Origin: Alligator mississippiensis
Taxonomy: Eukaryota > Chordata > Crocodylia > Alligatoridae
DNA: 64,000 nt
Direction: 5' to 3'
Assembly: GCF_030867095.1 (NCBI RefSeq)
Contig: NC_081828.1
Span: forward strand, 217,093,978-217,157,977
Positions within the stretch are counted from its first letter, which is position 1, and each line of letters opens with the position of its first letter. Of this stretch, positions 1-64,000 are shown piece by piece. The notes under the pieces are model-generated. The model did no database searches. It worked only from the letters and a program-made list of their open reading frames with translations, and was not told the DNA's origin. Made by a program: the position numbers and the translations under genes.

Positions 1-461
1 GAGGTTTGGGGGCAGCCTCATACTGCCGAACCCAAGTCACCCAGACCACTGCGGGAATCAGGGCAGGTCTCAGGGCAGAGGATGTTAGTCCAGCAATGCC
101 TTAGAGCAGACCTTGGCATAGCGCGAGTTTATCCCGATGGTGCTTGCCCCCTCGAATGGGACAGCAATGTTTCCCTTGCCCAGGCTTGGCTAATGTGGAG
201 GATAACCCTCCTCCAGGCAGGACCCGGGATGCGCACTGCCCCTGGAAGAAGGGGGTGCTGAAGTCTCCCCCTCCCCACCCTGGGCCCTGGGACCGGGAGC
301 GTCTCTGAGCAGGACGCAGCCTCCCGTTGGGGAAAGAGTCCGGCCAAAGTGCTGCTGTGCGTGCACCCGTCGGTGCGCAGACACGGCCAGGCTGCACCGT
401 GCAGACGGGAGCCAGGGCCCCGGTCCTGCCCCAGCATGCAGCCGCGTGCGGGGGCACTCAC

Positions 462-659
462 CCATTGGGGCTGGGGCTCAGCCTCCAGCAGGCGGTAGGC
501 CTGGGGCAGGCCCGACTCCTGGTTGTAGGTGTTGACGGCCGCGGCCAGAGCCTCCTGGTAGCTGCTCAGGGCTGGAGCTGGGGGTGCGGGCAGGGCCACG
601 GCCACGGCCACGGCCACGGCCGCCCCCAGCACCAGCAGCGCTCACCAGCAGGGCTGCAT
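462..659 (-). pseudogene. Cathelicidin copy 1, exon 1 only (subfamily I), with early stop
   Basis: On the minus strand this matches exon 1 of copies 2, 5 and 6: the start ATG at 657-659, an Ala/Val signal peptide, an Ala/Pro linker and the cathelin start SSYQEALAAAVNTYNQESG, ending in EPQPQW before the donor GTGAGT (456-461). Codon 6 is TGA (642-644) where the sister genes have Arg or Thr, and no other in-frame Met follows in the exon. The signal peptide therefore cannot be made from the normal start, so this copy looks broken unless the base is a sequencing error. The exon is 66 codons against 70 in its sisters because the repetitive Ala/Pro stretch is shorter. Positions 1-230 are intron 1 and match intron 1 of copy 6. 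Exons 2-4 would lie beyond the left edge of the window. Confidence 0.85.
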
Positions 660-710
660 GCTGTGGGCGCTCTTCGGCTGCCAGGGTGCTGTGCTGCGCC
701 CGGGCAGCCC

Positions 711-718
711 CTTTTATC
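711..718 (-). promoter_or_regulatory. TATA box of cathelicidin copy 1
   Basis: The minus strand reads GATAAAAG, followed by a GC-rich stretch and the ATG about 55 bp downstream. The same core promoter layout is present in copies 2, 5 and 6, so it is subfamily-wide. It survives here although the reading frame is interrupted. Confidence 0.7.
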
Positions 719-719
719 C

Positions 720-3095
720 CCAGGCAGTGCCCGGGGGTGCAGGCGGTGGTCCTCCCCCCGCTGTTGGCTCCTGTGCTTCCTGCTGCGGGAGCTGCCCCAG
801 AGCCGGGCGGTTGGGGACGAACGTTTTGGAGAGGAGTTGCTGAAACTCTTGGTCCCAGTTGCAAAACAGCCCCTGGTCGGGGGCTCGGGGCCCCGTGGGA
901 TGGAAACGACAGGTTGGCATCGAGCCCAGTCCCCTGCACTGAACGGTTGCAGGTCGGCCTGTTCCTCTGCATGGGGAGCTGCCCCTAACATCCGGATAAG
1001 GAGGACTGTCCCTGCCAGCTCTGCATCCACAGCCCCCTGGGACACGTGCTGTGGATGCAGTGTGGAGACACCAGACCCGGGTGCAGGTGGTGCCAGGACG
1101 TGCTCAGGGGAGGTCTCAGGGCTTGGACAGGGCAGGGCAATGCAGGCACGATTGTCCTGTCGGGGCTGTTTTCTACTGCCCCATGCCCCAGGTGCTCTCG
1201 GCAATGGGGCTCTCACCCCATCCCTGGAGATGCTGCCTCAACGCCAGAGACACCTTGCTGTCAAAAACACACCTGCTTATTCACCTGAGATTTGAATCAA
1301 ACCCACGCTTTCCCTTTCCTCGTCCCCTCCCATGACACTGGGTAAGAGCCGAGCTAGAGAGGACCGGTAGCCGCGGGGCCAGGCACCGTGCCTCGACTGC
1401 CTTCCTCCCACTTATGAGCCTGAGCTGCCAGGCAGGGCTAGATACCCTCGGTGCCGGTCTCACGGAGCCGAAAACAGCCGTGAGTCCCCTTAGGCATGAG
1501 GACAACTTGAAAACAGGCAAATAAAAGGGATCCCTGGGAAAGGGTGTAGAAACACCACCCGTTGCAATGGGAACTGCAGAGGATCTAGAGCCAGTCGGGG
1601 TGAATTGTTATTGCAGCCATGGTGGGACAGGGCAGATGTGAGCATAAAGGGTTTCTCGGACACATCTTTTTTGGCCCAGCCGCCGTCTGCGCCGTAGGAA
1701 TCTGGCTGCTAATGCTTGACAGGCTCAAAGCACTGGGTGCCCATGGGAGATGCATCCCTGGGAGGAGATGGGGCTTTCCTGTGGCAGCAGACAAAGGTGT
1801 GAAGGATGCAGGGGCTGGAAGCAGAAGCCAGGCAAGTCCATACTAGACACAAAGCACGTTTGCAGTGCTGAGCTTAATCAACTAGTGCCACGAGCCCCCG
1901 CTCAGCACCAGGGGCGGTTTCTGCATCAGGATCGGAGCAACTCCTAAAAGCAGAGCTCTGGGACCAGCCCGACTCCTCGGGGGCAGGCCTCTCACCAGCC
2001 CAAAGCCTTGGTTAAGGCCAAAGATGTGCATTAGATGAAAGTGCATTAGGAGTTCTCCTTTGTGCACCTCCAAGTGTCAGTGCCAGATGTGCAAGTGGCA
2101 CGTGTGAGCCCTAAGGGTGCGGATCAGTGCCCATGAAGGGACAGCCAGCAACACCAGCAAGTGCCCATGGGACTTGTGCAATGGGCCAAGGACCGAACGA
2201 GAGGGTGGACGCAGTGTGTGCTGGGCCCTGGCCGGAGAGTGGACTCCCCCAGCATTTCGCTGCCTCCGCCTGCACCGCGTGGGGTCTCTGAGGGATGCCC
2301 ACGTCCAGGCTCCCAACCCCAGGAGCTGTGGGTGCAGAGAGCCCTTGCCAGGAGCCAGGATTGCTCAGGGCTGAGCACAGCCCTGGTGTCTGCGATTCCT
2401 CCGTGCCCAGGCAGAGAGGGAGCCCAGCGCCGCTGTGTCCCGGGGGTTCCCGGGAGGAGGGAATTGGGGTCTCGGAGGGCCTTGCATGGAGGGGAGCTGT
2501 GTGTGACTCCAGGGGGGCCACAGCCACTCGCCCATGGAAGTGCCTCAGCCTCCCCGACAGCCAGGCGCACTGGGGACACTCGTCCCTTCAGGGCAGCTTT
2601 GGGAACCTGCCTCCACCGGTGTACGAGGGCAATTCTCCCCTCCCTCCCCGCGGAGAAGAGTCCTGCGCCCCAGGGCAGGCGTTGTCTCCAGGGACGAGGG
2701 ATTTGGATGCCGCGGGGTGGATTCAGGGCTCCCGAGAGTGTCGCAGAGTCCAGCAAAGTGGGGCTGGACGGGACATGAGGAGGTCACATCTAGTCCAACC
2801 CCTGCCTGAAGCAGCATCACCGCTGTCCAGACCCTCCCAGACACACCCAGCGTCCAGCCTCTGAGTCAAACGCCCCTCAGCCCAACAGGACGTTGCACCC
2901 ACACCTGCCGCAGGGAATGTGGGGGGACCGCGGCCGCCCACCCCTCCTAGCGGGGTCTCACGAGCTGGAGCACAGAGCCTGACTCCCAGGCAGGGTCTTT
3001 CGCCAGCAGACAGCCAAGCCGAGCTGTCCGTGCCCCTAACGTGCCCCCGTCCCACGGAAGAAGAGAATGGCACTCGTGGGTTTGCAGAGCCACCA
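720..3095. other. Intergenic spacer between copies 1 and 2
   Basis: The first 200 bases or so match the upstream flanks of copies 2, 5 and 6 (about 720-900). Homology then fades. I see no convincing exon in 900-2740. The open frames here are GC-driven and do not repeat in the other spacers. A CR1 tail lies at 2745-2880, and the 3' flank of copy 2 fills the end. Confidence 0.5.
2745..2880 (-). repeat. CR1 LINE 3' tail
   Basis: The plus strand shows the antisense CR1 tail: GGGGCTGGACGGGACATGAG, then a vestige of TCTAGTCCAACCCCTGCCTG. This pattern recurs many times in the window. It is a 5'-truncated, decayed insertion. Confidence 0.75.
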
Positions 3096-3101
3096 TTTAT
3101 T
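3096..3101 (-). terminator. Poly(A) signal of cathelicidin copy 2
   Basis: The minus strand reads AATAAA, 177 bp after the copy 2 stop codon. This site and the 3' UTR before it are unrelated to the shared 3' ends of copies 3, 5, 6 and 7, so copy 2 has a different last-exon lineage. Confidence 0.75.
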
Positions 3102-3277
3102 GCAAGGAGGACCCTGCGTGGGCCCAGGGAGCAGCAGCGAAGGCGCGAGGAGAGGCAGGAGCTCAGCAGCTCTCGGGGTGGGCCGGGGCCACGTTTCCGA
3201 GGCTGCTTCCAAGCGTGGGACGGCGGGCGGCGTGGCTGGGTCTTGCGGGGCAGCCGCTTGCCGCCTGCTCTTCCTGC

Positions 3278-5681
3278 CTAGCCCAGAAAACTCAAGACGT
3301 AGGAGGCCCCCAGAGCTGTATTTCGTCCTATTTTCCTCCAGTTCACCCTTTTGACGAGCTGAGGCTGGAGACGGGGAGAAGCCAAAGGGTAAGCAAGCCC
3401 ATGCAGCCCCTCACTGAAGGACGTCCCACCCAGGGAAGTGCCTTCTCCCTCCCTGCCCTGTCCTTGTTCCCCTGGATGCCCGTGCAAGGGGCTTGCTGGA
3501 GGCGGTCCTGCCCCGCACACCTGCAGGCTCAGCAGACAGGCAGGCAGAGAGGGGGAGCGTTGCACGGGGTTTACACCCTAGTCCTGGGGTCCATCCAGCA
3601 CCGTGAACGGCAGGCCAGGATCTCCCAGGGGGAACCGCACAACCCTGCCCAGCCGAGCCCTACTCACCCCCTGACCCGCGTCCTCGCAGTTGGCCGTGAC
3701 GATGGGGGGCTTCTTCTCCGCGGAGTAGATCCCGGTGCAGTCTTTGACCAGCTGCAGAGGGGAGATGAAACACCTCCGCTGTCAGCCTCCGGGACCCCCG
3801 TACCCAGCCTCCCCCCACACACCTGCCTCCCACGGGGCGCACGTCACAGCCCCAGCGGGACACAGGCCCTGCCTCCCGAGCGGGCTCCCACCAGCGCTGT
3901 ACCGGGCGCTGGCACCCGATGGGCACGTCGCTGCCGCCCCGTCGGTGGGTACCGCAGGGCAGGGTGTGCTCCATGCGCACAGCACAGGCAGGGCTGGTGT
4001 GCGGAGAGGGCTGCGTGTGCAAGTCTAGACATAGGGACGGAGCGGGAGCAAGGTCCAGGCTGCGTTGAAAGCAGGAGGCTCGCGGTGTCGATCGTACCCA
4101 GAGAGCTGCCATCGTGGCGTGTTGTGTCCAGGACTGGTCGGGTACAGGAGCTCTGGTGCCCGATATCTGCCCTGACCTGCCGTTGTGTCCCGTGGCGCTG
4201 CAGTGTCCCCGCACTGTGTAATGGGGTGGGGAGAGCCCCCGCTGTCTCTCTCCCCCAGCCGGCGTCCCTAAGCTCCCTGGGGACGGCCCCGCACCCTTCC
4301 TGCCTGGCTGCACCCCCGGTGCCCTGATCTGTGGGGCCTCAGCCACGGACAGCAAGGTGCCACGTCCCCCTGCCCCTGGTGCCATGTACACTCTGTGCCC
4401 GCGGGCAGGGCTCTGGCTGGAGCAATGCACCCGGTTGCACTGGGATCGGAGACACTGAGTGTGCATATTCCCTCTTGCTCGCACACACACACGTCTCCTA
4501 CCGGGTCTGCTCCTCAGTGTGGGGCCCTTCTCTCCGTCGTCCTTGGTACAAGGCCTACACCCGTACACCCTCCCGGTCACCTCCCTGCGTGGCCGTGTGC
4601 TGTACGGGATGCACGAGTCAGTGCCAACGTCCCCGTGCAGCCGCAGACTCTTACCCCCTTGTCCTTGAACGGACACTGGCCGATGTCGCGTTTCTCCGAC
4701 AGCAGGCACTCCGTCTCCTTGATGGAAAACTTCAGCGGCTGCACAGGCTGGGAGGCCAGGTCCTGGGGGGGATTCAAGGAAAACACCATTTAAATGGTCC
4801 CAGCTGTTAGGAGAGCAGCAGACGGTCAACCGGGAGGTATTCCTGACTGTCTCACAAGACAAGGATGAGGGCTCACAGCATGGAAGTAGCACAGAGCCAG
4901 CTTAAAACTCAGAAAAGGATTTTTTCTTCACATCGAGCATCATTAAAAGTGTGGGGCTCGCTGCCACCAGATGTGGGGGCAGCTGAGAGGTGAGCCAGCT
5001 TCGCAAAGGGCCTGGACACGTGCCTGGAGGAAAGGGGCATCAGGAGCTGTTGGGCAGGGAGCGAGGGGCACGGCCTCCAAATCAGGACTTCCTAGACCTT
5101 AAACGCTGGAGGCTGCAAGGGAGAGAGGAACAGGGGAAAACCCTGCTCAGCCCCGGGTCGCTCTCCCTGGCAGCGTCCGCACGCGGGTGCTGTAAGATGC
5201 TCCTCCAGGCAGGACCCCAGGATGCGCACTGCCCCTGGAAGAAGGGGGTGCCGAGGTCTCCCCCTCCCCACACCGGGCCCTGGGACCGGGAGCGTCTCTG
5301 AGCAGGACGCAGCCTCCCCGCAGGCAAAGAGTCCGGCCAAAGTGCTGCCGCGTGTGCACCCGTTGGTGCGCAGACACGGCCAGGCTGCACCGCGCAGACG
5401 GGACCCGGGGCGCAGCAGGGAGCCAGGGCCCCGGTCCTGCCCAGCATCCAGCCGTGTGCGGGGGCACTCACCCATTGGGGCTGGGGCTCAGCCTCCAGCA
5501 GGCGGTAGGCCTGGGGCAGGCCCGACTCCTGGTTGTAGGTGTTGACGGCCACGGCCAGAGCCTCCTGGTAGCTGTTCGGGGCTGGGGCTGGGGCTGGGGC
5601 TGCGGCCGGGGGCGCGGGCAGGGCCACGGCCACGGCCACGGCCGCCCCCAGCACCAGCAGCGCTCTCCGGCAGGGCTGCAT
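3278..5681 (-). CDS. CATH: Cathelicidin copy 2 (subfamily I), amphipathic Gly-ended peptide
   Basis: Four exons encode a precursor of 160 residues: 5472-5681 (70 aa), 4655-4762 (36), 3668-3751 (28) and 3278-3358 (26 plus stop). All junctions are GT-AG in phase 0. Exon 1 starts MQPCRRALLVLG and carries an Ala/Val signal peptide and an Ala/Pro linker before the cathelin start NSYQEALAVAVNTYNQ. Exons 2 and 3 carry the four cathelin cysteines (TEC, GQC, KDC, ANC). Exon 4 reads LV then KRVNWRKIGRNTALGASY and ends VLSFLG. Cleavage after Val, as elastase does for known cathelicidins, would release a cationic peptide of 24 residues. The final Gly could serve for C-terminal amidation. The peptide should act by membrane disruption (inferred from the family). 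Exon 4 and the 3' UTR differ from those of all other copies here. Introns 1 and 2 are nearly identical to those of copy 5. Confidence 0.93.
4845..5100 (+). repeat. CR1-like LINE 3' segment in intron 1 of copy 2
   Basis: The sequence has the typical LINE C-terminal coding region and tail, with TTAAAACTCAGAAAAGGATT followed by GCTCGCTGCCACCAGATGTG. It lies antisense to the gene. The same insertion, with the same ends, sits in intron 1 of copy 5 (about 23175-23425), so it predates the duplication of these introns. Confidence 0.6.
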
Positions 5682-5732
5682 GCTGCGGGTGCTCTTCGGC
5701 TGCCAGGGTGCTGCGCTGTGCCCGGGCAGCCC

Positions 5733-5740
5733 CTTTTATC
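5733..5740 (-). promoter_or_regulatory. TATA box of cathelicidin copy 2
   Basis: The minus strand reads GATAAAAG about 55 bp upstream of the start codon, inside a block (5682-6050) that is strongly conserved upstream of copies 5 and 6. The conserved block is the likely promoter. Confidence 0.75.
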
Positions 5741-6660
5741 CCCAGGCAGTGCCCGGGGGCACAGGCGGTGGTCCTCCCCCAGCCGTTGGCTCCTGTGCTT
5801 CCTGCTGCGGGAGCTGCCCCAGAGCTGGGCGGTTGGGGACGATCGTTTTGGAGAGGAGTTGCTGAAACTCTTGGTCCCAGTTGCAAAACAGCCCCTGGTC
5901 GGGGGCTTGGGGCCCCGTGGCTTGGGACAGACGTTGGCCCGATCCTCTGCCAGATGCAAGCCGGGACCGCGAGTTGTACCACAGCGTGGTGGTGGTGAAA
6001 CACCATCCCTGGCCCCGGTCACTCCAGAGCGGGTTAACCAGCAGTGACCCACGTTAGACAGGGTTTAATCACTGGGTCCAGAAAAGTTATCTCTAATTCA
6101 TGCAAGACCTGCCTGCTGACATGCCTGGAGGATTACAGCAGATGTCCAGCAGCTCTTGCACCCGTGGGAGGTCCCAGGACGTTGGGAGAAAGCTCAGCCT
6201 GTGCTAGGGGGAAGAGGGATGTAATGATCGTCCTGACGGGCAGAGCAGGATCCTGGCCCAAAGGTCCTGGCGGCTCCGGACGTGAGAGGAGGGTAGCAAT
6301 AACGACCAATGACAAGGGGGTCTCTCTGGACACAGAGGTTTTCAAACTCACACGAGATCCTTTTGGAGAAGGTGACAAGGCTGGTGGGTAAGGAGAACGC
6401 AGACACTTGGGCAGATCTCGACCAGGTGTTTGATCTGATACTTTGGGGCGGTCTCACGAAGGCACTGGCATGATACAGATTAAATGTGAACGGGTGATGG
6501 GGGAGACCCTGGCCGAAGGGTTGGTCTCCACATGTCACGTGCATTTTTCCTGAGCAGACGAGTTGCTGGAGGGGTCCCAGAGAGACGTGGAAGCTGGTGA
6601 ACCAGGGGAAGGACGGGAGCTGCCAGAGGCAATGCACGTGGAAAAGCTCTGGACACAGAA

Positions 6661-7203
6661 GGAGACACGCTGTGCATGCAGACTGGGCACACAGACCAGG
6701 CACACAGCTCCAGACATAGGCAGTGACACGCTGGGCACGCAGACTGGGCACACAGACTGGGCACACAGGCGGAGACACGCTGGGCACACAGACCGGGCAC
6801 ACAGACTGAGCACACAGACAGAGACACACTGGGCACACAGACCAGGCACACAGACTGAGCACACAGACAGAGACACACTGGGCACGCAGACTGGGCACAC
6901 AGACTGGGCACACAGGCGGAGACATGCTGGGCACACAGACTGGGCACACATACTGAACACACAGACAGAGACACGCTGAGCACACAGACTGGGCACACAG
7001 ACAGAGACACACTGGGCACTCAGACTGGGCACACAGACTGAGCACACAGACAGACACACGCTGGGCACACAGACCGGGCACACAGACTGAGCACACAGAC
7101 AGAGACACAGTGGGCACTCAGACTGGGCACACAGACTGAGCACACAGACAGACACACGCTGGGCACACAGACCAGGGACGCAGACCGGGCACACAGATGG
7201 AGT
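6661..7203 (+). repeat. Minisatellite upstream of copy 2
   Basis: The tract is a tandem array of about 540 bp built from units such as GGGCACACAGACTG and GGAGACACGCTG. It lies 1.0-1.5 kb upstream of the copy 2 start. Read on the minus strand it gives long artificial Cys/Val/Pro open frames, which are not genes. A related array of about 390 bp sits at the same place upstream of copy 6 (28753-29143). A short one of about 90 bp lies upstream of copy 5. Confidence 0.9.
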
Positions 7204-7837
7204 TAGGCTCTCCGGGACACTGGCCTGGGAGGCAGGGCCAGGCATAACAGCCTTGAACCTGGGCTGTCCCTCGCAGGGGGTGTCCCCAGCACCGAGCTGC
7301 CGTGGACTGTGCCCCCCTCCCCGGTGCCGACCGTTGCTTGTGCCCTGGGCCCACGAAACCTCTCCTTGCACGTCTCCTTCACACTCATGTGTTTCTGCTC
7401 AGCATTTCCGTTTGGTGAACCCACGTTGTCCAAAGGAAAAGCCTTTTCATTCCCAGCTCCCTCTGCTCATCAGACATGGTTTCCCAACACGGGCAAACGG
7501 GCACAACGTGGTTCTGCCCCAGGCAACGGCTCAGACTGGTACGGCCCCCGGGAGGGGGAGGACGGGGGTTACTGGTTTGGAGACGAGGAGGCCGAGAGGG
7601 GATTCACTCGCAGGCTCCAAACACCTGCAGGGAAGCTCCCAGGATGCTGGTGACAGAGCATCGCCTGCAGTCACGGGGACGGGAGGAGGAGGAATAACAG
7701 ACGGCAGCACGGGAAATGCAGGACGGATTTCGGGTGCCCTCTCCAGCGCAAGGGTGTCCAGCAGTGGAGCACGTTCCCCGGGGGCCCGCGGGACTGGTGT
7801 CCCTGGACGGTAGACAGAGACGTGGCTGGGGGGCTTG

Positions 7838-7905
7838 GACGGGGCTGACGCTGCCTGGAGCAGGGCTGGACTAGACGCGGCCTCGGGAGATCCCTTCCAG
7901 CCCAG
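7838..7905 (+). repeat. CR1 LINE 3' tail
   Basis: This short sense tail contains GGGCTGGACTAGACGCGGCC and GATCCCTTCCAGCCCAGCCC. Its mirror copy is at about 28050-28125, carried along in the inverted duplication. Confidence 0.7.
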
Positions 7906-9245
7906 CCCTTGCCGCAGTCGCGATGGGAGGAGGGAAGGAAGGAAGCCTGAACACGCATTGCCCTGGCACTGTCTCTCTCCTTACGCTGACCATTGCCTAG
8001 ACGCCTTCTTGCCCAGGCGGGGAAGAGGCGGCTGCCCTGGCACGCACTCTTTCTTAAGCCCCTTCGCTGCCCACCCGGGCGGGCAGTTCAGCTCAGCTAC
8101 GGGCTTGGGGTGCAGATGGGAGGACTGGGCTCTGTCCCCAACACGTCCATGTCCCCGTGCGGGGCCTGGACACCTATTTCTGTGCCATCCCGGGGCAGGG
8201 AGCAAGGGGCTGCGTCCCACCCTGCCCTTGGGAAGGAGCCCGAGTGCCAGAAACGCTCGTGACCCACGGGCTTGACCTTGTCATTCAGGGGATGCTCGAG
8301 TCTGGCAGTGTCCAGTGCACGTCCTGGGCGCTTGGACACGGCGTGCACTGCTACGTGCACACGAGGCACTTTGCAGTTTGATCCTCTGACGATGCGCCGA
8401 TGGCCCTGTACGGAAATTTTAAAAAATCTTTGCTCCATCCAAAGAGTCAGGTCGTTGCTTTGTCTCCCTTTGGGGTGGTGGGGTCCCTGGAAATGGGTCT
8501 GGCCAAGAGGGCAGGCCCGGGGCCGACTGGGGGACCGTCCATACTTGTTTGCGGGAGAGAAGGGATACACCGGGGGGGCGGGAGGGTTCGGGGTGTGCTG
8601 CGGGAGATGGCCTGCTCAGCAACGACAGCAGTGCCCTGAAGAGAAAAGCCGCTGAGCTTCCTTAAAAATTGGGTTTTTACTTTCCCCGTGTGTGCCCTGG
8701 GTTGCAGAAGTGCTGCGACTTCGGAGCATCCGAGTGGGGAAGTGGTGGGGGTTGCATGTCTCCGGGTTTGATTTCCTGCGCTGTATGAGAAAGGATCAAA
8801 TGGGAGGGTTTGCAGGGGTGGGGAGGGGTGGCTACCAGCAATGGGGGGCGGGGAGGGGCAGAGCGGCACCCCGATAGAGCTGGGCTGTTCTCATTACAAC
8901 CGGTGTTATCGTGGGGTGTTATCATCCTGCTGTCATTCAGGGATAGCACTCCAGTGTCGTGATGCTAACGAGGCAGGTAATCACCACTCCTATGCACTCA
9001 GGGGAGAAGTGCTAGCGAGAAGGACCATGATCCACCTTGGACAAACCAGTTGAAACCCCGGCCCCCCAAAGTGACCGTTGTAAAATTGCTGCCGTGCCCC
9101 CAAATTGACCAAGCCGCTCCATTTCTCGGGGAAGCACCTGAAAATGCTTCACTGATCGGCAGAAAGGTTGTGGCAGGGACAGCACGCCCCATGGACCCCG
9201 GGGTCCAAGCCCCCACATCCCGATGCCTGGATGTGGGGTTTATGC

Positions 9246-10254
9246 TGGCTGCTGTGCAGAGGAGAGGATTTTTGGTACTGCAACCAAAAGCTAACCTGTC
9301 TCACCCCAGGTCCCCAAAGTTGACAAAGCTCAGACATTTCTAGGGGAGACGACCTGAATATGCATTGGTGAGCAGGAGAAAACTGGGGCAGGGGAAGGAG
9401 GCTAACCCAAAGGCTCCCGAAAAAACTAACCCAACACAAATTACTTTGCAGAACTGCCCCTGCTGTGCTTAGGAGACGGTCGGGAGGGTACAGGCGTTAC
9501 GAGGGGCCCTCTAGCGTCTTGTACTAGTAAGAGCACATTAACCAAGGATGAGTGTTAAACGTGTGATGTGCAAAATAGTAACAGGCATCCTCGTGGTACA
9601 CTGCAAGAGTGAAAGACACCCAGAGATTATCTTCAGGTAGGAAAAGCCAACGCTGTGTACAAGCGCCCCGTGAGCGGTGCGTGAACGCCCTGCAGGGGCT
9701 GTGCCAGGCGCCACTGGATCAATGGCCCAGCTGCCGGGACTCGTGCAGAGGATTGCTTTTATCTCACGGTCACTGCAGCAGCACCAGAGCCCTGATGCCG
9801 GCGTCCAGGGCCAACGTGATCCAGGCTGGCGGGTAACAGGCCAACCCCAGGGACAAGGGCTGAGCTGGAGACAGCAGAGGACACGTCTCCTGGGCAATAG
9901 CCATGAAGAGATGCATCGTCCATGGATGCAGCAGTCAATGTGCACAGGTGTCCTGCCTGGGCTGGTTGCTGGAGGCCTCAGACACGACGGGAAAGGATCA
10001 CCTGGGTCCCTGAGTCCCATCACCGGTGTCACGGGGCACATGTGAAGTGCAAAGAAGTCCCCACTCTGCACCCAAAGCCCCTGTCCTGCCCCGTGGGGAC
10101 AGGGACCTTCAGTACAATCAAGCCCAGAGATGTCCAGCACTGCAGGGTTGCAAAGGGACAGACCGAGAACCCAGCACAAGGTCTCTCATATGATGGCAAG
10201 CAAAAGCCTCGGCGCTCATGCAGGACAAGCAGCCCTGCGTGGTGCTTCTCATGC
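9246..10254. other. Spacer between the inverted-duplication edge and copy 3
   Basis: At 9290-9440 there is a diverged second copy of the unit at 9045-9200 (shared words around CCCCAAAGT and a GGGGA-rich stretch), so the spacer grew by local duplication. Positions 9690-9850 belong to a repeat family also found at 13800-14320, 26350-26700, 39560-39930 and 41320-41460. Positions 9900-10254 match, in reverse, the downstream flank of copy 6 (32818-33180). I see no gene here. Confidence 0.55.
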
Positions 10255-10260
10255 TTTATT
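10255..10260 (-). terminator. Poly(A) signal of cathelicidin copy 3
   Basis: The minus strand reads AATAAAGCATGAGAAGCACC starting here. The same signal and flank end copies 5, 6 and 7. It lies about 750 bp after the stop codon, so the 3' UTR is long and shared across subfamilies. Confidence 0.85.
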
Positions 10261-11013
10261 CAGGCAGGGGCGACTTTGCCCGGCGGGCTGCAGATACAAG
10301 GGCACAACACTTGTGCTTGGGGGAGCTCACGGCTGGCCACACACGGGTGAGGGCAGGGTTCACACGCGTACACCCATGCAGCGGCACGGCAGCAGGTTGC
10401 AATGGCTGGTGCAGGGGGAAGTGGAGGCAGCCACAAGCGCAGGGAGAACGGGCCCTCACCAGCCCCCAGCAAGTCCCGTCCAGGCTGGGACGGGGCTGGG
10501 GAAGGGACTAAACACTCGGGGAGGCGTGACACCCATGACACTGGCACCTCCACCCCAGCGGGCACTGCGGCTTCCTCTGCACAGTGCCACGCACCACCTC
10601 TTCCCCATCCGTGCCCGGGCACGGCACCCTGTGCTCGCTTGCTGTTGGCCAGGGGCCACGGGGGCCAATTTCCCTCTAAGCTACTGCATCCACCAGCCCT
10701 TGGCCGAGCTCCCCCGAACCACCCGGCACTGTGCCAAGCCCTGGGGTAGGAACGGGCGCAGCCAGGTGCCAGGAAGCAGAGGAGGTGGGAAACAAGGCTG
10801 TTTGCTGCTTGTCCCTCTTCTGCTTTCCGGGAGAAGAGGTGGTGTTGGCCACTGGTGGAGACAGGATGTGACCCCAGCCCAACGTGGTCCACGGGGCCAC
10901 TTCGACATCCTTGTGGCAGCGGGGTCGTCTACAAGCCACGAAGCAGCAGGGAGGAGCAGGCGGCAGCCAAGTGCGAGTGGCAGAAGCTGGTGGGGGATGC
11001 CCGGCCTCTCCCC

Positions 11014-12740
11014 CTACCCCACGGGTTTCTTGGTTATGGGTAATGAAAAAGGGGTTCCCTGTCCACGCCAGATGCCAGATGAAGGATGTCTCCCTGGGCC
11101 TTTCCCAGGTTTCAGTTTGGGATTGGCAGGGACGTGCTAGAGGGAAAGGGGCATGTGAGTGTCGCAGCCGCGGGGCTGCTGCAAACTCCCAGGTCCTGCA
11201 GCCGTGATCTGTGGCTGGTGACTGCTCCGGGAGAGCGTCTCCTCCCGCGGTACAATGGGCCCATCCCGGGGTCCACAGCCCAGCCCCCCAGGCCAGCACC
11301 GTGGAGCTCAGCGCGGGGGATGCTGCACCTCTGCAGCAGGGCTCGGCTGCGGCCCTTAGTGACCGCTTGCTCCTTGTCCCGGGGCAGCTGCATGCCCCGT
11401 CCCCAGCGCCGGGCTGTGCCCGGGCTCAGACAACCCAGCGCGGAGCCGTGGATGGACAGCGCGGCCCAGCCCCTCCCTTCCTGTCCCCGGGCGCCCGAGC
11501 GGGGACCTACCTTCCCCGGGGTCACCGTGTCGCAGGTGATGATGGAGGTGGGCAACTTGTGCTCCGTGGACAACAGCCACATGCAGTTCCTGACCAGCTG
11601 CAGGGGAGAAAGCAGATCCCAGGGGCATCAGCACGGGGGGATGGGAGGTGGCAAGGGAGGGGGTACAAATCTGGCCCGTGGGCCATGTCTAAAGCGTGGT
11701 GGCAAAGGCCATGCGGGAAGAGGATGGGAGAACAGGCAAAGTTTAATGGAGAAGTAGGGCTGGAAGGGACCTCCAGCGCTCATCTAGACCCAGCCCCGCC
11801 TGAGGCAGGATCAGCCGTGTCCCAGGGGCTAGGTGTGTGGGGTAGGGACGGTCCCGGGGCCTCACAGCACCCGGGGGTTCAGGAGCAGGGGGAACACTTA
11901 CCCCGTTGAACTTTATGTTGCACTCACTGTCTGGGTGGTTGTCGGCCTGTGGGCACACGGTCTCACAGACCACAAACCGCACCTCCTGACGTGACTTGGA
12001 CGTCGTGTCCTGAGGGGCATTGGAGCAAAGACCAGACTGAGCTCCCCCGGGAGAGCAAACGGGTCTGGTCTGCCCCAGCCCGCACCCAGCGCCAGCCCTG
12101 CCCCTTCCCAAAAGTTATCACCAAAATCCATCCCCCACTTTTGCTTCTTGTATCAGTGAATCACAGATCACGGGGGTTGGACGGGACCTCAGGGGTCCCC
12201 TAGTGCAACCCCCTGCTCCAAGCAGGACCAGCCCCAACTACACCATCCCAGCCCTTCCCTGGACCATCACACTTGGGACCCTCCAACCCTCCTACACAGA
12301 CAGCCAGACACTTTTTGGCTGTATAGTCTATTTTTGCTCCTCCTTAACACATCCAAAGGACAAGCTGGGTTGGCAACCTCCCTTGGAGACTGGACAGGCA
12401 GCCAGCTCCGTGTGCTGACCCTCAGCGCTCTAGGAGGGAAGAGATGCTTTCAAGGCGCTTGGAGCTGGATGTCCCAGATCAGACATCCCCAGGCTAATCC
12501 TGACACCTGCCCTGCACTGAGGACCATCTCCAGGACAGGAGCAAGCTGGTGACTCACCGGCACGGGCTGCGGTTCAACACTGAGGAGCTGGAAGGTATGG
12601 TCTATGCCCGGCTGTCGGTTGTAGAAGTCGACAGCGAACAACGCGGCCTCTCTGTAGGTCAGCATCTTGCGCTGAGAAGCCGAGGCAGCCGCCACGAGCG
12701 TGGCCAAGCCCAGCAGCACCCCCCAGCCCCGGCACCCCAT
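11014..12740 (-). CDS. CATH: Cathelicidin copy 3 (subfamily II), Pro/Gly-rich peptide
   Basis: Four exons encode 166 residues: 12558-12740 (61 aa), 11902-12009 (36), 11511-11597 (29) and 11014-11136 (40 plus stop). Introns are GT-AG, phase 0. The chosen ATG gives a clean signal peptide (MGCRGWGVLLGLATLV...SAS) followed by QRKMLTYREAALFAVDFYN, a cathelin start with Gln first as in mammals. The frame is open further upstream but adds a non-signal sequence. Exon 2 reads VVCETVC where copies 4 and 7 have VVRETVC, so this cathelin domain has five cysteines instead of four. Exon 1 ends QPVP instead of QPAW. Exon 4 starts HV, then PANPKLKPGKGPGRHPSSG, and ends TKKPVG. The peptide is rich in Pro, Gly and Lys with a single Trp, and a terminal Gly could allow amidation. 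The 3' UTR resembles that of copy 6. The odd cysteine and lost Trp may mean reduced constraint, but the frame is intact. Confidence 0.87.
11750..11830 (-). repeat. CR1 tail in intron 2 (shared by copies 3, 4 and 7)
   Basis: The plus strand reads GGGCTGGAAGGGACCTCCAG near a diverged CTAGACCCAGCC. The same fragment lies at 16978-17060 in copy 4 and, on the other strand, at 37605-37690 in copy 7. It was inserted before the subfamily II genes duplicated. Confidence 0.7.
12140..12420 (-). repeat. CR1 LINE 3' end in intron 1 of copy 3
   Basis: The sequence is antisense CR1: GGGGGTTGGACGGGACCTCA, then CAACCCCCTGCTCCAAGCAG. Nearly identical copies sit in intron 1 of copy 4 (18175-18440) and copy 7 (36165-36430). 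This makes it a shared ancestral insertion and a useful landmark. Confidence 0.85.
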
Positions 12741-12849
12741 CCCTGGGCGTCTCTGCTGCGCGGTGCCTTGTGGTTTCTCGCTGCGCCCCAAGCCGACGGG
12801 CGACTCGCTGCGTCTGCACTGGAGCTCCCCGGGGGCTGAGGTTTTCCTG

Positions 12850-12858
12850 CTTTTTACA
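12850..12858 (-). promoter_or_regulatory. TATA-like element of subfamily II (copy 3)
   Basis: The minus strand reads TGTAAAAAG about 110 bp upstream of the ATG. Equivalent sequences are TGTAAAAAC in copy 4 (18871-18879) and TGTAAAGAG in copy 7 (35719-35727). The element is a weaker match than the GATAAAAG of subfamily I, so the two subfamilies have different core promoters. Confidence 0.4.
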
Positions 12859-12859
12859 G

Positions 12860-14809
12860 GAACTGGCCCTTGCTCAATCTGCCCGGGCAGGTGGGGCGGA
12901 GCAGGGTGGGGATGTGTAGTGCTTCACGCCTTGCTCACTTGCCGTGTGCAAAGGAGGAAGGACGTGCCCCTGGCACCTCTGCACCCTGTGGTTCATTTAC
13001 TGCCGGGCCTCGAGACTGTTGCACTTTGCACATTGCACATGCCATGCATGGCATCACAGCTGAGTGCGAGGAGTGGGGGCCGCGGAGGAAACCAGCTGGT
13101 GACTCTTGTCTGTTTGTGCAGCGCCCGGCACAATGGGACGCCACCGCTAGCATTGCAAAGAGCAGCTGGCCGGGCCAGAGCCCTGCCGTGCGAGGCACGG
13201 GCCCTCCTTTCTCTTTGGGTCGTGCTGAGAGTCGACTGACATCGTGGTTTGGACAGGCCTGGCCCTGCCTCGGGCAGTGGTTGGACTAGATGTGACCTCA
13301 GGACGTCCCTCCCAGCCCCACTTCTCCATGACTCTCTGACTTCATGGATCACTACCATCCACCTGATTCCTGCTAATCTCTCTCCACTCCACAGGTGTTA
13401 ATGCCCCTCTCTCTGTCTTAATGGTCTTGATTATCCACTCTTCAAAGTATCCTTCCTTCTCCAGTGTTGCTGCCTGTCAGCCGGTCCTGGGAGCATCCCT
13501 CTTCCATTGCACAGCCCTGCAGACTGGGTCGAGCTCTCTCTGTAAACCTTCACGTATATGTGGACGCATAAACTCAGGGGTAGACATGACTGAGAGAGGA
13601 GCATTGGAGGTGTTAAGCAAGAGCAGCGATGCAGGTCATTAGCCAAGGTGAAGGCAGGGCAGAGCCCTATCTGAGCAGTGCCCCCAGTGTCGGGGCTCCC
13701 TGGCTCAACCTGGGGTGTCCCGAGCCCCACTTTTCCGCTCCTGGTGTTCGAGAGCAGAGAAGGCAAAGCAGGCAGGGTTTTCGTCCCACGCTAGTCACCT
13801 CCGGCCTGGCACATGTACACAACTGGCTCAATGGACCAGCCGCCGGGACTCGTGCAGAGGGTTGGTTTTATCTCACGGTCACTGCAGCAGTGCCAGATGC
13901 CTCTGCTACTCCCTGGCTCGGTCACGTCCAGCCCTGGGCAGACACGCAGCACCGATCCGGGCATCTTTCGGGCTGAAAGCCAGCAGCCAATGGGAGCAGG
14001 CAGCAGGCGGGCTGGAGCCAGGGCGAGGGAACAAGTCCTGATCGACCCTCCCGTCTCTGCCGGGTTTCTCGTCCCATTGCTCTCTGCCCGTTCCCTGCGC
14101 TGCAGGCGGAGGAGGACTGGGGGAGCCCAGCCCATGATGCCGGCGTCCAGGGCCAGCGTGATCCAGGCTGGCAGATAGCAGGCCTGACCCCGGGGACCCC
14201 TCGGTTGCTCAACGCTCCTCGACTTCTGCTTTCTCCGTGACAAAAACACGCTTGCAGCACAGGGTGGAGACATCACTTCTCTCTGGGTCATTTCCCAGCC
14301 GTCTCCCCCCACACGCCCCACCCCACCACCATCTTACCAGGTCCATTCTTCAGTGCAGGGTCCTTCTCTGCACAGGCCCTGGCACAAAGCTGAGACCCAA
14401 CAGACCCCCTCAGTCACCTCCCCGAGCGCCCGTGTGCTGTCCGTGGTGGATGAGCCCATGGAGGTGCGCTGTGCCCACCCAGGGGGGCAGCAATGGGCAT
14501 TCACAGGTGACCACGGAGGCAACCAGGGACCCAGTGTGAGTGTATGAAGGATATCAGCAGTGCCAAACTGGGTCACACCAATGGTCCATCTCACCCAGCA
14601 CTGTGTCCCCGACACTGGCAGACGTGCATGCCGCACAGGGAGAGCATCGCACCAGATCTTGCTAGAGATCGATCCCCTATTCCCTGCCCTCCGGGCATCT
14701 GCCACTGCTGGGCTGGAGATGCCAGAGGAAACATCTCCAGCTGATCTGGGTGTGGTGGACCAGTACGGGATGTTCCTGCATTGAGCCACCCACCTCACTG
14801 CGCCCGACC
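12860..14809. other. Spacer between copies 3 and 4
   Basis: Positions 12860-13235 are the upstream flank shared with copies 4 and 7. A sense CR1 tail lies at 13240-13335 (GTGGTTGGACTAGATGTGAC). Positions 13640-14330 match, in reverse, the downstream region of copy 7 (39400-40380), including the repeat at 13800-14320. Positions 14340-14790 belong to a second unclassified repeat family, found reversed at 25930-26345 and 33190-33480. I see no gene in this interval. Confidence 0.55.
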
Positions 14810-15263
14810 ACCTTTCAGGCTATGAGTGGGTCCCTGGGGGCGCCTCACGCCCAGCCGACCCCCAAGCCGGAGGGTAACACCTCCACCACCCAGAGTCTGG
14901 ACTGATTGGGGACCTGCGTCCTCTAGGAAACACAGGCCAAGTATGCCTTGAGAATACCTGACCTACTGCAAAACTTGGGGTGCTTCCCTTAGTGCGAAGC
15001 ACAAATAGGTCTCCCTTAGTCAGCCGAACCAAGGGGACCCCAAGGCATAATCTAGACTCTCTCCCAATAAGTCTCCCACACTAGGTACAAAGGAGAATTT
15101 TATTGGTTACAAGGAGTAGGTTTGCAGTCGGGTACAGGGTAGAGCAAGATCAGAGAAATCCCTTATAGCAAACAGTGGCGTGGTAGCCTTTGATCTCGCA
15201 TTTGAGTTATTGCAAGCTATATAGCTAGTTAAATCTCAGGTAGCTTACTCACGAGTATTACCA
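14810..15263 (-). mobile_element. LTR-like fossil next to copy 4
   Basis: On the minus strand this segment holds the motif GTAACCAATAAAATTCTCC in the place expected for the polyadenylation region of an LTR. It aligns with the plus-strand segment 34500-34990. The two share the motifs CACTGTTTGCT and GGAAGCACCCCAAGTT. It replaces the normal distal 3' UTR of copy 4 from 15263 on. It is a partial, decayed fossil with no coding region seen, and the assignment to an LTR family is an inference. Confidence 0.4.
15099..15104 (-). terminator. Possible poly(A) signal of copy 4 supplied by the inserted fossil
   Basis: This is the first AATAAA I noticed downstream of copy 4 on the minus strand. It lies inside the LTR-like segment. 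The ancestral signal seen in copies 3, 5, 6 and 7 is absent because that part of the 3' UTR is missing. Confidence 0.4.
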
Positions 15264-15760
15264 CAGCGGGCACTGTGACTTCCTCTACACAGTGCCACGC
15301 ACCACCTCTTCCCTGGCAATGCCTGGGTCCTGCACCCTGTGTTGTCGGCCAGGGGCCACGGGGGCCGATTTCCCTCTAAGCTACTGCATCCACCAGCCCT
15401 TGGCCGAGCTCCCCGCAAACCACCCAGCGCTGCACCAAGCCCTGGGGTAGGAACGGGCGCAGCCAGGTGCCAGGAAGCAGAGGAGGTGGGAAACGAGGCC
15501 GTGTTTGCTGCTTGTCCCTCTTCTGCTTTCTGGGAGAAGAGGTGGTGCCGGCCACTGGTGGAGACAGGATGCGACCCCAGCCCGGCGTGATCCACGGGGC
15601 CATTTCTGGGTCCTTGTGGCAGCGGGGTCGTCTACAAGCCACGAAGCAGCAGGGAAGAGCAGGCGGCAGGGAAGTGCAAGCGGCAGAAGCTCAGTAATGC
15701 CAATTCTCATGAAAAAAATCACGAGACTCCTGATTTCCAAGTCATATTAACTCTGCTTAC

Positions 15761-15780
15761 GATCTCTTGATCAAGAGATC
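15761..15780. repeat. Perfect 20 bp palindrome
   Basis: GATCTCTTGATCAAGAGATC is perfectly self-complementary. It lies near one end of the MITE-like element and probably belongs to it. Confidence 0.9.
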
Positions 15781-15978
15781 AAATCTTGAGATTTTTAATT
15801 CGGGCACATGCAGACAGGGCCAAGTGGGGAAGTCTGTGGAGGGAAGGGGCAGGGGCAGAAGGAAGGGGTGTGGTGGGGGTGCCAATCGAGCCCCCACAGT
15901 GAAGGAGGGAGTGGGGCAGTGGCTGGGGTGAATGGGGACCCGGGGCTGGGACAAGTCATGCCACAGAGCCATGGGCAG

Positions 15979-15979
<1 letters not shown>

Positions 15980-16027
<48 letters not shown>
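15980..16027 (+). repeat. TG dinucleotide microsatellite
   Basis: The tract holds 24 uninterrupted TG units inside the MITE-like element in the copy 4 3' UTR. Such tracts are usually length-polymorphic and can adopt Z-DNA. Confidence 0.95.
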
Positions 16028-16028
<1 letters not shown>

Positions 16029-16210
16029 CCCTCACTCCCAAGCCACAGCCAAATTTCTTGATTTTTAAGAGTCTGTCTCATGATTTTTGACATGGTGGGG
16101 GTGGCAATACTGGAAGCTGCGGGGAGGTGCCCGGCCTCCCCTCTCTACCCCACATGTCCTTTCCCTGTGGGGAATGAGAGGGGGCCCCAGGGCCCATCCA
16201 GGACTCAGAC

Positions 16211-18763
16211 TCAGGCTATCCTCTCATGGCCTTTTCTTCCACCATGCGCGATGTGGGAGAACCGGCCACGCCTGGACCCAGACCCACGACGTCTCTTGCT
16301 CCTATTCCGCCATCCGGACCTCCTGACGCGGACATGCTAGAGGGGAAGGGACACATGAATGTCACTGCTGCGGGGGCTGCTGCAAACTCCCAGGTCCTGC
16401 AGCCACGATCCGTGGCTGGTGACTCCTCCAGGAGAGCGTCTCCTCCCACAGGAGCATGGGACCGGCCCAGGGGCCACAGCCCAGCCTGGCCTGCTCCCCA
16501 GCCCCCCAGCCAGCACCGTGGAGCTCAGCGCAGGGGATGCAAGACCCCTGAGCAGGGCTGAGCTGCAGCCCTTAGTGACCCCTGTGCAGACACTTGTTCT
16601 TAGCCCCAGGGCGCTGCATGCCCTGTCCCAGCGCCGGGCTGTGCCCAGGCTCAGACAACCCAGCGCGGAGCCGTGGATGGACAGCGCAGCCCTGCCCGTC
16701 CCTTCCTGTCCCCAGGCGCCCGAGCGGGGACCTACCTGCTCCGGGGTCACCGTGTCGCAGGTGATGATGACGGTGGGAGACTCCCGCTCCATGGAGAACA
16801 GCCCCGTGCAGTTCCTGACCAGCTGCGGGGGAGAGAGCAGGTCCCGGGGGCATCAGTGCAGGGGGATGGGAGGATAGAGAGGGAGGGGGGTACAAACCTG
16901 GCCCGTGGGCCGTGTCTAGACCGTGGTGACAGAGCCCACGGGGGGGGGAGGATGGGAGAGCAGGCAAAGTTGGATGGAGAAGTGGGGCTGGAAGGGACCT
17001 CCAGACATCGTCTAGTCCAAGACTGGCCTGAGGCAGGACCAGCCCTGTGCCAGGGGCTGGCTGTGTGGGGTAGGGACGGTCCCGGGGGCTCACAGCAGCT
17101 GGGTGTTCAGGGGGGGGACACTTACCCCGTTGTCCTTGAAGTCACACTCGCTGGCTGGGGGGTCCTGGGCCCGCGGGCACACGGTCTCACGGACCACGAA
17201 CTGCAGCTCCTGACGGGGCTTGGACGTCATGTCCTGAGGGGCATTGGAGCAACGAACGGACTGAGCTCCCCCGGGAGAGCACACGGGTCTGGTCTGCCCC
17301 AGCTCGCACCCAGCGCCAGCCCTGCCCCTTCCCCAGAGATGAAGCGCCCCGCGCCAGGCTGCGCCCGGGCACCTGCCTCTCCATGCCCGGGGCAGCAGGG
17401 CAGCAGCTGCGGAGCTGGCACCTGCCAGGTGCGACCAAAGCGCCTTGCCTTGGCATTCACCTAACAAGAGCTGCCCTGAGCCGGGTCTAGTCTGGAGGGC
17501 CCCAGAGCAGAGTCTGGCCCCGTTTCCAGAAGGAGAAACGCAGCGGGTGAGAAGTGCCCGTGTGATGAGGAGTCTGCGATGCAGAGAAGGCGATGCCGGG
17601 GCAGCAGGAGCCACGCTGACCTCCACGCAACGACTGCCGAGTCCCTTTCCAGCTCCCCAGACTGGTCTTATCCAGGGGTCACAAGGGCGGGCTGTGGAGT
17701 CTGGTCCCCGCATTTGCAAGGGATCATGAGCCACCTGCGCGGGGGACCCTGCAGGGCAGCGTGACAAATCCAGCGCTTGCCGCATTCACATGCACACGCG
17801 CCACGAGTCTGGCACGAGACCTGGGCCAACGCACGGCTGAGTGACGGGTGACTGTGACTGCTGATCTACATATGCAGATTTATGCAAATCCCAAGCCCTT
17901 GTGCTTTTTGCAGAGCTGTCCATGGACAGGCATGAGCTGTGGGAGGGCACGTTGCACCCAAAGTCTTGTCTGCTGTCTCTCCAAGTGACACAGGAGGCCG
18001 TGTGGGTTGGCACCTTGTAGATTAACTCATTCAGACAGTCTCTAAGGTGCCCCCTGCCCTGCCTTCTGCCAGACTCCAGATTAACATGAATTATAACCTC
18101 TCTCCCAATTGTACAGTTGGTTTAAAAAAAGTCATCACCAAAAGCCACTCCCCATCCCCTACTTTTGCTTCTTGTATCAGTGAATCACAGATCATGGGGG
18201 TTGGACGGGACCTCAGGGGTCCCCTAGTGCAACCCCCTGCTCCAAGCAGGACCAGCCCCAACTACACCATCCCAGCCCTTCCCTGGACCATCACACTTGG
18301 GACCCTCCCACCCTCCTACACAGACAGCCAGACACTTTTTGGCTGTATAGTCTATTTTTGCTCCTCCTTAACACATCCAAAGGACAAGCTGGGTTGGCAA
18401 CCTCCCTTGGAGACTGGACAGGCAGCCAGCTCCGTGTGCTGACCCTCAGCACTGTGGGAAGGAAGAGTTGCTTTCGAGGTGCTTGGAGCTGGATGTCCTG
18501 AATTGTACGTCCTAGGCTAATCCTGATGCCTGCCTTGCACTGCGGTCAGTCGCCAGGACAGGAGTGAGCTGGTGACTTACCCATGCAGGCTGGGGGTCAG
18601 CGCGGAGGAGCCGGAAGGCATGGTCTATGCCCGGCCCCTGGTTGTAGAAGTCAACAGCCAAGGACACGGCCTCTTCATAGCTCAGCGTCTTGTGCTGGGA
18701 ACCCAAGGCTACAGCCACGAAGGTGGCCAAGCCCAACAGCACCCCCCAGCCCCAGCGCCCCAT
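16211..18763 (-). CDS. CATH: Cathelicidin copy 4 (subfamily II), very Arg-rich peptide
   Basis: Four exons encode 167 residues: 18581-18763 (61 aa), 17126-17233 (36), 16736-16822 (29) and 16211-16336 (41 plus stop). Splice sites are GT-AG, phase 0. The signal peptide MGRWGWGVLLGLATFVAVAL ends before QHKTLSYEEAVSLAVDFYNQ, the cathelin start. The four cathelin cysteines are present (TVC, SEC, RNC, ITC). Exon 4 reads HV then RVRRSGWRNRSKRRRGSG, SRRGRFSHIAHGGRK and ends ERIA. Cutting after the first Val would give 39 residues with about 15 Arg/Lys against one Glu. It is not obviously helical, so binding to nucleic acid or polyanions is as plausible as membrane lysis (inference). Compared with copy 7 the frame ends early at TGA. 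A relic of the longer tail (AAAGGACATGTGGGGTAG) survives just downstream, so this copy has lost about 22 residues. Confidence 0.92.
18175..18440 (-). repeat. CR1 LINE 3' end in intron 1 of copy 4
   Basis: It is nearly identical to the elements at 12140-12420 and, in reverse, 36165-36430. Next to it (about 18030-18080) lies a fragment with GTCTCTAAGGTGCCCCCTGC that recurs reversed at 36530-36580. This belongs to another interspersed repeat I cannot name. Confidence 0.8.
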
Positions 18764-18879
18764 CCCTGGGCGTCTCTGCTGCGCGGTGCCTTGTGGTTTC
18801 TTGCTGTGCCCCAAGCTGACGGGCGACTCGCTGCGTCTGCACTGGAGCTCCCCGGGGCTGAGGTTTTCCTGTTTTTACA

Positions 18880-19325
18880 GGAACTGGCCCTTGCTCAATC
18901 TGCCCGGGGAAGGCAGGGCGGAGCAGGGTGGGGATGTGTAGTGCTTCATGCCTTGTTCATTTGCCGTGTGCAAAGGAGGGAGGACATGCCCCTGGCACCT
19001 CTGCGCCCTGTGGTTCACTTACTGCCGGGTCTCGAGACCGTTGCATTTTGCACATTCATGGAAAACACCATGTGTAGCATCACAGCTGAGTGCGAGGAGT
19101 GGGGGCCACGGAGGAAATCAGCTGGTGACTTGTCTGTTTGTGCAGCGCCCGGCACAACGGGACGCCACCGCTAGCATTGCAAAGAGCAGCTGGCTGGGCC
19201 AGAGCCCTGCCGTGCGAGGCACGGGCCCATCTTTCTCTTTTGGTCGTGCTGAGAGTCGACTGACATCATGGTTTGGACAGGCCTGGCCCTGCCTCGGGCA
19301 GTGGTTGGACTAGATGTGACTTCAG
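18880..19325. other. Upstream flank of copy 4
   Basis: The sequence matches the upstream flank of copy 3 (12860-13320) closely and that of copy 7 (35450-35700, reversed) more loosely. It ends in a sense CR1 tail at 19268-19322 that is cut off where the next CR1 fragment begins. No gene is seen. Confidence 0.6.
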
Positions 19326-20350
19326 TGCTGGGGGTGTAAACTCGCTGGAGCAGTCCAAATCACGCATAGACTTCATCCTCCTCCCTAAAGGGTGGAAGGT
19401 AGCCAAGGCTGAATCCACACTGGTCTGCTTCTCAGACCACTGCCTCCTAACAGTGAAAGCAGAAATGAAAGAGCTGGCCCGCAGCAGTGTGCACACGTGT
19501 CCCTCTGCACACAGGACCTGTGTGCACACGTACTGCCTGGCGAGGAGACCAGGCTGCGGCTGGGGCTGTCCCACCACGCTCCGTGCCCCAGGCCAGGCTG
19601 CGCTCACTCACTTGTATCCTGCTACCACCGCCACCTCCAAATTCAAACACTGGGCTGCGCCCGCGTGCATGCATATCTGGACAGGGGTGGCTTCCCCACC
19701 CCTGTACCCCCTGGCCCTTCCCCACCCCAGAGCCCACTGCCCATCCCCACCCAAAGGGACTCCCCCCCCAGACACTCCCCTCTTCTCCTCCCCCTGCCCA
19801 TCCGCCATGGACCCCTTCTGCGGGTTGGACACACAGGAACAACATTTCTTCCCTGAAGAGCAGCCCCCAAGGGAGGGGAGCAGTCACCGCTGCCCACCTG
19901 GGGGGAAAGGGGCAGGGAGCGGGGACTCTGCAAGGATGGCAAAAGAGCAGCGCAGCTGAGCAGGGACCTCTTCAGGAAACTAAATCACAAAAAGGAAGCT
20001 TATAAGAAGTAGAAACTTGGACAAATAACTAGGGGAGAATATAAGCATGTTGCTCGGGCATGCAGGGATGGGGTCAGGAAGACCAAAGTGCAATTGGGGT
20101 TGCAGCTAGCAAGGGACATGAAGGGGAGCAAGAAGGGTTTCTACAAGCAAGTCAGTAGCAGGAGGAGGGTCAGGGAAAGTGTGGGTTCCTTCCTGAATGG
20201 GGTAGGTGACCTGGTGACATTGCCAGTGCAGCAGGACTGAGGGGCAAAGACTGCTTGGCCCAGATGGGCAGGAGTGAAGGAGGAGGCTAAGGAACCCACT
20301 TGGTCTGTTACCTCCACAGGTACGGACCAGTCTGGCACTGGGCTTAGCCA
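19325..20350 (+). mobile_element. Decayed CR1 LINE fragment at the centre of the inverted cluster
   Basis: Positions 19340-19480 translate to SRIDFILLPKGWKVAKAEST followed by CFSDHCLLT, the end of a CR1 endonuclease domain with its SDH motif. Positions 19960-20340 continue with the linker before reverse transcriptase (GFYKQVSSRRRVRESVGSF, LNGVGDLVT). Between them, 19485-19955 is an unrelated GC-rich insertion. The element lies roughly where gene orientation flips from minus to plus. Confidence 0.7.
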
Positions 20351-22150
20351 CACAGCCCTGCCACAGCCCAGGTAATGGGTGCTTGCAGGAACAGGTTCTT
20401 TGCAGAGGCTGCCCACACTGTGCCCACCCAGGACAGGCAGCAATGGGCATTTGCAGGTGACCACAGAGGCAACCAGGGACGTTGAACCCAGAGACCTAGT
20501 GCATCTGAAGGACAGCGGCAGTGCTCATAGGTGGCAGAAGGCCGGGGCTCATCCCCCACTAAACGCAGGGCAGTGAGAAGGGCCACAGGGCAATCAGGGC
20601 ACGGGCTCCAAGCAGCTGGGGAGGGACGTGCGCAGACACAGACAAGCGGTGAGCGCTGCCCACCACAGCAAGTAAGTCTGTCACGGGGAAGGAGCATGGG
20701 GGGCAGATTGAGGCCCCCACAGTGAGGGAGGGAGTGTGCTTGGAGCCAAGGCAGCTCATCCAGGGGCGCAGGGGGGGCTCCCGCTGCTGCGCACACCCCA
20801 GGGGAGGCCTGGGTGGCACGTGCCCCCCAGATCTGTGTGTGGGGCAGAGGCAGGCTGCTGCTGTGGGCTGGGCTCTGCGCCCCGCAGCCACCGCCCAGGG
20901 AGCCCCTTACCCTTAGCAGCACCCTGACCAAGAAGGCATCAACGCAGTGCTCACCGTAAGGAGAGAGAGAGAGCCATTCGGTCTCCTGTGGCCACAGGCA
21001 ATGGTCTGTCACCAGTCTCATTGTAGCCTCCCTGTTTACAGACTGTGATCAAATCCCTTCTCAGTATCCTCATCTCCAGACCCAGTAACCCCAGTCCTCT
21101 CCCTCTCAGGGCTCTGGGCAAGCAGAGATATGCAGCGTCTGAGACATTGCCTGGTGCAGAACCACGTTGCGTCCGTTTGCCTGTGTTGGGAAACCATGTC
21201 TGACAAGCAGAGGGAGCTGGGAACGAAAAGGCTTTTCCTTTGGAAAATGCAGATTCACCAAACTGAAACTTTGAGCAGAAAAAAACATGTGAAGGAGACT
21301 TTCAAGGAGAGGTTTCTTGGGCACAGGGCACAACTGATGGTCAGCACCAGGGAGGGGGACACAGTCCGCTGCAGCTCGGTGCTGGGGATGCCACCTGTGT
21401 GGGACAGGTCGGGGTTCAAGGCCTGTTATGCCCAGTCCTGCCTCCCAGGCCAGTGTCCAGTGGGAGCATGTTGCAGTTTGTGTGCCTGGTCTGTGTGCCC
21501 AGCGTGTCTCTGCCTGTGTGCCCGGTCTGTGCGCCCAGAGTGTCTCCGTCTGTGTCCGGAGCTCTTCCACGTGCATTGCCTCTGGCAGCTCCCGTCCTTC
21601 CCCTGGTTCACCAGCTTTCATGTCTCTCTGGGACCCCTCCAGCAACTCGTCTGCTCAAGAAAAATTAACATGACATGTAGAGTCTGACCATTTGGCCAGG
21701 ATCTCATCCCATCACAGGTCCCCGCTCACATTTAATCTGCATCATGCTAGTACCTTCGTGAAACCGCCCCGAAGTATCATGTCAAATGCCTGATAGAAAT
21801 GTGCTCTAGTGTCTGTTTGATCTTTGTCTGCCAGCCTTGTCACCTTCTTCAAAAGGATCTCGTGTGAGTTTGGAAACCTCAGTGTCTAGAGAGCCCCCCC
21901 CATCATCGGTCGTTATTACTCCCCCAATTCATGCTCTGTAGCCATCAGGACCTTTGGGCCAGGACCCTTCTCTGCCCGTCAGAAAAATCATTGCATCCCT
22001 CTTCCCCCTAGCACAGGCTGAGCTTTCTCCCAACCTGGGTCTTCCTCACAGTTCCCAGAGCCGCTGGATAGCAGCTGTAATCCTCCAGGCAGGTCAGCAG
22101 GCAGCTCTTGCATGAATTAGAGATAAGCTCTCTGGACCCAGTGATGAACC
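20351..22150. other. Central spacer before copy 5
   Basis: Positions 20380-20520 belong to the repeat family also seen at 14460-14560 and 33380-33480. Positions 20560-21000 show nothing I recognise. From about 21080 the sequence matches the upstream region of copies 2 and 6, with a shortened minisatellite at 21476-21566 and deletions relative to both. I see no exon. Confidence 0.5.
21476..21566 (+). repeat. Short minisatellite upstream of copy 5
   Basis: It has the same units as the arrays upstream of copies 2 and 6 (CTGTGTGCCCAGCGTGTCTC) but only about 90 bp. It lies about 1.0-1.1 kb before the start codon. Confidence 0.8.
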
Positions 22151-22535
22151 CTGTCTAACGTGGGTCGCTGCTGGTTAGCCCGCTCTGGAGTGACCACGGC
22201 CAAGGACAGTGATTCACCACCACCCTGGGGTCCAATTTGCACTTTAGTTGCTCCCAAACCCAGAGCAGAAATCTTGACGGGAAGCTCCTGGGTGCATCCC
22301 ATCAGCAGAGCGACGGCTGTTTGTGGCAGGGGATCGGGCCAACGTCTGTCCCAAGCCACGGGGCCCCGAGCCCCCGACCAGGGGCTGTTTTGCAACTGGG
22401 ACCAAGAGTTTCAGCAACTCCTCTCCAAAACGATCATCCCCAACTGCCCGGCTCTGGGGCAGCTCCCGCAGCAGGAAGCACAGGAGCCAACGGCTGGGGG
22501 AGGACCACCGCCTGCGCCCCCGGGCACTGCCTGGG

Positions 22536-22543
22536 GATAAAAG
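22536..22543 (+). promoter_or_regulatory. TATA box of cathelicidin copy 5
   Basis: GATAAAAG lies 59 bp before the ATG in a block (22160-22594) conserved upstream of copies 2 and 6. A transcription start about 25-30 bp further on would leave a very short 5' UTR. Confidence 0.75.
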
Positions 22544-22594
22544 GGGCTGCCCGGGCGCAGCGCAGCACCCTGGCAGCCGAAGAGCACCCGCAGC

Positions 22595-25079
22595 ATGCAG
22601 CCCTGCCGGACAGCGCTGCTGGTGCTGGGGGTGGCCGTGGCCGTGGCCGTGGCCGTGGCCCTGCCCGCGCCCCTGGCCCCAGCCCCAGCCCCAGCCCCAA
22701 GCAGCTACCAGGAGGCTCTGGCCGCGGCCGTCAACACCTACAACCAGGAGTCGGGCCTGCCCCAGGCCTACCGCCTGCTGGAAGCTGAGCCCCAGCCCCA
22801 ATGGGTGAGTGCCCCCGCATGCGGCTGGATGCTGGGCAGGACCGGGGCCCTGGCTCCCTGCTGCGCCCCGGGTCCCGTCTGCGCGGTGCAGCCTGGCCGT
22901 GTCTGCGCACCGGCGGGTGCACGCGCGGCAGCACTTTGGCCAGACTCTTTCCCCAACGGGAGGCTGCGTCCTGCTCAGACACGCTCCCGGTCCCAGGGGT
23001 GGGGAGGGGGAGACCTCGGCACCCCCTTCTTCCAGGGGCAGCGCGCATCCTGGGGTCCTGCCTGGAGGAGCATCTTACAGCACCCGCGTGCGGACGCTGC
23101 CAGGGAGAGCGACCCGGGGCTGAGCAGGGTTTTCCCCTGTTCCTCTCTCCCTTGCAGCCTCCAGCATTTAAGGTCTAGGAAGTCCTGATTTGGAGGCCGT
23201 GCCCCTCGCTCCCTGCCCAACAGCTCCTGATGCCCCTTTCCTCCAGGCACGTGTCCAGGCCCTTTGCGAAGCTGGCTCACCTCTCAGCTGCCCCCACATC
23301 TGGTGGCAGCGAGCCCCACACTTTTAATGATGCTCGATGTGAAGAAAAAATCCTTTTCTGAGTTTTAAGCTGGCTCTGTGCTACTTCCATGCTGTGAGCC
23401 CTCATCCTTGTCTTGTGAGACAGTCAGGAATACCTCCCGGTTGACCGTCTGCTGCTCTCCTAACAGCTGGGACCATTTAAATGGTGTTTTCCTTGAATCC
23501 CCCCCAGGACCTGGCCTCCCAGCCTGTGCAGCCGCTGAAGTTTTCCATCAAGGAGACGGAGTGCCTGCTGTCGGAGAAACGCGACATCGGCCAGTGTCCG
23601 TTCAAGGACAAGGGGGTAAGAGTCTGCGGCTGCACGGGGACGTCGGCACTGACTCGTGCATCCCGTACAGCACACGGCCACGCAGGGAGGTGACCGGGAG
23701 GGTGTACGGGTGTAGGCCTTGTACCAAGGACGACGGAGAGAAGGGCCCCGCACTGAGGAGCAGACCCGGTAGGAGACGTGTGTGTGTGCGAGCAAGAGGG
23801 AATATGCACACTCAGTGTCTCCGATCCCAGTGCAACCGGGTGCATTGCTCCAGCCAGAGCCCTGCCCGCGGGCACAGAGTGTATGTGGCACCAGGGGCAG
23901 GGGGACGTGGCGCCTTGCTGTCCGTGGCTGAGGCCCCACAGATCAGGGCACCGGGGGTGCAGCCAGGCAGGAAGGGTGCGGGGCCGTCCCCAGGGAGCTT
24001 AGGGACGCCGGCTGGGGGAGAGAGACAGCGGGGGCTCTCCCCACCCCATTACACAGTGCGGGGACACTGCAGCGCCACAGGACACAACGGCAGGTCAGGG
24101 CAGATATCGGGCACCAGAGCTCCTGTACCCGACCAGTCCTGGACACAACACGCCACGATGGCGGCTCTCTGGGTACGATCGACACCGCGAGCCTCCTGCT
24201 TTCAACGCAGCCTGGACCTTGCTCCCGCTCCGTCCCTATGTCTAGACTTGCACACGCAGCCCTCTCCGCACACCAGCCCTGCCTGTGCTGTGCGCATGGA
24301 GCACACCCTGCCCTGCGGTACCCACCGACGGGGCGGCAGCGACGTGCCCATCAGGTGCCAGCGCCCGGTACAGCGCTGGTGGGAGCCTGCTCGGGAGGCA
24401 GGGCCCGTGTCCCGCTGGGGCTGTGACGTGCGCCCCGTGGGAGGCAGGTGTGTGGGGGGAGGCTGGGTACAGGGGTCCCGGAGGCTGACAGCGGAGGTGT
24501 TTCATCTCCCCTCTGCAGCTGGTCAAAGACTGCACCGGGATCTACTCCGTGGAGAAGAAGCCCCCCATCGTCACGGCCAAGTGCGAGGACGCGGGTCAGG
24601 GGGTGAGTGATGCTGGCAGCTCCTGTCCAGTCCCCGCTGGGCCAGGTCAGGCTGGGGGGTCCCCCCCTTCATGGCCCTTCCCGGTGCTGGACTGTCCCCA
24701 GGATGAGGCTGCAGCCTCCAGCCGCCCCAGACTGGAGCAAGTGCCTGCACGGGGGTCACTAAGGGCTGCAGCCGAGCCCTGCTGCAAAGGTGTCGCATCC
24801 CTTGCACTGAGCTCCACGGTGCTGGCCGGGGGGGCTGGGGAGCAGGCCATGCTGGGCCGTGGCCCATGGGATGGGTCCATGCTACCGCGGCAGGAGACGC
24901 TCTCCTGGAGGAGTCACCAGCGATAAATCGCGGTCGTAGGACCTGCGGGTTTGTAGCAGCCCCCGTGGCAGTGACACTCACGTGCCCCGTTCCCTCTCAT
25001 CCAGGTCAAACCGAGAATGAGACTATGGGTACCCCCCATGCCATGGCATTGGCCTTTCAACAGGGTCAGGCTGGGGTAG
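22595..25079 (+). CDS. CATH: Cathelicidin copy 5 (subfamily I), Trp/Pro-rich peptide
   Basis: Four exons encode 158 residues: 22595-22804 (70 aa), 23508-23615 (36), 24519-24602 (28) and 25005-25079 (24 plus stop). All introns are GT-AG, phase 0. Exon 1 starts MQPCRTALLVLG and has a VAVAVAVAVA signal core and an Ala/Pro linker before SSYQEALAAAVNTYNQESG. Exon 2 is identical in protein to that of copy 2. The four cathelin cysteines are present. Exon 4 reads V, then KPRMRLWVPPMPWHWPFN, RVRLG. Release after Val would give 23 residues with three Trp, five Pro, six Arg/Lys and no acidic residue, ending in Gly (possible amide). The composition recalls indolicidin and tritrpticin, mammalian Trp/Pro-rich cathelicidin peptides, although I see no alignable similarity. 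The splice acceptor CATCCAG falls where copies 3, 4, 6 and 7 encode His-Val (CACGTC). The 5' part matches copy 2 and the 3' part copy 6, so the gene is a mosaic. Confidence 0.9.
23175..23425 (-). repeat. CR1-like LINE segment in intron 1 of copy 5
   Basis: This is the reverse complement of the element in intron 1 of copy 2 (4845-5100), at the same position in the gene. Confidence 0.6.
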
Positions 25080-25561
25080 GGGGAGAGGCCGGGCATCCCC
25101 CACCAGCTTCTGCCGCTCGCGCTTCGCTGCCGCCTGCTCCTCCCTGCTGCTTCGTGGCTTGTAGACGACCCCGCTGCCACAAGGACGTCGAAACGGCCCC
25201 GTGGACCACGCTGGGCTGGGGTCACATCCTGTCTCCACCAGTGCTCAGCACCACTTCTTCTCCCAGAAAGCAGAAGGGGGAGAAGGAGCAAACGTGGCCT
25301 CGTTTCCCACCTCCTCCACTTCCTGGCACCTGGCTGCGCCCGTTCCTACCCCAGGGCTTGGTGCAGCGCCGGGTGGTTTGCGGGGAGCTCGGCCAAGGGC
25401 TGGTGGATGCAGTTGCTTAGAGGGAAACTGGCCCCTATGGCCCCTGGCCAGCAGCACAGGGTGCCGTGCCCGGGCACAGACCGGGAAGACATGGTGCATG
25501 GCACTGTGCACGTGTTGTGTCCTTGTCTCTGCAGTCCCCGGGGCACAGACACCCCTGCCTG

Positions 25562-25567
25562 AATAAA
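25562..25567 (+). terminator. Poly(A) signal of cathelicidin copy 5
   Basis: AATAAAGCATGAGAAGCACC, the signal shared with copies 3, 6 and 7, lies 483 bp after the stop codon. Confidence 0.85.
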
Positions 25568-25599
25568 GCATGAGAAGCACCACGCAGAGTGTCTTGTCC

Positions 25600-26708
25600 T
25601 GCATGAATGTGGAGGCTTTTGCTCATCGTCGTCTCCACGAGAGACCTCGGGTTGGGTCCGGGGGTCGTTTATGGACCTGTCGTGTCTCCCAGCACGATGC
25701 CATCCTGCCCCAGGGAGGGAGAACAGGGCACAAGTGCTGGGGGTGCTCCATCTGTCCCCATGGGACCCTGCAGTGTTGGTTGTACCTGGGCTGGGTTGTA
25801 CTGAAGGTCCCCATCCCCACGGCAGGGCAGGGGCTTTGGCTGCGGGGAGGGATGGAGTGGGGGCTCCTTTGCACTTCACGGCCGCCTGGTGAGACCGGTA
25901 ACAGGACTCAGGGACCCAGGTGATCCTTTCCCCGGGTGACTAGCGTCCTCCAGCACCTGGCTCAGGCAGGACACCTGTGTAAGGGGAGCCCGCTGCTACA
26001 TTCATGGATGATGCCCATTGCCCAGAACAGCTGGAGATGTTTCCTCTGGCGTCTCCAGCCCAGCAGTGGCAGGGAGTAGGGGATCGATCCCTGGAGGTAT
26101 CTGGTGCGATGCTCTCCCTGCACAGCATCCACTCCTGCTGGTGTCGGGGACACGGTGCTGAGCGAGTCGGGCCATTGGTGTGACCCAGTCTGGCACTGCT
26201 GATGTCCTTTGCATGCTCACACCGGGTCTCTGGGTGCAACACCCTTGGTTGCTTCTGCAGTCACCTGCGAATGCCCATTGCTGCCCCCCTGGGTGGGCAC
26301 GGTGCAGATCCACAGTCTCCTCCATCACGTACAGCACACGGGCACTCAGGGAGCGTTGAGTAACCAAGGGGTCCGCGGGGTCGGGCCTGTTACCTGCCAG
26401 CCTGGATCACGTTGACCCTGCATGCTGGCATCATGGTTTGGGCTCTCCCAGGCCTCCTCCACCTGCAGCACAGGAGCGGGCAGAGAGCAACGGGACGAGA
26501 AACCCAGCAGAGATCAGAGGGTCGACCGGGACTTGTTCCCTGTCCCCGGCTCCAGCCCACCTGCCGCCTGCTCCCGTGAGCACCTGGCTTTCAGCCCAAA
26601 ACGTGCGGACATAATTGAGCCAGGGACTAGCAGAAACATGTGGCGCTGGTGCAGTGACCGTGAGATAAAACCAACCCTCTGCACGAGTCCCGGTGGCCGG
26701 GCCATTGA
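25600..26708. other. Spacer downstream of copy 5
   Basis: The first 300 bases match the downstream flanks of copies 6 and 7. Positions 25930-26345 (reverse orientation) and 26350-26700 are the two unclassified repeat families also present around 13.8-14.8 kb, 33 kb and 39.5 kb. At 26700-26709 the second family is joined directly to the edge of the inverted duplication, in the middle of a sequence that is continuous at 13830-13850. This marks a rearrangement breakpoint. Confidence 0.5.
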
Positions 26709-28752
26709 GCATAAACCCCACATCCAGGCATCAGGATGTGGGGGCTTGGACCCCGGGGTCCATGGGGCGTGCTGTCCCTGCCACAACCTTTCTGCCGATC
26801 AGTGAAGCATTTTCAGGTGCTTCCCCGAGAAATGGAGCGGCTTGGTCAATTTGGGGGCACGGCAGCAATTTTACAACGGTCACTTTGGGGGGCCGGGGTT
26901 TCAACTGGTTTGTCCAAGGTGGATCGTGGTCCTTCTCGCTAGCACTTCTCCCCTGTGCGCATAGGAGTGGTGATTACCTGCCTCGTTAGCATCACGACAC
27001 TGGAGTGCTATCCCTGAATGACAGCAGGATGATAACACCCCACGATAACACCGGTTGTAATGAGAACAGCCCAGCTCTATCGGGGTGCCGCTCTGCCCCT
27101 CCCCGCCCCCCATTGCTGGTAGCCACCCCTCCCCACCCCTGCAAACCCTCCCATTTGATCCTTTCTCATACAGCGCAGGAAATCAAACCCGGAGACATGC
27201 AACCCCCACCACTTCCCCACTCGGATGCTCCGAAGTCGCAGCACTTCTGCAACCCAGGGCACACACGGGGAAAGTAAAAACCCAATTTTTAAGGAAGCTC
27301 AGCGGCTTTTCTCTTCAGGGCACTGCTGTCGTTGCTGAGCAGGCCATCTCCCGCAGCACACCCCGAATCCTCCCGCCCCCCCGGTGTATCCCTTCTCTCC
27401 CGCAAACAAGTATGGACGGTCCCCCAGTCGGCCCCGGGCCTGCCCTCTTGGCCAGACCCATTTCCAGGGACCCCACCACCCCAAAGGGAGACAAAGCAAC
27501 GACCTGACTCTTTGGACGGAGCAAAGATTTTTTTAAATTTCCGTACAGGGCCATCGGCGCATCGTCAGAGGATCAAACTGCAAAGTGCCTCGTGTGCACG
27601 TAGCAGTGCACGCCGTGTCCAAGCGCCCAGGACGTGCACTGGAAACTGCCAGACTCGAGCATCCCCTGAATGACAAGGTCAAGCCCGTGGGTCACGAGCG
27701 TTTCTGGCACTCGGGCTCCTTCCCAAGGGCAGGGTGGGACGCAGCCCCTTGCTCCCTGCCCCGGGATGGCACAGAAATAGGTGTCCAGGCCCCGCACGGG
27801 GACATGGACGTGTTGGGGACAGAGCCCAGTCCTCCCATCTGCACCCCAAGCCCGTAGCTGAGCTGAACTGCCCGCCCGGGTGGGCAGCGAAGGGGCTTAA
27901 GAAAGAGCGCGTGCCAGGGCAGCCGCCTCTTCCCCGCCTGGGCAAGAAGGCGTCTAGGCAATGGTCAGCGTAAGGAGAGAGACAGTGCCAGGGCAATGCG
28001 TGTTCAGGCTTCCTTCCTTCCCTCCTCCCATCGCGACTGCGGCAAGGGCTGGGCTGGAAGGGATCTCCCGAGGCCACGTCTAGTCCAGCCCTGCTCCAGG
28101 CAGCGTCAGCCCCGTCCAAGCCCCCCAGCCACGTCTCTGTCTACCGTCCAGGGACACCAGTCCCGCGGGCCCCCGGGGAACGTGCTCCACTGCTGGACAC
28201 CCTTGCGCTGGAGAGGGCACCCGAAATCCGTCCTGCATTTCCCGTGCTGCCGTCTGTTATTCCTCCTCCTCCCGTCCCCGTGACCGCAGGCGATGCTCTG
28301 TCACCAGCATCCTGGGAGCCTCCCTGCAGGTGTTTGGAGCCTGCGAGTGAATCCCCTCTCGGCCTCCTCGTCTCCAAACCAGTAACCCCCGTCCTCCCCC
28401 TCCCGGGGGCCGTACCAGTCTGAGCCGTTGCCTGGGGCAGAACCACGTTGCGCCCGTTTGCCCGTGTTGGGAAACCATGTCTGATGAGCAGAGGGAGCTG
28501 GGAATGAAAAGGCTTTTCCTTTGGATAACGTGGGTTCACCAAACGGAAACGCTGAGCAGAAACACATGAGTGTGAAGGAGACGTGCAAGGAGAGGTTTCG
28601 TGGGCCCAGGTCACAAGCAACGGTCGGCACCGGGGAGGGGGGCACAGTCCACGGCAGCTCGGTGCTGGGGACACCCCCTGCCAGGGACAGCCCAGGTTCG
28701 AGGCTGTTATGTCCAGCCCTGCCTCCCAGGCCAGTGTCCCGGAGAGCCTAAC

Positions 28753-29143
28753 TCCATCTGTGTGCCCGGTCTGTGTCCCTGGTCTGTGTGCCCAGCGTGT
28801 GTCTGTCTGTGTGCCCAGTCTGTGTGCTCAGTCTGTGTGCCCGGTCTGTGTGCCCAGCATGTCTCCACCTGTGTGCCTGGGCTGTGTGCACAGTGTGTCT
28901 CCATCTGTGCCCAGTCTGTGTGCCCAGCGTGTGTCTGTCTGTGTGCTCAGTCTGTGTGCCCAGTCTGCGTGCCCAGTGTGTCTCCGCCTGTGTGCCCAGT
29001 CTGTGTGCCCAGTCAGTGTGCCCAGTGTGTCTCCATCTGTGCCCAGTCTGTGTGCCCGGTCTGTGTGCCCAGCATGTCTCTGTCTGCATTCAGAGCTGTG
29101 TACCTGGTCTACATGTCCAGTGTGTCTCCATCTGTGTCCAGAG
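28753..29143 (+). repeat. Minisatellite upstream of copy 6
   Basis: The array of about 390 bp has units such as CTGTGTGCCCAGTCTGTGTG and lies 1.0-1.4 kb before the start codon. It is about 150 bp shorter than its mirror at 6661-7203, while the flanks are nearly identical. This is direct evidence that the array changes length quickly. Confidence 0.9.
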
Positions 29144-30116
29144 CTCTTCCACGTGCATTGCCTCTGGCAGCTCCCGTCCTTCCCCTGGTTCACCAGCTTC
29201 CACGTCTCTCTGGGACCCCTCCAGCAACTCGTCTGCTCAGGAAAAATGCACGTGACATGTGGTGACCGACCGGTCGGCCAGGGTCTCCCCCATCACCCGT
29301 TCACATTTCATCTGTATCATGCCAGTGCCTTCGTGAGACCGCCCCGAAGTATCAGATCAAACACCTGGTCGAGATCTGCCCAAGTGTCTGTATTCTCCTT
29401 ACACACCAGCCTTGTCACCTTCTCCAAAAGGATCTCGTGTGAGTTTGAAAACCTCTGTGTCCAGAGAGACCCCCTCATCATTGGTCGTTATTACTCCCCC
29501 CCCATTTCATGCTCTGTAGCCATCAGGATCTTTGGGCCAGGACCCTTCTCTGCCCGTCAGAAAAATCATTGCATCCCTCTTCCCCCTAGCACAGGCTGAG
29601 CTTTCTCCCAACCTCCTGGGACCTCCCACGGGTGCAAGAGCCGCTGGACATCCGCTGTAATCCTCCAGGCAGGTCAGCAGGCAGCTCTTGCATGAATTAG
29701 AGATAAGCTCTCTGGACCCAGTGATGAACTCTGTCTAACGTGGGTCACTGCTGGTTAACCCGCTCTGGAGCGACCAGGGCCAAGGACAGTGTTTCACCAC
29801 CACCCTGGGGTCCAATTTGCACTCCTAGTTGCTCCCAAACCCAGAGCAGAAATCTTGACGGGAAGCTCCTGGGTGCATCCCATCAGCAGAGCGACGGCTG
29901 TTTGTGGCAGGGGATCGGGCCAACGTCTGTCCCAAGCCACGGGGCCCCGAGCCCCCGACCAGGGGCTGTTTTGCAACTGGGACCAAGAGTTTCAGCAACT
30001 CCTCTCCAAAACGATCATCCCCAACTGCCCGGCTCTGGGGCAGCTCCCGCAGCAGGAAGCACAGGAGCCAACGGCTGGGGGAGGACCACCGCCTGCACCC
30101 CCGGGCACTGCCTGGG

Positions 30117-30124
30117 GATAAAAG
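30117..30124 (+). promoter_or_regulatory. TATA box of cathelicidin copy 6
   Basis: GATAAAAG lies 59 bp before the ATG, in a block matching copy 5 from about 29790 to the start codon almost base for base. Confidence 0.75.
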
Positions 30125-30175
30125 GGGCTGCCCGGGCGCAGCGCAGCACCCTGGCAGCCGAAGAGCGCCCACAGC

Positions 30176-32067
30176 ATGCAGCCCTGCCGGAGAGCGCTGC
30201 TGGTGCTGGGGGTGGCCGTGGCTGTGGCCATGGCCGTGGCCCTGCCCGCGCCCCTGGCCCCAGCCCCAGCCCCAGCCCCGAGCAGCTACCAGGAGGCTCT
30301 GGCCGCGGCCGTCAACACCTACAACCAGGAGTCGGGCCTGCCCCAGGCCTACCGCCTGCTGGAGGCTGAGCCCCAGCCCCAATGGGTGAGTGCCCCCGCA
30401 CACGGCTGGATGCTGGGCAGGACCGGGGCCCTGGCTCCCTGCTGCGCCCCGGGTCCCATCTGCGCGGTGCAGCCTGGCCGTGTCTGCGCACCGACGGGTG
30501 CACGCACGGCAGCACTTTGGCCGGACTCTTTCCCCAACGGGAGGCTGCGTCCTGCTCAGAGACGCTCCCGGTCCCAGGGCCCGGTGTGGGGAGGGGGAGA
30601 CCTCGGCACCCCCTTCTTCCAGGGGCAGCGCGCATCCCGGGGTCCTGCCTGGAGGAGGGTTATCCTCCACATTAGCCAAGCCTGGGCAAGGGAAGCATTG
30701 CTGTCCCATTCGAGGGGGCAAGCACCATCGGGATAAACTCGCGCTATGCCAAGGTCTGCTCTAAGGCATTGCTGGACTAACATCCTCTGCCCTGAGACCT
30801 GCCCTGATTCCCGCAGTGGTCTGGGCGACTTGGGTTCGGCAGTATGAAGCTGCCCCCAAACCTCCAGCCACATCCTGAGATCTTGGCTGCGGGCAGGAGA
30901 AATGCCCGGGGCGCGGGGAGTTTGAGCATGCCTCTGCTCAAGGAGCTGCCATGGTTATCGGGGGTCTGGAGGGCACCAAAACGGACAGGAAAGGCTGAAA
31001 TGAGTCCCAGAGCGGTCTGTGTCCTGGCTCCATGGATGGTGTTGTGTCCTTGAACCCCCCTAGGACCTGTCCTCCCAGCCCGCGCAGCCGCTGAAGTTTT
31101 CCATCAAGGAGACGGAGTGCCTGGTGTCGGAGAAACGCGACGTCAGCCAGTGTCCGTTCAAGGACAAGGGGGTGAGAGTCTGCGGCTGCACGGGGACGTT
31201 TCCACGGGCGCCCCAGGAGCCCCCAGTCTGTACCAACCTGACCCTGGGGTCACTTTCCTGCCTGACCCCAAGCGTGGCAACTGGTCTGACCCTGAGCAAA
31301 GGGCCCAGACCCTTTAGCCAGGACCCTTGTCCTGGGACGGGCAGGGGGAGCCCCGGGGGGGCAGGCAGCCTGCAGGAGAGAGGCGCAGAGGACTTGGGGA
31401 GACTTTGGGGGTCACTGTGTCCAGGTCCCTGGTGTTACAGGGTACCACACACAGGATTTCTCCCCTCTGCAGCTGGTCAAAGACTGCACCGGGATCTACT
31501 CTGCGGAGAAGAAGCCCTCCGTCGTCACGGCCAAGTGCGAGGATGCGGGTCAGGGGGTGAGTGATGCTGGCAGCTCCTGTCCGGTCCCCGCTGGGCCAGG
31601 TCAGGCTGGGGGGTCCCCCCCTTCATGGCCCTTCCCGGTGCTGGACTGTCCCCAGGACGAGGCTGCAGCCTCCAGCCGCCCCAGACTGGAGCAAGTGTCT
31701 GCACAGGGGTCACTAAGGGCCGCAGCCGAGCCCTGCTACAGAGGTGTCGCATCCCCTGTGCTGAGCTCCACCATGCTGGCCGGGGGGCTGGGGAGCAGGC
31801 CGTGCTGGGCCGTGGACCCCGGGATGGGCCCGTGCTATGGCGGGAGGAGACGCTCTCCTGGAGGAGTCACCAGCCACAGATCGTGGCCGTAGGACCTGCG
31901 AGTTTGCAACGGCCCCCAGCGGCAGCAACACTCATGTGTCCCTTTCCATCTAGATCATCCACGTCAGGTCAAGAAGGAGATTCTGCAAGGGACGGCCAAA
32001 GCCTTGTTCCTGGCTCGGCCACATGACCTCCCTCTCATTACCTGCACACAAAGGACCCGTGGAGTAG
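30176..32067 (+). CDS. CATH: Cathelicidin copy 6 (subfamily I), Arg-rich peptide with one Cys pair
   Basis: Four exons encode 171 residues: 30176-30385 (70 aa), 31064-31171 (36), 31473-31556 (28) and 31954-32067 (37 plus stop). Introns are GT-AG, phase 0. Intron 2 is 301 bp against 903 bp in copies 2 and 5. The signal peptide and cathelin start match copy 5. Exon 2 differs slightly from copies 2 and 5 (DLSSQPAQ, LVSEKRDVSQ). Cathelin cysteines are TEC, SQC, KDC and AKC. Exon 4 reads IIHV, then RSRRRFCKGRPKPCSWLG, and ends AHKGPVE. Cutting after Val leaves 33 residues with a strongly basic N-terminus and two cysteines six residues apart, suitable for one small disulfide loop as in bactenecin-type cathelicidins (inference). 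The last residues KGPV align with the ends of copies 3 (KKPVG) and 7 (KGHVG). Confidence 0.92.
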
Positions 32068-32811
32068 AGGGGAGAGGCCGGGCATCCCCCACCAGCTTCT
32101 GCCGCTCGCGCTTCCCTGCCGCCTGCTCCTCCCTGCTGCTTCGTGGCTTGTAGGTGACTCTGATGCCACAAGGACACTGGAAGGGCCCCGTGGACCATGC
32201 TGGTCTGGGGTCACATCCTGTCTCCACCAGTGGCCGGCACCACCTCTTCTCCCAGAAAGCAGAAGGGGGAGAAGGAGCAAACGTGGCCTCGTTTCCCACC
32301 TCTGCTTCCTGGCACCTGGCTGCGCGCGTTCCTACCCCAGGGCTTGGTGCAGCGCCGGGTGGTTCGGGGGGAGCTCGGCAAAGGGCTGGTGGATGCAGTT
32401 GCTTAGAGAGAAACTGGCCCCCGTGGCCCATGGCCAACAGCACAGGGTGCCGTGCCCGGGCACGGATGGGGAAGAGGTGGCGCATGGCACTGTGCAGAGG
32501 AAACCACAGTGCCCGCTGGGGTGGAGGTGCCAGTGTCACAGATGTCACATCTCCCCGAGTGTTTAGTCCCTTCCCCAGCCCCATCCCAGCCTGGACGGGA
32601 CCTGCTGGGGCTGGCGAGGGCCCGTTCTCCCTGCGCTTGTGGCTGCCTCCACTTCCCCCCGCACCAGCCATTGCAACCTGCTGCGGTGCCGCTGCATGGG
32701 CGTGCGCATGTGAACCCTGCCCTCACCTGCGTGTGGCCAGCCGTGAGCGCCCCTGAGCCCACGTGTTGTGTCCTTGTCTCAGTAGCCCCTGGGCAGAGTC
32801 ACCCCTGCCTG

Positions 32812-32817
32812 AATAAA
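32812..32817 (+). terminator. Poly(A) signal of cathelicidin copy 6
   Basis: The AATAAAGCATGAGAAGCACC motif lies 745 bp after the stop. The long 3' UTR is alignable to copy 3 over its whole length. Confidence 0.85.
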
Positions 32818-32829
32818 GCATGAGAAGCA

Positions 32830-35060
32830 CCACGCGGGGCTGCTTGTCCTGCATGAGCGCCGAGGCTTTTGCTCATCGTCGTCCCTACCAGAGACCTTGT
32901 GCTGGGTTCTTGGTCTGTCCCTTTGCAACCCTGCAGTGCTGGACGTCTCTGGGCTTGATTGTAGTGAAGGTCCCTGTCCCCACGGGGCAGGACAAGGGCT
33001 TTGGGTGCAGAGTGGGGACTTCTTTGCACTTCACATGTGCCCCGTGACACTGGTGACGGGACTCAGGGACCCAGGTGATCCTTTCCCGTCGTGTCTGAGG
33101 CCTCCAGCAACCAGCCCAGGCAGGACACCTGTGCACAGTGACTGCTGCATCCATGGACGATGCATCTCTTCATGGCTATTGCCCAGAGCAGCTGGAGATG
33201 TTTCCTTTGGCGTCTCCAGCCCAGTGGTGTCAGATGCCAGGAGGGCAGTGAATAGGGGACCGTTCACTAGAGATATCTAGTGCGATGCTCTCCCTGCACA
33301 GCATCTGCTCCTGCCAGTGTCGGGGACGTGGTGCTGGGCAAGACGGACCATTGGTGTGACCCAGTCTGGCACTGCTGATGTCCTTTGCACGCTCACACCA
33401 GGTCTCTGGGTGTGACATCCCTGGTTGCCTCCGCAGTCACCTGCAAATGCCCATTGCTGCCCCCCTGGGTGGGCACGGCCCAGCGGGAGGAGCTGCAGCG
33501 CTGAGGGCAGCCCCTGCAAACCGCCTGTTCCTGTGAGCGTGGGTTAATTGGGCCGTGGCAGGGCTGTGTGGCCAAGCCCAGTGCCAGACTAGTCCATACC
33601 TGTGTGGGGAACTAGCCAACGGGTTCCCTTGGCATCCTCCTTCATCCCTACCCATCTGGGTGCAGGAGTCTTTGCCCCGTGGTCCTGCTGCACTGGCAGT
33701 GCCATGCTTAGAGCCAGGCAGCATCATGAAGTGTCTCTGATCGCCTGGGCTCTGTTCCCAGCTCTGTGGCTCTTCCCCGGGACATGCCCGTGTCCCATGC
33801 TTGGGCTGCCAGTGTCCAGCTAAGGCGCCCGTGGGTAGAGACTCCTTATGACTTTAGCTGTGCTGGGACCCCTTCATGCTGCTGACCCATGTCTCGCTTC
33901 CACCATCCCACGGAGAGATGAGCCCATTTGTCCCACAGAGATGAACACCGGCCCAGCACGTTGGGTGGGCGTTTCTTCATGGTGGCTTGCATTCATGTGT
34001 GGAGGAATCCCCCTTCCTCTGCCTCCCACTTGGGACCAACCAAGTGACCCCTGTATTTCCTGGGTTTCTTCACAGCACTGGGTGGTCACTCAGGTGACCT
34101 GGGCCGGGACATCCCTGGGGAGCCTGCTCCCTTTGTCTCAAGTTTCCCACCTCTGCAGGCCACGTGACTAGTCGTCTCACCTGTCCCTCCACCTGGTTGT
34201 CCCAATTTACAGCTGCAGAAGCTGAACGAGCCTAGCCCCTACTATCTGAGCACTGACCTCGTGACCAAGGGGAAGCAGCTTGAGCCCTGTGGCTCTTGGA
34301 GGTGAGCAATGATGCGTTTTAAATTGGCTGGTTGGCTTTAAACAAGACCTGCCCTGACTGGCCCTGCAGGTGTGGTCAGAAAGGTTGTTTAAGAGCCTCT
34401 TCTTCCTGGGAGAAGGAGAGCTGTTTTGGGAGCCCTGGAGCAAGCACACAGGCTCTCCTGGGCTCCAGATGAGCACGCGAGTAACTTCCCTGAAACTCAT
34501 CTAGAAATATAGCTTGGTGTTACATATAGACGCGTATCAACCAGCGACTAAGCTGACACTGTTTGCTCCAAGGTTATCCTTTGATACTTCTCTAACCTGC
34601 ACCCTTCCCCAAACCTACCCTCTGTAACCAGTAAAGCTCTCCACTATACAAGCGTGGCGGACTTGCTTGAGAGGTCTTGAGCACACCTTTTTATTCCCCT
34701 GGCCCGGCTGGGTAAGGGAGGCTACTTTCTGTGCTTCAGGCTAAAGGAAGCACCCCAAGTTCTTGCAGGGGGTCAAGCACCTCAAGGTCTACAAGGCGTG
34801 TGTACCCCAGGGGGTACCCCTGGGTGGTGGCAGTGGTTACCCCAGGCTTGCAGGTGTGCTCCGGGTAGGGAGTTGGCCAAATATGAGGTGCCCCAGGAGA
34901 GGTATTCGGCACTCGGTAGGTGGTCGGGTGCAGTGAGGTAGGTGGATCAGTGCACGCACACCCACTGATAGGCCACCACGGCATGTGCACAGCATGATAC
35001 TCCCTCTCCTTGCTGTTGTGCTGAAAGAGTTAATGATGCTGATTTTCCAAGGATGCATCT
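32830..35060. other. Spacer between copies 6 and 7
   Basis: Positions 32830-33180 mirror the downstream flank of copy 3 (9900-10250). Positions 33190-33480 carry the repeat family of 14340-14790 in reverse. Positions 33540-33720 are an antisense scrap of the same CR1 region as 20100-20340. Positions 33730-34490 show nothing recognisable. The LTR-like fossil follows at about 34500-34990. I see no gene. Confidence 0.5.
34500..34990 (+). mobile_element. LTR-like fossil upstream of copy 7
   Basis: It aligns with the reverse complement of 14810-15263, with shared motifs around CTGTAACCAGTAAAGCTCTCC (position about 34620). It is older or more diverged than the copy near gene 4 and has no coding part. 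The family is not determined. Confidence 0.35.
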
Positions 35061-35098
35061 GAATCACACCCTGTCCTTGAGATGACAGGGTGTGATTC
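35061..35098. repeat. Perfect hairpin with 15 bp arms
   Basis: GAATCACACCCTGTC is followed, after the 8-base loop CTTGAGAT, by its exact reverse complement GACAGGGTGTGATTC. It lies about 740 bp upstream of copy 7. It may be a structural relic of a mobile element. No function is evident. Confidence 0.9.
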
Positions 35099-35272
35099 AA
35101 AGCAGTGGGGCAGGCTCTCTGCAGACTCAGGCTGGTGGCACCATCAAGGTAAGAGGTCCTGGTCTCAGGCATTTGATTCAACCATAAGGGCTAGAGGCAG
35201 AGCCTTACTTTTAACAACAGTTGAGATGGTGCAGGCCTGGGGCACGTGGTGAGGACAAGTGTCTACATATGC

Positions 35273-35288
35273 ATTTGCATATGCAAAT
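35273..35288. promoter_or_regulatory. Back-to-back octamer motifs (16 bp palindrome)
   Basis: ATTTGCAT is followed directly by ATGCAAAT, two inverted copies of the octamer recognised by POU/Oct factors. It lies about 550 bp upstream of the copy 7 start codon. Oct factors are active in leukocytes, where cathelicidins are expressed, but a regulatory role is only a guess from the motif. Confidence 0.35.
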
Positions 35289-35836
35289 ACAGTGTTCGTA
35301 TCCTCTGGACGCGTTGCTGTGCATTTGCAAATTGGAATGGCAAGAGAGGACATGTGCTGGATGGGGCCGGGCACCTGGTGTTTGGTGGTGCCACCACCAT
35401 GAAACGTCTGACGGCCGTGGCTGCAGAGCGCAGCCAGCTCTGGCGTCCTGTTGTGTCGGGCGCTGCACAAACGTACAAGAACCAGCTGATTTCCTCAGCA
35501 GCCCCTGCTCCTCGTGCTCTTGCATGACATCTATGCATGCGCCAAATGCAACGATCACAAGGTCCAGGAGGCAGCAATAAATGAAGCATGAGGCAAAGGG
35601 CAGCCAGGGGCACGTCCCTCCTCCTTTGCACAAGGCAAGTGAACAAGGCACGAAGCACTAAACACCCCCGCCCTGCTCAGCCCTGCTTGCCCAGGCCGAT
35701 GGAGCAAGGGCCAGTTCCTGTAAAGAGCAGGAAAACCTCAGCCCCGGGGCAGCTCCAGCGCAGATGCAGTGAGTTGCAAGGTGCCTTGCAGCAAAGTGAG
35801 AAGCCACAAGGTGCCACACAGCAGAGACGCCCAGGG

Positions 35837-38511
35837 ATGGGGCGCTGGGGCTGGGGGGTGCTGCTGGGCTTGGCCATGCTAGTGGCATCCGCCTCGGCTT
35901 CTCAGCACAAGATGCTGAGCTATGAAGAGGCCGTGTCCTTGGCTGTCGACTTCTACAACCAGGAGCCAGGCATAGACCATGCCTTCCGGCTCCTCCGCAC
36001 TGACCCCCAGCCTGCATGGGTAAGTCACCAGCTCGCTCCTGTCCTGGCGACTGACCGCAGTGCAAGGCAGGCATCAGGATTAGCCTAGGACGTCCAATTC
36101 AGGACATCCAGCTCCAAGCACCTCAAAAGCAACTCTTCCCTCCCACAGCGCTGAGGGTCAGCACACGGAGCTGGCTGCCTGTCCAGTCTCCAGGGGAGGT
36201 TGCCAACCCAGCTTGTCCTTTGGATGTGTTAAGGAGGAGCAAAAATAGGCAATACAGCCAAAAAGTGTCTGGCTGTCTGTGTAGGAGGGTGGGAGGGTCC
36301 CAAGTGTGATGGTCCAGGGAAGGGCTGGGATGGTGTAGTTGGGGCTGGTCCTGCTTGGAGCAGGGCGTTGCACTAGGGGACCCCTGAGGTCCCGTCCAAC
36401 CCCCGTGATCTGTGATTCACTGATACAAGAAGCAAGGCGGGGGGGTGTATTTTGGTGATAAATATTATTAAACCAATTGTACAATTAGGAGAGAGGTCGT
36501 TAGCCATGTTAGTCTGAAGTCTGGCAGAAGGCAGGGCAGGGGGCACCTTAGAGACTAGGTCTGAACGAGTTAGTCTAGAAGGCACCACCCCACACTGCCT
36601 TCTGCGTCACTGGCAGAGACAGCAGACAAGCCTTTGGGTGCAAGGTGCCCTGCCCTCCCTCAGCTCATGCCTGTCCATGGACAGCTGTGCAAAAAGCACA
36701 AGGCTTTGGGATTCAAACCCTGTTTTTTTTAATACTTAATCATGCAAAAAGCAGGTGCATCGAGTACTTTGCATAAATCTGCATATGTAGATCAGCAGTC
36801 GCAGTCACCCGTCACTCAGCCGTGCGTTGGCCCAGGTCTCGTGCCAGACTCGTGGCGCGTGTGCATGTGAATGCGGCGAGCGCTGGATTTGTCACGCTGC
36901 CCTGCAGGGTCCCCCGCGCAGGTGGCTCATGATCCCTTGCAAATGCGGGGACCAGACTCCACAGCCCGCCCTTGTGACCCCTGGATAAGACCAGTCTGGG
37001 GAGCTGGAAAGGGACTCGGCAGTCGTTGCGTGGAGGTCAGCGTGGCTCCTGCTGCCCCGGCATCGCCTTCTCTGCATCGCAGACTCCTCATCACACGGGC
37101 ACTTCTCACCCGCTGTGTTTCTCCTTCTGGAAACGGGGCCAGACTCTGCTCTGGGGCCCTCCAGACTAGACCCGGCTCAGGGCAGCTCTTGTTAGGTGAA
37201 TGCCAAGGCAAGGCGCTTTGGTCGCACCTGGCAGGTGCCAGCTCCGCAGCTGCTGCCCTGCTGCCCCGGGCATGGAGAGGCAGGTGCCCGGGCGCAGCCT
37301 GGCGCGGGGCGCTTCATCTCTGGGGAAGGGGCAGGGCTGGCGCTGGGTGCGGGCTGGGGCAGACCAGACCCGTGTGCTCTCCCGGGGGAGCTCAGTCCGT
37401 TCGTTGCTCCAATGCCCCTCAGGACATGACGTCCAAGCCCCGTCAGGAGCTGCAGTTCGTGGTCCGTGAGACCGTGTGCCCGCGGGCCCAGGACCCCCCA
37501 GCCAGCGAGTGTGACTTCAAGGACAACGGGGTAAGTGTCCCCCCCCTGAACACCCAGCTGCTGTGAGCCCCCGGGACCGTCCCTACCCCACACAGCCAGC
37601 CCCTGGCACAGGGCTGGTCCTGCCTCAGGCCAGTCTTGGACTAGACGATGTCTGGAGGTCCCTTCCAGCCCCACTTCTCCATCCAACTTTGTCTGCTCTC
37701 CCATCCTCCCCCCCCCGTGGGCTCTGTCACCACGGTCTAGACACGGCCCACGGGCCAGGTTTGTACCCCCCTCCCTCTCTATCCTCCCATCCCCCTGCAC
37801 TGATGCCCCCGGGACCTGCTCTCTCCCCCGCAGCTGGTCAGGAACTGCACGGGGCTGTTCTCCATGGAGCGGGAGTCTCCCACCGTCATCATCACCTGCG
37901 ACACGGTGACCCCGGAGCAGGTAGGTCCCCGCTCGGGCGCCTGGGGACAGGAAGGGACGGGCAGGGCTGCGCTGTCCATCCACGGCTCCGCGCTGGGTTG
38001 TCTGAGCCTGGGCACAGCCCGGCGCTGGGACAGGGCATGCAGCGCCCTGGGGCTAAGAGCAAGTGTCTGCACAGGGGTCACTAAGGGCTGCAGCTCAGCC
38101 CTGCTCAGGGGTCTTGCATCCCCTGCGCTGAGCTCCACGGTGCTGGCTGGGGGGCTGGGGAGCAGGCTGGGCCGGGCCGTGGCCCCTGAGATGGGCCTGC
38201 ATTACTGCGGGAGGAGACACCCTCCCACAGGAGTCACCTGCCACAGATCATGGCCACGGGACCTGGGAATTTGCAACAGCCCCCGCGGCCGTGACACTCC
38301 CGTGTCCCTTTCCCTGTAGCACGTCCGCGTCACGAGGTCCGAACGGAGGAATGGCCATAAGAGACGTCGTGGATCTGGCTCCAGGCGTGGCCAGTACTCC
38401 AGCACCAAGCATGGTGGAAGAAAACGTCCCAGGAAACGCCCTGGGTCTGGCTCCCGGCTCGGCCATGAGACCCCCCACGTGGCCCCCATAGACAAAGGAC
38501 ACGTGGGGTAG
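35837..38511 (+). CDS. CATH: Cathelicidin copy 7 (subfamily II), long Arg-rich peptide
   Basis: Four exons encode 189 residues: 35837-36019 (61 aa), 37423-37530 (36), 37834-37920 (29) and 38320-38511 (63 plus stop). Introns are GT-AG, phase 0. The signal peptide MGRWGWGVLLGLAMLVASAS is followed by QHKMLSYEEAVSLAVDFYNQ. Exons 2 and 3 are nearly identical to those of copy 4, with all four cathelin cysteines. Exon 4 starts HV, then RVTRSERRNGHKRRRGSG, SRRGQYSSTKHGGRKRPRK, a second PGSGSRLG, and ends IDKGHVG. About 19 Arg/Lys face three acidic residues. The GSGSR motif occurs twice, so the exon has an internal duplication that copy 4 lacks or lost. The mature peptide would be about 61 residues, long for a cathelicidin, with possible extra processing at the basic pairs. 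An in-frame open stretch upstream of the ATG has no signal character, so the start was set at the Met before the hydrophobic core. Confidence 0.93.
36165..36430 (+). repeat. CR1 LINE 3' end in intron 1 of copy 7
   Basis: It matches the intron 1 elements of copies 3 and 4. The flanking fragment at 36500-36590 (ATGTTAGTCTGAAGTCTGGC, GCACCTTAGAGACTAG) is a separate interspersed repeat also found in copy 4. Confidence 0.8.
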
Positions 38512-38984
38512 AGGGGAGAGCCCGGGCATCCCCCAGCAGCTTCTGCTGCTCATGCTGAGCTTCTACCTGCTCCTCCTGCTGTTTCGTGGCCCCCGTGGCC
38601 CATGGCCAACAGCACAGGGTGCCGTGCCCGGGCACGGACGGGGAAGGGCTGGTGCGTGGCACCATGCAGAGGAAGCCGCAGTGCCCGCTGGGGCGGAGGT
38701 GTTGGTGTCACGGGTGTCACGTCTCCCCGAGTGTTTAGTCCCTTCCCCAGCCCCATCCCAGCCTGGACGGGACCTGCTGGGGGCTGGCGAGGGCCCGTTC
38801 TCCCTGCGCTTGTGACTGCCTCCACTTCCCCCCGCACCAGCCATTGCAACCTGCTGCCGTGCCGCTGCACGGGCGTGTGCATGTGAACCCTGCCCTCACC
38901 TGCGTGTGGCCGGCCGTGAGCTCCCTCAAGCACATGTGTTGTGTCCTTGTCTCGGCAGCCCCTGGGCAAAGTTGCCCCTGCCTG

Positions 38985-38990
38985 AATAAA
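38985..38990 (+). terminator. Poly(A) signal of cathelicidin copy 7
   Basis: AATAAAGCATGAGAAGCACC lies 474 bp after the stop. The 3' UTR matches copies 3 and 6 in its last 400 bp but lacks the segment retained in copies 3-6, so it carries a deletion. Confidence 0.85.
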
Positions 38991-38999
38991 GCATGAGAA

Positions 39000-40620
39000 G
39001 CACCACGTGGGGCTGCTTGTCCTGCATGAGTGCCAAGGCTTTTGCTCATCGTCGTCCCTACCAGAGACCTCGGGCTGGGTCCTGGGGTCGTTTATGGACC
39101 TGTCGTGTCCTGCATCACAGATGGCAGAGTTGTGTGAGGTCCCTGCCCTTGTATCGTGGGGGTCACGACTCCCTCTCACGTCAGCTTGCGGTGGGACTTG
39201 CTGCAGCAACAGGGGAATGGGTTCAATTCCAGAGACAGAGCTGAGACACGGTTCCCATGCCCAAGACAAGCCCCAGGGCTGCAGACAATGCCATCCTGCC
39301 CCAGCGAGGGAGAACAAGCCACAAGCGCTGGTGGCTCCTCCACCACGGACAATGCACGGGCACTCAGGGGGTGACCGAGAGGGTTTGTTGGGTCTCAGCT
39401 TTGTGCCAGGGACTTCCGAGAGAAGGGCCCTGATCTGAAGAGACGGGGGGAGACAGCAGGGAAATGACCCAGAGAGAAGGGACGTCTCCAGCCCGTGCTG
39501 CAAGCGTGTTTGCATGTCACAGAGAAAGCAGAAGTCAAGGAGCGTTGAGTAACTGAGGGCTGATCCTAAAGCCAGGCCCGCTACCTGCCAGCCTGGATCC
39601 CGCTGGCCCTGGACGCCGGCATCACGGGCTGGACTCTGCCAGTCCTCCTCCATGAGAAAGGGACGAGAAACCTGGCAGAGACGGGGGGGTCGACTAGGAC
39701 TTGTTTTCTCGCCCCGGCTCCAGCCCGCCTGCCGCCTGCTCCTGTGTCCTGCTGGCTTTCAGCCCAAATGCAGTCCCATGCATTTGCCCGGGGCAGATGT
39801 GACCAACCCAGGCACTAGCAGAGAAATCTGGCGCTGCCGCAGTGACCGTGAGACAAAACCAGCCCTCTGCGCAGGTCCCGGCGGCTGGGCCGTTGAGCCT
39901 GGGCACCTGGCACAGCCCACGCAGGGCTCTCTAGGGCTCGTCTCCAAGTGCTGGATCAGTCGCGTCTCTGAAGGCTGGACCCAAAGCCACCGAGGTCCAG
40001 GGACCCTGCCATTGCCTGGCCTGGCCCTAGGAAGGAGGCCCCCAAGGAGAGGAAGCAGCCGAGGTGGGAAGGGTTAAGTTAGAGCAGCGATGCAGCAATG
40101 CAGGTCATTACCCAAGGCAAACCAGTCTAAGCAGTGCCCCCAGTGCTGGGGTCCCTGGCTCAGACTGGGATGTCCCCAGCCCCCCTTTTCCACTCTTGGT
40201 GTTGGAGTATGGATGAGGCAAAGCAGGCAGGGTTTTCTTCACATGCCGGTCACCTGCGGCCTGGAGCGTGCACTTGACCCCTGACCTGTGCCCTGTGACC
40301 CTAGGGAGGGCAGGGGTGGCAGAGCGGGCAGAGGGCATGTGCCCCTTGCTCACACTCGTGCCACGGCAGACACCTGTCATGGGGCTGTGTTACCTGCACT
40401 CTGCTCTCCCCACCCTGCTGCAGCAGGATCAGGCTGGTGCCATGGGGGTGGCTAGCTGGGGCCAGCGCAGGACAGGGGCCCCCTGGCAAGTGGCCCTGCC
40501 GTGTCCCCGAAGCCAGCATGGGATGATCTGCATGCCGGAGAGCAGCCACCTGTGGCACTGTGCCACTGGCCCAGCACAGGCTCCTTGGGGAGCAGCATCA
40601 CAGCCCCCAGCACCTGCAGA
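39000..40620. other. Downstream flank of copy 7
   Basis: Positions 39000-39120 match the flanks of copies 5 and 6. Positions 39340-40380 mirror 13640-14380 on the other side of the cluster, including the repeat family at 39560-39930. Positions 40380-40620 are unremarkable. No exon is seen. Confidence 0.5.
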
Positions 40621-40629
40621 GAGTGAGGG

Positions 40630-41040
40630 ATTGTGTGTGTGCGCACATCTGTGGTGTGTATGTCCATGCATATGTCGTGTCCGTATGTGTGTGTCGGCAT
40701 ATGGTGCATGCATGCATGAGCGTGAGCATGTGTAGTGTGTGTGAGCATGTGTGGTGTGTGTATGTATGGGTGGGGAGTGTGTGTGTATACATGTGTGGTG
40801 TCCGTGTGCATGAGTATGTGCATGTGCGGTGTGTGCAGGCGGGCATGTGCAGTGTGCGTGCATGTGTGTGTTTGCGCATGTCTAGTGTGTGCGCGTGCAT
40901 GTGGTTTGTGCATGCGTGTGTGGGTATTTGTGTGTGCCTACATGTGTGGTTTGTGTGCATGGGCATGTGTTTCCGCATGTGTGCATGAGACTATGTGGGG
41001 GGGGGGTGTACGCACGTGCAGGGTGTGCGTGTGTGCAGTC
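40630..41040 (+). repeat. Imperfect TG/CATG-rich simple repeat
   Basis: About 400 bp consist mostly of alternating purine and pyrimidine, for example GTGTGTGTGCGCACATC and GTGCATGCATGCATGAGC. The long Cys/Val and His/Thr open frames here are by-products of the repeat. Confidence 0.9.
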
Positions 41041-43910
41041 TATTGGCTTTGCTTATGAAGCAGCTCCCTGGGGAAAAGACAATTAACTACACTACATGGA
41101 ATATTAATTACATCTATGAAATGCCTCCAACCTCCAGCAGCATGAGCCACGACCGCCGCGGCTCAGAACGGCTGGGCCGTGGGTGCCCCCTCTCCCCAAG
41201 GCGCTGGAGGCTCTGGCTGGACCAACACGAGCATCTCCCGGACCAGAAAGCCCTGCCGAGGGGCGGAAAGGTCTCCGAGCCCGGCTCTCTGGAGCGGCGC
41301 CCGGATCCCGACAGGCACCTCCGACCGTGAATCCGGGCTGGCAGGTAACGGACCTGACCCCAAAGGCCCCTGGTTACTCAACGCTCCTCGACTTCTGCTT
41401 TCTCCGTGGCGTGCAAACACGCTTGCTGCACAGGGTGGAGACATCGCTGCTCTCTTTTTTGCAACCTGGGGCTGGCCCCATCTCCCCTCCCTGGCGCGAT
41501 GTCCTCAGTTGTGCGGACTTTCCTGAGTTTCCTCACTGACCAGGAAATGGCTTTGAGCAAGAGGCAGCCCGGAAGCAGGGTGGGGAAAGAGTCCTGGATG
41601 CTGCTGACCTCGGAGATACAAGGCAGCAAAGAGGGCTCCTGTGCCCTCTGCAGAGATGGAGGACGCCGAGTAAAGGCTCAAACCTGGGGACATAAGACCA
41701 GGAGGAGGCAGGAGGTTTATTCCATCCTTGGGCAATGATCGCCTGCTCCACAGGCGTCATCTCATCCAAGTCTCATCAGGGCATCTGCTATTCCTAACCC
41801 ACCCCAGTCACCTGTCTGGTTCTGCCCTGGCTGCTCCTTCAAACACAGGTGTAAACAGGGCTGGCAGAGGTCCCAGCTAGTCCAACCCCCTGGTCCAGGC
41901 AGGATCACTACACCATCACCCCCCTCGGCCTCCTAAGGTGGAGATTTGCCTATCCACCTAACCCTGAGACACAAAGTCACTCCTACTACTTCACACTGAA
42001 GGTGCCCTAGGCCCCTTGACCTCTTCTACCCCAGAAAGCAATTCAACCCCCTCCAGCTGCCTCAAGACATTGAATCCCTCTTCTCTGCAAAGATGCGCGC
42101 AGGGTTTGCCCCATGGCAAGCCCGGTCACCCACCTGGGCGAGTCCCAGCAGGGGCAAGGCTTCAAGGGAGGCACCATGACATCGAGTGAGACCCGGGAGA
42201 GCAAAGCCCTTTGCCATGTAGACGCTTCTAATCCATCTCTGGACTCTCTCCACTTCAGGGAAGTGGGTCCGATTATTTTAAAACTGAGGTGAAGGGGGGT
42301 TTTTTTTGGTGAAAGCTTTTATTTGGTCAACTGTAGAGTTGGGAGAGATGTGTGACAAGTTTTCGGTTATGACCGTCCTCTGCTCGGTGATTAGGTGCAT
42401 GAAGCCGAGAGGAAGCACGTGGCACGTTAGCTAATTAACTTTTCTTGCACTGGGGAAAACCTTGCTGTTGCTCTGCACATACGTCTTCTGGATTTTTTTA
42501 ACATTTATCCTGTGTGCTTACAGGCCTTCCTCAGCAGCGCTGGGTGCTGGCTGCAGCCCAGGCTGGGGATGGGGACTGGGCTGTGCCAATGCTCCTGCTG
42601 GGACTTAAACCCAGAGGTTCCTGGCGAGAGGATCTTGCCCCTCTGCTCAGGGTAAGACGATGTTGCACTGGGGGCTGGAAGGGATTTTACCCCTCGGTCG
42701 AATTTGTACAGACTTGGCGGGGTTCGCCTTCCTCCCTGGATCTCTAGAGTGCACTTTAACAGCCCTTGCAAAAGCGGGACGTGGCCAGCCTTCACCCCGC
42801 TGCTTACCTGGGGCAGGTTTGGGAGCTCTTGGTGCCTTTGTGCAATGGGCCTTGTAGCTGTGTGCCGGGGTTGAGGGTGCAGCTTAAGGAACAGGATAGA
42901 CAAGGGTGTGTCCGGGCTGGTTTGGATAGGGATGATCCTGCCCTGAGCAGGACTTGGACTGGATGTGAGCTTCGGAGGGCCCTAACCAGTCTAGGATTTG
43001 ACAACGAGCGGCCTGCGGTCCAGCCCAACCATTCCCACGCCGGTTAACTATTTCATTGTTTTGCCCTTGAATTTTCCATGCTCTGTCCTGTACCCTGAAG
43101 GCAATGGGTTTCCTCACATTTCATCCAGGTCCCTCCATCCCTTTCACAGCTACATTGAAGCCACCTCTGTTTGATAGCCAAAGGGCATTAGGCTCCTCTC
43201 ACCTGGGCACAGACTCTGGGCAGAAAGCAGGAAAAAAAACGAGTGCCTCACAGCACCCTCTCAGCACAGGTACTTCCCTGCGTCGATCTGTACATCTGGC
43301 ATGGCCCTGGGGCCCATCCTGCATTTGCTGCAATGGGAGTTTGGCCCCAGGGGATGGACCACGGCCGGATGGGGCAAGGGGCTGTTTCAGTCTCTCCTGA
43401 TAGACTCAGTCTCATGCTTCAGGACAGCAGCTGCTCGCTGCAGGGGACAGGAAGGAGCGTCCCATTCGGCCACCCACCTCTGCACCCTCCCGGCTTGGCC
43501 TCTTATGGGCTGGGTCACTCTGAAGCATCAGAGCTTGGTTTAGTAACTGAGCTGGCCCCTGGTCTAGAGTCTCTTCCCTGTACCCAGATGGCAGAGGCAG
43601 GCGATGGGAAAGGCAGCTCCACACTCACCCCTGGCCCAGGCTTGGCTGGAGGGGAGGAGGTGCACGCTGCCTGCCCTGGTTGCCCATGGCCAGGATGCCT
43701 GTCTGAGCCGTGTTGCCCCTGGTGCCCCTGAGCCCATGTTTTAATCTGCCCCTGCCCCTGTCCCAGCCCCAGGGACTGCCAGGAGGGAGCTCCCAGCTCC
43801 CGCTCCTCAATCGGGGAGATAAGCATCCCAGACCCTGATGGATGCAGCAGGGTGCTGACAAACTTGGGGCTGGATGATGAGCCGGAGGCTTTTCTGGAGG
43901 CGCTTGAGCA
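41041..43910. other. Repeat-rich spacer without a recognisable gene
   Basis: Positions 41320-41460 are a further copy of the repeat family at 14130-14280. Positions 41865-41960 are an antisense CR1 tail (GCTAGTCCAACCCCCTGGTC). Positions 42655-42990 hold an old LINE tail (GGTTTGGATAGGGATGATCC, GGACTTGGACTGGATGTGAG). Positions 43050-43900 contain several open frames with no recognisable domain or splice structure. Confidence 0.45.
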
Positions 43911-44335
43911 GTGATGGACGTAGTGGGCCTGTGGGAGGAACAGCAGAGGGGCTTGTCCTCATGTTCCCCGGGCTCCTGCTCCTTTACTGCAGCTTTTGGA
44001 GGGTGGCAGATGGGCAGAGCGGCCGGCACTAGAGCTGGCAGCAGTGCAATCAGATTGTGGCCACGCGATGAAACAGGAAACCCAAGAGGACAAATGACTG
44101 GGGGGTCATGGCACTGGGCCCAATCTCGGGAGAGCCAGTGTGATTCCTGGCTCTGCCACAGATTGTCCTGCGTGACCTTGGGCAAGTCACTTAATCCTCC
44201 AACCCACCTTAAGCAGGTGGCTGCGGCGTGTCAGTGGGCTCTGGGCTGATAAGTTGCTGCCAGACCTAACTGGGGAGGCCCAGGTGCCTCTCGGGCCCTG
44301 GAAGCTGAGGCCGCATGCACTTCTGACACCTTGAA
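43911..44335 (+). repeat. Left arm of a 425 bp inverted repeat, containing MIR
   Basis: This segment pairs with the reverse complement of 45135-45556. Coordinates sum to about 89470, the arms look roughly 90% identical, and the spacer is about 800 bp. The MIR SINE core GTGACCTTGGGCAAGTCAC is at 44172-44190. Confidence 0.8.
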
Positions 44336-45134
44336 ATAGCTCACCACGGATGCGCGCGTCACAGAAGAGGGCTCTAGGCAGCAGTTCTGAGCAGAGCAAT
44401 TTGACCCCAACTCTCGGCGTCGGGGAAGTGGCGCAACGCCTTAAGGAGTTGTGCTACCGATGGTTGAAACTGGAGACGAACTCGGCTGAGTGAGGACAAC
44501 GGGCCTGTCCCCAGCGTCCAGGAGGGACGCACGGCTCTAACTCGCACCTCCCGTCCCACCTGACCTCAGGATGGCTGGGTCAGACCACACGTCCGTTGTG
44601 CCCCGTGTCCTGTGCCGCACGGGGCGGAGGCTGGGAGGGAGAAAGCCTCTGCAGCTGCTGCAGCCAAACAGCTGGACGCTGTCCGCTCACGAACCAGGCG
44701 GGTGGACGTCTCGGGCTGGCAGGGAGCATTGCCACTGGGGCCCAGCAGCTGTGCTGCGGGTTGGAGAGGGAAGGACTTGGCTAATCGAACACAGGTGAAG
44801 ACACGCTGGGTTCGAGAGGTTCTTGACCTGCCGACATCTCGGATTTGGCAGCAAGAGAAGTGAGGAGGGGCCTGGAAAGACTCGGCCCTGTTGACTGGAA
44901 AGCAAGATAGTTTATCAAAGCGCAGTCGAGGACAGACAACCCGGCTAATACAGGGCTCTGTAGCCTGAGGTTTGATTTGCATCAAAATAGGTGCAGGATA
45001 GTAGTGTGCACCCACGGCAAGAAGCCAGGGGTCTGGAGCACGGGGATGCTTCGGGGTCCTTAGTGCAGCCCCGCACGCGTCTGTCTGCAGGGCCGGTGCA
45101 CACCACGATCCCACACCTGTTTTGATGCGAGTGG
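44336..45134. other. Loop of the inverted repeat
   Basis: About 800 bp of unique, fairly GC-rich sequence lie between the two arms. I see no domain, no splice pattern and no repeat family in it. Confidence 0.45.
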
Positions 45135-45556
45135 TAATTTCAGGGTGTCAGAAGCGCATGCAGCCTCATCTTCCAGGGCCCGAGAGGCACCTGGGCCTCC
45201 CCAGTTAGGTCCAGCAGCAACTTATCAGCCCAGAGCCCACTGACATGCTACAGCCACCTGCTTAAAGTGCGTTGGAGGATTAAGTGACTTGCCCGTGGTC
45301 ACACAGGAGAGTCTGTGGCAGAGCCAGGAATCACACCCGAGATTGGGCCCAGTGCCACGACCCCCCAGCCATTTGTCCTCTTGGGTTTCCTGTTTCATCG
45401 CGTGGCCGCAATCTGATTGCACTGCTGCCAGCTCCAGTGCCGGCCGCTCTGCCCATCTGCCACCCTCCAAAAGCTGCGGTAAAGGACCAGGAGCCCGGGG
45501 CAACATGAGGACGAGCCCCTCTGCTGTTCTTCCCACAGGCCCACTACGTCCATCAC
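45135..45556 (-). repeat. Right arm of the 425 bp inverted repeat, containing MIR
   Basis: It reads as the reverse complement of 43911-44335. The MIR core appears as AAGTGACTTGCCCGTGGTCAC at about 45283-45303. Since MIR is an ancient SINE, the arm is most simply an inverted duplication of a segment that already carried it. Confidence 0.8.
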
Positions 45557-46449
45557 CCCGGGACCTCGGACTGACGTGGGTGTGGGTCGGCGGTGCGGGT
45601 GGCTCTCTGGCAATGGGATCAAAGTGGATGGCCCTGGCTCTCACAGCGGGCTTTGACCTGGTACCACCCAGGGGGTGGCTCACACAGCCTGACTTGCAGG
45701 TCCGTGCCCAGCCCTGTATTGTAGCAGGGACCTGGCTCTTGCTGCCTGATAGCCGCAGGCACCCATGCACCTGTGATTAGACACTAGCAGGGACCCTGGG
45801 CAACTGCTGTCCCCCTTCACCCGCCAGCCAGGACCCATGGAGGAGGAGTGTGTCACGAGCATGACCCTTCACCCGTGCCATGGGGAAAGGACCATGTCCA
45901 AACTAGCAGGGAGCCAGGAGGCAGCCAGTGGTCGGGGCCATCAGCAACTTTGGGAGACCAAGACAGATGGATTCAGGGCCAGATAACAGCCCCTGTCCCC
46001 AAGACACACTTCCCTTCGCCCTCTCTGCTGCTGGCAGCCGACCTCCCTCGGACTTCAGGGTAGTGATGCAGATGGCTTTGCCCCCAGCCCGGGGGGGGGA
46101 AGTCAGGCCCCAGAGTCCCAGCCTCCGGTCCCGTTCCTTGCCATTTGCTTCCACCTGCTGGCTCCTGCCTTTACAGCAGCACAGGGTCTTTTCAGACATT
46201 GCCCATTTCTGGTTCTCTTCCCCGCTTTGCTTTGTGGAGCTTGCTTTCCCCTCGCGTAGCTCTCGCGGGGCTCTTCTCCACACACGGGCTCCACGGAAGC
46301 TGAGAAGTGCATGGGATGAGGTCAGACCATCTTGGCAATAGCATCGTTCCCCCACCAGACGTGGAGGTGCATGTGGGCACGCCGAATTTCAGAGCAGGAT
46401 GTAAGGGGAGACGAGCTGCTTTCGCCTGCCATGGGAGCACCTCTTCTGG
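45557..46449. other. Spacer before the CR1 pair
   Basis: I see no recognisable gene. The open frames at 45900-46355 are short, differ in all directions and show no domain. Confidence 0.4.
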
Positions 46450-48200
46450 AGGATTCGTAGATTCATAGAAGTCGGGTGGGAAGGGACCTTGTAGATCTTC
46501 TAGTCCGACCCCCTGCCTGGGCAGGAGAGAAAACTGGGCTCAAGTGACCCCAGCCAGGTAAACGATGAGCCTCCTCTTAAAGCCCCCCAGGGTAGGAGCC
46601 AGCACCACTTCCCTTGGAAGTTGGTTCCAGATCCTAGCCGCCCTGACTGTGAAGTAGTGCCTTCGGATGTCTAGTCTAACCCTACTCTCTAGCAACTTAT
46701 GGCCATTATTCCTTGTTACTCCGGGAGGCGCTTGGGGGAACAAGGTCTCCCTCAAACCCTTCTGGTCTCCCCTAATGAGTTTATAGATGGCCACCAGGTC
46801 CTCCCTCACCCTTCTCTTGTGGAGGCTAAACAGGTTCAGGTCCCGTCACCTCTCCTCATAGGGCCTGCCCTGCTGCCCCCTGACCATGTGGGTGGCCTCC
46901 TCCGGACCCTCTCGATGCTGTCCACATCCCTCCTGAAGTGCGGCGCCCAGAACTGGACGCAGTACTCCACCTGCGGCCTGACCAGTGCCGCATAGAGAGG
47001 GAGGATCACCTCCTTGGCCCTACTTGAGATGCACCTGTGGATGCACGACAAGGTGCGGTTAGCCCTACTGACCGCGTCCCCACACTGTCGGCCCATGTTC
47101 ATCTTGGAGTCAATAATGACTCCAAGATCTCTTTCTGCCACCGTGCTTTCGAGAAGGGAGTTCCCCAACCTATAGGTATGCAGCTGGTTCCTACTGCCCA
47201 AGTGCAGCACCTTGCACTTGTCAGCATTGAAACCCATCCTATTTTCATTTGCCCACCCCTATAACCTGTCCAGGTCCTGCTGTAATCTGTCCTTCCCTTC
47301 AAGCGTGCCCACCTCACCCCAAATCTTGGTGTCATCTGCGAATTTAAACAGGCTGCTCTTCACCCCCTCATCCAAGTGACTGATGAAGATGTTGAACAGC
47401 GCGGGCCCAAGGACCGAGCCCTGGGGGACCCCACTGCCCACATCCCTCCAGGTTGAATAACACCCGTCCACCACCACTCTCTGAGTACAACCCCTCAGCC
47501 AATTTGCAACCCATCTGACCGTGTAGGCATCAATGCCACAGTCACCTAGCTTTTTAATGAGGATGGGGTGAGAGACAGTGTCGAAGGCCTTCCTGAAGTC
47601 CAGAAAGACTACATCCACCGCGACACCTGCATCCAGTGCTTTTGTGACCTGATTGTAGAAGGCAATCGGGTTGGTCTGACAGGACCTGCCCCTAATGAAC
47701 CCGTGTTGGTTGCCCAGGCCTGGAGCATCATCCCCGCTGCTGGCCCATCACAGATGTGCTCCTTGATAATCTTCTTAAAGAGCTTCCCCAGGATTGAAGT
47801 AAGACTAATGGGCCTATAGTTGCCCAGGTCCTCCCTCTCCCCTTTTTTAAAGACGGGGACCACGTTGGCCCTCTTCCAGTCGTCCGGCACCTGGCCAGAG
47901 CACCACGAGTGCTCGTAAAGCCGTGCCAGGGGCCCCGTGATAACCTCTGCTAATTCCCTCAACCCCTGGGGTGGAGATCGTCAGGACCTGCTGATTTGAA
48001 CACATCCAGTCCCTCCAGAAGTTCCCTAACTCGGTCCTCCCTGACCCTAGGCTTGGCAGAGTTTCTCCCGAGTCTGTCCTGAATCTCAGTCAGAGATGAT
48101 GCCCTCCTGGTGGTGACGAACCAGGGCTGGTCTCCAAGGGTCTCCATCTGTGTGTCTAGCAAGTAGACCCATTGCAGGAGCATCCAGTCCTTTTCCAAAT
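46450..48200 (-). mobile_element. CR1 LINE, 5'-truncated, reverse transcriptase and 3' end
   Basis: The 3' end is at 46450, with repeated ATTCATAGA-type sequence on the plus strand. Moving up the minus strand come the C-terminal part (RARIWNQLPREVV at about 46600), then EYCVQFWAP and KCKVLHLGS, then the core RT with [19 protein letters not shown] and [13 protein letters not shown] (47260-47618), and NYRPISLTSILGK and KSAGPDDLHP (47700-48000). It stops at about 48200 in the N-terminal part of RT, so the endonuclease is missing. The frame is interrupted in several places. The catalytic FADD motif is still present. It is an inactive, moderately old insertion. Confidence 0.92.
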
Positions 48201-48464
48201 GATAGGACCAGGATCAGCACAGGGAGCCCGCTCTTTACCGCTCAGGCCAGGGGAAAGGCCCCAGTGTGTGCCCTGGGGAAAGGCTTTCTTGTGTGTGCCA
48301 GAGGTTGGGGGGGTCCCTGGCTCAGGCCATGGTGATACCTGGGGTCAGTCTTCTCTTCGGTGGCCTCGAGGTCCATCCTGGCTATTGCATGCACCGTGGT
48401 GGCACCTCAAGGCTCCAACCCAAGGTCATGGCCCTCTTGCAGTAGGCTCCAAACACACACCAAC
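48201..48464. other. Short unique stretch between the two CR1 elements
   Basis: About 260 bp of non-LINE sequence separate the two insertions. The elements are therefore independent events in the same orientation and not one broken copy. Confidence 0.6.
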
Positions 48465-50990
48465 ATTCATAGATTCATAGACATTCGGGCTGGAAGGGAC
48501 CTTGGGAGATCATCGAGGGGCAGGAAGTCAACTGGGGTCACAGGATCCCAGCAAGATAAAAGTCCAAATGTCTCTTAAAGGAGTCCAGAGTAGATGCTTG
48601 CACCACCCCTGGGGGAGTCTGTTCCAGGTCTTTGGGGCTAGGACAATAAAGAGGTTTTTCCTTACGTCCAGCCTGAAACGATCTTGCAGGAGTCTGTGAC
48701 TGTTCGACCTTGTCATCCCTTGGGGCGCTCTGGTGAACAGACGTTCCCCCAGATCCTGGTGAGCACCCCTGATAAGCTTATAGGTGGCCATCAGATCACC
48801 CCTGAGCCTGTGCTTTTCCAGGCTGAAGAGTCCCATAGCTCTCAGCCTCTCATCATAAGGTCTGTTTTCCTGCCCTCTTGATCATGCACTTGGCTCTCCT
48901 CTGCACCCTCTCTAGCTTCTCCACGTCCTTTTTAAATTGTGGAGCCCAAAATTGGACACAGTACTCCAGCTGTGGCCTCACCAAGGCTGAGTACAAGGGG
49001 AGAATGATGTCCTGGGATTTTCTTGAGAAGCATCTATGGATGCAAGCCAGCGTTTTGCTCACTTTACCAGCTGCAACATCAAATTGGTGGCTCATGTTCA
49101 TCTTGTGGTCAATCATGACCCCAAGTCCCTTTCGGCCTTGGTGCTTAGCAAGTGCAGCACTGCTGAACCTATAAGGATGCTGTGGGTTTTTCTTCCCAAG
49201 GTGGAGCACCTGGCATTTATCGGCGTTGAACACCATCAGGTTTTCATCCACCCATTTGCTGAGCCTGTCATGGTCAGCCTGGATTGCCCTCCTGTCTTCG
49301 GGTGTGGACACTTTACCCCAAAGTCTGGTGTTGTCGGTGAACTTGGCCAGTCTGCTTCGGACTCCAGTGTCCACATCATTAATGAAGATGTTGAACAATA
49401 CAGGTCCAAGGACAGAGCCTTGGGGGACCCCACTGGTCACAGGGCACCAGGACGATTGACTTCCGTCAACCACCACCCTCTGGGTCCGACCATGGAGCCA
49501 ATTCCCCACCCAGCAGATCGTAGTGAGGCCGAGGCTGCGGTTAGACTGTTTTTCTATAAGACGATCATGGAATACCCGATCGAAAGCTTTTTAAAATCAA
49601 GATATACAACATCAATCTCTTCTCCCTTGTCCAGGTGATAGGTCAGCTAGTCATAGAAGGAAATGAGACTGGTCAAGCAAGACCTACCCACGTCAAACCC
49701 ATGCTGGCTGTCCCTCAGGATGTTGCCATCAATCAGTTTATCAAGAATGGCCTCTTTGATCACTTTTTCCAAGACCTTGCCCAGGATAGAGGTCAGGCTG
49801 ATGGGCCTGTAGTTAGCCGGATCCACTTTCCTCCCTTTCTTGAAGATAAGCACCACATTGGCCTTCTTCCAGGCTTCAGGCACTTCACCAGAGCGCCAGG
49901 AGCTCTCGAAGACCCGTGCCAGGGGCTGGGCTATGATGCTCGCCAGCTCCCTGAGTACCCTGGGGTGTAACCCATCAGGGCCGGCTGACTTGAAGGTGTC
50001 CAGCCTCTCGAGGTGCTCCTTCACAAGGTCAGCATTGATGCGGGGTAACAATTCTCCCTCGCCCTGGCCATCCCGTACCGGATTGAGCAGGACCGTCCCT
50101 TGGGGCTGGTGAAAAAATGATGCAAAACACCCATTAAGCAGGTTGGCTTTTTCCTAGGCATTAGTTGTCAGTTGTTCCATCTGGTTCAGCAGGGGTCCGA
50201 TGTTGCCCTTGCTTTTCCTCTGGCTCCTCACATATCTAAAAAAGGACTTTTTATTTTCCTTCATACTTGTAGCTAGCTGGAGCTCAGTTGCAGCCTTGGC
50301 TTTCCTGGTTCGCTCCCTCCAGGTCCGGACCAGTGCAGCGTATTCCTCCCTGGAGGTGCATGCCGTCCTCCATCCTTTGTAGGCCTTTCTTTCTAGACAC
50401 AGGAGGTCCGCTAGTTCCCTGCAGAGCCAAGGGGGCTGCTGTGCCCTTTTGCTGCCTTTCCTCCAAGACGGGATAGACTTTGCTTGTGCATCCAGGATCG
50501 CTCCCTTGAGGAGCAACCACTCGTCCTGGACTCCCCTCTCCTTGGGGTCGTGGCCCCTTAGGGCCTTGCTAACAAGCCACCTGAGCTTGTCAAAGTCGGC
50601 TTTCCTGAAGTCGAGGACTTCTGCACTGCTGACTGACTGGCCAGCTTTGCGGCGGATGGTGAAGGTGATCAGCTCGTGATTGCTATCACCTAACTTCCCT
50701 TCGATCATTAGGTCGCTGATTAAGTCGTCCCCCGTTGCCAGTACCAGGTCGAGCAGCGCTTTGCCTCTCATCGGTCCATAGACTTCTTGTGTCGGATACA
50801 GCTCATCCATGCACGTGAGGAAGCTTTGCGACTGCTCGGATTTGGCCGAGCGCTCTTCCCACGAGATGTCCGGGTAGTTGAAGTCTCCCATGACAGTCAT
50901 GCACCACGAGCCAAGTCCCTGGCAAACTCCTGGTCGAGCTCTTGATCCTGGTTAGGAGGTCTGTAGTAGACTCCTACCAGCTAGTTTACC
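48465..50990 (-). mobile_element. Second CR1-type LINE, longer, with partial endonuclease
   Basis: The 3' end (ATTCATAGATTCATAGACAT on the plus strand) abuts unrelated sequence at 48465. On the minus strand the order is the C-terminal region (AKTWNRLPQG), EYCVQFWAPQF, KCQVLHLGKKN, an RT core with [14 protein letters not shown], and NYRPISLTSILGK. Then comes a continuous open stretch at 50154-50900 that contains MGDFNYPDISWE, LLDLVLATGDD and SNHELITF, the C-terminal half of the apurinic-type endonuclease. YYRPPNQD at about 50960 marks the 5' break. The YADD-type motif has decayed to FTDN. The 747 bp open stretch is the best preserved part. Confidence 0.92.
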
Positions 50991-51569
50991 AACCCCTCCT
51001 CACTCTTTCCCTGGGCCCCTGCTTGCACAGCTCCAACCCTGGGCGGGGAATCAGCTTCTCCTGGGATGATCCCTGCCCGAGCCGTGCCTGCAGGTCCGCT
51101 CGCCCCATCTCAGAAAGGCTGAACGAGGATGCTCGGGGTAGGGGTGGCAGGTTGGGAGCCCCGGGACTCTTCCACCTGGAGCAGAGACCACAGTGGGGGG
51201 CTATGCGGAGCCATAGAGACACCTGAGCCGGCTTTGAGCGAGCACTGCCCCGCAGCAAGGTGTGGGGAGCATGGGCCAGAACAGGCCGGGTATCTGGGTG
51301 CCAAGAGGTCCCTCCATAGCACAGCACAAAATCTCAGGTAGTAGGAAAGGGCAGATCCATTACAGAGGCTGAGGGGCTTTGCCCCAGCAAAGAGACGGTC
51401 CACAGGGCTGAAGGTGGGAATGACCTGCAGGACTGGGGCAAGCACTGGAAAGTCACCGTGCAAATGCCTGACCATCTGCTGGGTGACAACCGGAGGTGAC
51501 CTCAGGCCGATACACAGGGCACATCCTGCTCATTTTGGGGAAAGAGGAAGGAAACAGGGCTCAGGGGTG
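50991..51569. other. Spacer upstream of the small secreted-peptide candidate
   Basis: No repeat family or exon is recognised here. It would contain the upstream regulatory region of the candidate gene at 51623. Confidence 0.4.
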
Positions 51570-51577
51570 GATAAAAC
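51570..51577 (+). promoter_or_regulatory. TATA-like box of the secreted-peptide candidate
   Basis: GATAAAAC lies 53 bp before the ATG at 51623. This is the same spacing and nearly the same sequence as the GATAAAAG boxes of the subfamily I cathelicidins. It supports a real, short-leader transcription unit. Confidence 0.45.
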
Positions 51578-51622
51578 GCAGCAGCGTGGCCAGCTGCCCA
51601 TGCCAGCAGCGGTGAGGGGACG

Positions 51623-52963
51623 ATGGGGCGTCCCTGGCTGGTGCTGCTGCTGGCTCTGGCCCTGCTGGAGGCGGCCCTGGCTGGGCACATCCTGCAGGAG
51701 CTGCTGGACAGGGAGAGAGGAGCTGCCCAGGATGGGGACCAGGCTGAGGACAGCCTGCGGGAGCGACTGGGCAAGGAGAAAGCAGCTGCCGAGGAGGTGG
51801 GTCAGGCAGCCTGCAGGGTCCGTGCCTCGTGCCTCCCCTGTGGGCTCCCCAGACAGAGGGTGGGCGGTGGGGACCAGGGTGCAGCAAGGATCGCAGCCTG
51901 CATGGGGTCCAGCAGGAGAGTGCACGTGGCCCCATCCCTGCTGCAGGATGGGCCCCCTTGCCTTCCCCTGCACCGAGCATCACTCAGCTCCCGGGGCAGG
52001 TGATTCCCACCCAGGCAGGGCAGCGCCAGGCTCCCCCCACCTGGCCCTCGCTGTGCCCGAGGTCTCTGAGCCTCTGAGCTCTGCACCGAGACACAGACTA
52101 GCTTGAGGCACCTCATCCCTGCCCCAGCCCTGCAGGGCCTATGCAACCTGCACCGAAAAGATGTCCCTGCTAGCCAGAGCACATCCATCCTCGGGGACAG
52201 ACGTGCAGGGATGAGGATGAGGGAGGGCAGAGGCTGCTGGGTATCCACAGGGTCCTGTGCCCCCCTCAGTGGGGCTCTGATACAGCCCAGGCCTTGTCTG
52301 TGCAGCTTTCACCTTCCCATCACACAAGCCTGGCTGGTAACATCCTGCCCCCACCGCTCGAAGATTGCAGAGCTGGGGTCTCCAGGGATGACGGCTCCAA
52401 TGCAGCTCAGCTGGGCCCGGCACAGACCCTGATGCCATAGGAGTGCCCCCATGCCCCCAGCTTCACCTCCTTGCAAGACAGCCCCCAACCTGCCCAAAGT
52501 CCTCTCTGGCTTCTGCATCATCCCAAGCCACCGGCTTCGCATCTGAGAGATGGATCTGGGGAGGAGCAAAGCATGTGAGAGCTGAGGGGTAATCACCCTT
52601 GCAGCAGCCAGACGTTGCTGCCGGGATCCCCCTGCTTTCCCCTTGGCGGGTTCGGGGGCTCTTGGTGCCTTCCAGCAATGGGCTTGTCATTGTATGACAC
52701 GGTTGATTTGTCGTGTTATCAAGAGGTGAGGCAAGGACTCACGTGGGATGGTTTGGATGGGAATGCTCCGGACTCCAGCAGCAGGTCGGACCTAGCCCAC
52801 CTGATCTATGCCCCTCTGACTGTTGCAGGCAGTGGAATTAAAGCCCAGGAGACACTGGGTGAAGCCCTTCCACTGCGGGAGACGCGGCTGCTACTCGCTT
52901 TTCACGGGCACCCCAGGCCAGAAGGATGTCCTGCAGGGGACGGCAGAGCCGCAGTCAGGGTAG
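51623..52963 (+). CDS. Candidate small secreted basic-peptide precursor, not recognised
   Basis: Exon 1 (51623-51796) encodes 58 residues: a strong signal peptide (MGRPWLVLLLALALLEAALA) and a charged, probably helical propiece (GHILQELLDRERGAAQDGDQ ... GKEKAAAEE), ending at the donor GTGGGT in phase 0. The proposed last exon (52829-52963) follows a pyrimidine-rich tract and CAG. It reads AVELKPRRHWVKPFHCGRRG, CYSLFTG and 17 further residues before TAG. Together they give 102 residues: signal, acidic spacer, then a cationic segment with a C-x4-C pair. This is the build of a peptide hormone or antimicrobial peptide precursor. I do not recognise the family. The exon pairing is inferred from phase only, other exons may lie in the 1 kb intron, and the acceptor follows a decayed LINE tail. 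No clear poly(A) signal was found nearby. Confidence 0.4.
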
Positions 52964-52995
52964 ATCTCCCGCTGCAGGAGCTTCTGCAGAAGAAG

Positions 52996-53045
52996 GAGCT
53001 GGAGCTGGAGCTGGAGCTGGAGCTGGAGCTGGAGCTGGAGCTGGA
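52996..53045 (+). repeat. Hexanucleotide repeat GGAGCT
   Basis: About eight units of GGAGCT lie just after the candidate's stop codon, probably in its 3' UTR. In one frame it reads Glu-Leu repeats and in another Ala-Gly repeats; neither appears to be a real protein. Confidence 0.9.
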
Positions 53046-53049
53046 AGGT

Positions 53050-54969
53050 CCCTGCGCTTTACAAGCTGGCTTGGAGCGTGCAGGTTCATTGCAGTTGCGT
53101 TGGCTCCATCTCTGCTGAACCGGGCACGATTCCCATTGTGGCACAGTGGCAATGCCACCACTTTGCTGCACCATGCATCCACTCCCTTCCTGTCAGGGAA
53201 GGACATAAACTGCTCCGTGCATCACAGCTCCGGCTTCCCACGTATTTTTTGCCTCCGCCACATGCAGGGCTCCACTGCAGGGCATGGGCATGGGCAAGGG
53301 AAGCCCTTATGCTGCTGGCACTGGGATGCTCGGGGCTCCTCACCCACAGGTCTGCCCACGGGCGGTGGAAGGGTCTTGGCATTGCCCAGCCCGGCTCTCT
53401 TGAGGCTCTCAAGCAGCTGTGACCTGGCTTTCAGAGCCTGGAGAGGACACAGGCTGATCATCCTCGGGGCTGGCCGTAAATAGCTCCAGTATGTGCAGAA
53501 CAGGGCAGAGCCTGGGCAAATGCCAGGGCTTTTCCCAGCTCCCTGGTCAGGTGCTTGGGCAGAGCTCACTAGAAGCAGTTGCCTCCTGGCCCCTGTCGTG
53601 GCCACAACTCCTGGCATCACAGGCCCAGGGCAAGTTTGCCATCCCCGTCCCTGCCCTCCAAGAGCAGACTCGTGCCACCAGGCTCCTGCCTGCCCAGGCT
53701 TGGGCCTGATGGAGCAGGGAGAGCAGGGGAGAGACAAGGGATGAATTTGGGGGCTGGTTCCCCGGCATGAGGGGCAGGGGAGACCCCACACTGCTCTTCT
53801 CCCAGCAGCTGCAATGTTCCCACTTGGAGGGGCAGGGGTTTGCAGGAGCAGCTCAGAGCGCCCTGTCCGTGGGGATGAAGCCGTGTCCCCAGGTCCAGGT
53901 CCCCAGACCCTGGGTCCAGCACTGGGATCTCCGGGGCGGTTCTGACTCTAGCAGCATTTGCAGTTGCAGAGAGCACCCAAAAATGCCTCTCCTTGGACAC
54001 CGCAGTGAGTTTATGGGTTGTTCCTGTCACTGCAAATTAGCATCACAGGGAGGGCAAGCCTGGCACAGCTCCGGCACTTGCTCCGTAAACTCAGGCTGAA
54101 GGTGCCCATGCCCCAATGCTGGGAGACACAGCAGCCATCCCACTTGGCTAGAGCTCCTTGACCCTTTGCATAACAGGCTGGGAGACCACCACCGACCACT
54201 GACCAGGCCCCGGTCACACTAAGGCTCCCTGGAGGAGATGCCCCTTAGACCCTCGTGGTGCAAAACGAGTCCTCAGCTGAGCTCGTGGCAGTGACTGGTG
54301 GTCTCTGATGTATGGGTGGTCCCGAGGCCGATGAGCCAGCGTGAGAGAGGATTAGGTACAAATCATGGCCTAGCTCCGCACGCCTTCCCCAAACACCACA
54401 CACCACAAGCACTCTGGCTCGGCCGAGGCTGGTGGTCATCTTGAAACCGAAGCTGTGGTCCCAGGTTTCTGCGCCGTGATGCAATGGGCTTGGGAAATCT
54501 CCGGAGGGTCTGTCAAGGGGCTGCACGTGAGCTCATGCCTTTGCAATTTCCTTGGGCGATGGAGCAGGTTGCTCAACTGCCCACAGAAGTTCCCCTTTCC
54601 AGTCCCTTAATGGTTGGAAACCTCCTGACATCTATCTTAAATTTATTCATGGCCAAGTTATAGCCCTGTGTTGTTGCACTGAGCCACTCCTTTAGCCTGC
54701 ATAGCTCCCCTGCACCGGCAGTGCTTCAGGTGTATTTATGCACAACGTTCATATTTCTTCTTGGCCTCCCAGACAAGCCAAGCTCTTTTAGTCTGCACTC
54801 TTGCAACAGGCTTTCCGTCTGGTTGGTCATCCTTCCAGGCCCTCTTGCTCAGGTCTCCAGTCCCAGCCAGGCCAGCTGCACGGTGTGCCCCACCAGCCTG
54901 GCTTCTGGTGTGACAGGGAAAGCACTGAGGAAGACCCTGCAGTTGGCCAGACAGTCCTTAGCCCTCACT
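53050..54969. other. Spacer without recognisable gene
   Basis: There are several open frames of 60-190 codons but no domain, signal peptide or consistent splice structure. The stretch is GC-rich up to about 54.2 kb and then becomes more AT-rich. Confidence 0.4.
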
Positions 54970-55410
54970 GGTCCTGTCTACATGTGCATTTATGCCAGCT
55001 TAAATTTACTACGCAGTAAATTACTGCACAGTAAGTGGGAATAGGCAGGTGTCTACATGTGCAGGCGTTAAAGCGCATTAACACTGCACCTGGACTGACT
55101 TGGAACTCAACTTAATCCCACGTCAGTCCTCACACCCAGTGTTAATGTGCAGTAATGCATCCACATGTGCGTTCCTGCACGGTGACGAATCGGGGGTAAA
55201 TTGCAGGTATTGCATGATGCAGGTATCAAACTGCATGACGCAGGTATTGCATCAAATTGCACCAAACTGCATCAAATTGCATGATGCAGATATCAAATTT
55301 ATGCTCATGTCGGTGTAAGTCACTGTGTTTACTGCGCAGTATAGGCACGCATGTGTAAATGCATGCACACACTGCGCAGTTACTGTGCAGTAAATGTGCA
55401 CGTGGAGATG
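54970..55410. repeat. Inverted-repeat-rich element with TACTGCGCAGTA motifs
   Basis: The left end (GTCTACATGTGCATTTATG, ACTGCACAGTAA) is echoed in reverse at the right end (TTACTGTGCAGTAAATGTGC at about 55380). The middle (55205-55295) is a tandem run of TTGCATCAAA / GCATGATGCAGGTAT-type units. It looks like a foldback or MITE-like DNA element with internal tandem growth. The family is unknown. Confidence 0.5.
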
Positions 55411-56879
55411 TGCCTACTGAGAAGGAACAAAAAGAAGGCAACCAAGTGAAAGAGGCCTTCAGAGGCCATTTCACAGCATCTAGTCACTGCCAGGAACAAG
55501 GGGAAACTGCAGGAACTTTTATTGCTTCAGCAGCCAGCGTGGCTGAACACGGCGTTGCCAAACTTCCTGCTTGTAGCAGACAAACTCCTGAGTCTGGGCT
55601 TTAAAACTTGCAAGGATCAGCTTGAAAAAAATCACAAGAGGACACACCTGTGAGACTTTGCCCTGGCTGTCGATGGTTTCAGGGGAACCACCCAGCACGT
55701 GCTTGGTCTGCTCTACTGAACCTCGGCACCCACCCAAAGTCAATGGGGCCAGGGAAAACAGGGGAGTCCTGCCCTGCACAGCAAACACTGTGCCCAGGTG
55801 TCTTAGTTGCCTCTCTCCCTGGGGAGGCTTCCTCCTTTTTCTGGCCGGCACAGCTTAATGAAGGAAATGTAGGGGAAAAAAGGAGTGAGGCTTACTGGTA
55901 GGAGACGTTGAGGTTCTTGAGGCTGGGGGCATGACTTGAGACTTGGGCAGTCAGGCATCTGAGCACAGAGTCAGGACAGGGTTGCTGCGGGGTCTGGAGA
56001 TGATGGTCAAGCAAAGTCCAGATGGGGAAGACAAGACCAGGAACAGGCTAGAGTCAGGAGCCACCGATCTCACCAAGGTCAGGAGCACAGAGTTGCCATC
56101 AGAAGCCAGCCAAGGGGCAGAAACCAGTCATGGAAACCATCAGCATCGGAACAAGGACCAGATCAAGGCACAATGCTGAATCAGGACTATCTACAAGCTC
56201 ACTAGGAGACTCGCTGCATGCACAGCTCAGCCCAGCTGCAGGGCTGAGGCCTCGTCCCAGCACAAGGATGTCCTCATAGATGGGACCGGATACAGCAGTT
56301 CCTATGTGCAGGCTGGGTTTTGAAGGATGTCCATGATGGATGTCTCAGAACGATGTCCCGGTAGGAGGACAAGAAAGTTGAACGCCTGTCAGTTCTGCTT
56401 TAAGGCATCCGCCCCAACTCTAACACTGGGTTTCATCTGCACAGCACCATGCAAGACTATGCCCTGCCATGACCAGCAGTGCCCAAACCTGGATGTTGGG
56501 CAAGTGTAGCCCAACTGTTGGGCACGTGAGTCCAAGTGTACTGCCACACTCAAGTGGCCACACTGCTTCCAAGGTGGGTGCTGGCTTACTTGCTGAATTG
56601 CAAAGGAGGAAGAAGCCCACCATAGCTAGCAAGGTTGCACTGGTCCCTGGAAAACAGAGACCTGATGGGGTCCAAACAGGTTTGTCCATTGGGCTCAGGA
56701 AGTGTCAGCAGCTGGTGTGTGCTCTTCCTGGAGGGAATGAAAAGTAAAAAAGCCAGCGCTGGGCTGGTCTGCATACAAGACAGGCGGACAGTGAAGATGT
56801 AGATTGAGGAGTCAATGGGTGAGAGACAGGCTGGGCTGGGGAGAGAAGGGGCATGAATAGTGGAGAGATACCTGGGCAG
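55411..56879. other. Spacer without recognisable gene
   Basis: No domains, splice structure or known repeats are evident. Short open frames occur on both strands. Confidence 0.4.
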
Positions 56880-58210
56880 TCAGATGTCAAGCAGGTTATA
56901 ATGTGTCATAAATCCAATGTCTATATTTAGTCCATGATTTTTAGTGCCCGGGAGGTTGATGTAGTGGAGTTCATAGGCTCGTCTCTGGGAAGTGTTGTGT
57001 CCATTCCCTTTGAGGATCAGGACTGAGAGATTGGAGAGAGAGTGGCTTTCTTGGGAGAAATGTGCCCCCACCGGTACTTGGGTATTTCTGTCTTTGATGG
57101 ATGTCCAGTGTCTGTTCATTCTGGTGCACAGGCATTGTTTGGTCTCTCCTATGTATTTTCCATAGGGGCATTTGGTGCGTTGGATGAGGTATATCACATT
57201 TCTGGAGGTGCAGCTGTAAGATGCAGGGATGCCGATGGCTCTGTTGTGGGGTGCAGTAATAGTGGGGGTGGTGGAGATGTGTTGGCAGGGTTTGCATTTC
57301 TTGTCCTGGCACGGTCTGGATCCTTTTGGTGTGTTCTGGGCCTGAGGAAGTTTGCTTCTGGTGATGAGGTTGGCGAGGTTCGGTGCTTGTTTGAAGGCTA
57401 GGATGGGTGGCTCTGGGAAGATCTTTTTAAGAATAGGGTCTCTGTCTAGTATGGGTTGCAGTTGTTTGAGGATTTTCCGTACAGGTTCGAGGGAAAGGTG
57501 ATACATCATCACCAGCGGTATGCAATTTGTGGGGGGTTTCTTCTGTACTGCAGCAGTTCTTCACATGGTATCCGGGTGGCTCTTTCAAACATGTGATCTA
57601 CCTCTTTGCAGGAGTGTCCTTGTTGGGTGAAAGCCTTTTTAAGACTGGTGAGGTGGCGATCCCGGGTGCTCTTCAGTACAGATGCGGTGGGATCTGAGGG
57701 CTTGGCTGTGTATCACAGCTTTTTTGGTGTGTTTAGGGTGACTGCTGGTTCTGTGCAGATATGTATGTTAGTCTGTGGGTTTCTTGTATACTGTGGTCTG
57801 TATTTTACCCTTCTGCATACTGATCATTGTGTCTAAAAAGGAGATGTTGGTGCAGGAGTCTGCTAAAGAAAGTTGGATGGAGGGATGGTAATTGTTGAAT
57901 TTCTGATGGAACTCAATCAGAGATTGCAGGTTTTCAGCCCAAATGATGAAGATGTCATCGATGTATCTTAAGTATAGCAAGGGTTTGATGGTGCAGTTCT
58001 TGAGGAAGTCTTCTTCCAGGTGGCTTATAAAAAGTTTTGCATGCTGTGGGGCCATTTTGGTGCCCGTAGCTGTGCCCATCATCTGGAGGAAGTCTTGATT
58101 ATTAAAAGTGAAATTGTTGTGTGTGAGGATGAAGTGTATAAGGTCAGTAATATGTAGTCTTCACGGTTTAGGATGACTATGGCTCCTCCTCCGTCTTGTG
58201 AACGAGGCTT
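56880..58210 (-). mobile_element. Penelope-like retroelement, partial, decayed
   Basis: On the minus strand the right part (57768-58082) encodes a reverse transcriptase segment with MGTATGTKMAPQHAKLFISH and the catalytic motif YIDD in LRYIDDIFIIW. The left part (56880-57512) encodes the C-terminal GIY-YIG endonuclease: CKPCQHISTTP, NVIYLIQRTKCPYGKYIGET and the basic motif TRMNRHW. The order RT then GIY-YIG is diagnostic of Penelope-like elements. The N-terminal region is missing beyond about 58210 and the coding region is interrupted. It is an old, dead copy. Confidence 0.9.
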
Positions 58211-59320
58211 TCTACTCAAAGAGGGACAACCTGCAGTGATTGCTAGACAGCAAGGTTGACATGGGGTTGTGGGTCAGGGGTTGGGAAGACCCCTTGGTTG
58301 GCATGGGAAGTAAAATCTGCCTTCCAAATAAGACACAGTCTTTGCAATCCAGTGCAAAGTGACGCCAGGGAGGAGGCACACGGGCAATGTCTGGATCTTC
58401 CAGCCTGGGGCCGCGATGCTCCAGGTGTCTAGGAAAACTTTGACCACAGTCCAGTCCTTTCAAACACTTGAGCAGACCCAATCCCAGTGACACCTCTAGG
58501 AGTTTGGATGAAGGCTCTATGTTGCTGCCTTGAGAGAAGTAGGGGATGGGGGGAAGTGGAGAGAGTTTAAGGTCATATTTTAAACTTGGTCATAACCAAA
58601 AAAGGCCACATGGGAGAAGGGCAAGTTCTTGAATTAAACTCGAAGCAAAAAGCAACAAAAGGAGCATTGTATCACAACACAGCTTGCATAGGACAGAAAT
58701 ACAGTTTGTGACCCCCCCCAGAAAGGCCAGCAACCCAGCAACATAAACGGTCAAGTTCAAAGAAACTTTCCAGTATTAATGTTGTCCCCTTCTTGTGCTC
58801 AGTATAGGGAGATCAAACCAGAGAACAGGGCCAGATTAATACTGCTTATGAAACACTGGATCAAGCCCACTAGCAAATGCTCTTTACTATTAACAGGTTT
58901 ATACACAGCACATTTCACTAGGGCCTGTGAACAGCACGGTCTCCTGCTACTGTAGGTGGAACATCTTCACAGAGTTTTTCCTTTTCTGCTATCGGCCACG
59001 TCAAATATCTAATCCACCCGCACGGCTTATTATGCAGTTAGGTATTGGATCATGAATGTAGTCAAATGCAGGTACAGATTAGCCCTTACTGAAAACCTCA
59101 GACGACTACCTTGGGCAAGAAGGACGAGACGCCATAGTCTCCCTCTCACTGGGCTTCTGCGATGCGGGCTTGTCAGGAGGCATCAGCAGTTGTAAGCATT
59201 TCATTTAACAGCCAATTTGTGTTGGTGCACTAGCACCCTCGGGCAACGGTGAGCAAAGGTATAGCCACACAGGGTCTATAGAAGAATTTCTACTTTACCT
59301 TTTTAAATCTGTCTAAACAG
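58211..59320. other. Spacer without recognisable gene
   Basis: This is AT-richer sequence than the cathelicidin cluster. No domain or repeat family is recognised. Confidence 0.4.
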
Positions 59321-59324
59321 AGAT

Positions 59325-59410
59325 CATAGAAACATAGAAAACGAGGTTGGAAAGGACCTCAGGAGGTCCCGTTTAGTCCAACCCCCTGCTCCAAGCAGGA
59401 AAAATCCCTT
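59325..59410 (-). repeat. CR1 LINE 3' tail
   Basis: The antisense tail reads ATCATAGAAACATAGAAAAC, then GTTGGAAAGGACCTCAGGAG and TTTAGTCCAACCCCCTGCTC. It is one of the better preserved tails in the window. Confidence 0.9.
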
Positions 59411-59721
59411 GCTGCAAGCCAGTAAAGCCCAGGTTGCATGTAACTCAGCAGCAACCTGTGGGATACAGGCTCAGGGCTTTAAAAGGCATTCAGGTGCCCA
59501 AGTTCATGCATTGGTGATTAGTGAAGAAATCCTGAGCACGTTCACATGGGGACCGTGCAGATGTTCCCGGGCTCTGGGTCCACTCGGTTACTGTTTGTGT
59601 AGGGCAAGCAAGGAGGAAAGCGGTCCCCCAAGAGTAGCTGGGACAGGTGGAGGAAGTTGCTCTAATTAAACACTGAAGCCAACATCTCCACCGCTGCCCG
59701 GTGAGCTTGGAGTTTGCGGTT

Positions 59722-59789
59722 TGGAAGGAAGGAAGGAAGGAAGGAAGGAAGGAAGGAAGGAAGGAAGGAAGGAAGGAAGGAAGGAAGGA
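59722..59789 (+). repeat. GGAA tetranucleotide microsatellite
   Basis: About 16 to 17 uninterrupted GGAA units are present. Such arrays can bind ETS-type factors and are usually length-polymorphic. No gene context is visible. Confidence 0.95.
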
Positions 59790-60699
59790 CGTTGGAGACC
59801 CATGCCATCTATCTGTTGCACATGTGCCTCCTGCAGCAGGTGGTGGTGAACCTAAGGCTGTACGGGCCCACCGCCTTGGTGAGGCCACATTCTTCGCTCC
59901 CAGTCTTCGTGCAGCTCCGAATCCTAATAACCGGACCGGTTCCTGATGAGAGAGAGAAAGAGATGAGCAGCTAGTGCTGAGACAGGACTCCCCTTGTCCT
60001 CCCTGCCACGTGAGCCTGATGCGCTGCCCGAGCCCTGCGGCTCCGGGGACCCCAGAGATACGAGCACTGCCGCAGTCACGGCATTTCCGTCGCAGGGTTG
60101 ATCTCGGACGTGCCGCTCGCCAACGAGGTGGCAGCCCAATGCAAGGCTCACCTGCCCACGTCTGCCACCCACTCCCGCATGGGGGAAAGGAAGAGGCAAG
60201 GGTATTTCAAAAAGCCCAACCTTACTGCATATCACTCTGAGGACTTGGCAATACTGTCCAGGGCCTGCCAGGCAGAAATCGCCGCCATCGGTGCATTCTG
60301 TGTAAGGGGACGTTTGTAGGCACATACGACACACAAGAGCTTCCCCTGCAAAGAACGGAGATGCAAACGGCCAGCAGGTCCTTGACACGAGGGACACAAA
60401 CCCACAGGGAAGGAAGAGAAAACAAGCCAGAGGTGGGGAGAAAAGGCAGACAAGACTTGAAGGGAGACAGAGGGAGGAATGAAAAGGAAGAAAAACATGT
60501 CCCAGCAGCTTTGCTGCTGCACCTTCATGGGAAGAGGCTGAGAAGTCATTTCTCCTTCGGTGCCCAGTCACCAGTGTTGTATATAAATGCCTACACAGAC
60601 TCCAGGCCAGGCTTGCACCTGGTGTCAGCCAGCACAGGAATAAAAGGAATATAGGTGGGGAAGAGGAAAGGCCGAGTCCTGATAACTAAAGAGCACATC
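59790..60699. other. Spacer without recognisable gene
   Basis: There are open frames on both strands, including 215 codons at 59924-60571, but none has a recognisable domain, and the longest ones overlap antisense to each other. I could not support a gene. Confidence 0.4.
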
Positions 60700-60880
60700 A
60701 GAGAGCTTTGAACCAGCTTGAATGAACTCAAGAGAGCAGGGCTCGATGACAGTCACCACGGGGGCATGGAGGCATGGTCAGAGGGGAGTGCTAAGCCCTT
60801 AGCAAAAATATTTCCGAAGCTGTGGGAGCCAAGTAGGGCTCCGGACAAGTGGAGAAGGGCCAGCGTTAACAAAACTGATC
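60700..60880 (+). mobile_element. Old CR1 reverse transcriptase scrap
   Basis: It translates to LAKIFPKLWEPSRAPDKWRR, recognisable as the CR1 segment that reads ARVFESSWRSGEVPEAWKKA in the copy at 49650-50050. It is heavily decayed. Confidence 0.6.
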
Positions 60881-61579
60881 TCCTCCCTCGACCACATAAC
60901 GGCTGGGGCTGTGCAGTGAATGCAGCGGGCATAGCGCACCGCTGACCTGCTTGTGTGCAAATTGGAGAAATGAGAGCTGGATCGAAATCCCTACAAGAGG
61001 GGGAGATAATTAACTCAATAACCATAAGCAACGGATCATTATTAATGTTTCAACATATATGGGTGCTAGACTTCCTGAGCTGACATGAAACTGGGAAGGA
61101 CTGGGAGTGCACTGGAGGGCAGGGGCAGGGTTGAAAAGGATCTGGAGAGACTGGAAAGCTGGGCTAGTCCTGGGAAGGTGAACAACGGCAGCACAATTTT
61201 TGAGTGTCCCCTGGCACATTCATTGACTTTTGCACCGAGCTGGACTCCTGCTCCAGTGCCAGGACATCAGGCTTCAGCGCCGTGTGTCAATGGAGAGACA
61301 CGTGGCCTCGGTGGTCTGGAAGCTGGCGAACCCTGACAGCCTGAAGCGTGTGGACAACCAGCTTGGCATGTGGTGGACAACAGAGGGACAACTGTCCCTC
61401 TGCCAAAGCCTAGTTGCGGTGGCCACTTCCATGCATGGTATGAGGTGGGGGAGATGTGCGCGCACAGCTACCATAGCTCCCCAGCTCCTCCTACAACCCA
61501 CAGCCCATGCCTCAGTTTCCCCTGTGGCAAGCAGCCCAGCAGTGCAGGTGGTTCTGCAGTGCAGGCCTTGATAAACCAG

Positions 61580-62350
61580 AAAAATGGTCATTAATCAAAT
61601 GAACTTCAAAAAGGACAACTGAAAAGTCCTGCACTTGGAAAAGAACAACTGCACGTGCAAATGCAGGCAGGGGAAGGCCTGGCCGGGCAGCAAAACTGCA
61701 GAAATGGAGCTGGGGATGGCAGGGCACTGCGAGCTAAATAGAAGTTGGCATGTTCTTGCGGGGGGGAAAAGGCCGGACAAGTAATGGACATGTATTGCAG
61801 GAGCATCATTTGTAAGTCACAACAAGATACCGGTATTCCTCCTCTCTCTTTAGGAGAGGTTGTGGCCTCCACAGGAGAACTGCGCCCACTTTGGGGCATG
61901 ACACGTCAAGAAAAATGAGGACAAATTGGAAAGAGTCCAGAGAAGAACAAGAAAAATTACTAGAGATCGAGAAAGCATGGCATGCAACAAAAAGCACTGG
62001 GATTATGTAGTCTGGGGAAGAGAAGACTGAAGAGGGGTTGCGGGGAACCAAGTTAAGTCTTCAAATACCTGGAGACAGACTATTTTCTGAGACCGCGGGA
62101 GGCAGGACAAGAAGTGACTATTTTAAACAGCAATGGGAGAAATGCAGATTGGAGATGAGGAAGAGCCTCCTCACTTTAAGCACTGGAAAAAATACCCTGA
62201 AAGGTCGTGATATCTCTGTCATTGGAAGCTTTTGAGAGCAGGTTAAAAAAACACATGTCTGAGGATGATTTAATCAGGGATGATCCTGCTTTGAGCAGGG
62301 CCTGGACTAAGTGACCTCCTGAGCATCCTTCCCATGTTATCTTTCTGCGA
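61580..62350 (+). mobile_element. Old CR1 LINE 3' region
   Basis: From about 61580 the sequence follows the end of CR1 ORF2 in decayed form (around AGTCCTGCACTTGGAAAAGA) and reaches the 3' tail at 62265-62350 (GGGATGATCCTGCTTTGAGC, GGACTAAGTGACCTCCTGAG). It is 5'-truncated and older than the two copies at 46-51 kb. Confidence 0.7.
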
Positions 62351-63499
62351 CTCTTTGGGAGAGACGCATTAAGTCTTAATGAAGTAAGGGAATCTACCCT
62401 ACCCCTTGCCATCTCTTCGGTGTCTGGGTTTTGGTGCTTGCATTGGCCATTAGTTTCTCTCTCCCTGTGCCCGCCAGCCCTCATTTCCAGGACTCGCCGG
62501 TCATGAAGAACAGTGCAAGCAACCCAGCAGAGAAGACCTTCCTCATGACGCATTTCTCTCTCCTATGCCACACAACAGCCAGTTCCAGTCATGCAGAACA
62601 AGCCCGGAGCTGGACATCCAGCAAAATGCAATGATTGAAGACCTAGTCAGAGGAACCATCTGGTATACCCGGCAGTGCCCCAAATCAGGAGCCGATCCCA
62701 GGCCAGTTGCAGAAGAACATACCTTCCTCTATTTATAGAGAGAAAATGCTCTGGGGGAGGTTACTCATTTAATACAAGATGATAAGCCCAGCACATGTTG
62801 CAGGAACATTTCCTTCTCTCAACACCTGCCTACTTGTCTCTGGAAGGACCAGGGGGCATGGATGCTAGCTTGCAATTACAGGGTGTTCTCAATAAATCCC
62901 TCTCAAACACACCCAACCAGACAGGACAAGGCATTAGAGCAGAGGGCTGGGAGACACGGTGGGGCCCGTGGTCAAAACGGAGCCTCATAGCTCTGCAGAA
63001 AACCCGTCCTGGTGGAAAGAAGACAACCGGGAGCGGAGTGAAAAGGGACTGGGGAAGCACATCATGCCAACTGCAGCTCCCCGGAGCATTGCTTTGAATT
63101 AAAGCGGGTGCCATGTCTTAGCACGAACTATTGCCTTTCTTGGTATGTAGTCCACGCAGTCCCCAGGTCTCTTGCTCTCTGATGGGGTAGGAGCATGGCC
63201 CCTGTCTACATTGGAGAGTCTAGGTCCATGGGCGGTGCTAGACTAAAACTTTGCCTGGCCTTAGCACAGGGATGGTAAAGACAATGAAAAGCTCCTTGAC
63301 CCCCCTCTACCCACTAGGCACCCATGGATGACTAGGCACAAGTCTTGCCCCAGGTGCAGTGCTTCAGTATTTCCCCCCAAATCAATTAAGACTCCTGTGC
63401 TGCGAGAAGACTTCACCAAGCCCTCTTGATCACGTACAAAGTGTCCCAACCAACTTCATCACAGAGGCTGGTATGTAATATTTTCCATGCGCTCCATAA
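62351..63499. other. Spacer without recognisable gene
   Basis: No repeats or domains are recognised. Small open frames only. Confidence 0.4.
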
Positions 63500-63725
63500 G
63501 TTTAGGCAGGCAAGGCTCTTTGAGTAGATGTGGTATCTTTTATTAGACCAACTAAATTATTCTTTGCTAGCTTTCGGGCACAAACACCCTGCTTCAGGCA
63601 AGAGTGTTTGTGCCTGAAATCTTGCAAAGAACAATTTTTTCCAGCCATTTAGCTGGTCTAATAAAAGATACCCCATTTCCCCAAAGAATCTTGTCTGCCT
63701 ACATCCTTAGACCGACACGGCTACA
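63500..63725. repeat. Foldback repeat, possibly a Penelope-type terminal repeat
   Basis: Positions 63530-63590 (ATCTTTTATTAGACCAACTA, GCTTTCGGGCACAAACAC) are repeated in reverse at 63606-63670 (GTGTTTGTGCCTGAAATC, GGTCTAATAAAAGAT), giving imperfect arms of about 60 bp. It is followed by TTAGACCGACACGGCTACAA. I associate this type of sequence with terminal regions of Penelope-like elements in reptiles, but that is from memory and unverified. Confidence 0.5.
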
Positions 63726-63855
63726 AGCAACACCTCCATAACTCGATGCCTTTTAAGATGCCTATTGCAGCAAAGCTCCCTCCTTAGACCAACACGGCTA
63801 CAACCAACACCTAACTCGATGCCTTTTAACATGCCTATTGCAGCAAAGCTCTGCT
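63703..63855 (+). repeat. Tandem duplication of about 75-78 bp
   Basis: The unit beginning CCTTAGACCGACACGGCTAC and ending ATTGCAGCAAAGCTC occurs twice in a row with a few differences (GACCAACACGGCTACAACC in the second copy). Confidence 0.85.
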
Positions 63856-64000
63856 TCACGTTGTTTGGCCAAACTGAAGCTCTGCTACCAGGCCGCTTTT
63901 TGTTGTAGTCGAAGCAAAGGCTGGGACCTGGCTTGCAGGCTTCTTGTATAATCCTCAGTCTAAAACTTCCAAGTATAAAACCTGAAACCTGGTAGATTAG

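What the first reader, a model, noticed from the sequence alone, without database searches (positions are those of the whole stretch)
25005..25079. Trp/Pro-rich peptide exon in copy 5
The last exon encodes a 23-residue cationic peptide with three Trp, five Pro and a final Gly, with no acidic residues. This resembles the composition of mammalian indolicidin-type cathelicidin peptides and differs from every other copy here. It could be an independent invention of that peptide class in reptiles.
Basis: partly seen in the sequence, partly recalled or inferred. Interest (0 to 1): 0.8.

Follow-up and report, generated by a model that had tools for sequence, protein, structure and literature searches.

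The report
Alligator immune-peptide gene, Trp/Pro-rich tip
One gene in an alligator's cluster of antibiotic-peptide (cathelicidin) genes looks intact and would make a short, positively charged peptide rich in proline with three tryptophans, similar in make-up to the cow and pig peptides indolicidin and tritrpticin but apparently evolved separately.

Summary
Window 25005-25079 is the last exon of an apparently intact four-exon cathelicidin gene (c5, 22595-25079, +). It encodes VKPRMRLWVPPMPWHWPFNRVRLG*: 23 residues after the predicted elastase-site Val, with 3 Trp, 5 Pro, no acid and a final Gly. The cluster, probably alligatorid, also holds matches of As-CATH4 to As-CATH8.

New here: c5 and its neighbour c6 look like fusion genes. 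The front (exons 1-3, start of intron 3) is CATH7/8-type; most of intron 3, exon 4 and the 3' flank are of another paralogue type (c4/c7). In an in-frame alignment two of c5's three Trp codons face c6's two Cys codons. Exon 4 is the least identical segment between c5 and c6.

Among 134 published cathelicidin peptides tested, the four best matches are Trp/Pro-rich artiodactyl ones, but 82 of 1000 shuffles match as well, so the likeness is largely compositional. Trp content (3/23) is modest. A separate crocodilian origin is the best reading.

Novelty is uncertain: orthologues of c4-c7 may include As-CATH1-3, whose sequences I could not see and which a review calls weakly active in vitro. Expression, amidation and activity are untested.

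The parts
22537..22542 (+). TATA-like ATAAAA 58 bp upstream of the ATG
   Evidence: the 350 bp upstream of the ATG are 347/350 identical to those of c6
22595..22804 (+). c5 exon 1: hydrophobic signal-like start, proline/alanine linker and start of the cathelin domain (70 codons, donor gtgagt)
   Evidence: 205/210 identical to c6 exon 1
23508..23615 (+). c5 exon 2: cathelin domain, 36 codons, two of the four cathelin Cys
   Evidence: identical to c2 exon 2, 108/108
24519..24602 (+). c5 exon 3: cathelin domain, 28 codons, other two cathelin Cys
24706..24735 (+). inferred fusion zone in intron 3: left of it resembles c1 (CATH8-type), right of it resembles c7/c4; the zone itself matches neither above background
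   Evidence: 60-bp windows: c1 36-41 for the first 120 bp of the intron, then c7 24-43 and c4 36-47 from base 121 to 390 (shuffle mean 12.5, max 16.5); 30-bp windows place the switch
25005..25079 (+). c5 exon 4: VKPRMRLWVPPMPWHWPFNRVRLG*; predicted mature peptide 23 aa after Val, or 22 aa amide if the final Gly is used
   Evidence: acceptor; cleavage and amidation inferred
25562..25567 (+). AATAAA polyadenylation signal-like hexamer
31954..32067 (+). c6 exon 4 (closest paralogue): IIHV|RSRRRFCKGRPKPCSWLGHMTSLSLPAHKGPVE*, two Cys
38320..38511 (+). c7 exon 4: HVRV|TRSERRNGHKRRRGSGSRRGQYSSTKHGG...HVG*
16211..16336 (-). c4 exon 4: HVRV|RRSGWRNRSKRRRGSGSRRGRFSHIAHGGRKGHERIA*
3278..3358 (-). c2 exon 4: LV|KRVNWRKIGRNTALGASYVLSFLG*, 23/24 identical to published As-CATH7; exact first base of the exon not settled

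Best explanation
c5 is a working cathelicidin gene of an alligatorid. Its precursor carries a cathelin pro-domain and is cut after Val (inferred, elastase-type) to free KPRMRLWVPPMPWHWPFNRVRLG. The final Gly is probably turned into a C-terminal amide (inferred). The peptide is too proline-broken for a long helix and probably acts in an extended or turn form: arginines bind anionic surfaces and the Trp/Pro core (WVPPMPWHWPF) sits at the membrane interface, possibly with DNA binding, as described for indolicidin-type peptides (inferred by analogy). From sequence comparison: c5 and c6 carry the mark of a fusion in intron 3 between a CATH7/8-type front and a c4/c7-type back end, and exon 4 then diverged strongly, with Trp codons in c5 where c6 has Cys. 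The Trp/Pro make-up therefore most likely arose within the crocodilian cluster and not by descent shared with cow or pig peptides.
For: Cathelicidin domain E 2.2e-23; PDB sequence matches to human and pig cathelin domains, E 2.1e-12 and 7.6e-12/8e-12. Four exons in phase 0, sound splice signals, TATA-like box and AATAAA. A Val immediately before the mature part, also in c2, c4, c6 and c7; PMC9686568 (passages) predicts most crocodylian mature peptides to start after Val. From that Val to the stop c5 has 75 nt and c6 105 nt, a difference of 30, with no stop inside. Fusion signature in intron 3 of both c5 and c6 (finer for c5). Exon 4 is the least identical c5/c6 segment: 52/72 with 45 gap columns against 359/396 in intron 3 and 276/297 in the first 300 bp downstream; Fisher p 6.6e-6 against those flanks, 0.0013 against the nearest 200 + 60 bp only. 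Top four of 134 published peptides are Trp/Pro-rich artiodactyl ones.
Against: No transcript or peptide data. 82 of 1000 shuffles of the peptide reach the best-over-table score. Trp fraction is modest. A review (PMC7481365, passages) says As-CATH1-3 had limited in vitro activity; c5 may be an orthologue of one of these. Codon changes nonsynonymous:synonymous in exon 4 (17:3) do not differ significantly from exons 1-3 (10:6), p 0.15. Introns 1 and 2 of c5 and c6 are also well diverged (509/599 with 183 gap columns; 255/297 with 610 gap columns), as are the last 200 bp of intron 3 (166/194). The in-frame c5/c6 alignment of a diverged 25-codon stretch is not unique, and MAFFT puts the two TAG stops one column apart; a one-base gap after the stop is needed to make them the same codon.
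Confidence: 0.6

Rival explanations
1. c5 is expressed but its peptide kills poorly; it mainly modulates host immune cells, or does little, like As-CATH1-3.
For: As-CATH4 to 8 have matches elsewhere in the cluster, so by elimination As-CATH1-3 should correspond to some of c4-c7. A review reports limited in vitro activity for As-CATH1-3, that As-CATH2-6 recruited immune cells and protected mice to varying degrees, and that As-CATH1 did not protect (PMC7481365 passages).
Against: As-CATH1-3 sequences were not seen, so the match is only inferred. Trp/Pro-rich mammalian peptides of similar make-up are active: buCATHL4C has MICs of 0.2-1.5 uM in the complete rows shown of Table 2 (PMC4684500 passages).
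Confidence: 0.22
2. c5 exon 4 is a decaying exon. After loss of the ancestral TAG acceptor it drifted, and the Trp/Pro make-up is a by-product of GC-rich sequence.
For: The TAG acceptor present in c6, c7 and c4 is missing from c5 by a 4-bp gap. Exon 4 differs greatly from c6. W/P-rich frames occur by chance here (4 of 398). The cluster also holds c1 with a stop in exon 1.
Against: A good new CAG acceptor lies in frame nearby, the Val is kept, the frame from Val to stop is open with a length difference divisible by three, and exons 1-3 are open.
Confidence: 0.13
3. Exon 3 is joined to another, undetected last exon, or the product is used only as the cathelin domain.
For: Splicing was not observed; the acceptor is newly formed relative to the paralogues.
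Against: 25005 is the acceptor in the position homologous to the exon 4 acceptors of c6, c7 and c4, with the highest pyrimidine count of these four (15 of 17 against 13-14).
Confidence: 0.05

Closest known systems
buCATHL4C / buCATHL4D (water buffalo, CATHL4 = indolicidin locus)
   Same: Cathelicidin exon 4 peptide, Arg-rich ends around a PW.WP core, final Gly in the listed sequence; best table matches (scores 48 and 43)
   Different: 18 residues with 5 Trp; from artiodactyl CATHL4 genes; likeness not beyond composition (82 of 1000 shuffles over the table; 79 and 384 of 5000 for the single peptides)
Tritrpticin (pig)
   Same: PWWWPFLR against PWHWPFNR, 6 of 8 identical; 152 of 20000 shuffles reach the score
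   Different: 13 residues, 3 Trp in a row, different gene and lineage
Indolicidin (cow)
   Same: Cationic, no acid, Trp and Pro; an amide (PMC6017362 passages)
   Different: 13 residues, 5 Trp; score reached by 1514 of 20000 shuffles
As-CATH7 / As-CATH8 (Chinese alligator)
   Same: Same pro-domain type as c5 (c2 and c1 of this cluster); Gly end
   Different: Published as helical by modelling and by CD in membrane mimics (PMC9686568 passages); different exon 4
As-CATH1-3 (Chinese alligator)
   Same: Probably orthologues of some of c4-c7, by elimination
   Different: Sequences not seen; whether one equals c5's peptide is unknown
c6 exon 4 of this window
   Same: Closest paralogue; same front half, same fusion mark, same Val
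   Different: Two Cys facing two of c5's Trp; 10 residues longer after the Val

Membership tests
Cathelicidins | Cathelin-like pro-domain | tested here: met
   PF00666, E 2.2e-23, 82.9 bits against a cut-off of 21
Cathelicidins | Four conserved Cys in the pro-domain | tested here: met
   Two in exon 2 (ETEC, QCPF), two in exon 3 (KDC, AKC), read from the sequence
Cathelicidins | Four exons, mature peptide on exon 4 | tested here: met
   splicing itself not observed
Cathelicidins | Signal peptide | tested here: inconclusive
   Hydrophobic N-terminus by eye; no predictor was available
Cathelicidins | Released cationic peptide, expressed in immune tissue | not testable with these tools
   No transcript or peptide data; K+R 5, D+E 0
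Indolicidin/tritrpticin-type Trp/Pro-rich peptides | Cationic, acid-free, Trp and Pro together, PW.WP core | tested here: met
Indolicidin/tritrpticin-type Trp/Pro-rich peptides | Trp as a dominant residue (23-38% in tritrpticin and indolicidin) | tested here: not met
   3/23 = 13%; As-CATH6 has 3/26
Indolicidin/tritrpticin-type Trp/Pro-rich peptides | Common descent with the artiodactyl exon | tested here: inconclusive
   Exon 4 aligns to crocodilian c6 and, less well, c7/c4, which lack this make-up, which speaks against it; no mammalian DNA was compared
Indolicidin/tritrpticin-type Trp/Pro-rich peptides | C-terminal amide | not testable with these tools
   Final Gly would allow it; inferred only
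Indolicidin/tritrpticin-type Trp/Pro-rich peptides | Antimicrobial activity in extended form | not testable with these tools
   none

The most novel reading that the evidence does not exclude
Crocodilians separately invented an indolicidin/tritrpticin-like Trp/Pro host-defence peptide through an exon-shuffled fusion gene, and in one of two sister fusion genes a Trp pair takes the place of the Cys pair that would close a disulfide loop in the other: two solutions to closing the same proline-containing turn.
Probability: 0.33. Interest if true: 0.65.

Novelty: new variant of a known kind. Interest (0 to 1): 0.45.

Why it matters
If the peptide is made, it would be a Trp/Pro-rich cathelicidin outside mammals. 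Of the 29 reptile entries in the review table I read, none has even one Trp together with two Pro (PMC11762488 Table 1, counted; the table omits As-CATH1-3). The cluster also gives a readable example of how cathelicidins make new peptides: the pro-domain half is copied and swapped while the last exon is exchanged through intron 3 and then changes fast. The c5/c6 pair makes a direct test possible, Trp-closed against Cys-closed versions of one ancestral exon.

Tried and rejected
Direct relation to mammalian Trp/Pro peptides was set aside as the less simple reading, because the exon aligns to crocodilian paralogues and the sequence likeness is not beyond composition (82 of 1000 shuffles). It was not tested on mammalian DNA.

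A PDB sequence search with the 24-residue exon gave 0 hits at E up to 10. Rfam over 22000-26000 gave 0 hits at gathering thresholds. A nonsynonymous excess in exon 4 over exons 1-3 was not significant (p 0.15). Published strings: searched held full texts. Searches found 0 papers for pieces of this peptide and of its paralogues. In one search the 20 papers listed of 45 had 0 occurrences of the three pieces of this peptide.

The draft placed the fusion point at 24698-24722; 30-bp windows place it at about 24706-24735. The draft compared 56 of the review table's peptides; one search used 134 of about 163 (my count by eye), including all 29 reptile entries, with the same top four. Left out of the 134: fragments and close variants of LL-37, near-duplicates of Pro-rich mammalian peptides, chicken Cath-B1, several trout and several amphibian entries.

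The c5/c7 exon 4 identity (62/71) comes with 125 gap columns and was not used as evidence.

Full report
What the feature is. Window 25005-25079 (+) is the fourth exon of cathelicidin copy c5, whose exons are 22595-22804, 23508-23615, 24519-24602 and 25005-25079. The junctions are read as phase 0. The exon encodes VKPRMRLWVPPMPWHWPFNRVRLG and a TAG stop. After the Val there are 23 residues: 5 K+R, 1 H, no D/E, 3 W, 5 P and a final G. The spliced protein scores E 2.2e-23 to Pfam Cathelicidins and matches human and pig cathelin structures by sequence at E 2.1e-12 and about 8e-12. A TATA-like hexamer (22537) and an AATAAA (25562) frame the gene.

Where it is. The window lies at C5:217093978-217157977 of a 2.35-Gb genome in which a six-frame Pfam search listed 9 cathelicidin matches at E up to 0.001 (a lower bound), all on C5 between 217.047 and 217.132 Mb. 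In that cluster, published alligator peptides have matches: As-CATH6 26/26, As-CATH7 23/24 (c2), AM-CATH36 35/36 (two genes), As-CATH5 20/22, As-CATH8 16/21 (c1). The animal is therefore probably an alligatorid, and not identical to the published Chinese alligator sequences; I did not identify it further. As-CATH4 to As-CATH8 thus have counterparts outside c4-c7, and by elimination As-CATH1-3 should have theirs among c4, c5, c6 and c7 (the diverged c3 is a lesser candidate). I could not see the As-CATH1-3 sequences (supplementary files not available).

Is the exon real. The acceptor ctctcatccag|GTC has 15 of 17 pyrimidines, 31 AG-free bases upstream and a branch-like CTCAC at -28. In c6, c7 and c4 the acceptor is a TAG that is missing from c5 through a 4-bp gap; c5 would use a CAG a few bases on. 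A Val precedes the mature part in the five window copies with an open exon 4 (c2, c4, c5, c6, c7). PMC9686568 (passages) predicts that most crocodylian mature peptides start after a Val. From Val to stop, c5 and c6 differ in length by 30 nt, a multiple of three. Their TAG stops are one column apart in the MAFFT alignment; by eye a one-base gap after the stop lines them up with fewer mismatches. Chance control: 4 of 398 acceptor-led short frames in the real window pass the composition rule, three of them nested in an unused frame of c2 exon 1; in shuffled sequence 3 of 7181 pass. Composition alone is therefore weak evidence, and the gene context is the strong one.

How it arose. Upstream DNA and exons 1-3 of c5 are close to c6 (upstream 347/350, exon 1 205/210, exon 2 102/108, exon 3 79/84) and to c2 (exon 1 197/204, exon 2 108/108, intron 2 892/903, exon 3 82/84). 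They are less like c7 (exon 2 74/100 with 16 gap columns, exon 3 48/69). Within intron 3 the picture turns: 60-bp windows of c5 match c1 (CATH8-type) at 36-41 over the first 120 bp (c2 only 14-24), and c7 at 24-43 and c4 at 36-47 from base 121 to 390 (last, shorter window 21-23), with a shuffle mean of 12.5 and maximum of 16.5. c6 shows the same switch. In 30-bp windows the c1 match fades by about 24716 and the c7/c4 match begins at about 24729-24735; the bases between match neither. The first 100 bp downstream of c5 also match c7 (76/89 with 22 gap columns). I read c5 and c6 as descendants of one fusion gene with a junction at about 24706-24735.

How exon 4 changed. Between c5 and c6, intron 3 is 359/396 and the first 300 bp downstream 276/297 identical, but exon 4 is 52/72 with 45 gap columns; introns 1 and 2 are 509/599 and 255/297 with large gaps. 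The exon 4 difference is significant against intron 3 plus 300 bp (p 6.6e-6) and against only the nearest 200 + 60 bp (p 0.0013). In an in-frame alignment 17 of 25 aligned codons (stop included) differ in amino acid and 3 are synonymous-only. Exons 1-3 have 10 and 6; the contrast is not significant (p 0.15). In that alignment Trp codons 8 and 15 of c5's exon 4 (TGG, TGG) face Cys codons of c6 (TGC, TGT) and the third Trp faces a Trp. Which state is older is not settled by c7 and c4.

Likeness to mammalian peptides. Among 134 of about 163 peptides of the 2024 review table (PMC11762488 Table 1, parts 1 and 2 of the section read), the best four for c5 are buCATHL4C (48), buCATHL4D (43), tritrpticin (42) and indolicidin (38). 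But 82 of 1000 shuffles of the c5 peptide reach 48 against the best of the table (149 of 2000 with 56 peptides). For single peptides the shuffle counts are 79 (buCATHL4C), 384 (buCATHL4D), 65 (tritrpticin) and 470 (indolicidin) of 5000. So composition, with a PWHWP core, carries the likeness. Trp fraction is 13%, against 38% in indolicidin and 12% in As-CATH6. None of the 29 reptile entries has one Trp together with two Pro.

How it probably works. From sequence: gene structure, frame, composition, fusion mark and strong change of exon 4. Inferred: secretion and storage as a pro-form, cleavage after Val, amidation from the final Gly, and an indolicidin-like extended mode of action at membranes, perhaps with DNA binding. 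The buffalo peptide buCATHL4C with a similar core has low MICs (PMC4684500 passages). Against strong direct killing: a review states that As-CATH1-3 had limited in vitro activity (PMC7481365 passages), and c5 may be an orthologue of one of them.

Novelty. Pieces of the c5 peptide occur in none of the held full texts (0 papers). That does not cover supplementary tables, databases or subscription papers. Santana et al. 2022 report six new A. mississippiensis cathelicidins and mention five A. mississippiensis sequences identical to predicted entries (PMC9686568 section 2.1), so the gene may well be annotated somewhere. I score it as a new variant of a known kind with that caveat.

Noticed in passing
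3662-5288 (-) and 22982-24608 (+): c2 and c5 are 99% alike as an inverted pair from within intron 1 to exon 3, and the high identity stops 6 bases past the exon 3 donor, while DNA further upstream of c2 (6288-6694, 7105-9246) matches DNA upstream of c6. This looks like gene conversion of the pro-domain part with exon 4 left out.
   Followed up: partly
31954-32067: c6 exon 4 encodes a cationic peptide with two Cys (CKGRPKPC); none of the 8 crocodilian peptides in the review table has a Cys (As-CATH1-3 not in the table).
   Followed up: partly
659-462 (-), continuing left of the window to C5 about 217092450: c1, the CATH8-type copy, has a stop codon in its signal-peptide region although matches to exons 2-4 are open; possibly a pseudogene in this individual.
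   Followed up: partly
12734-11517 (-): c3 is a diverged copy of exons 1-3; exon 4 was not looked for.
   Followed up: no
16211-16336 (-): c4 exon 4 ends earlier than c7's, apparently after a one-base difference in the alignment, giving a short Arg-rich peptide with a GRFSHIAHGG stretch.
   Followed up: no
G000 C5:217047493-217048822 (+) and 217057894-217059197 (-): Two CATH4-type genes in opposite orientation encode the same GLFKKLRRKIKKGFKKIFKRLPPVGVGVSIPLAGKR peptide, one residue from AM-CATH36.
   Followed up: no
43960-44320 and 45160-45540; 46450-47000: By eye: an inverted repeat pair and a repeat that looks like CR1 (recalled, not searched) beside the cluster.
   Followed up: no
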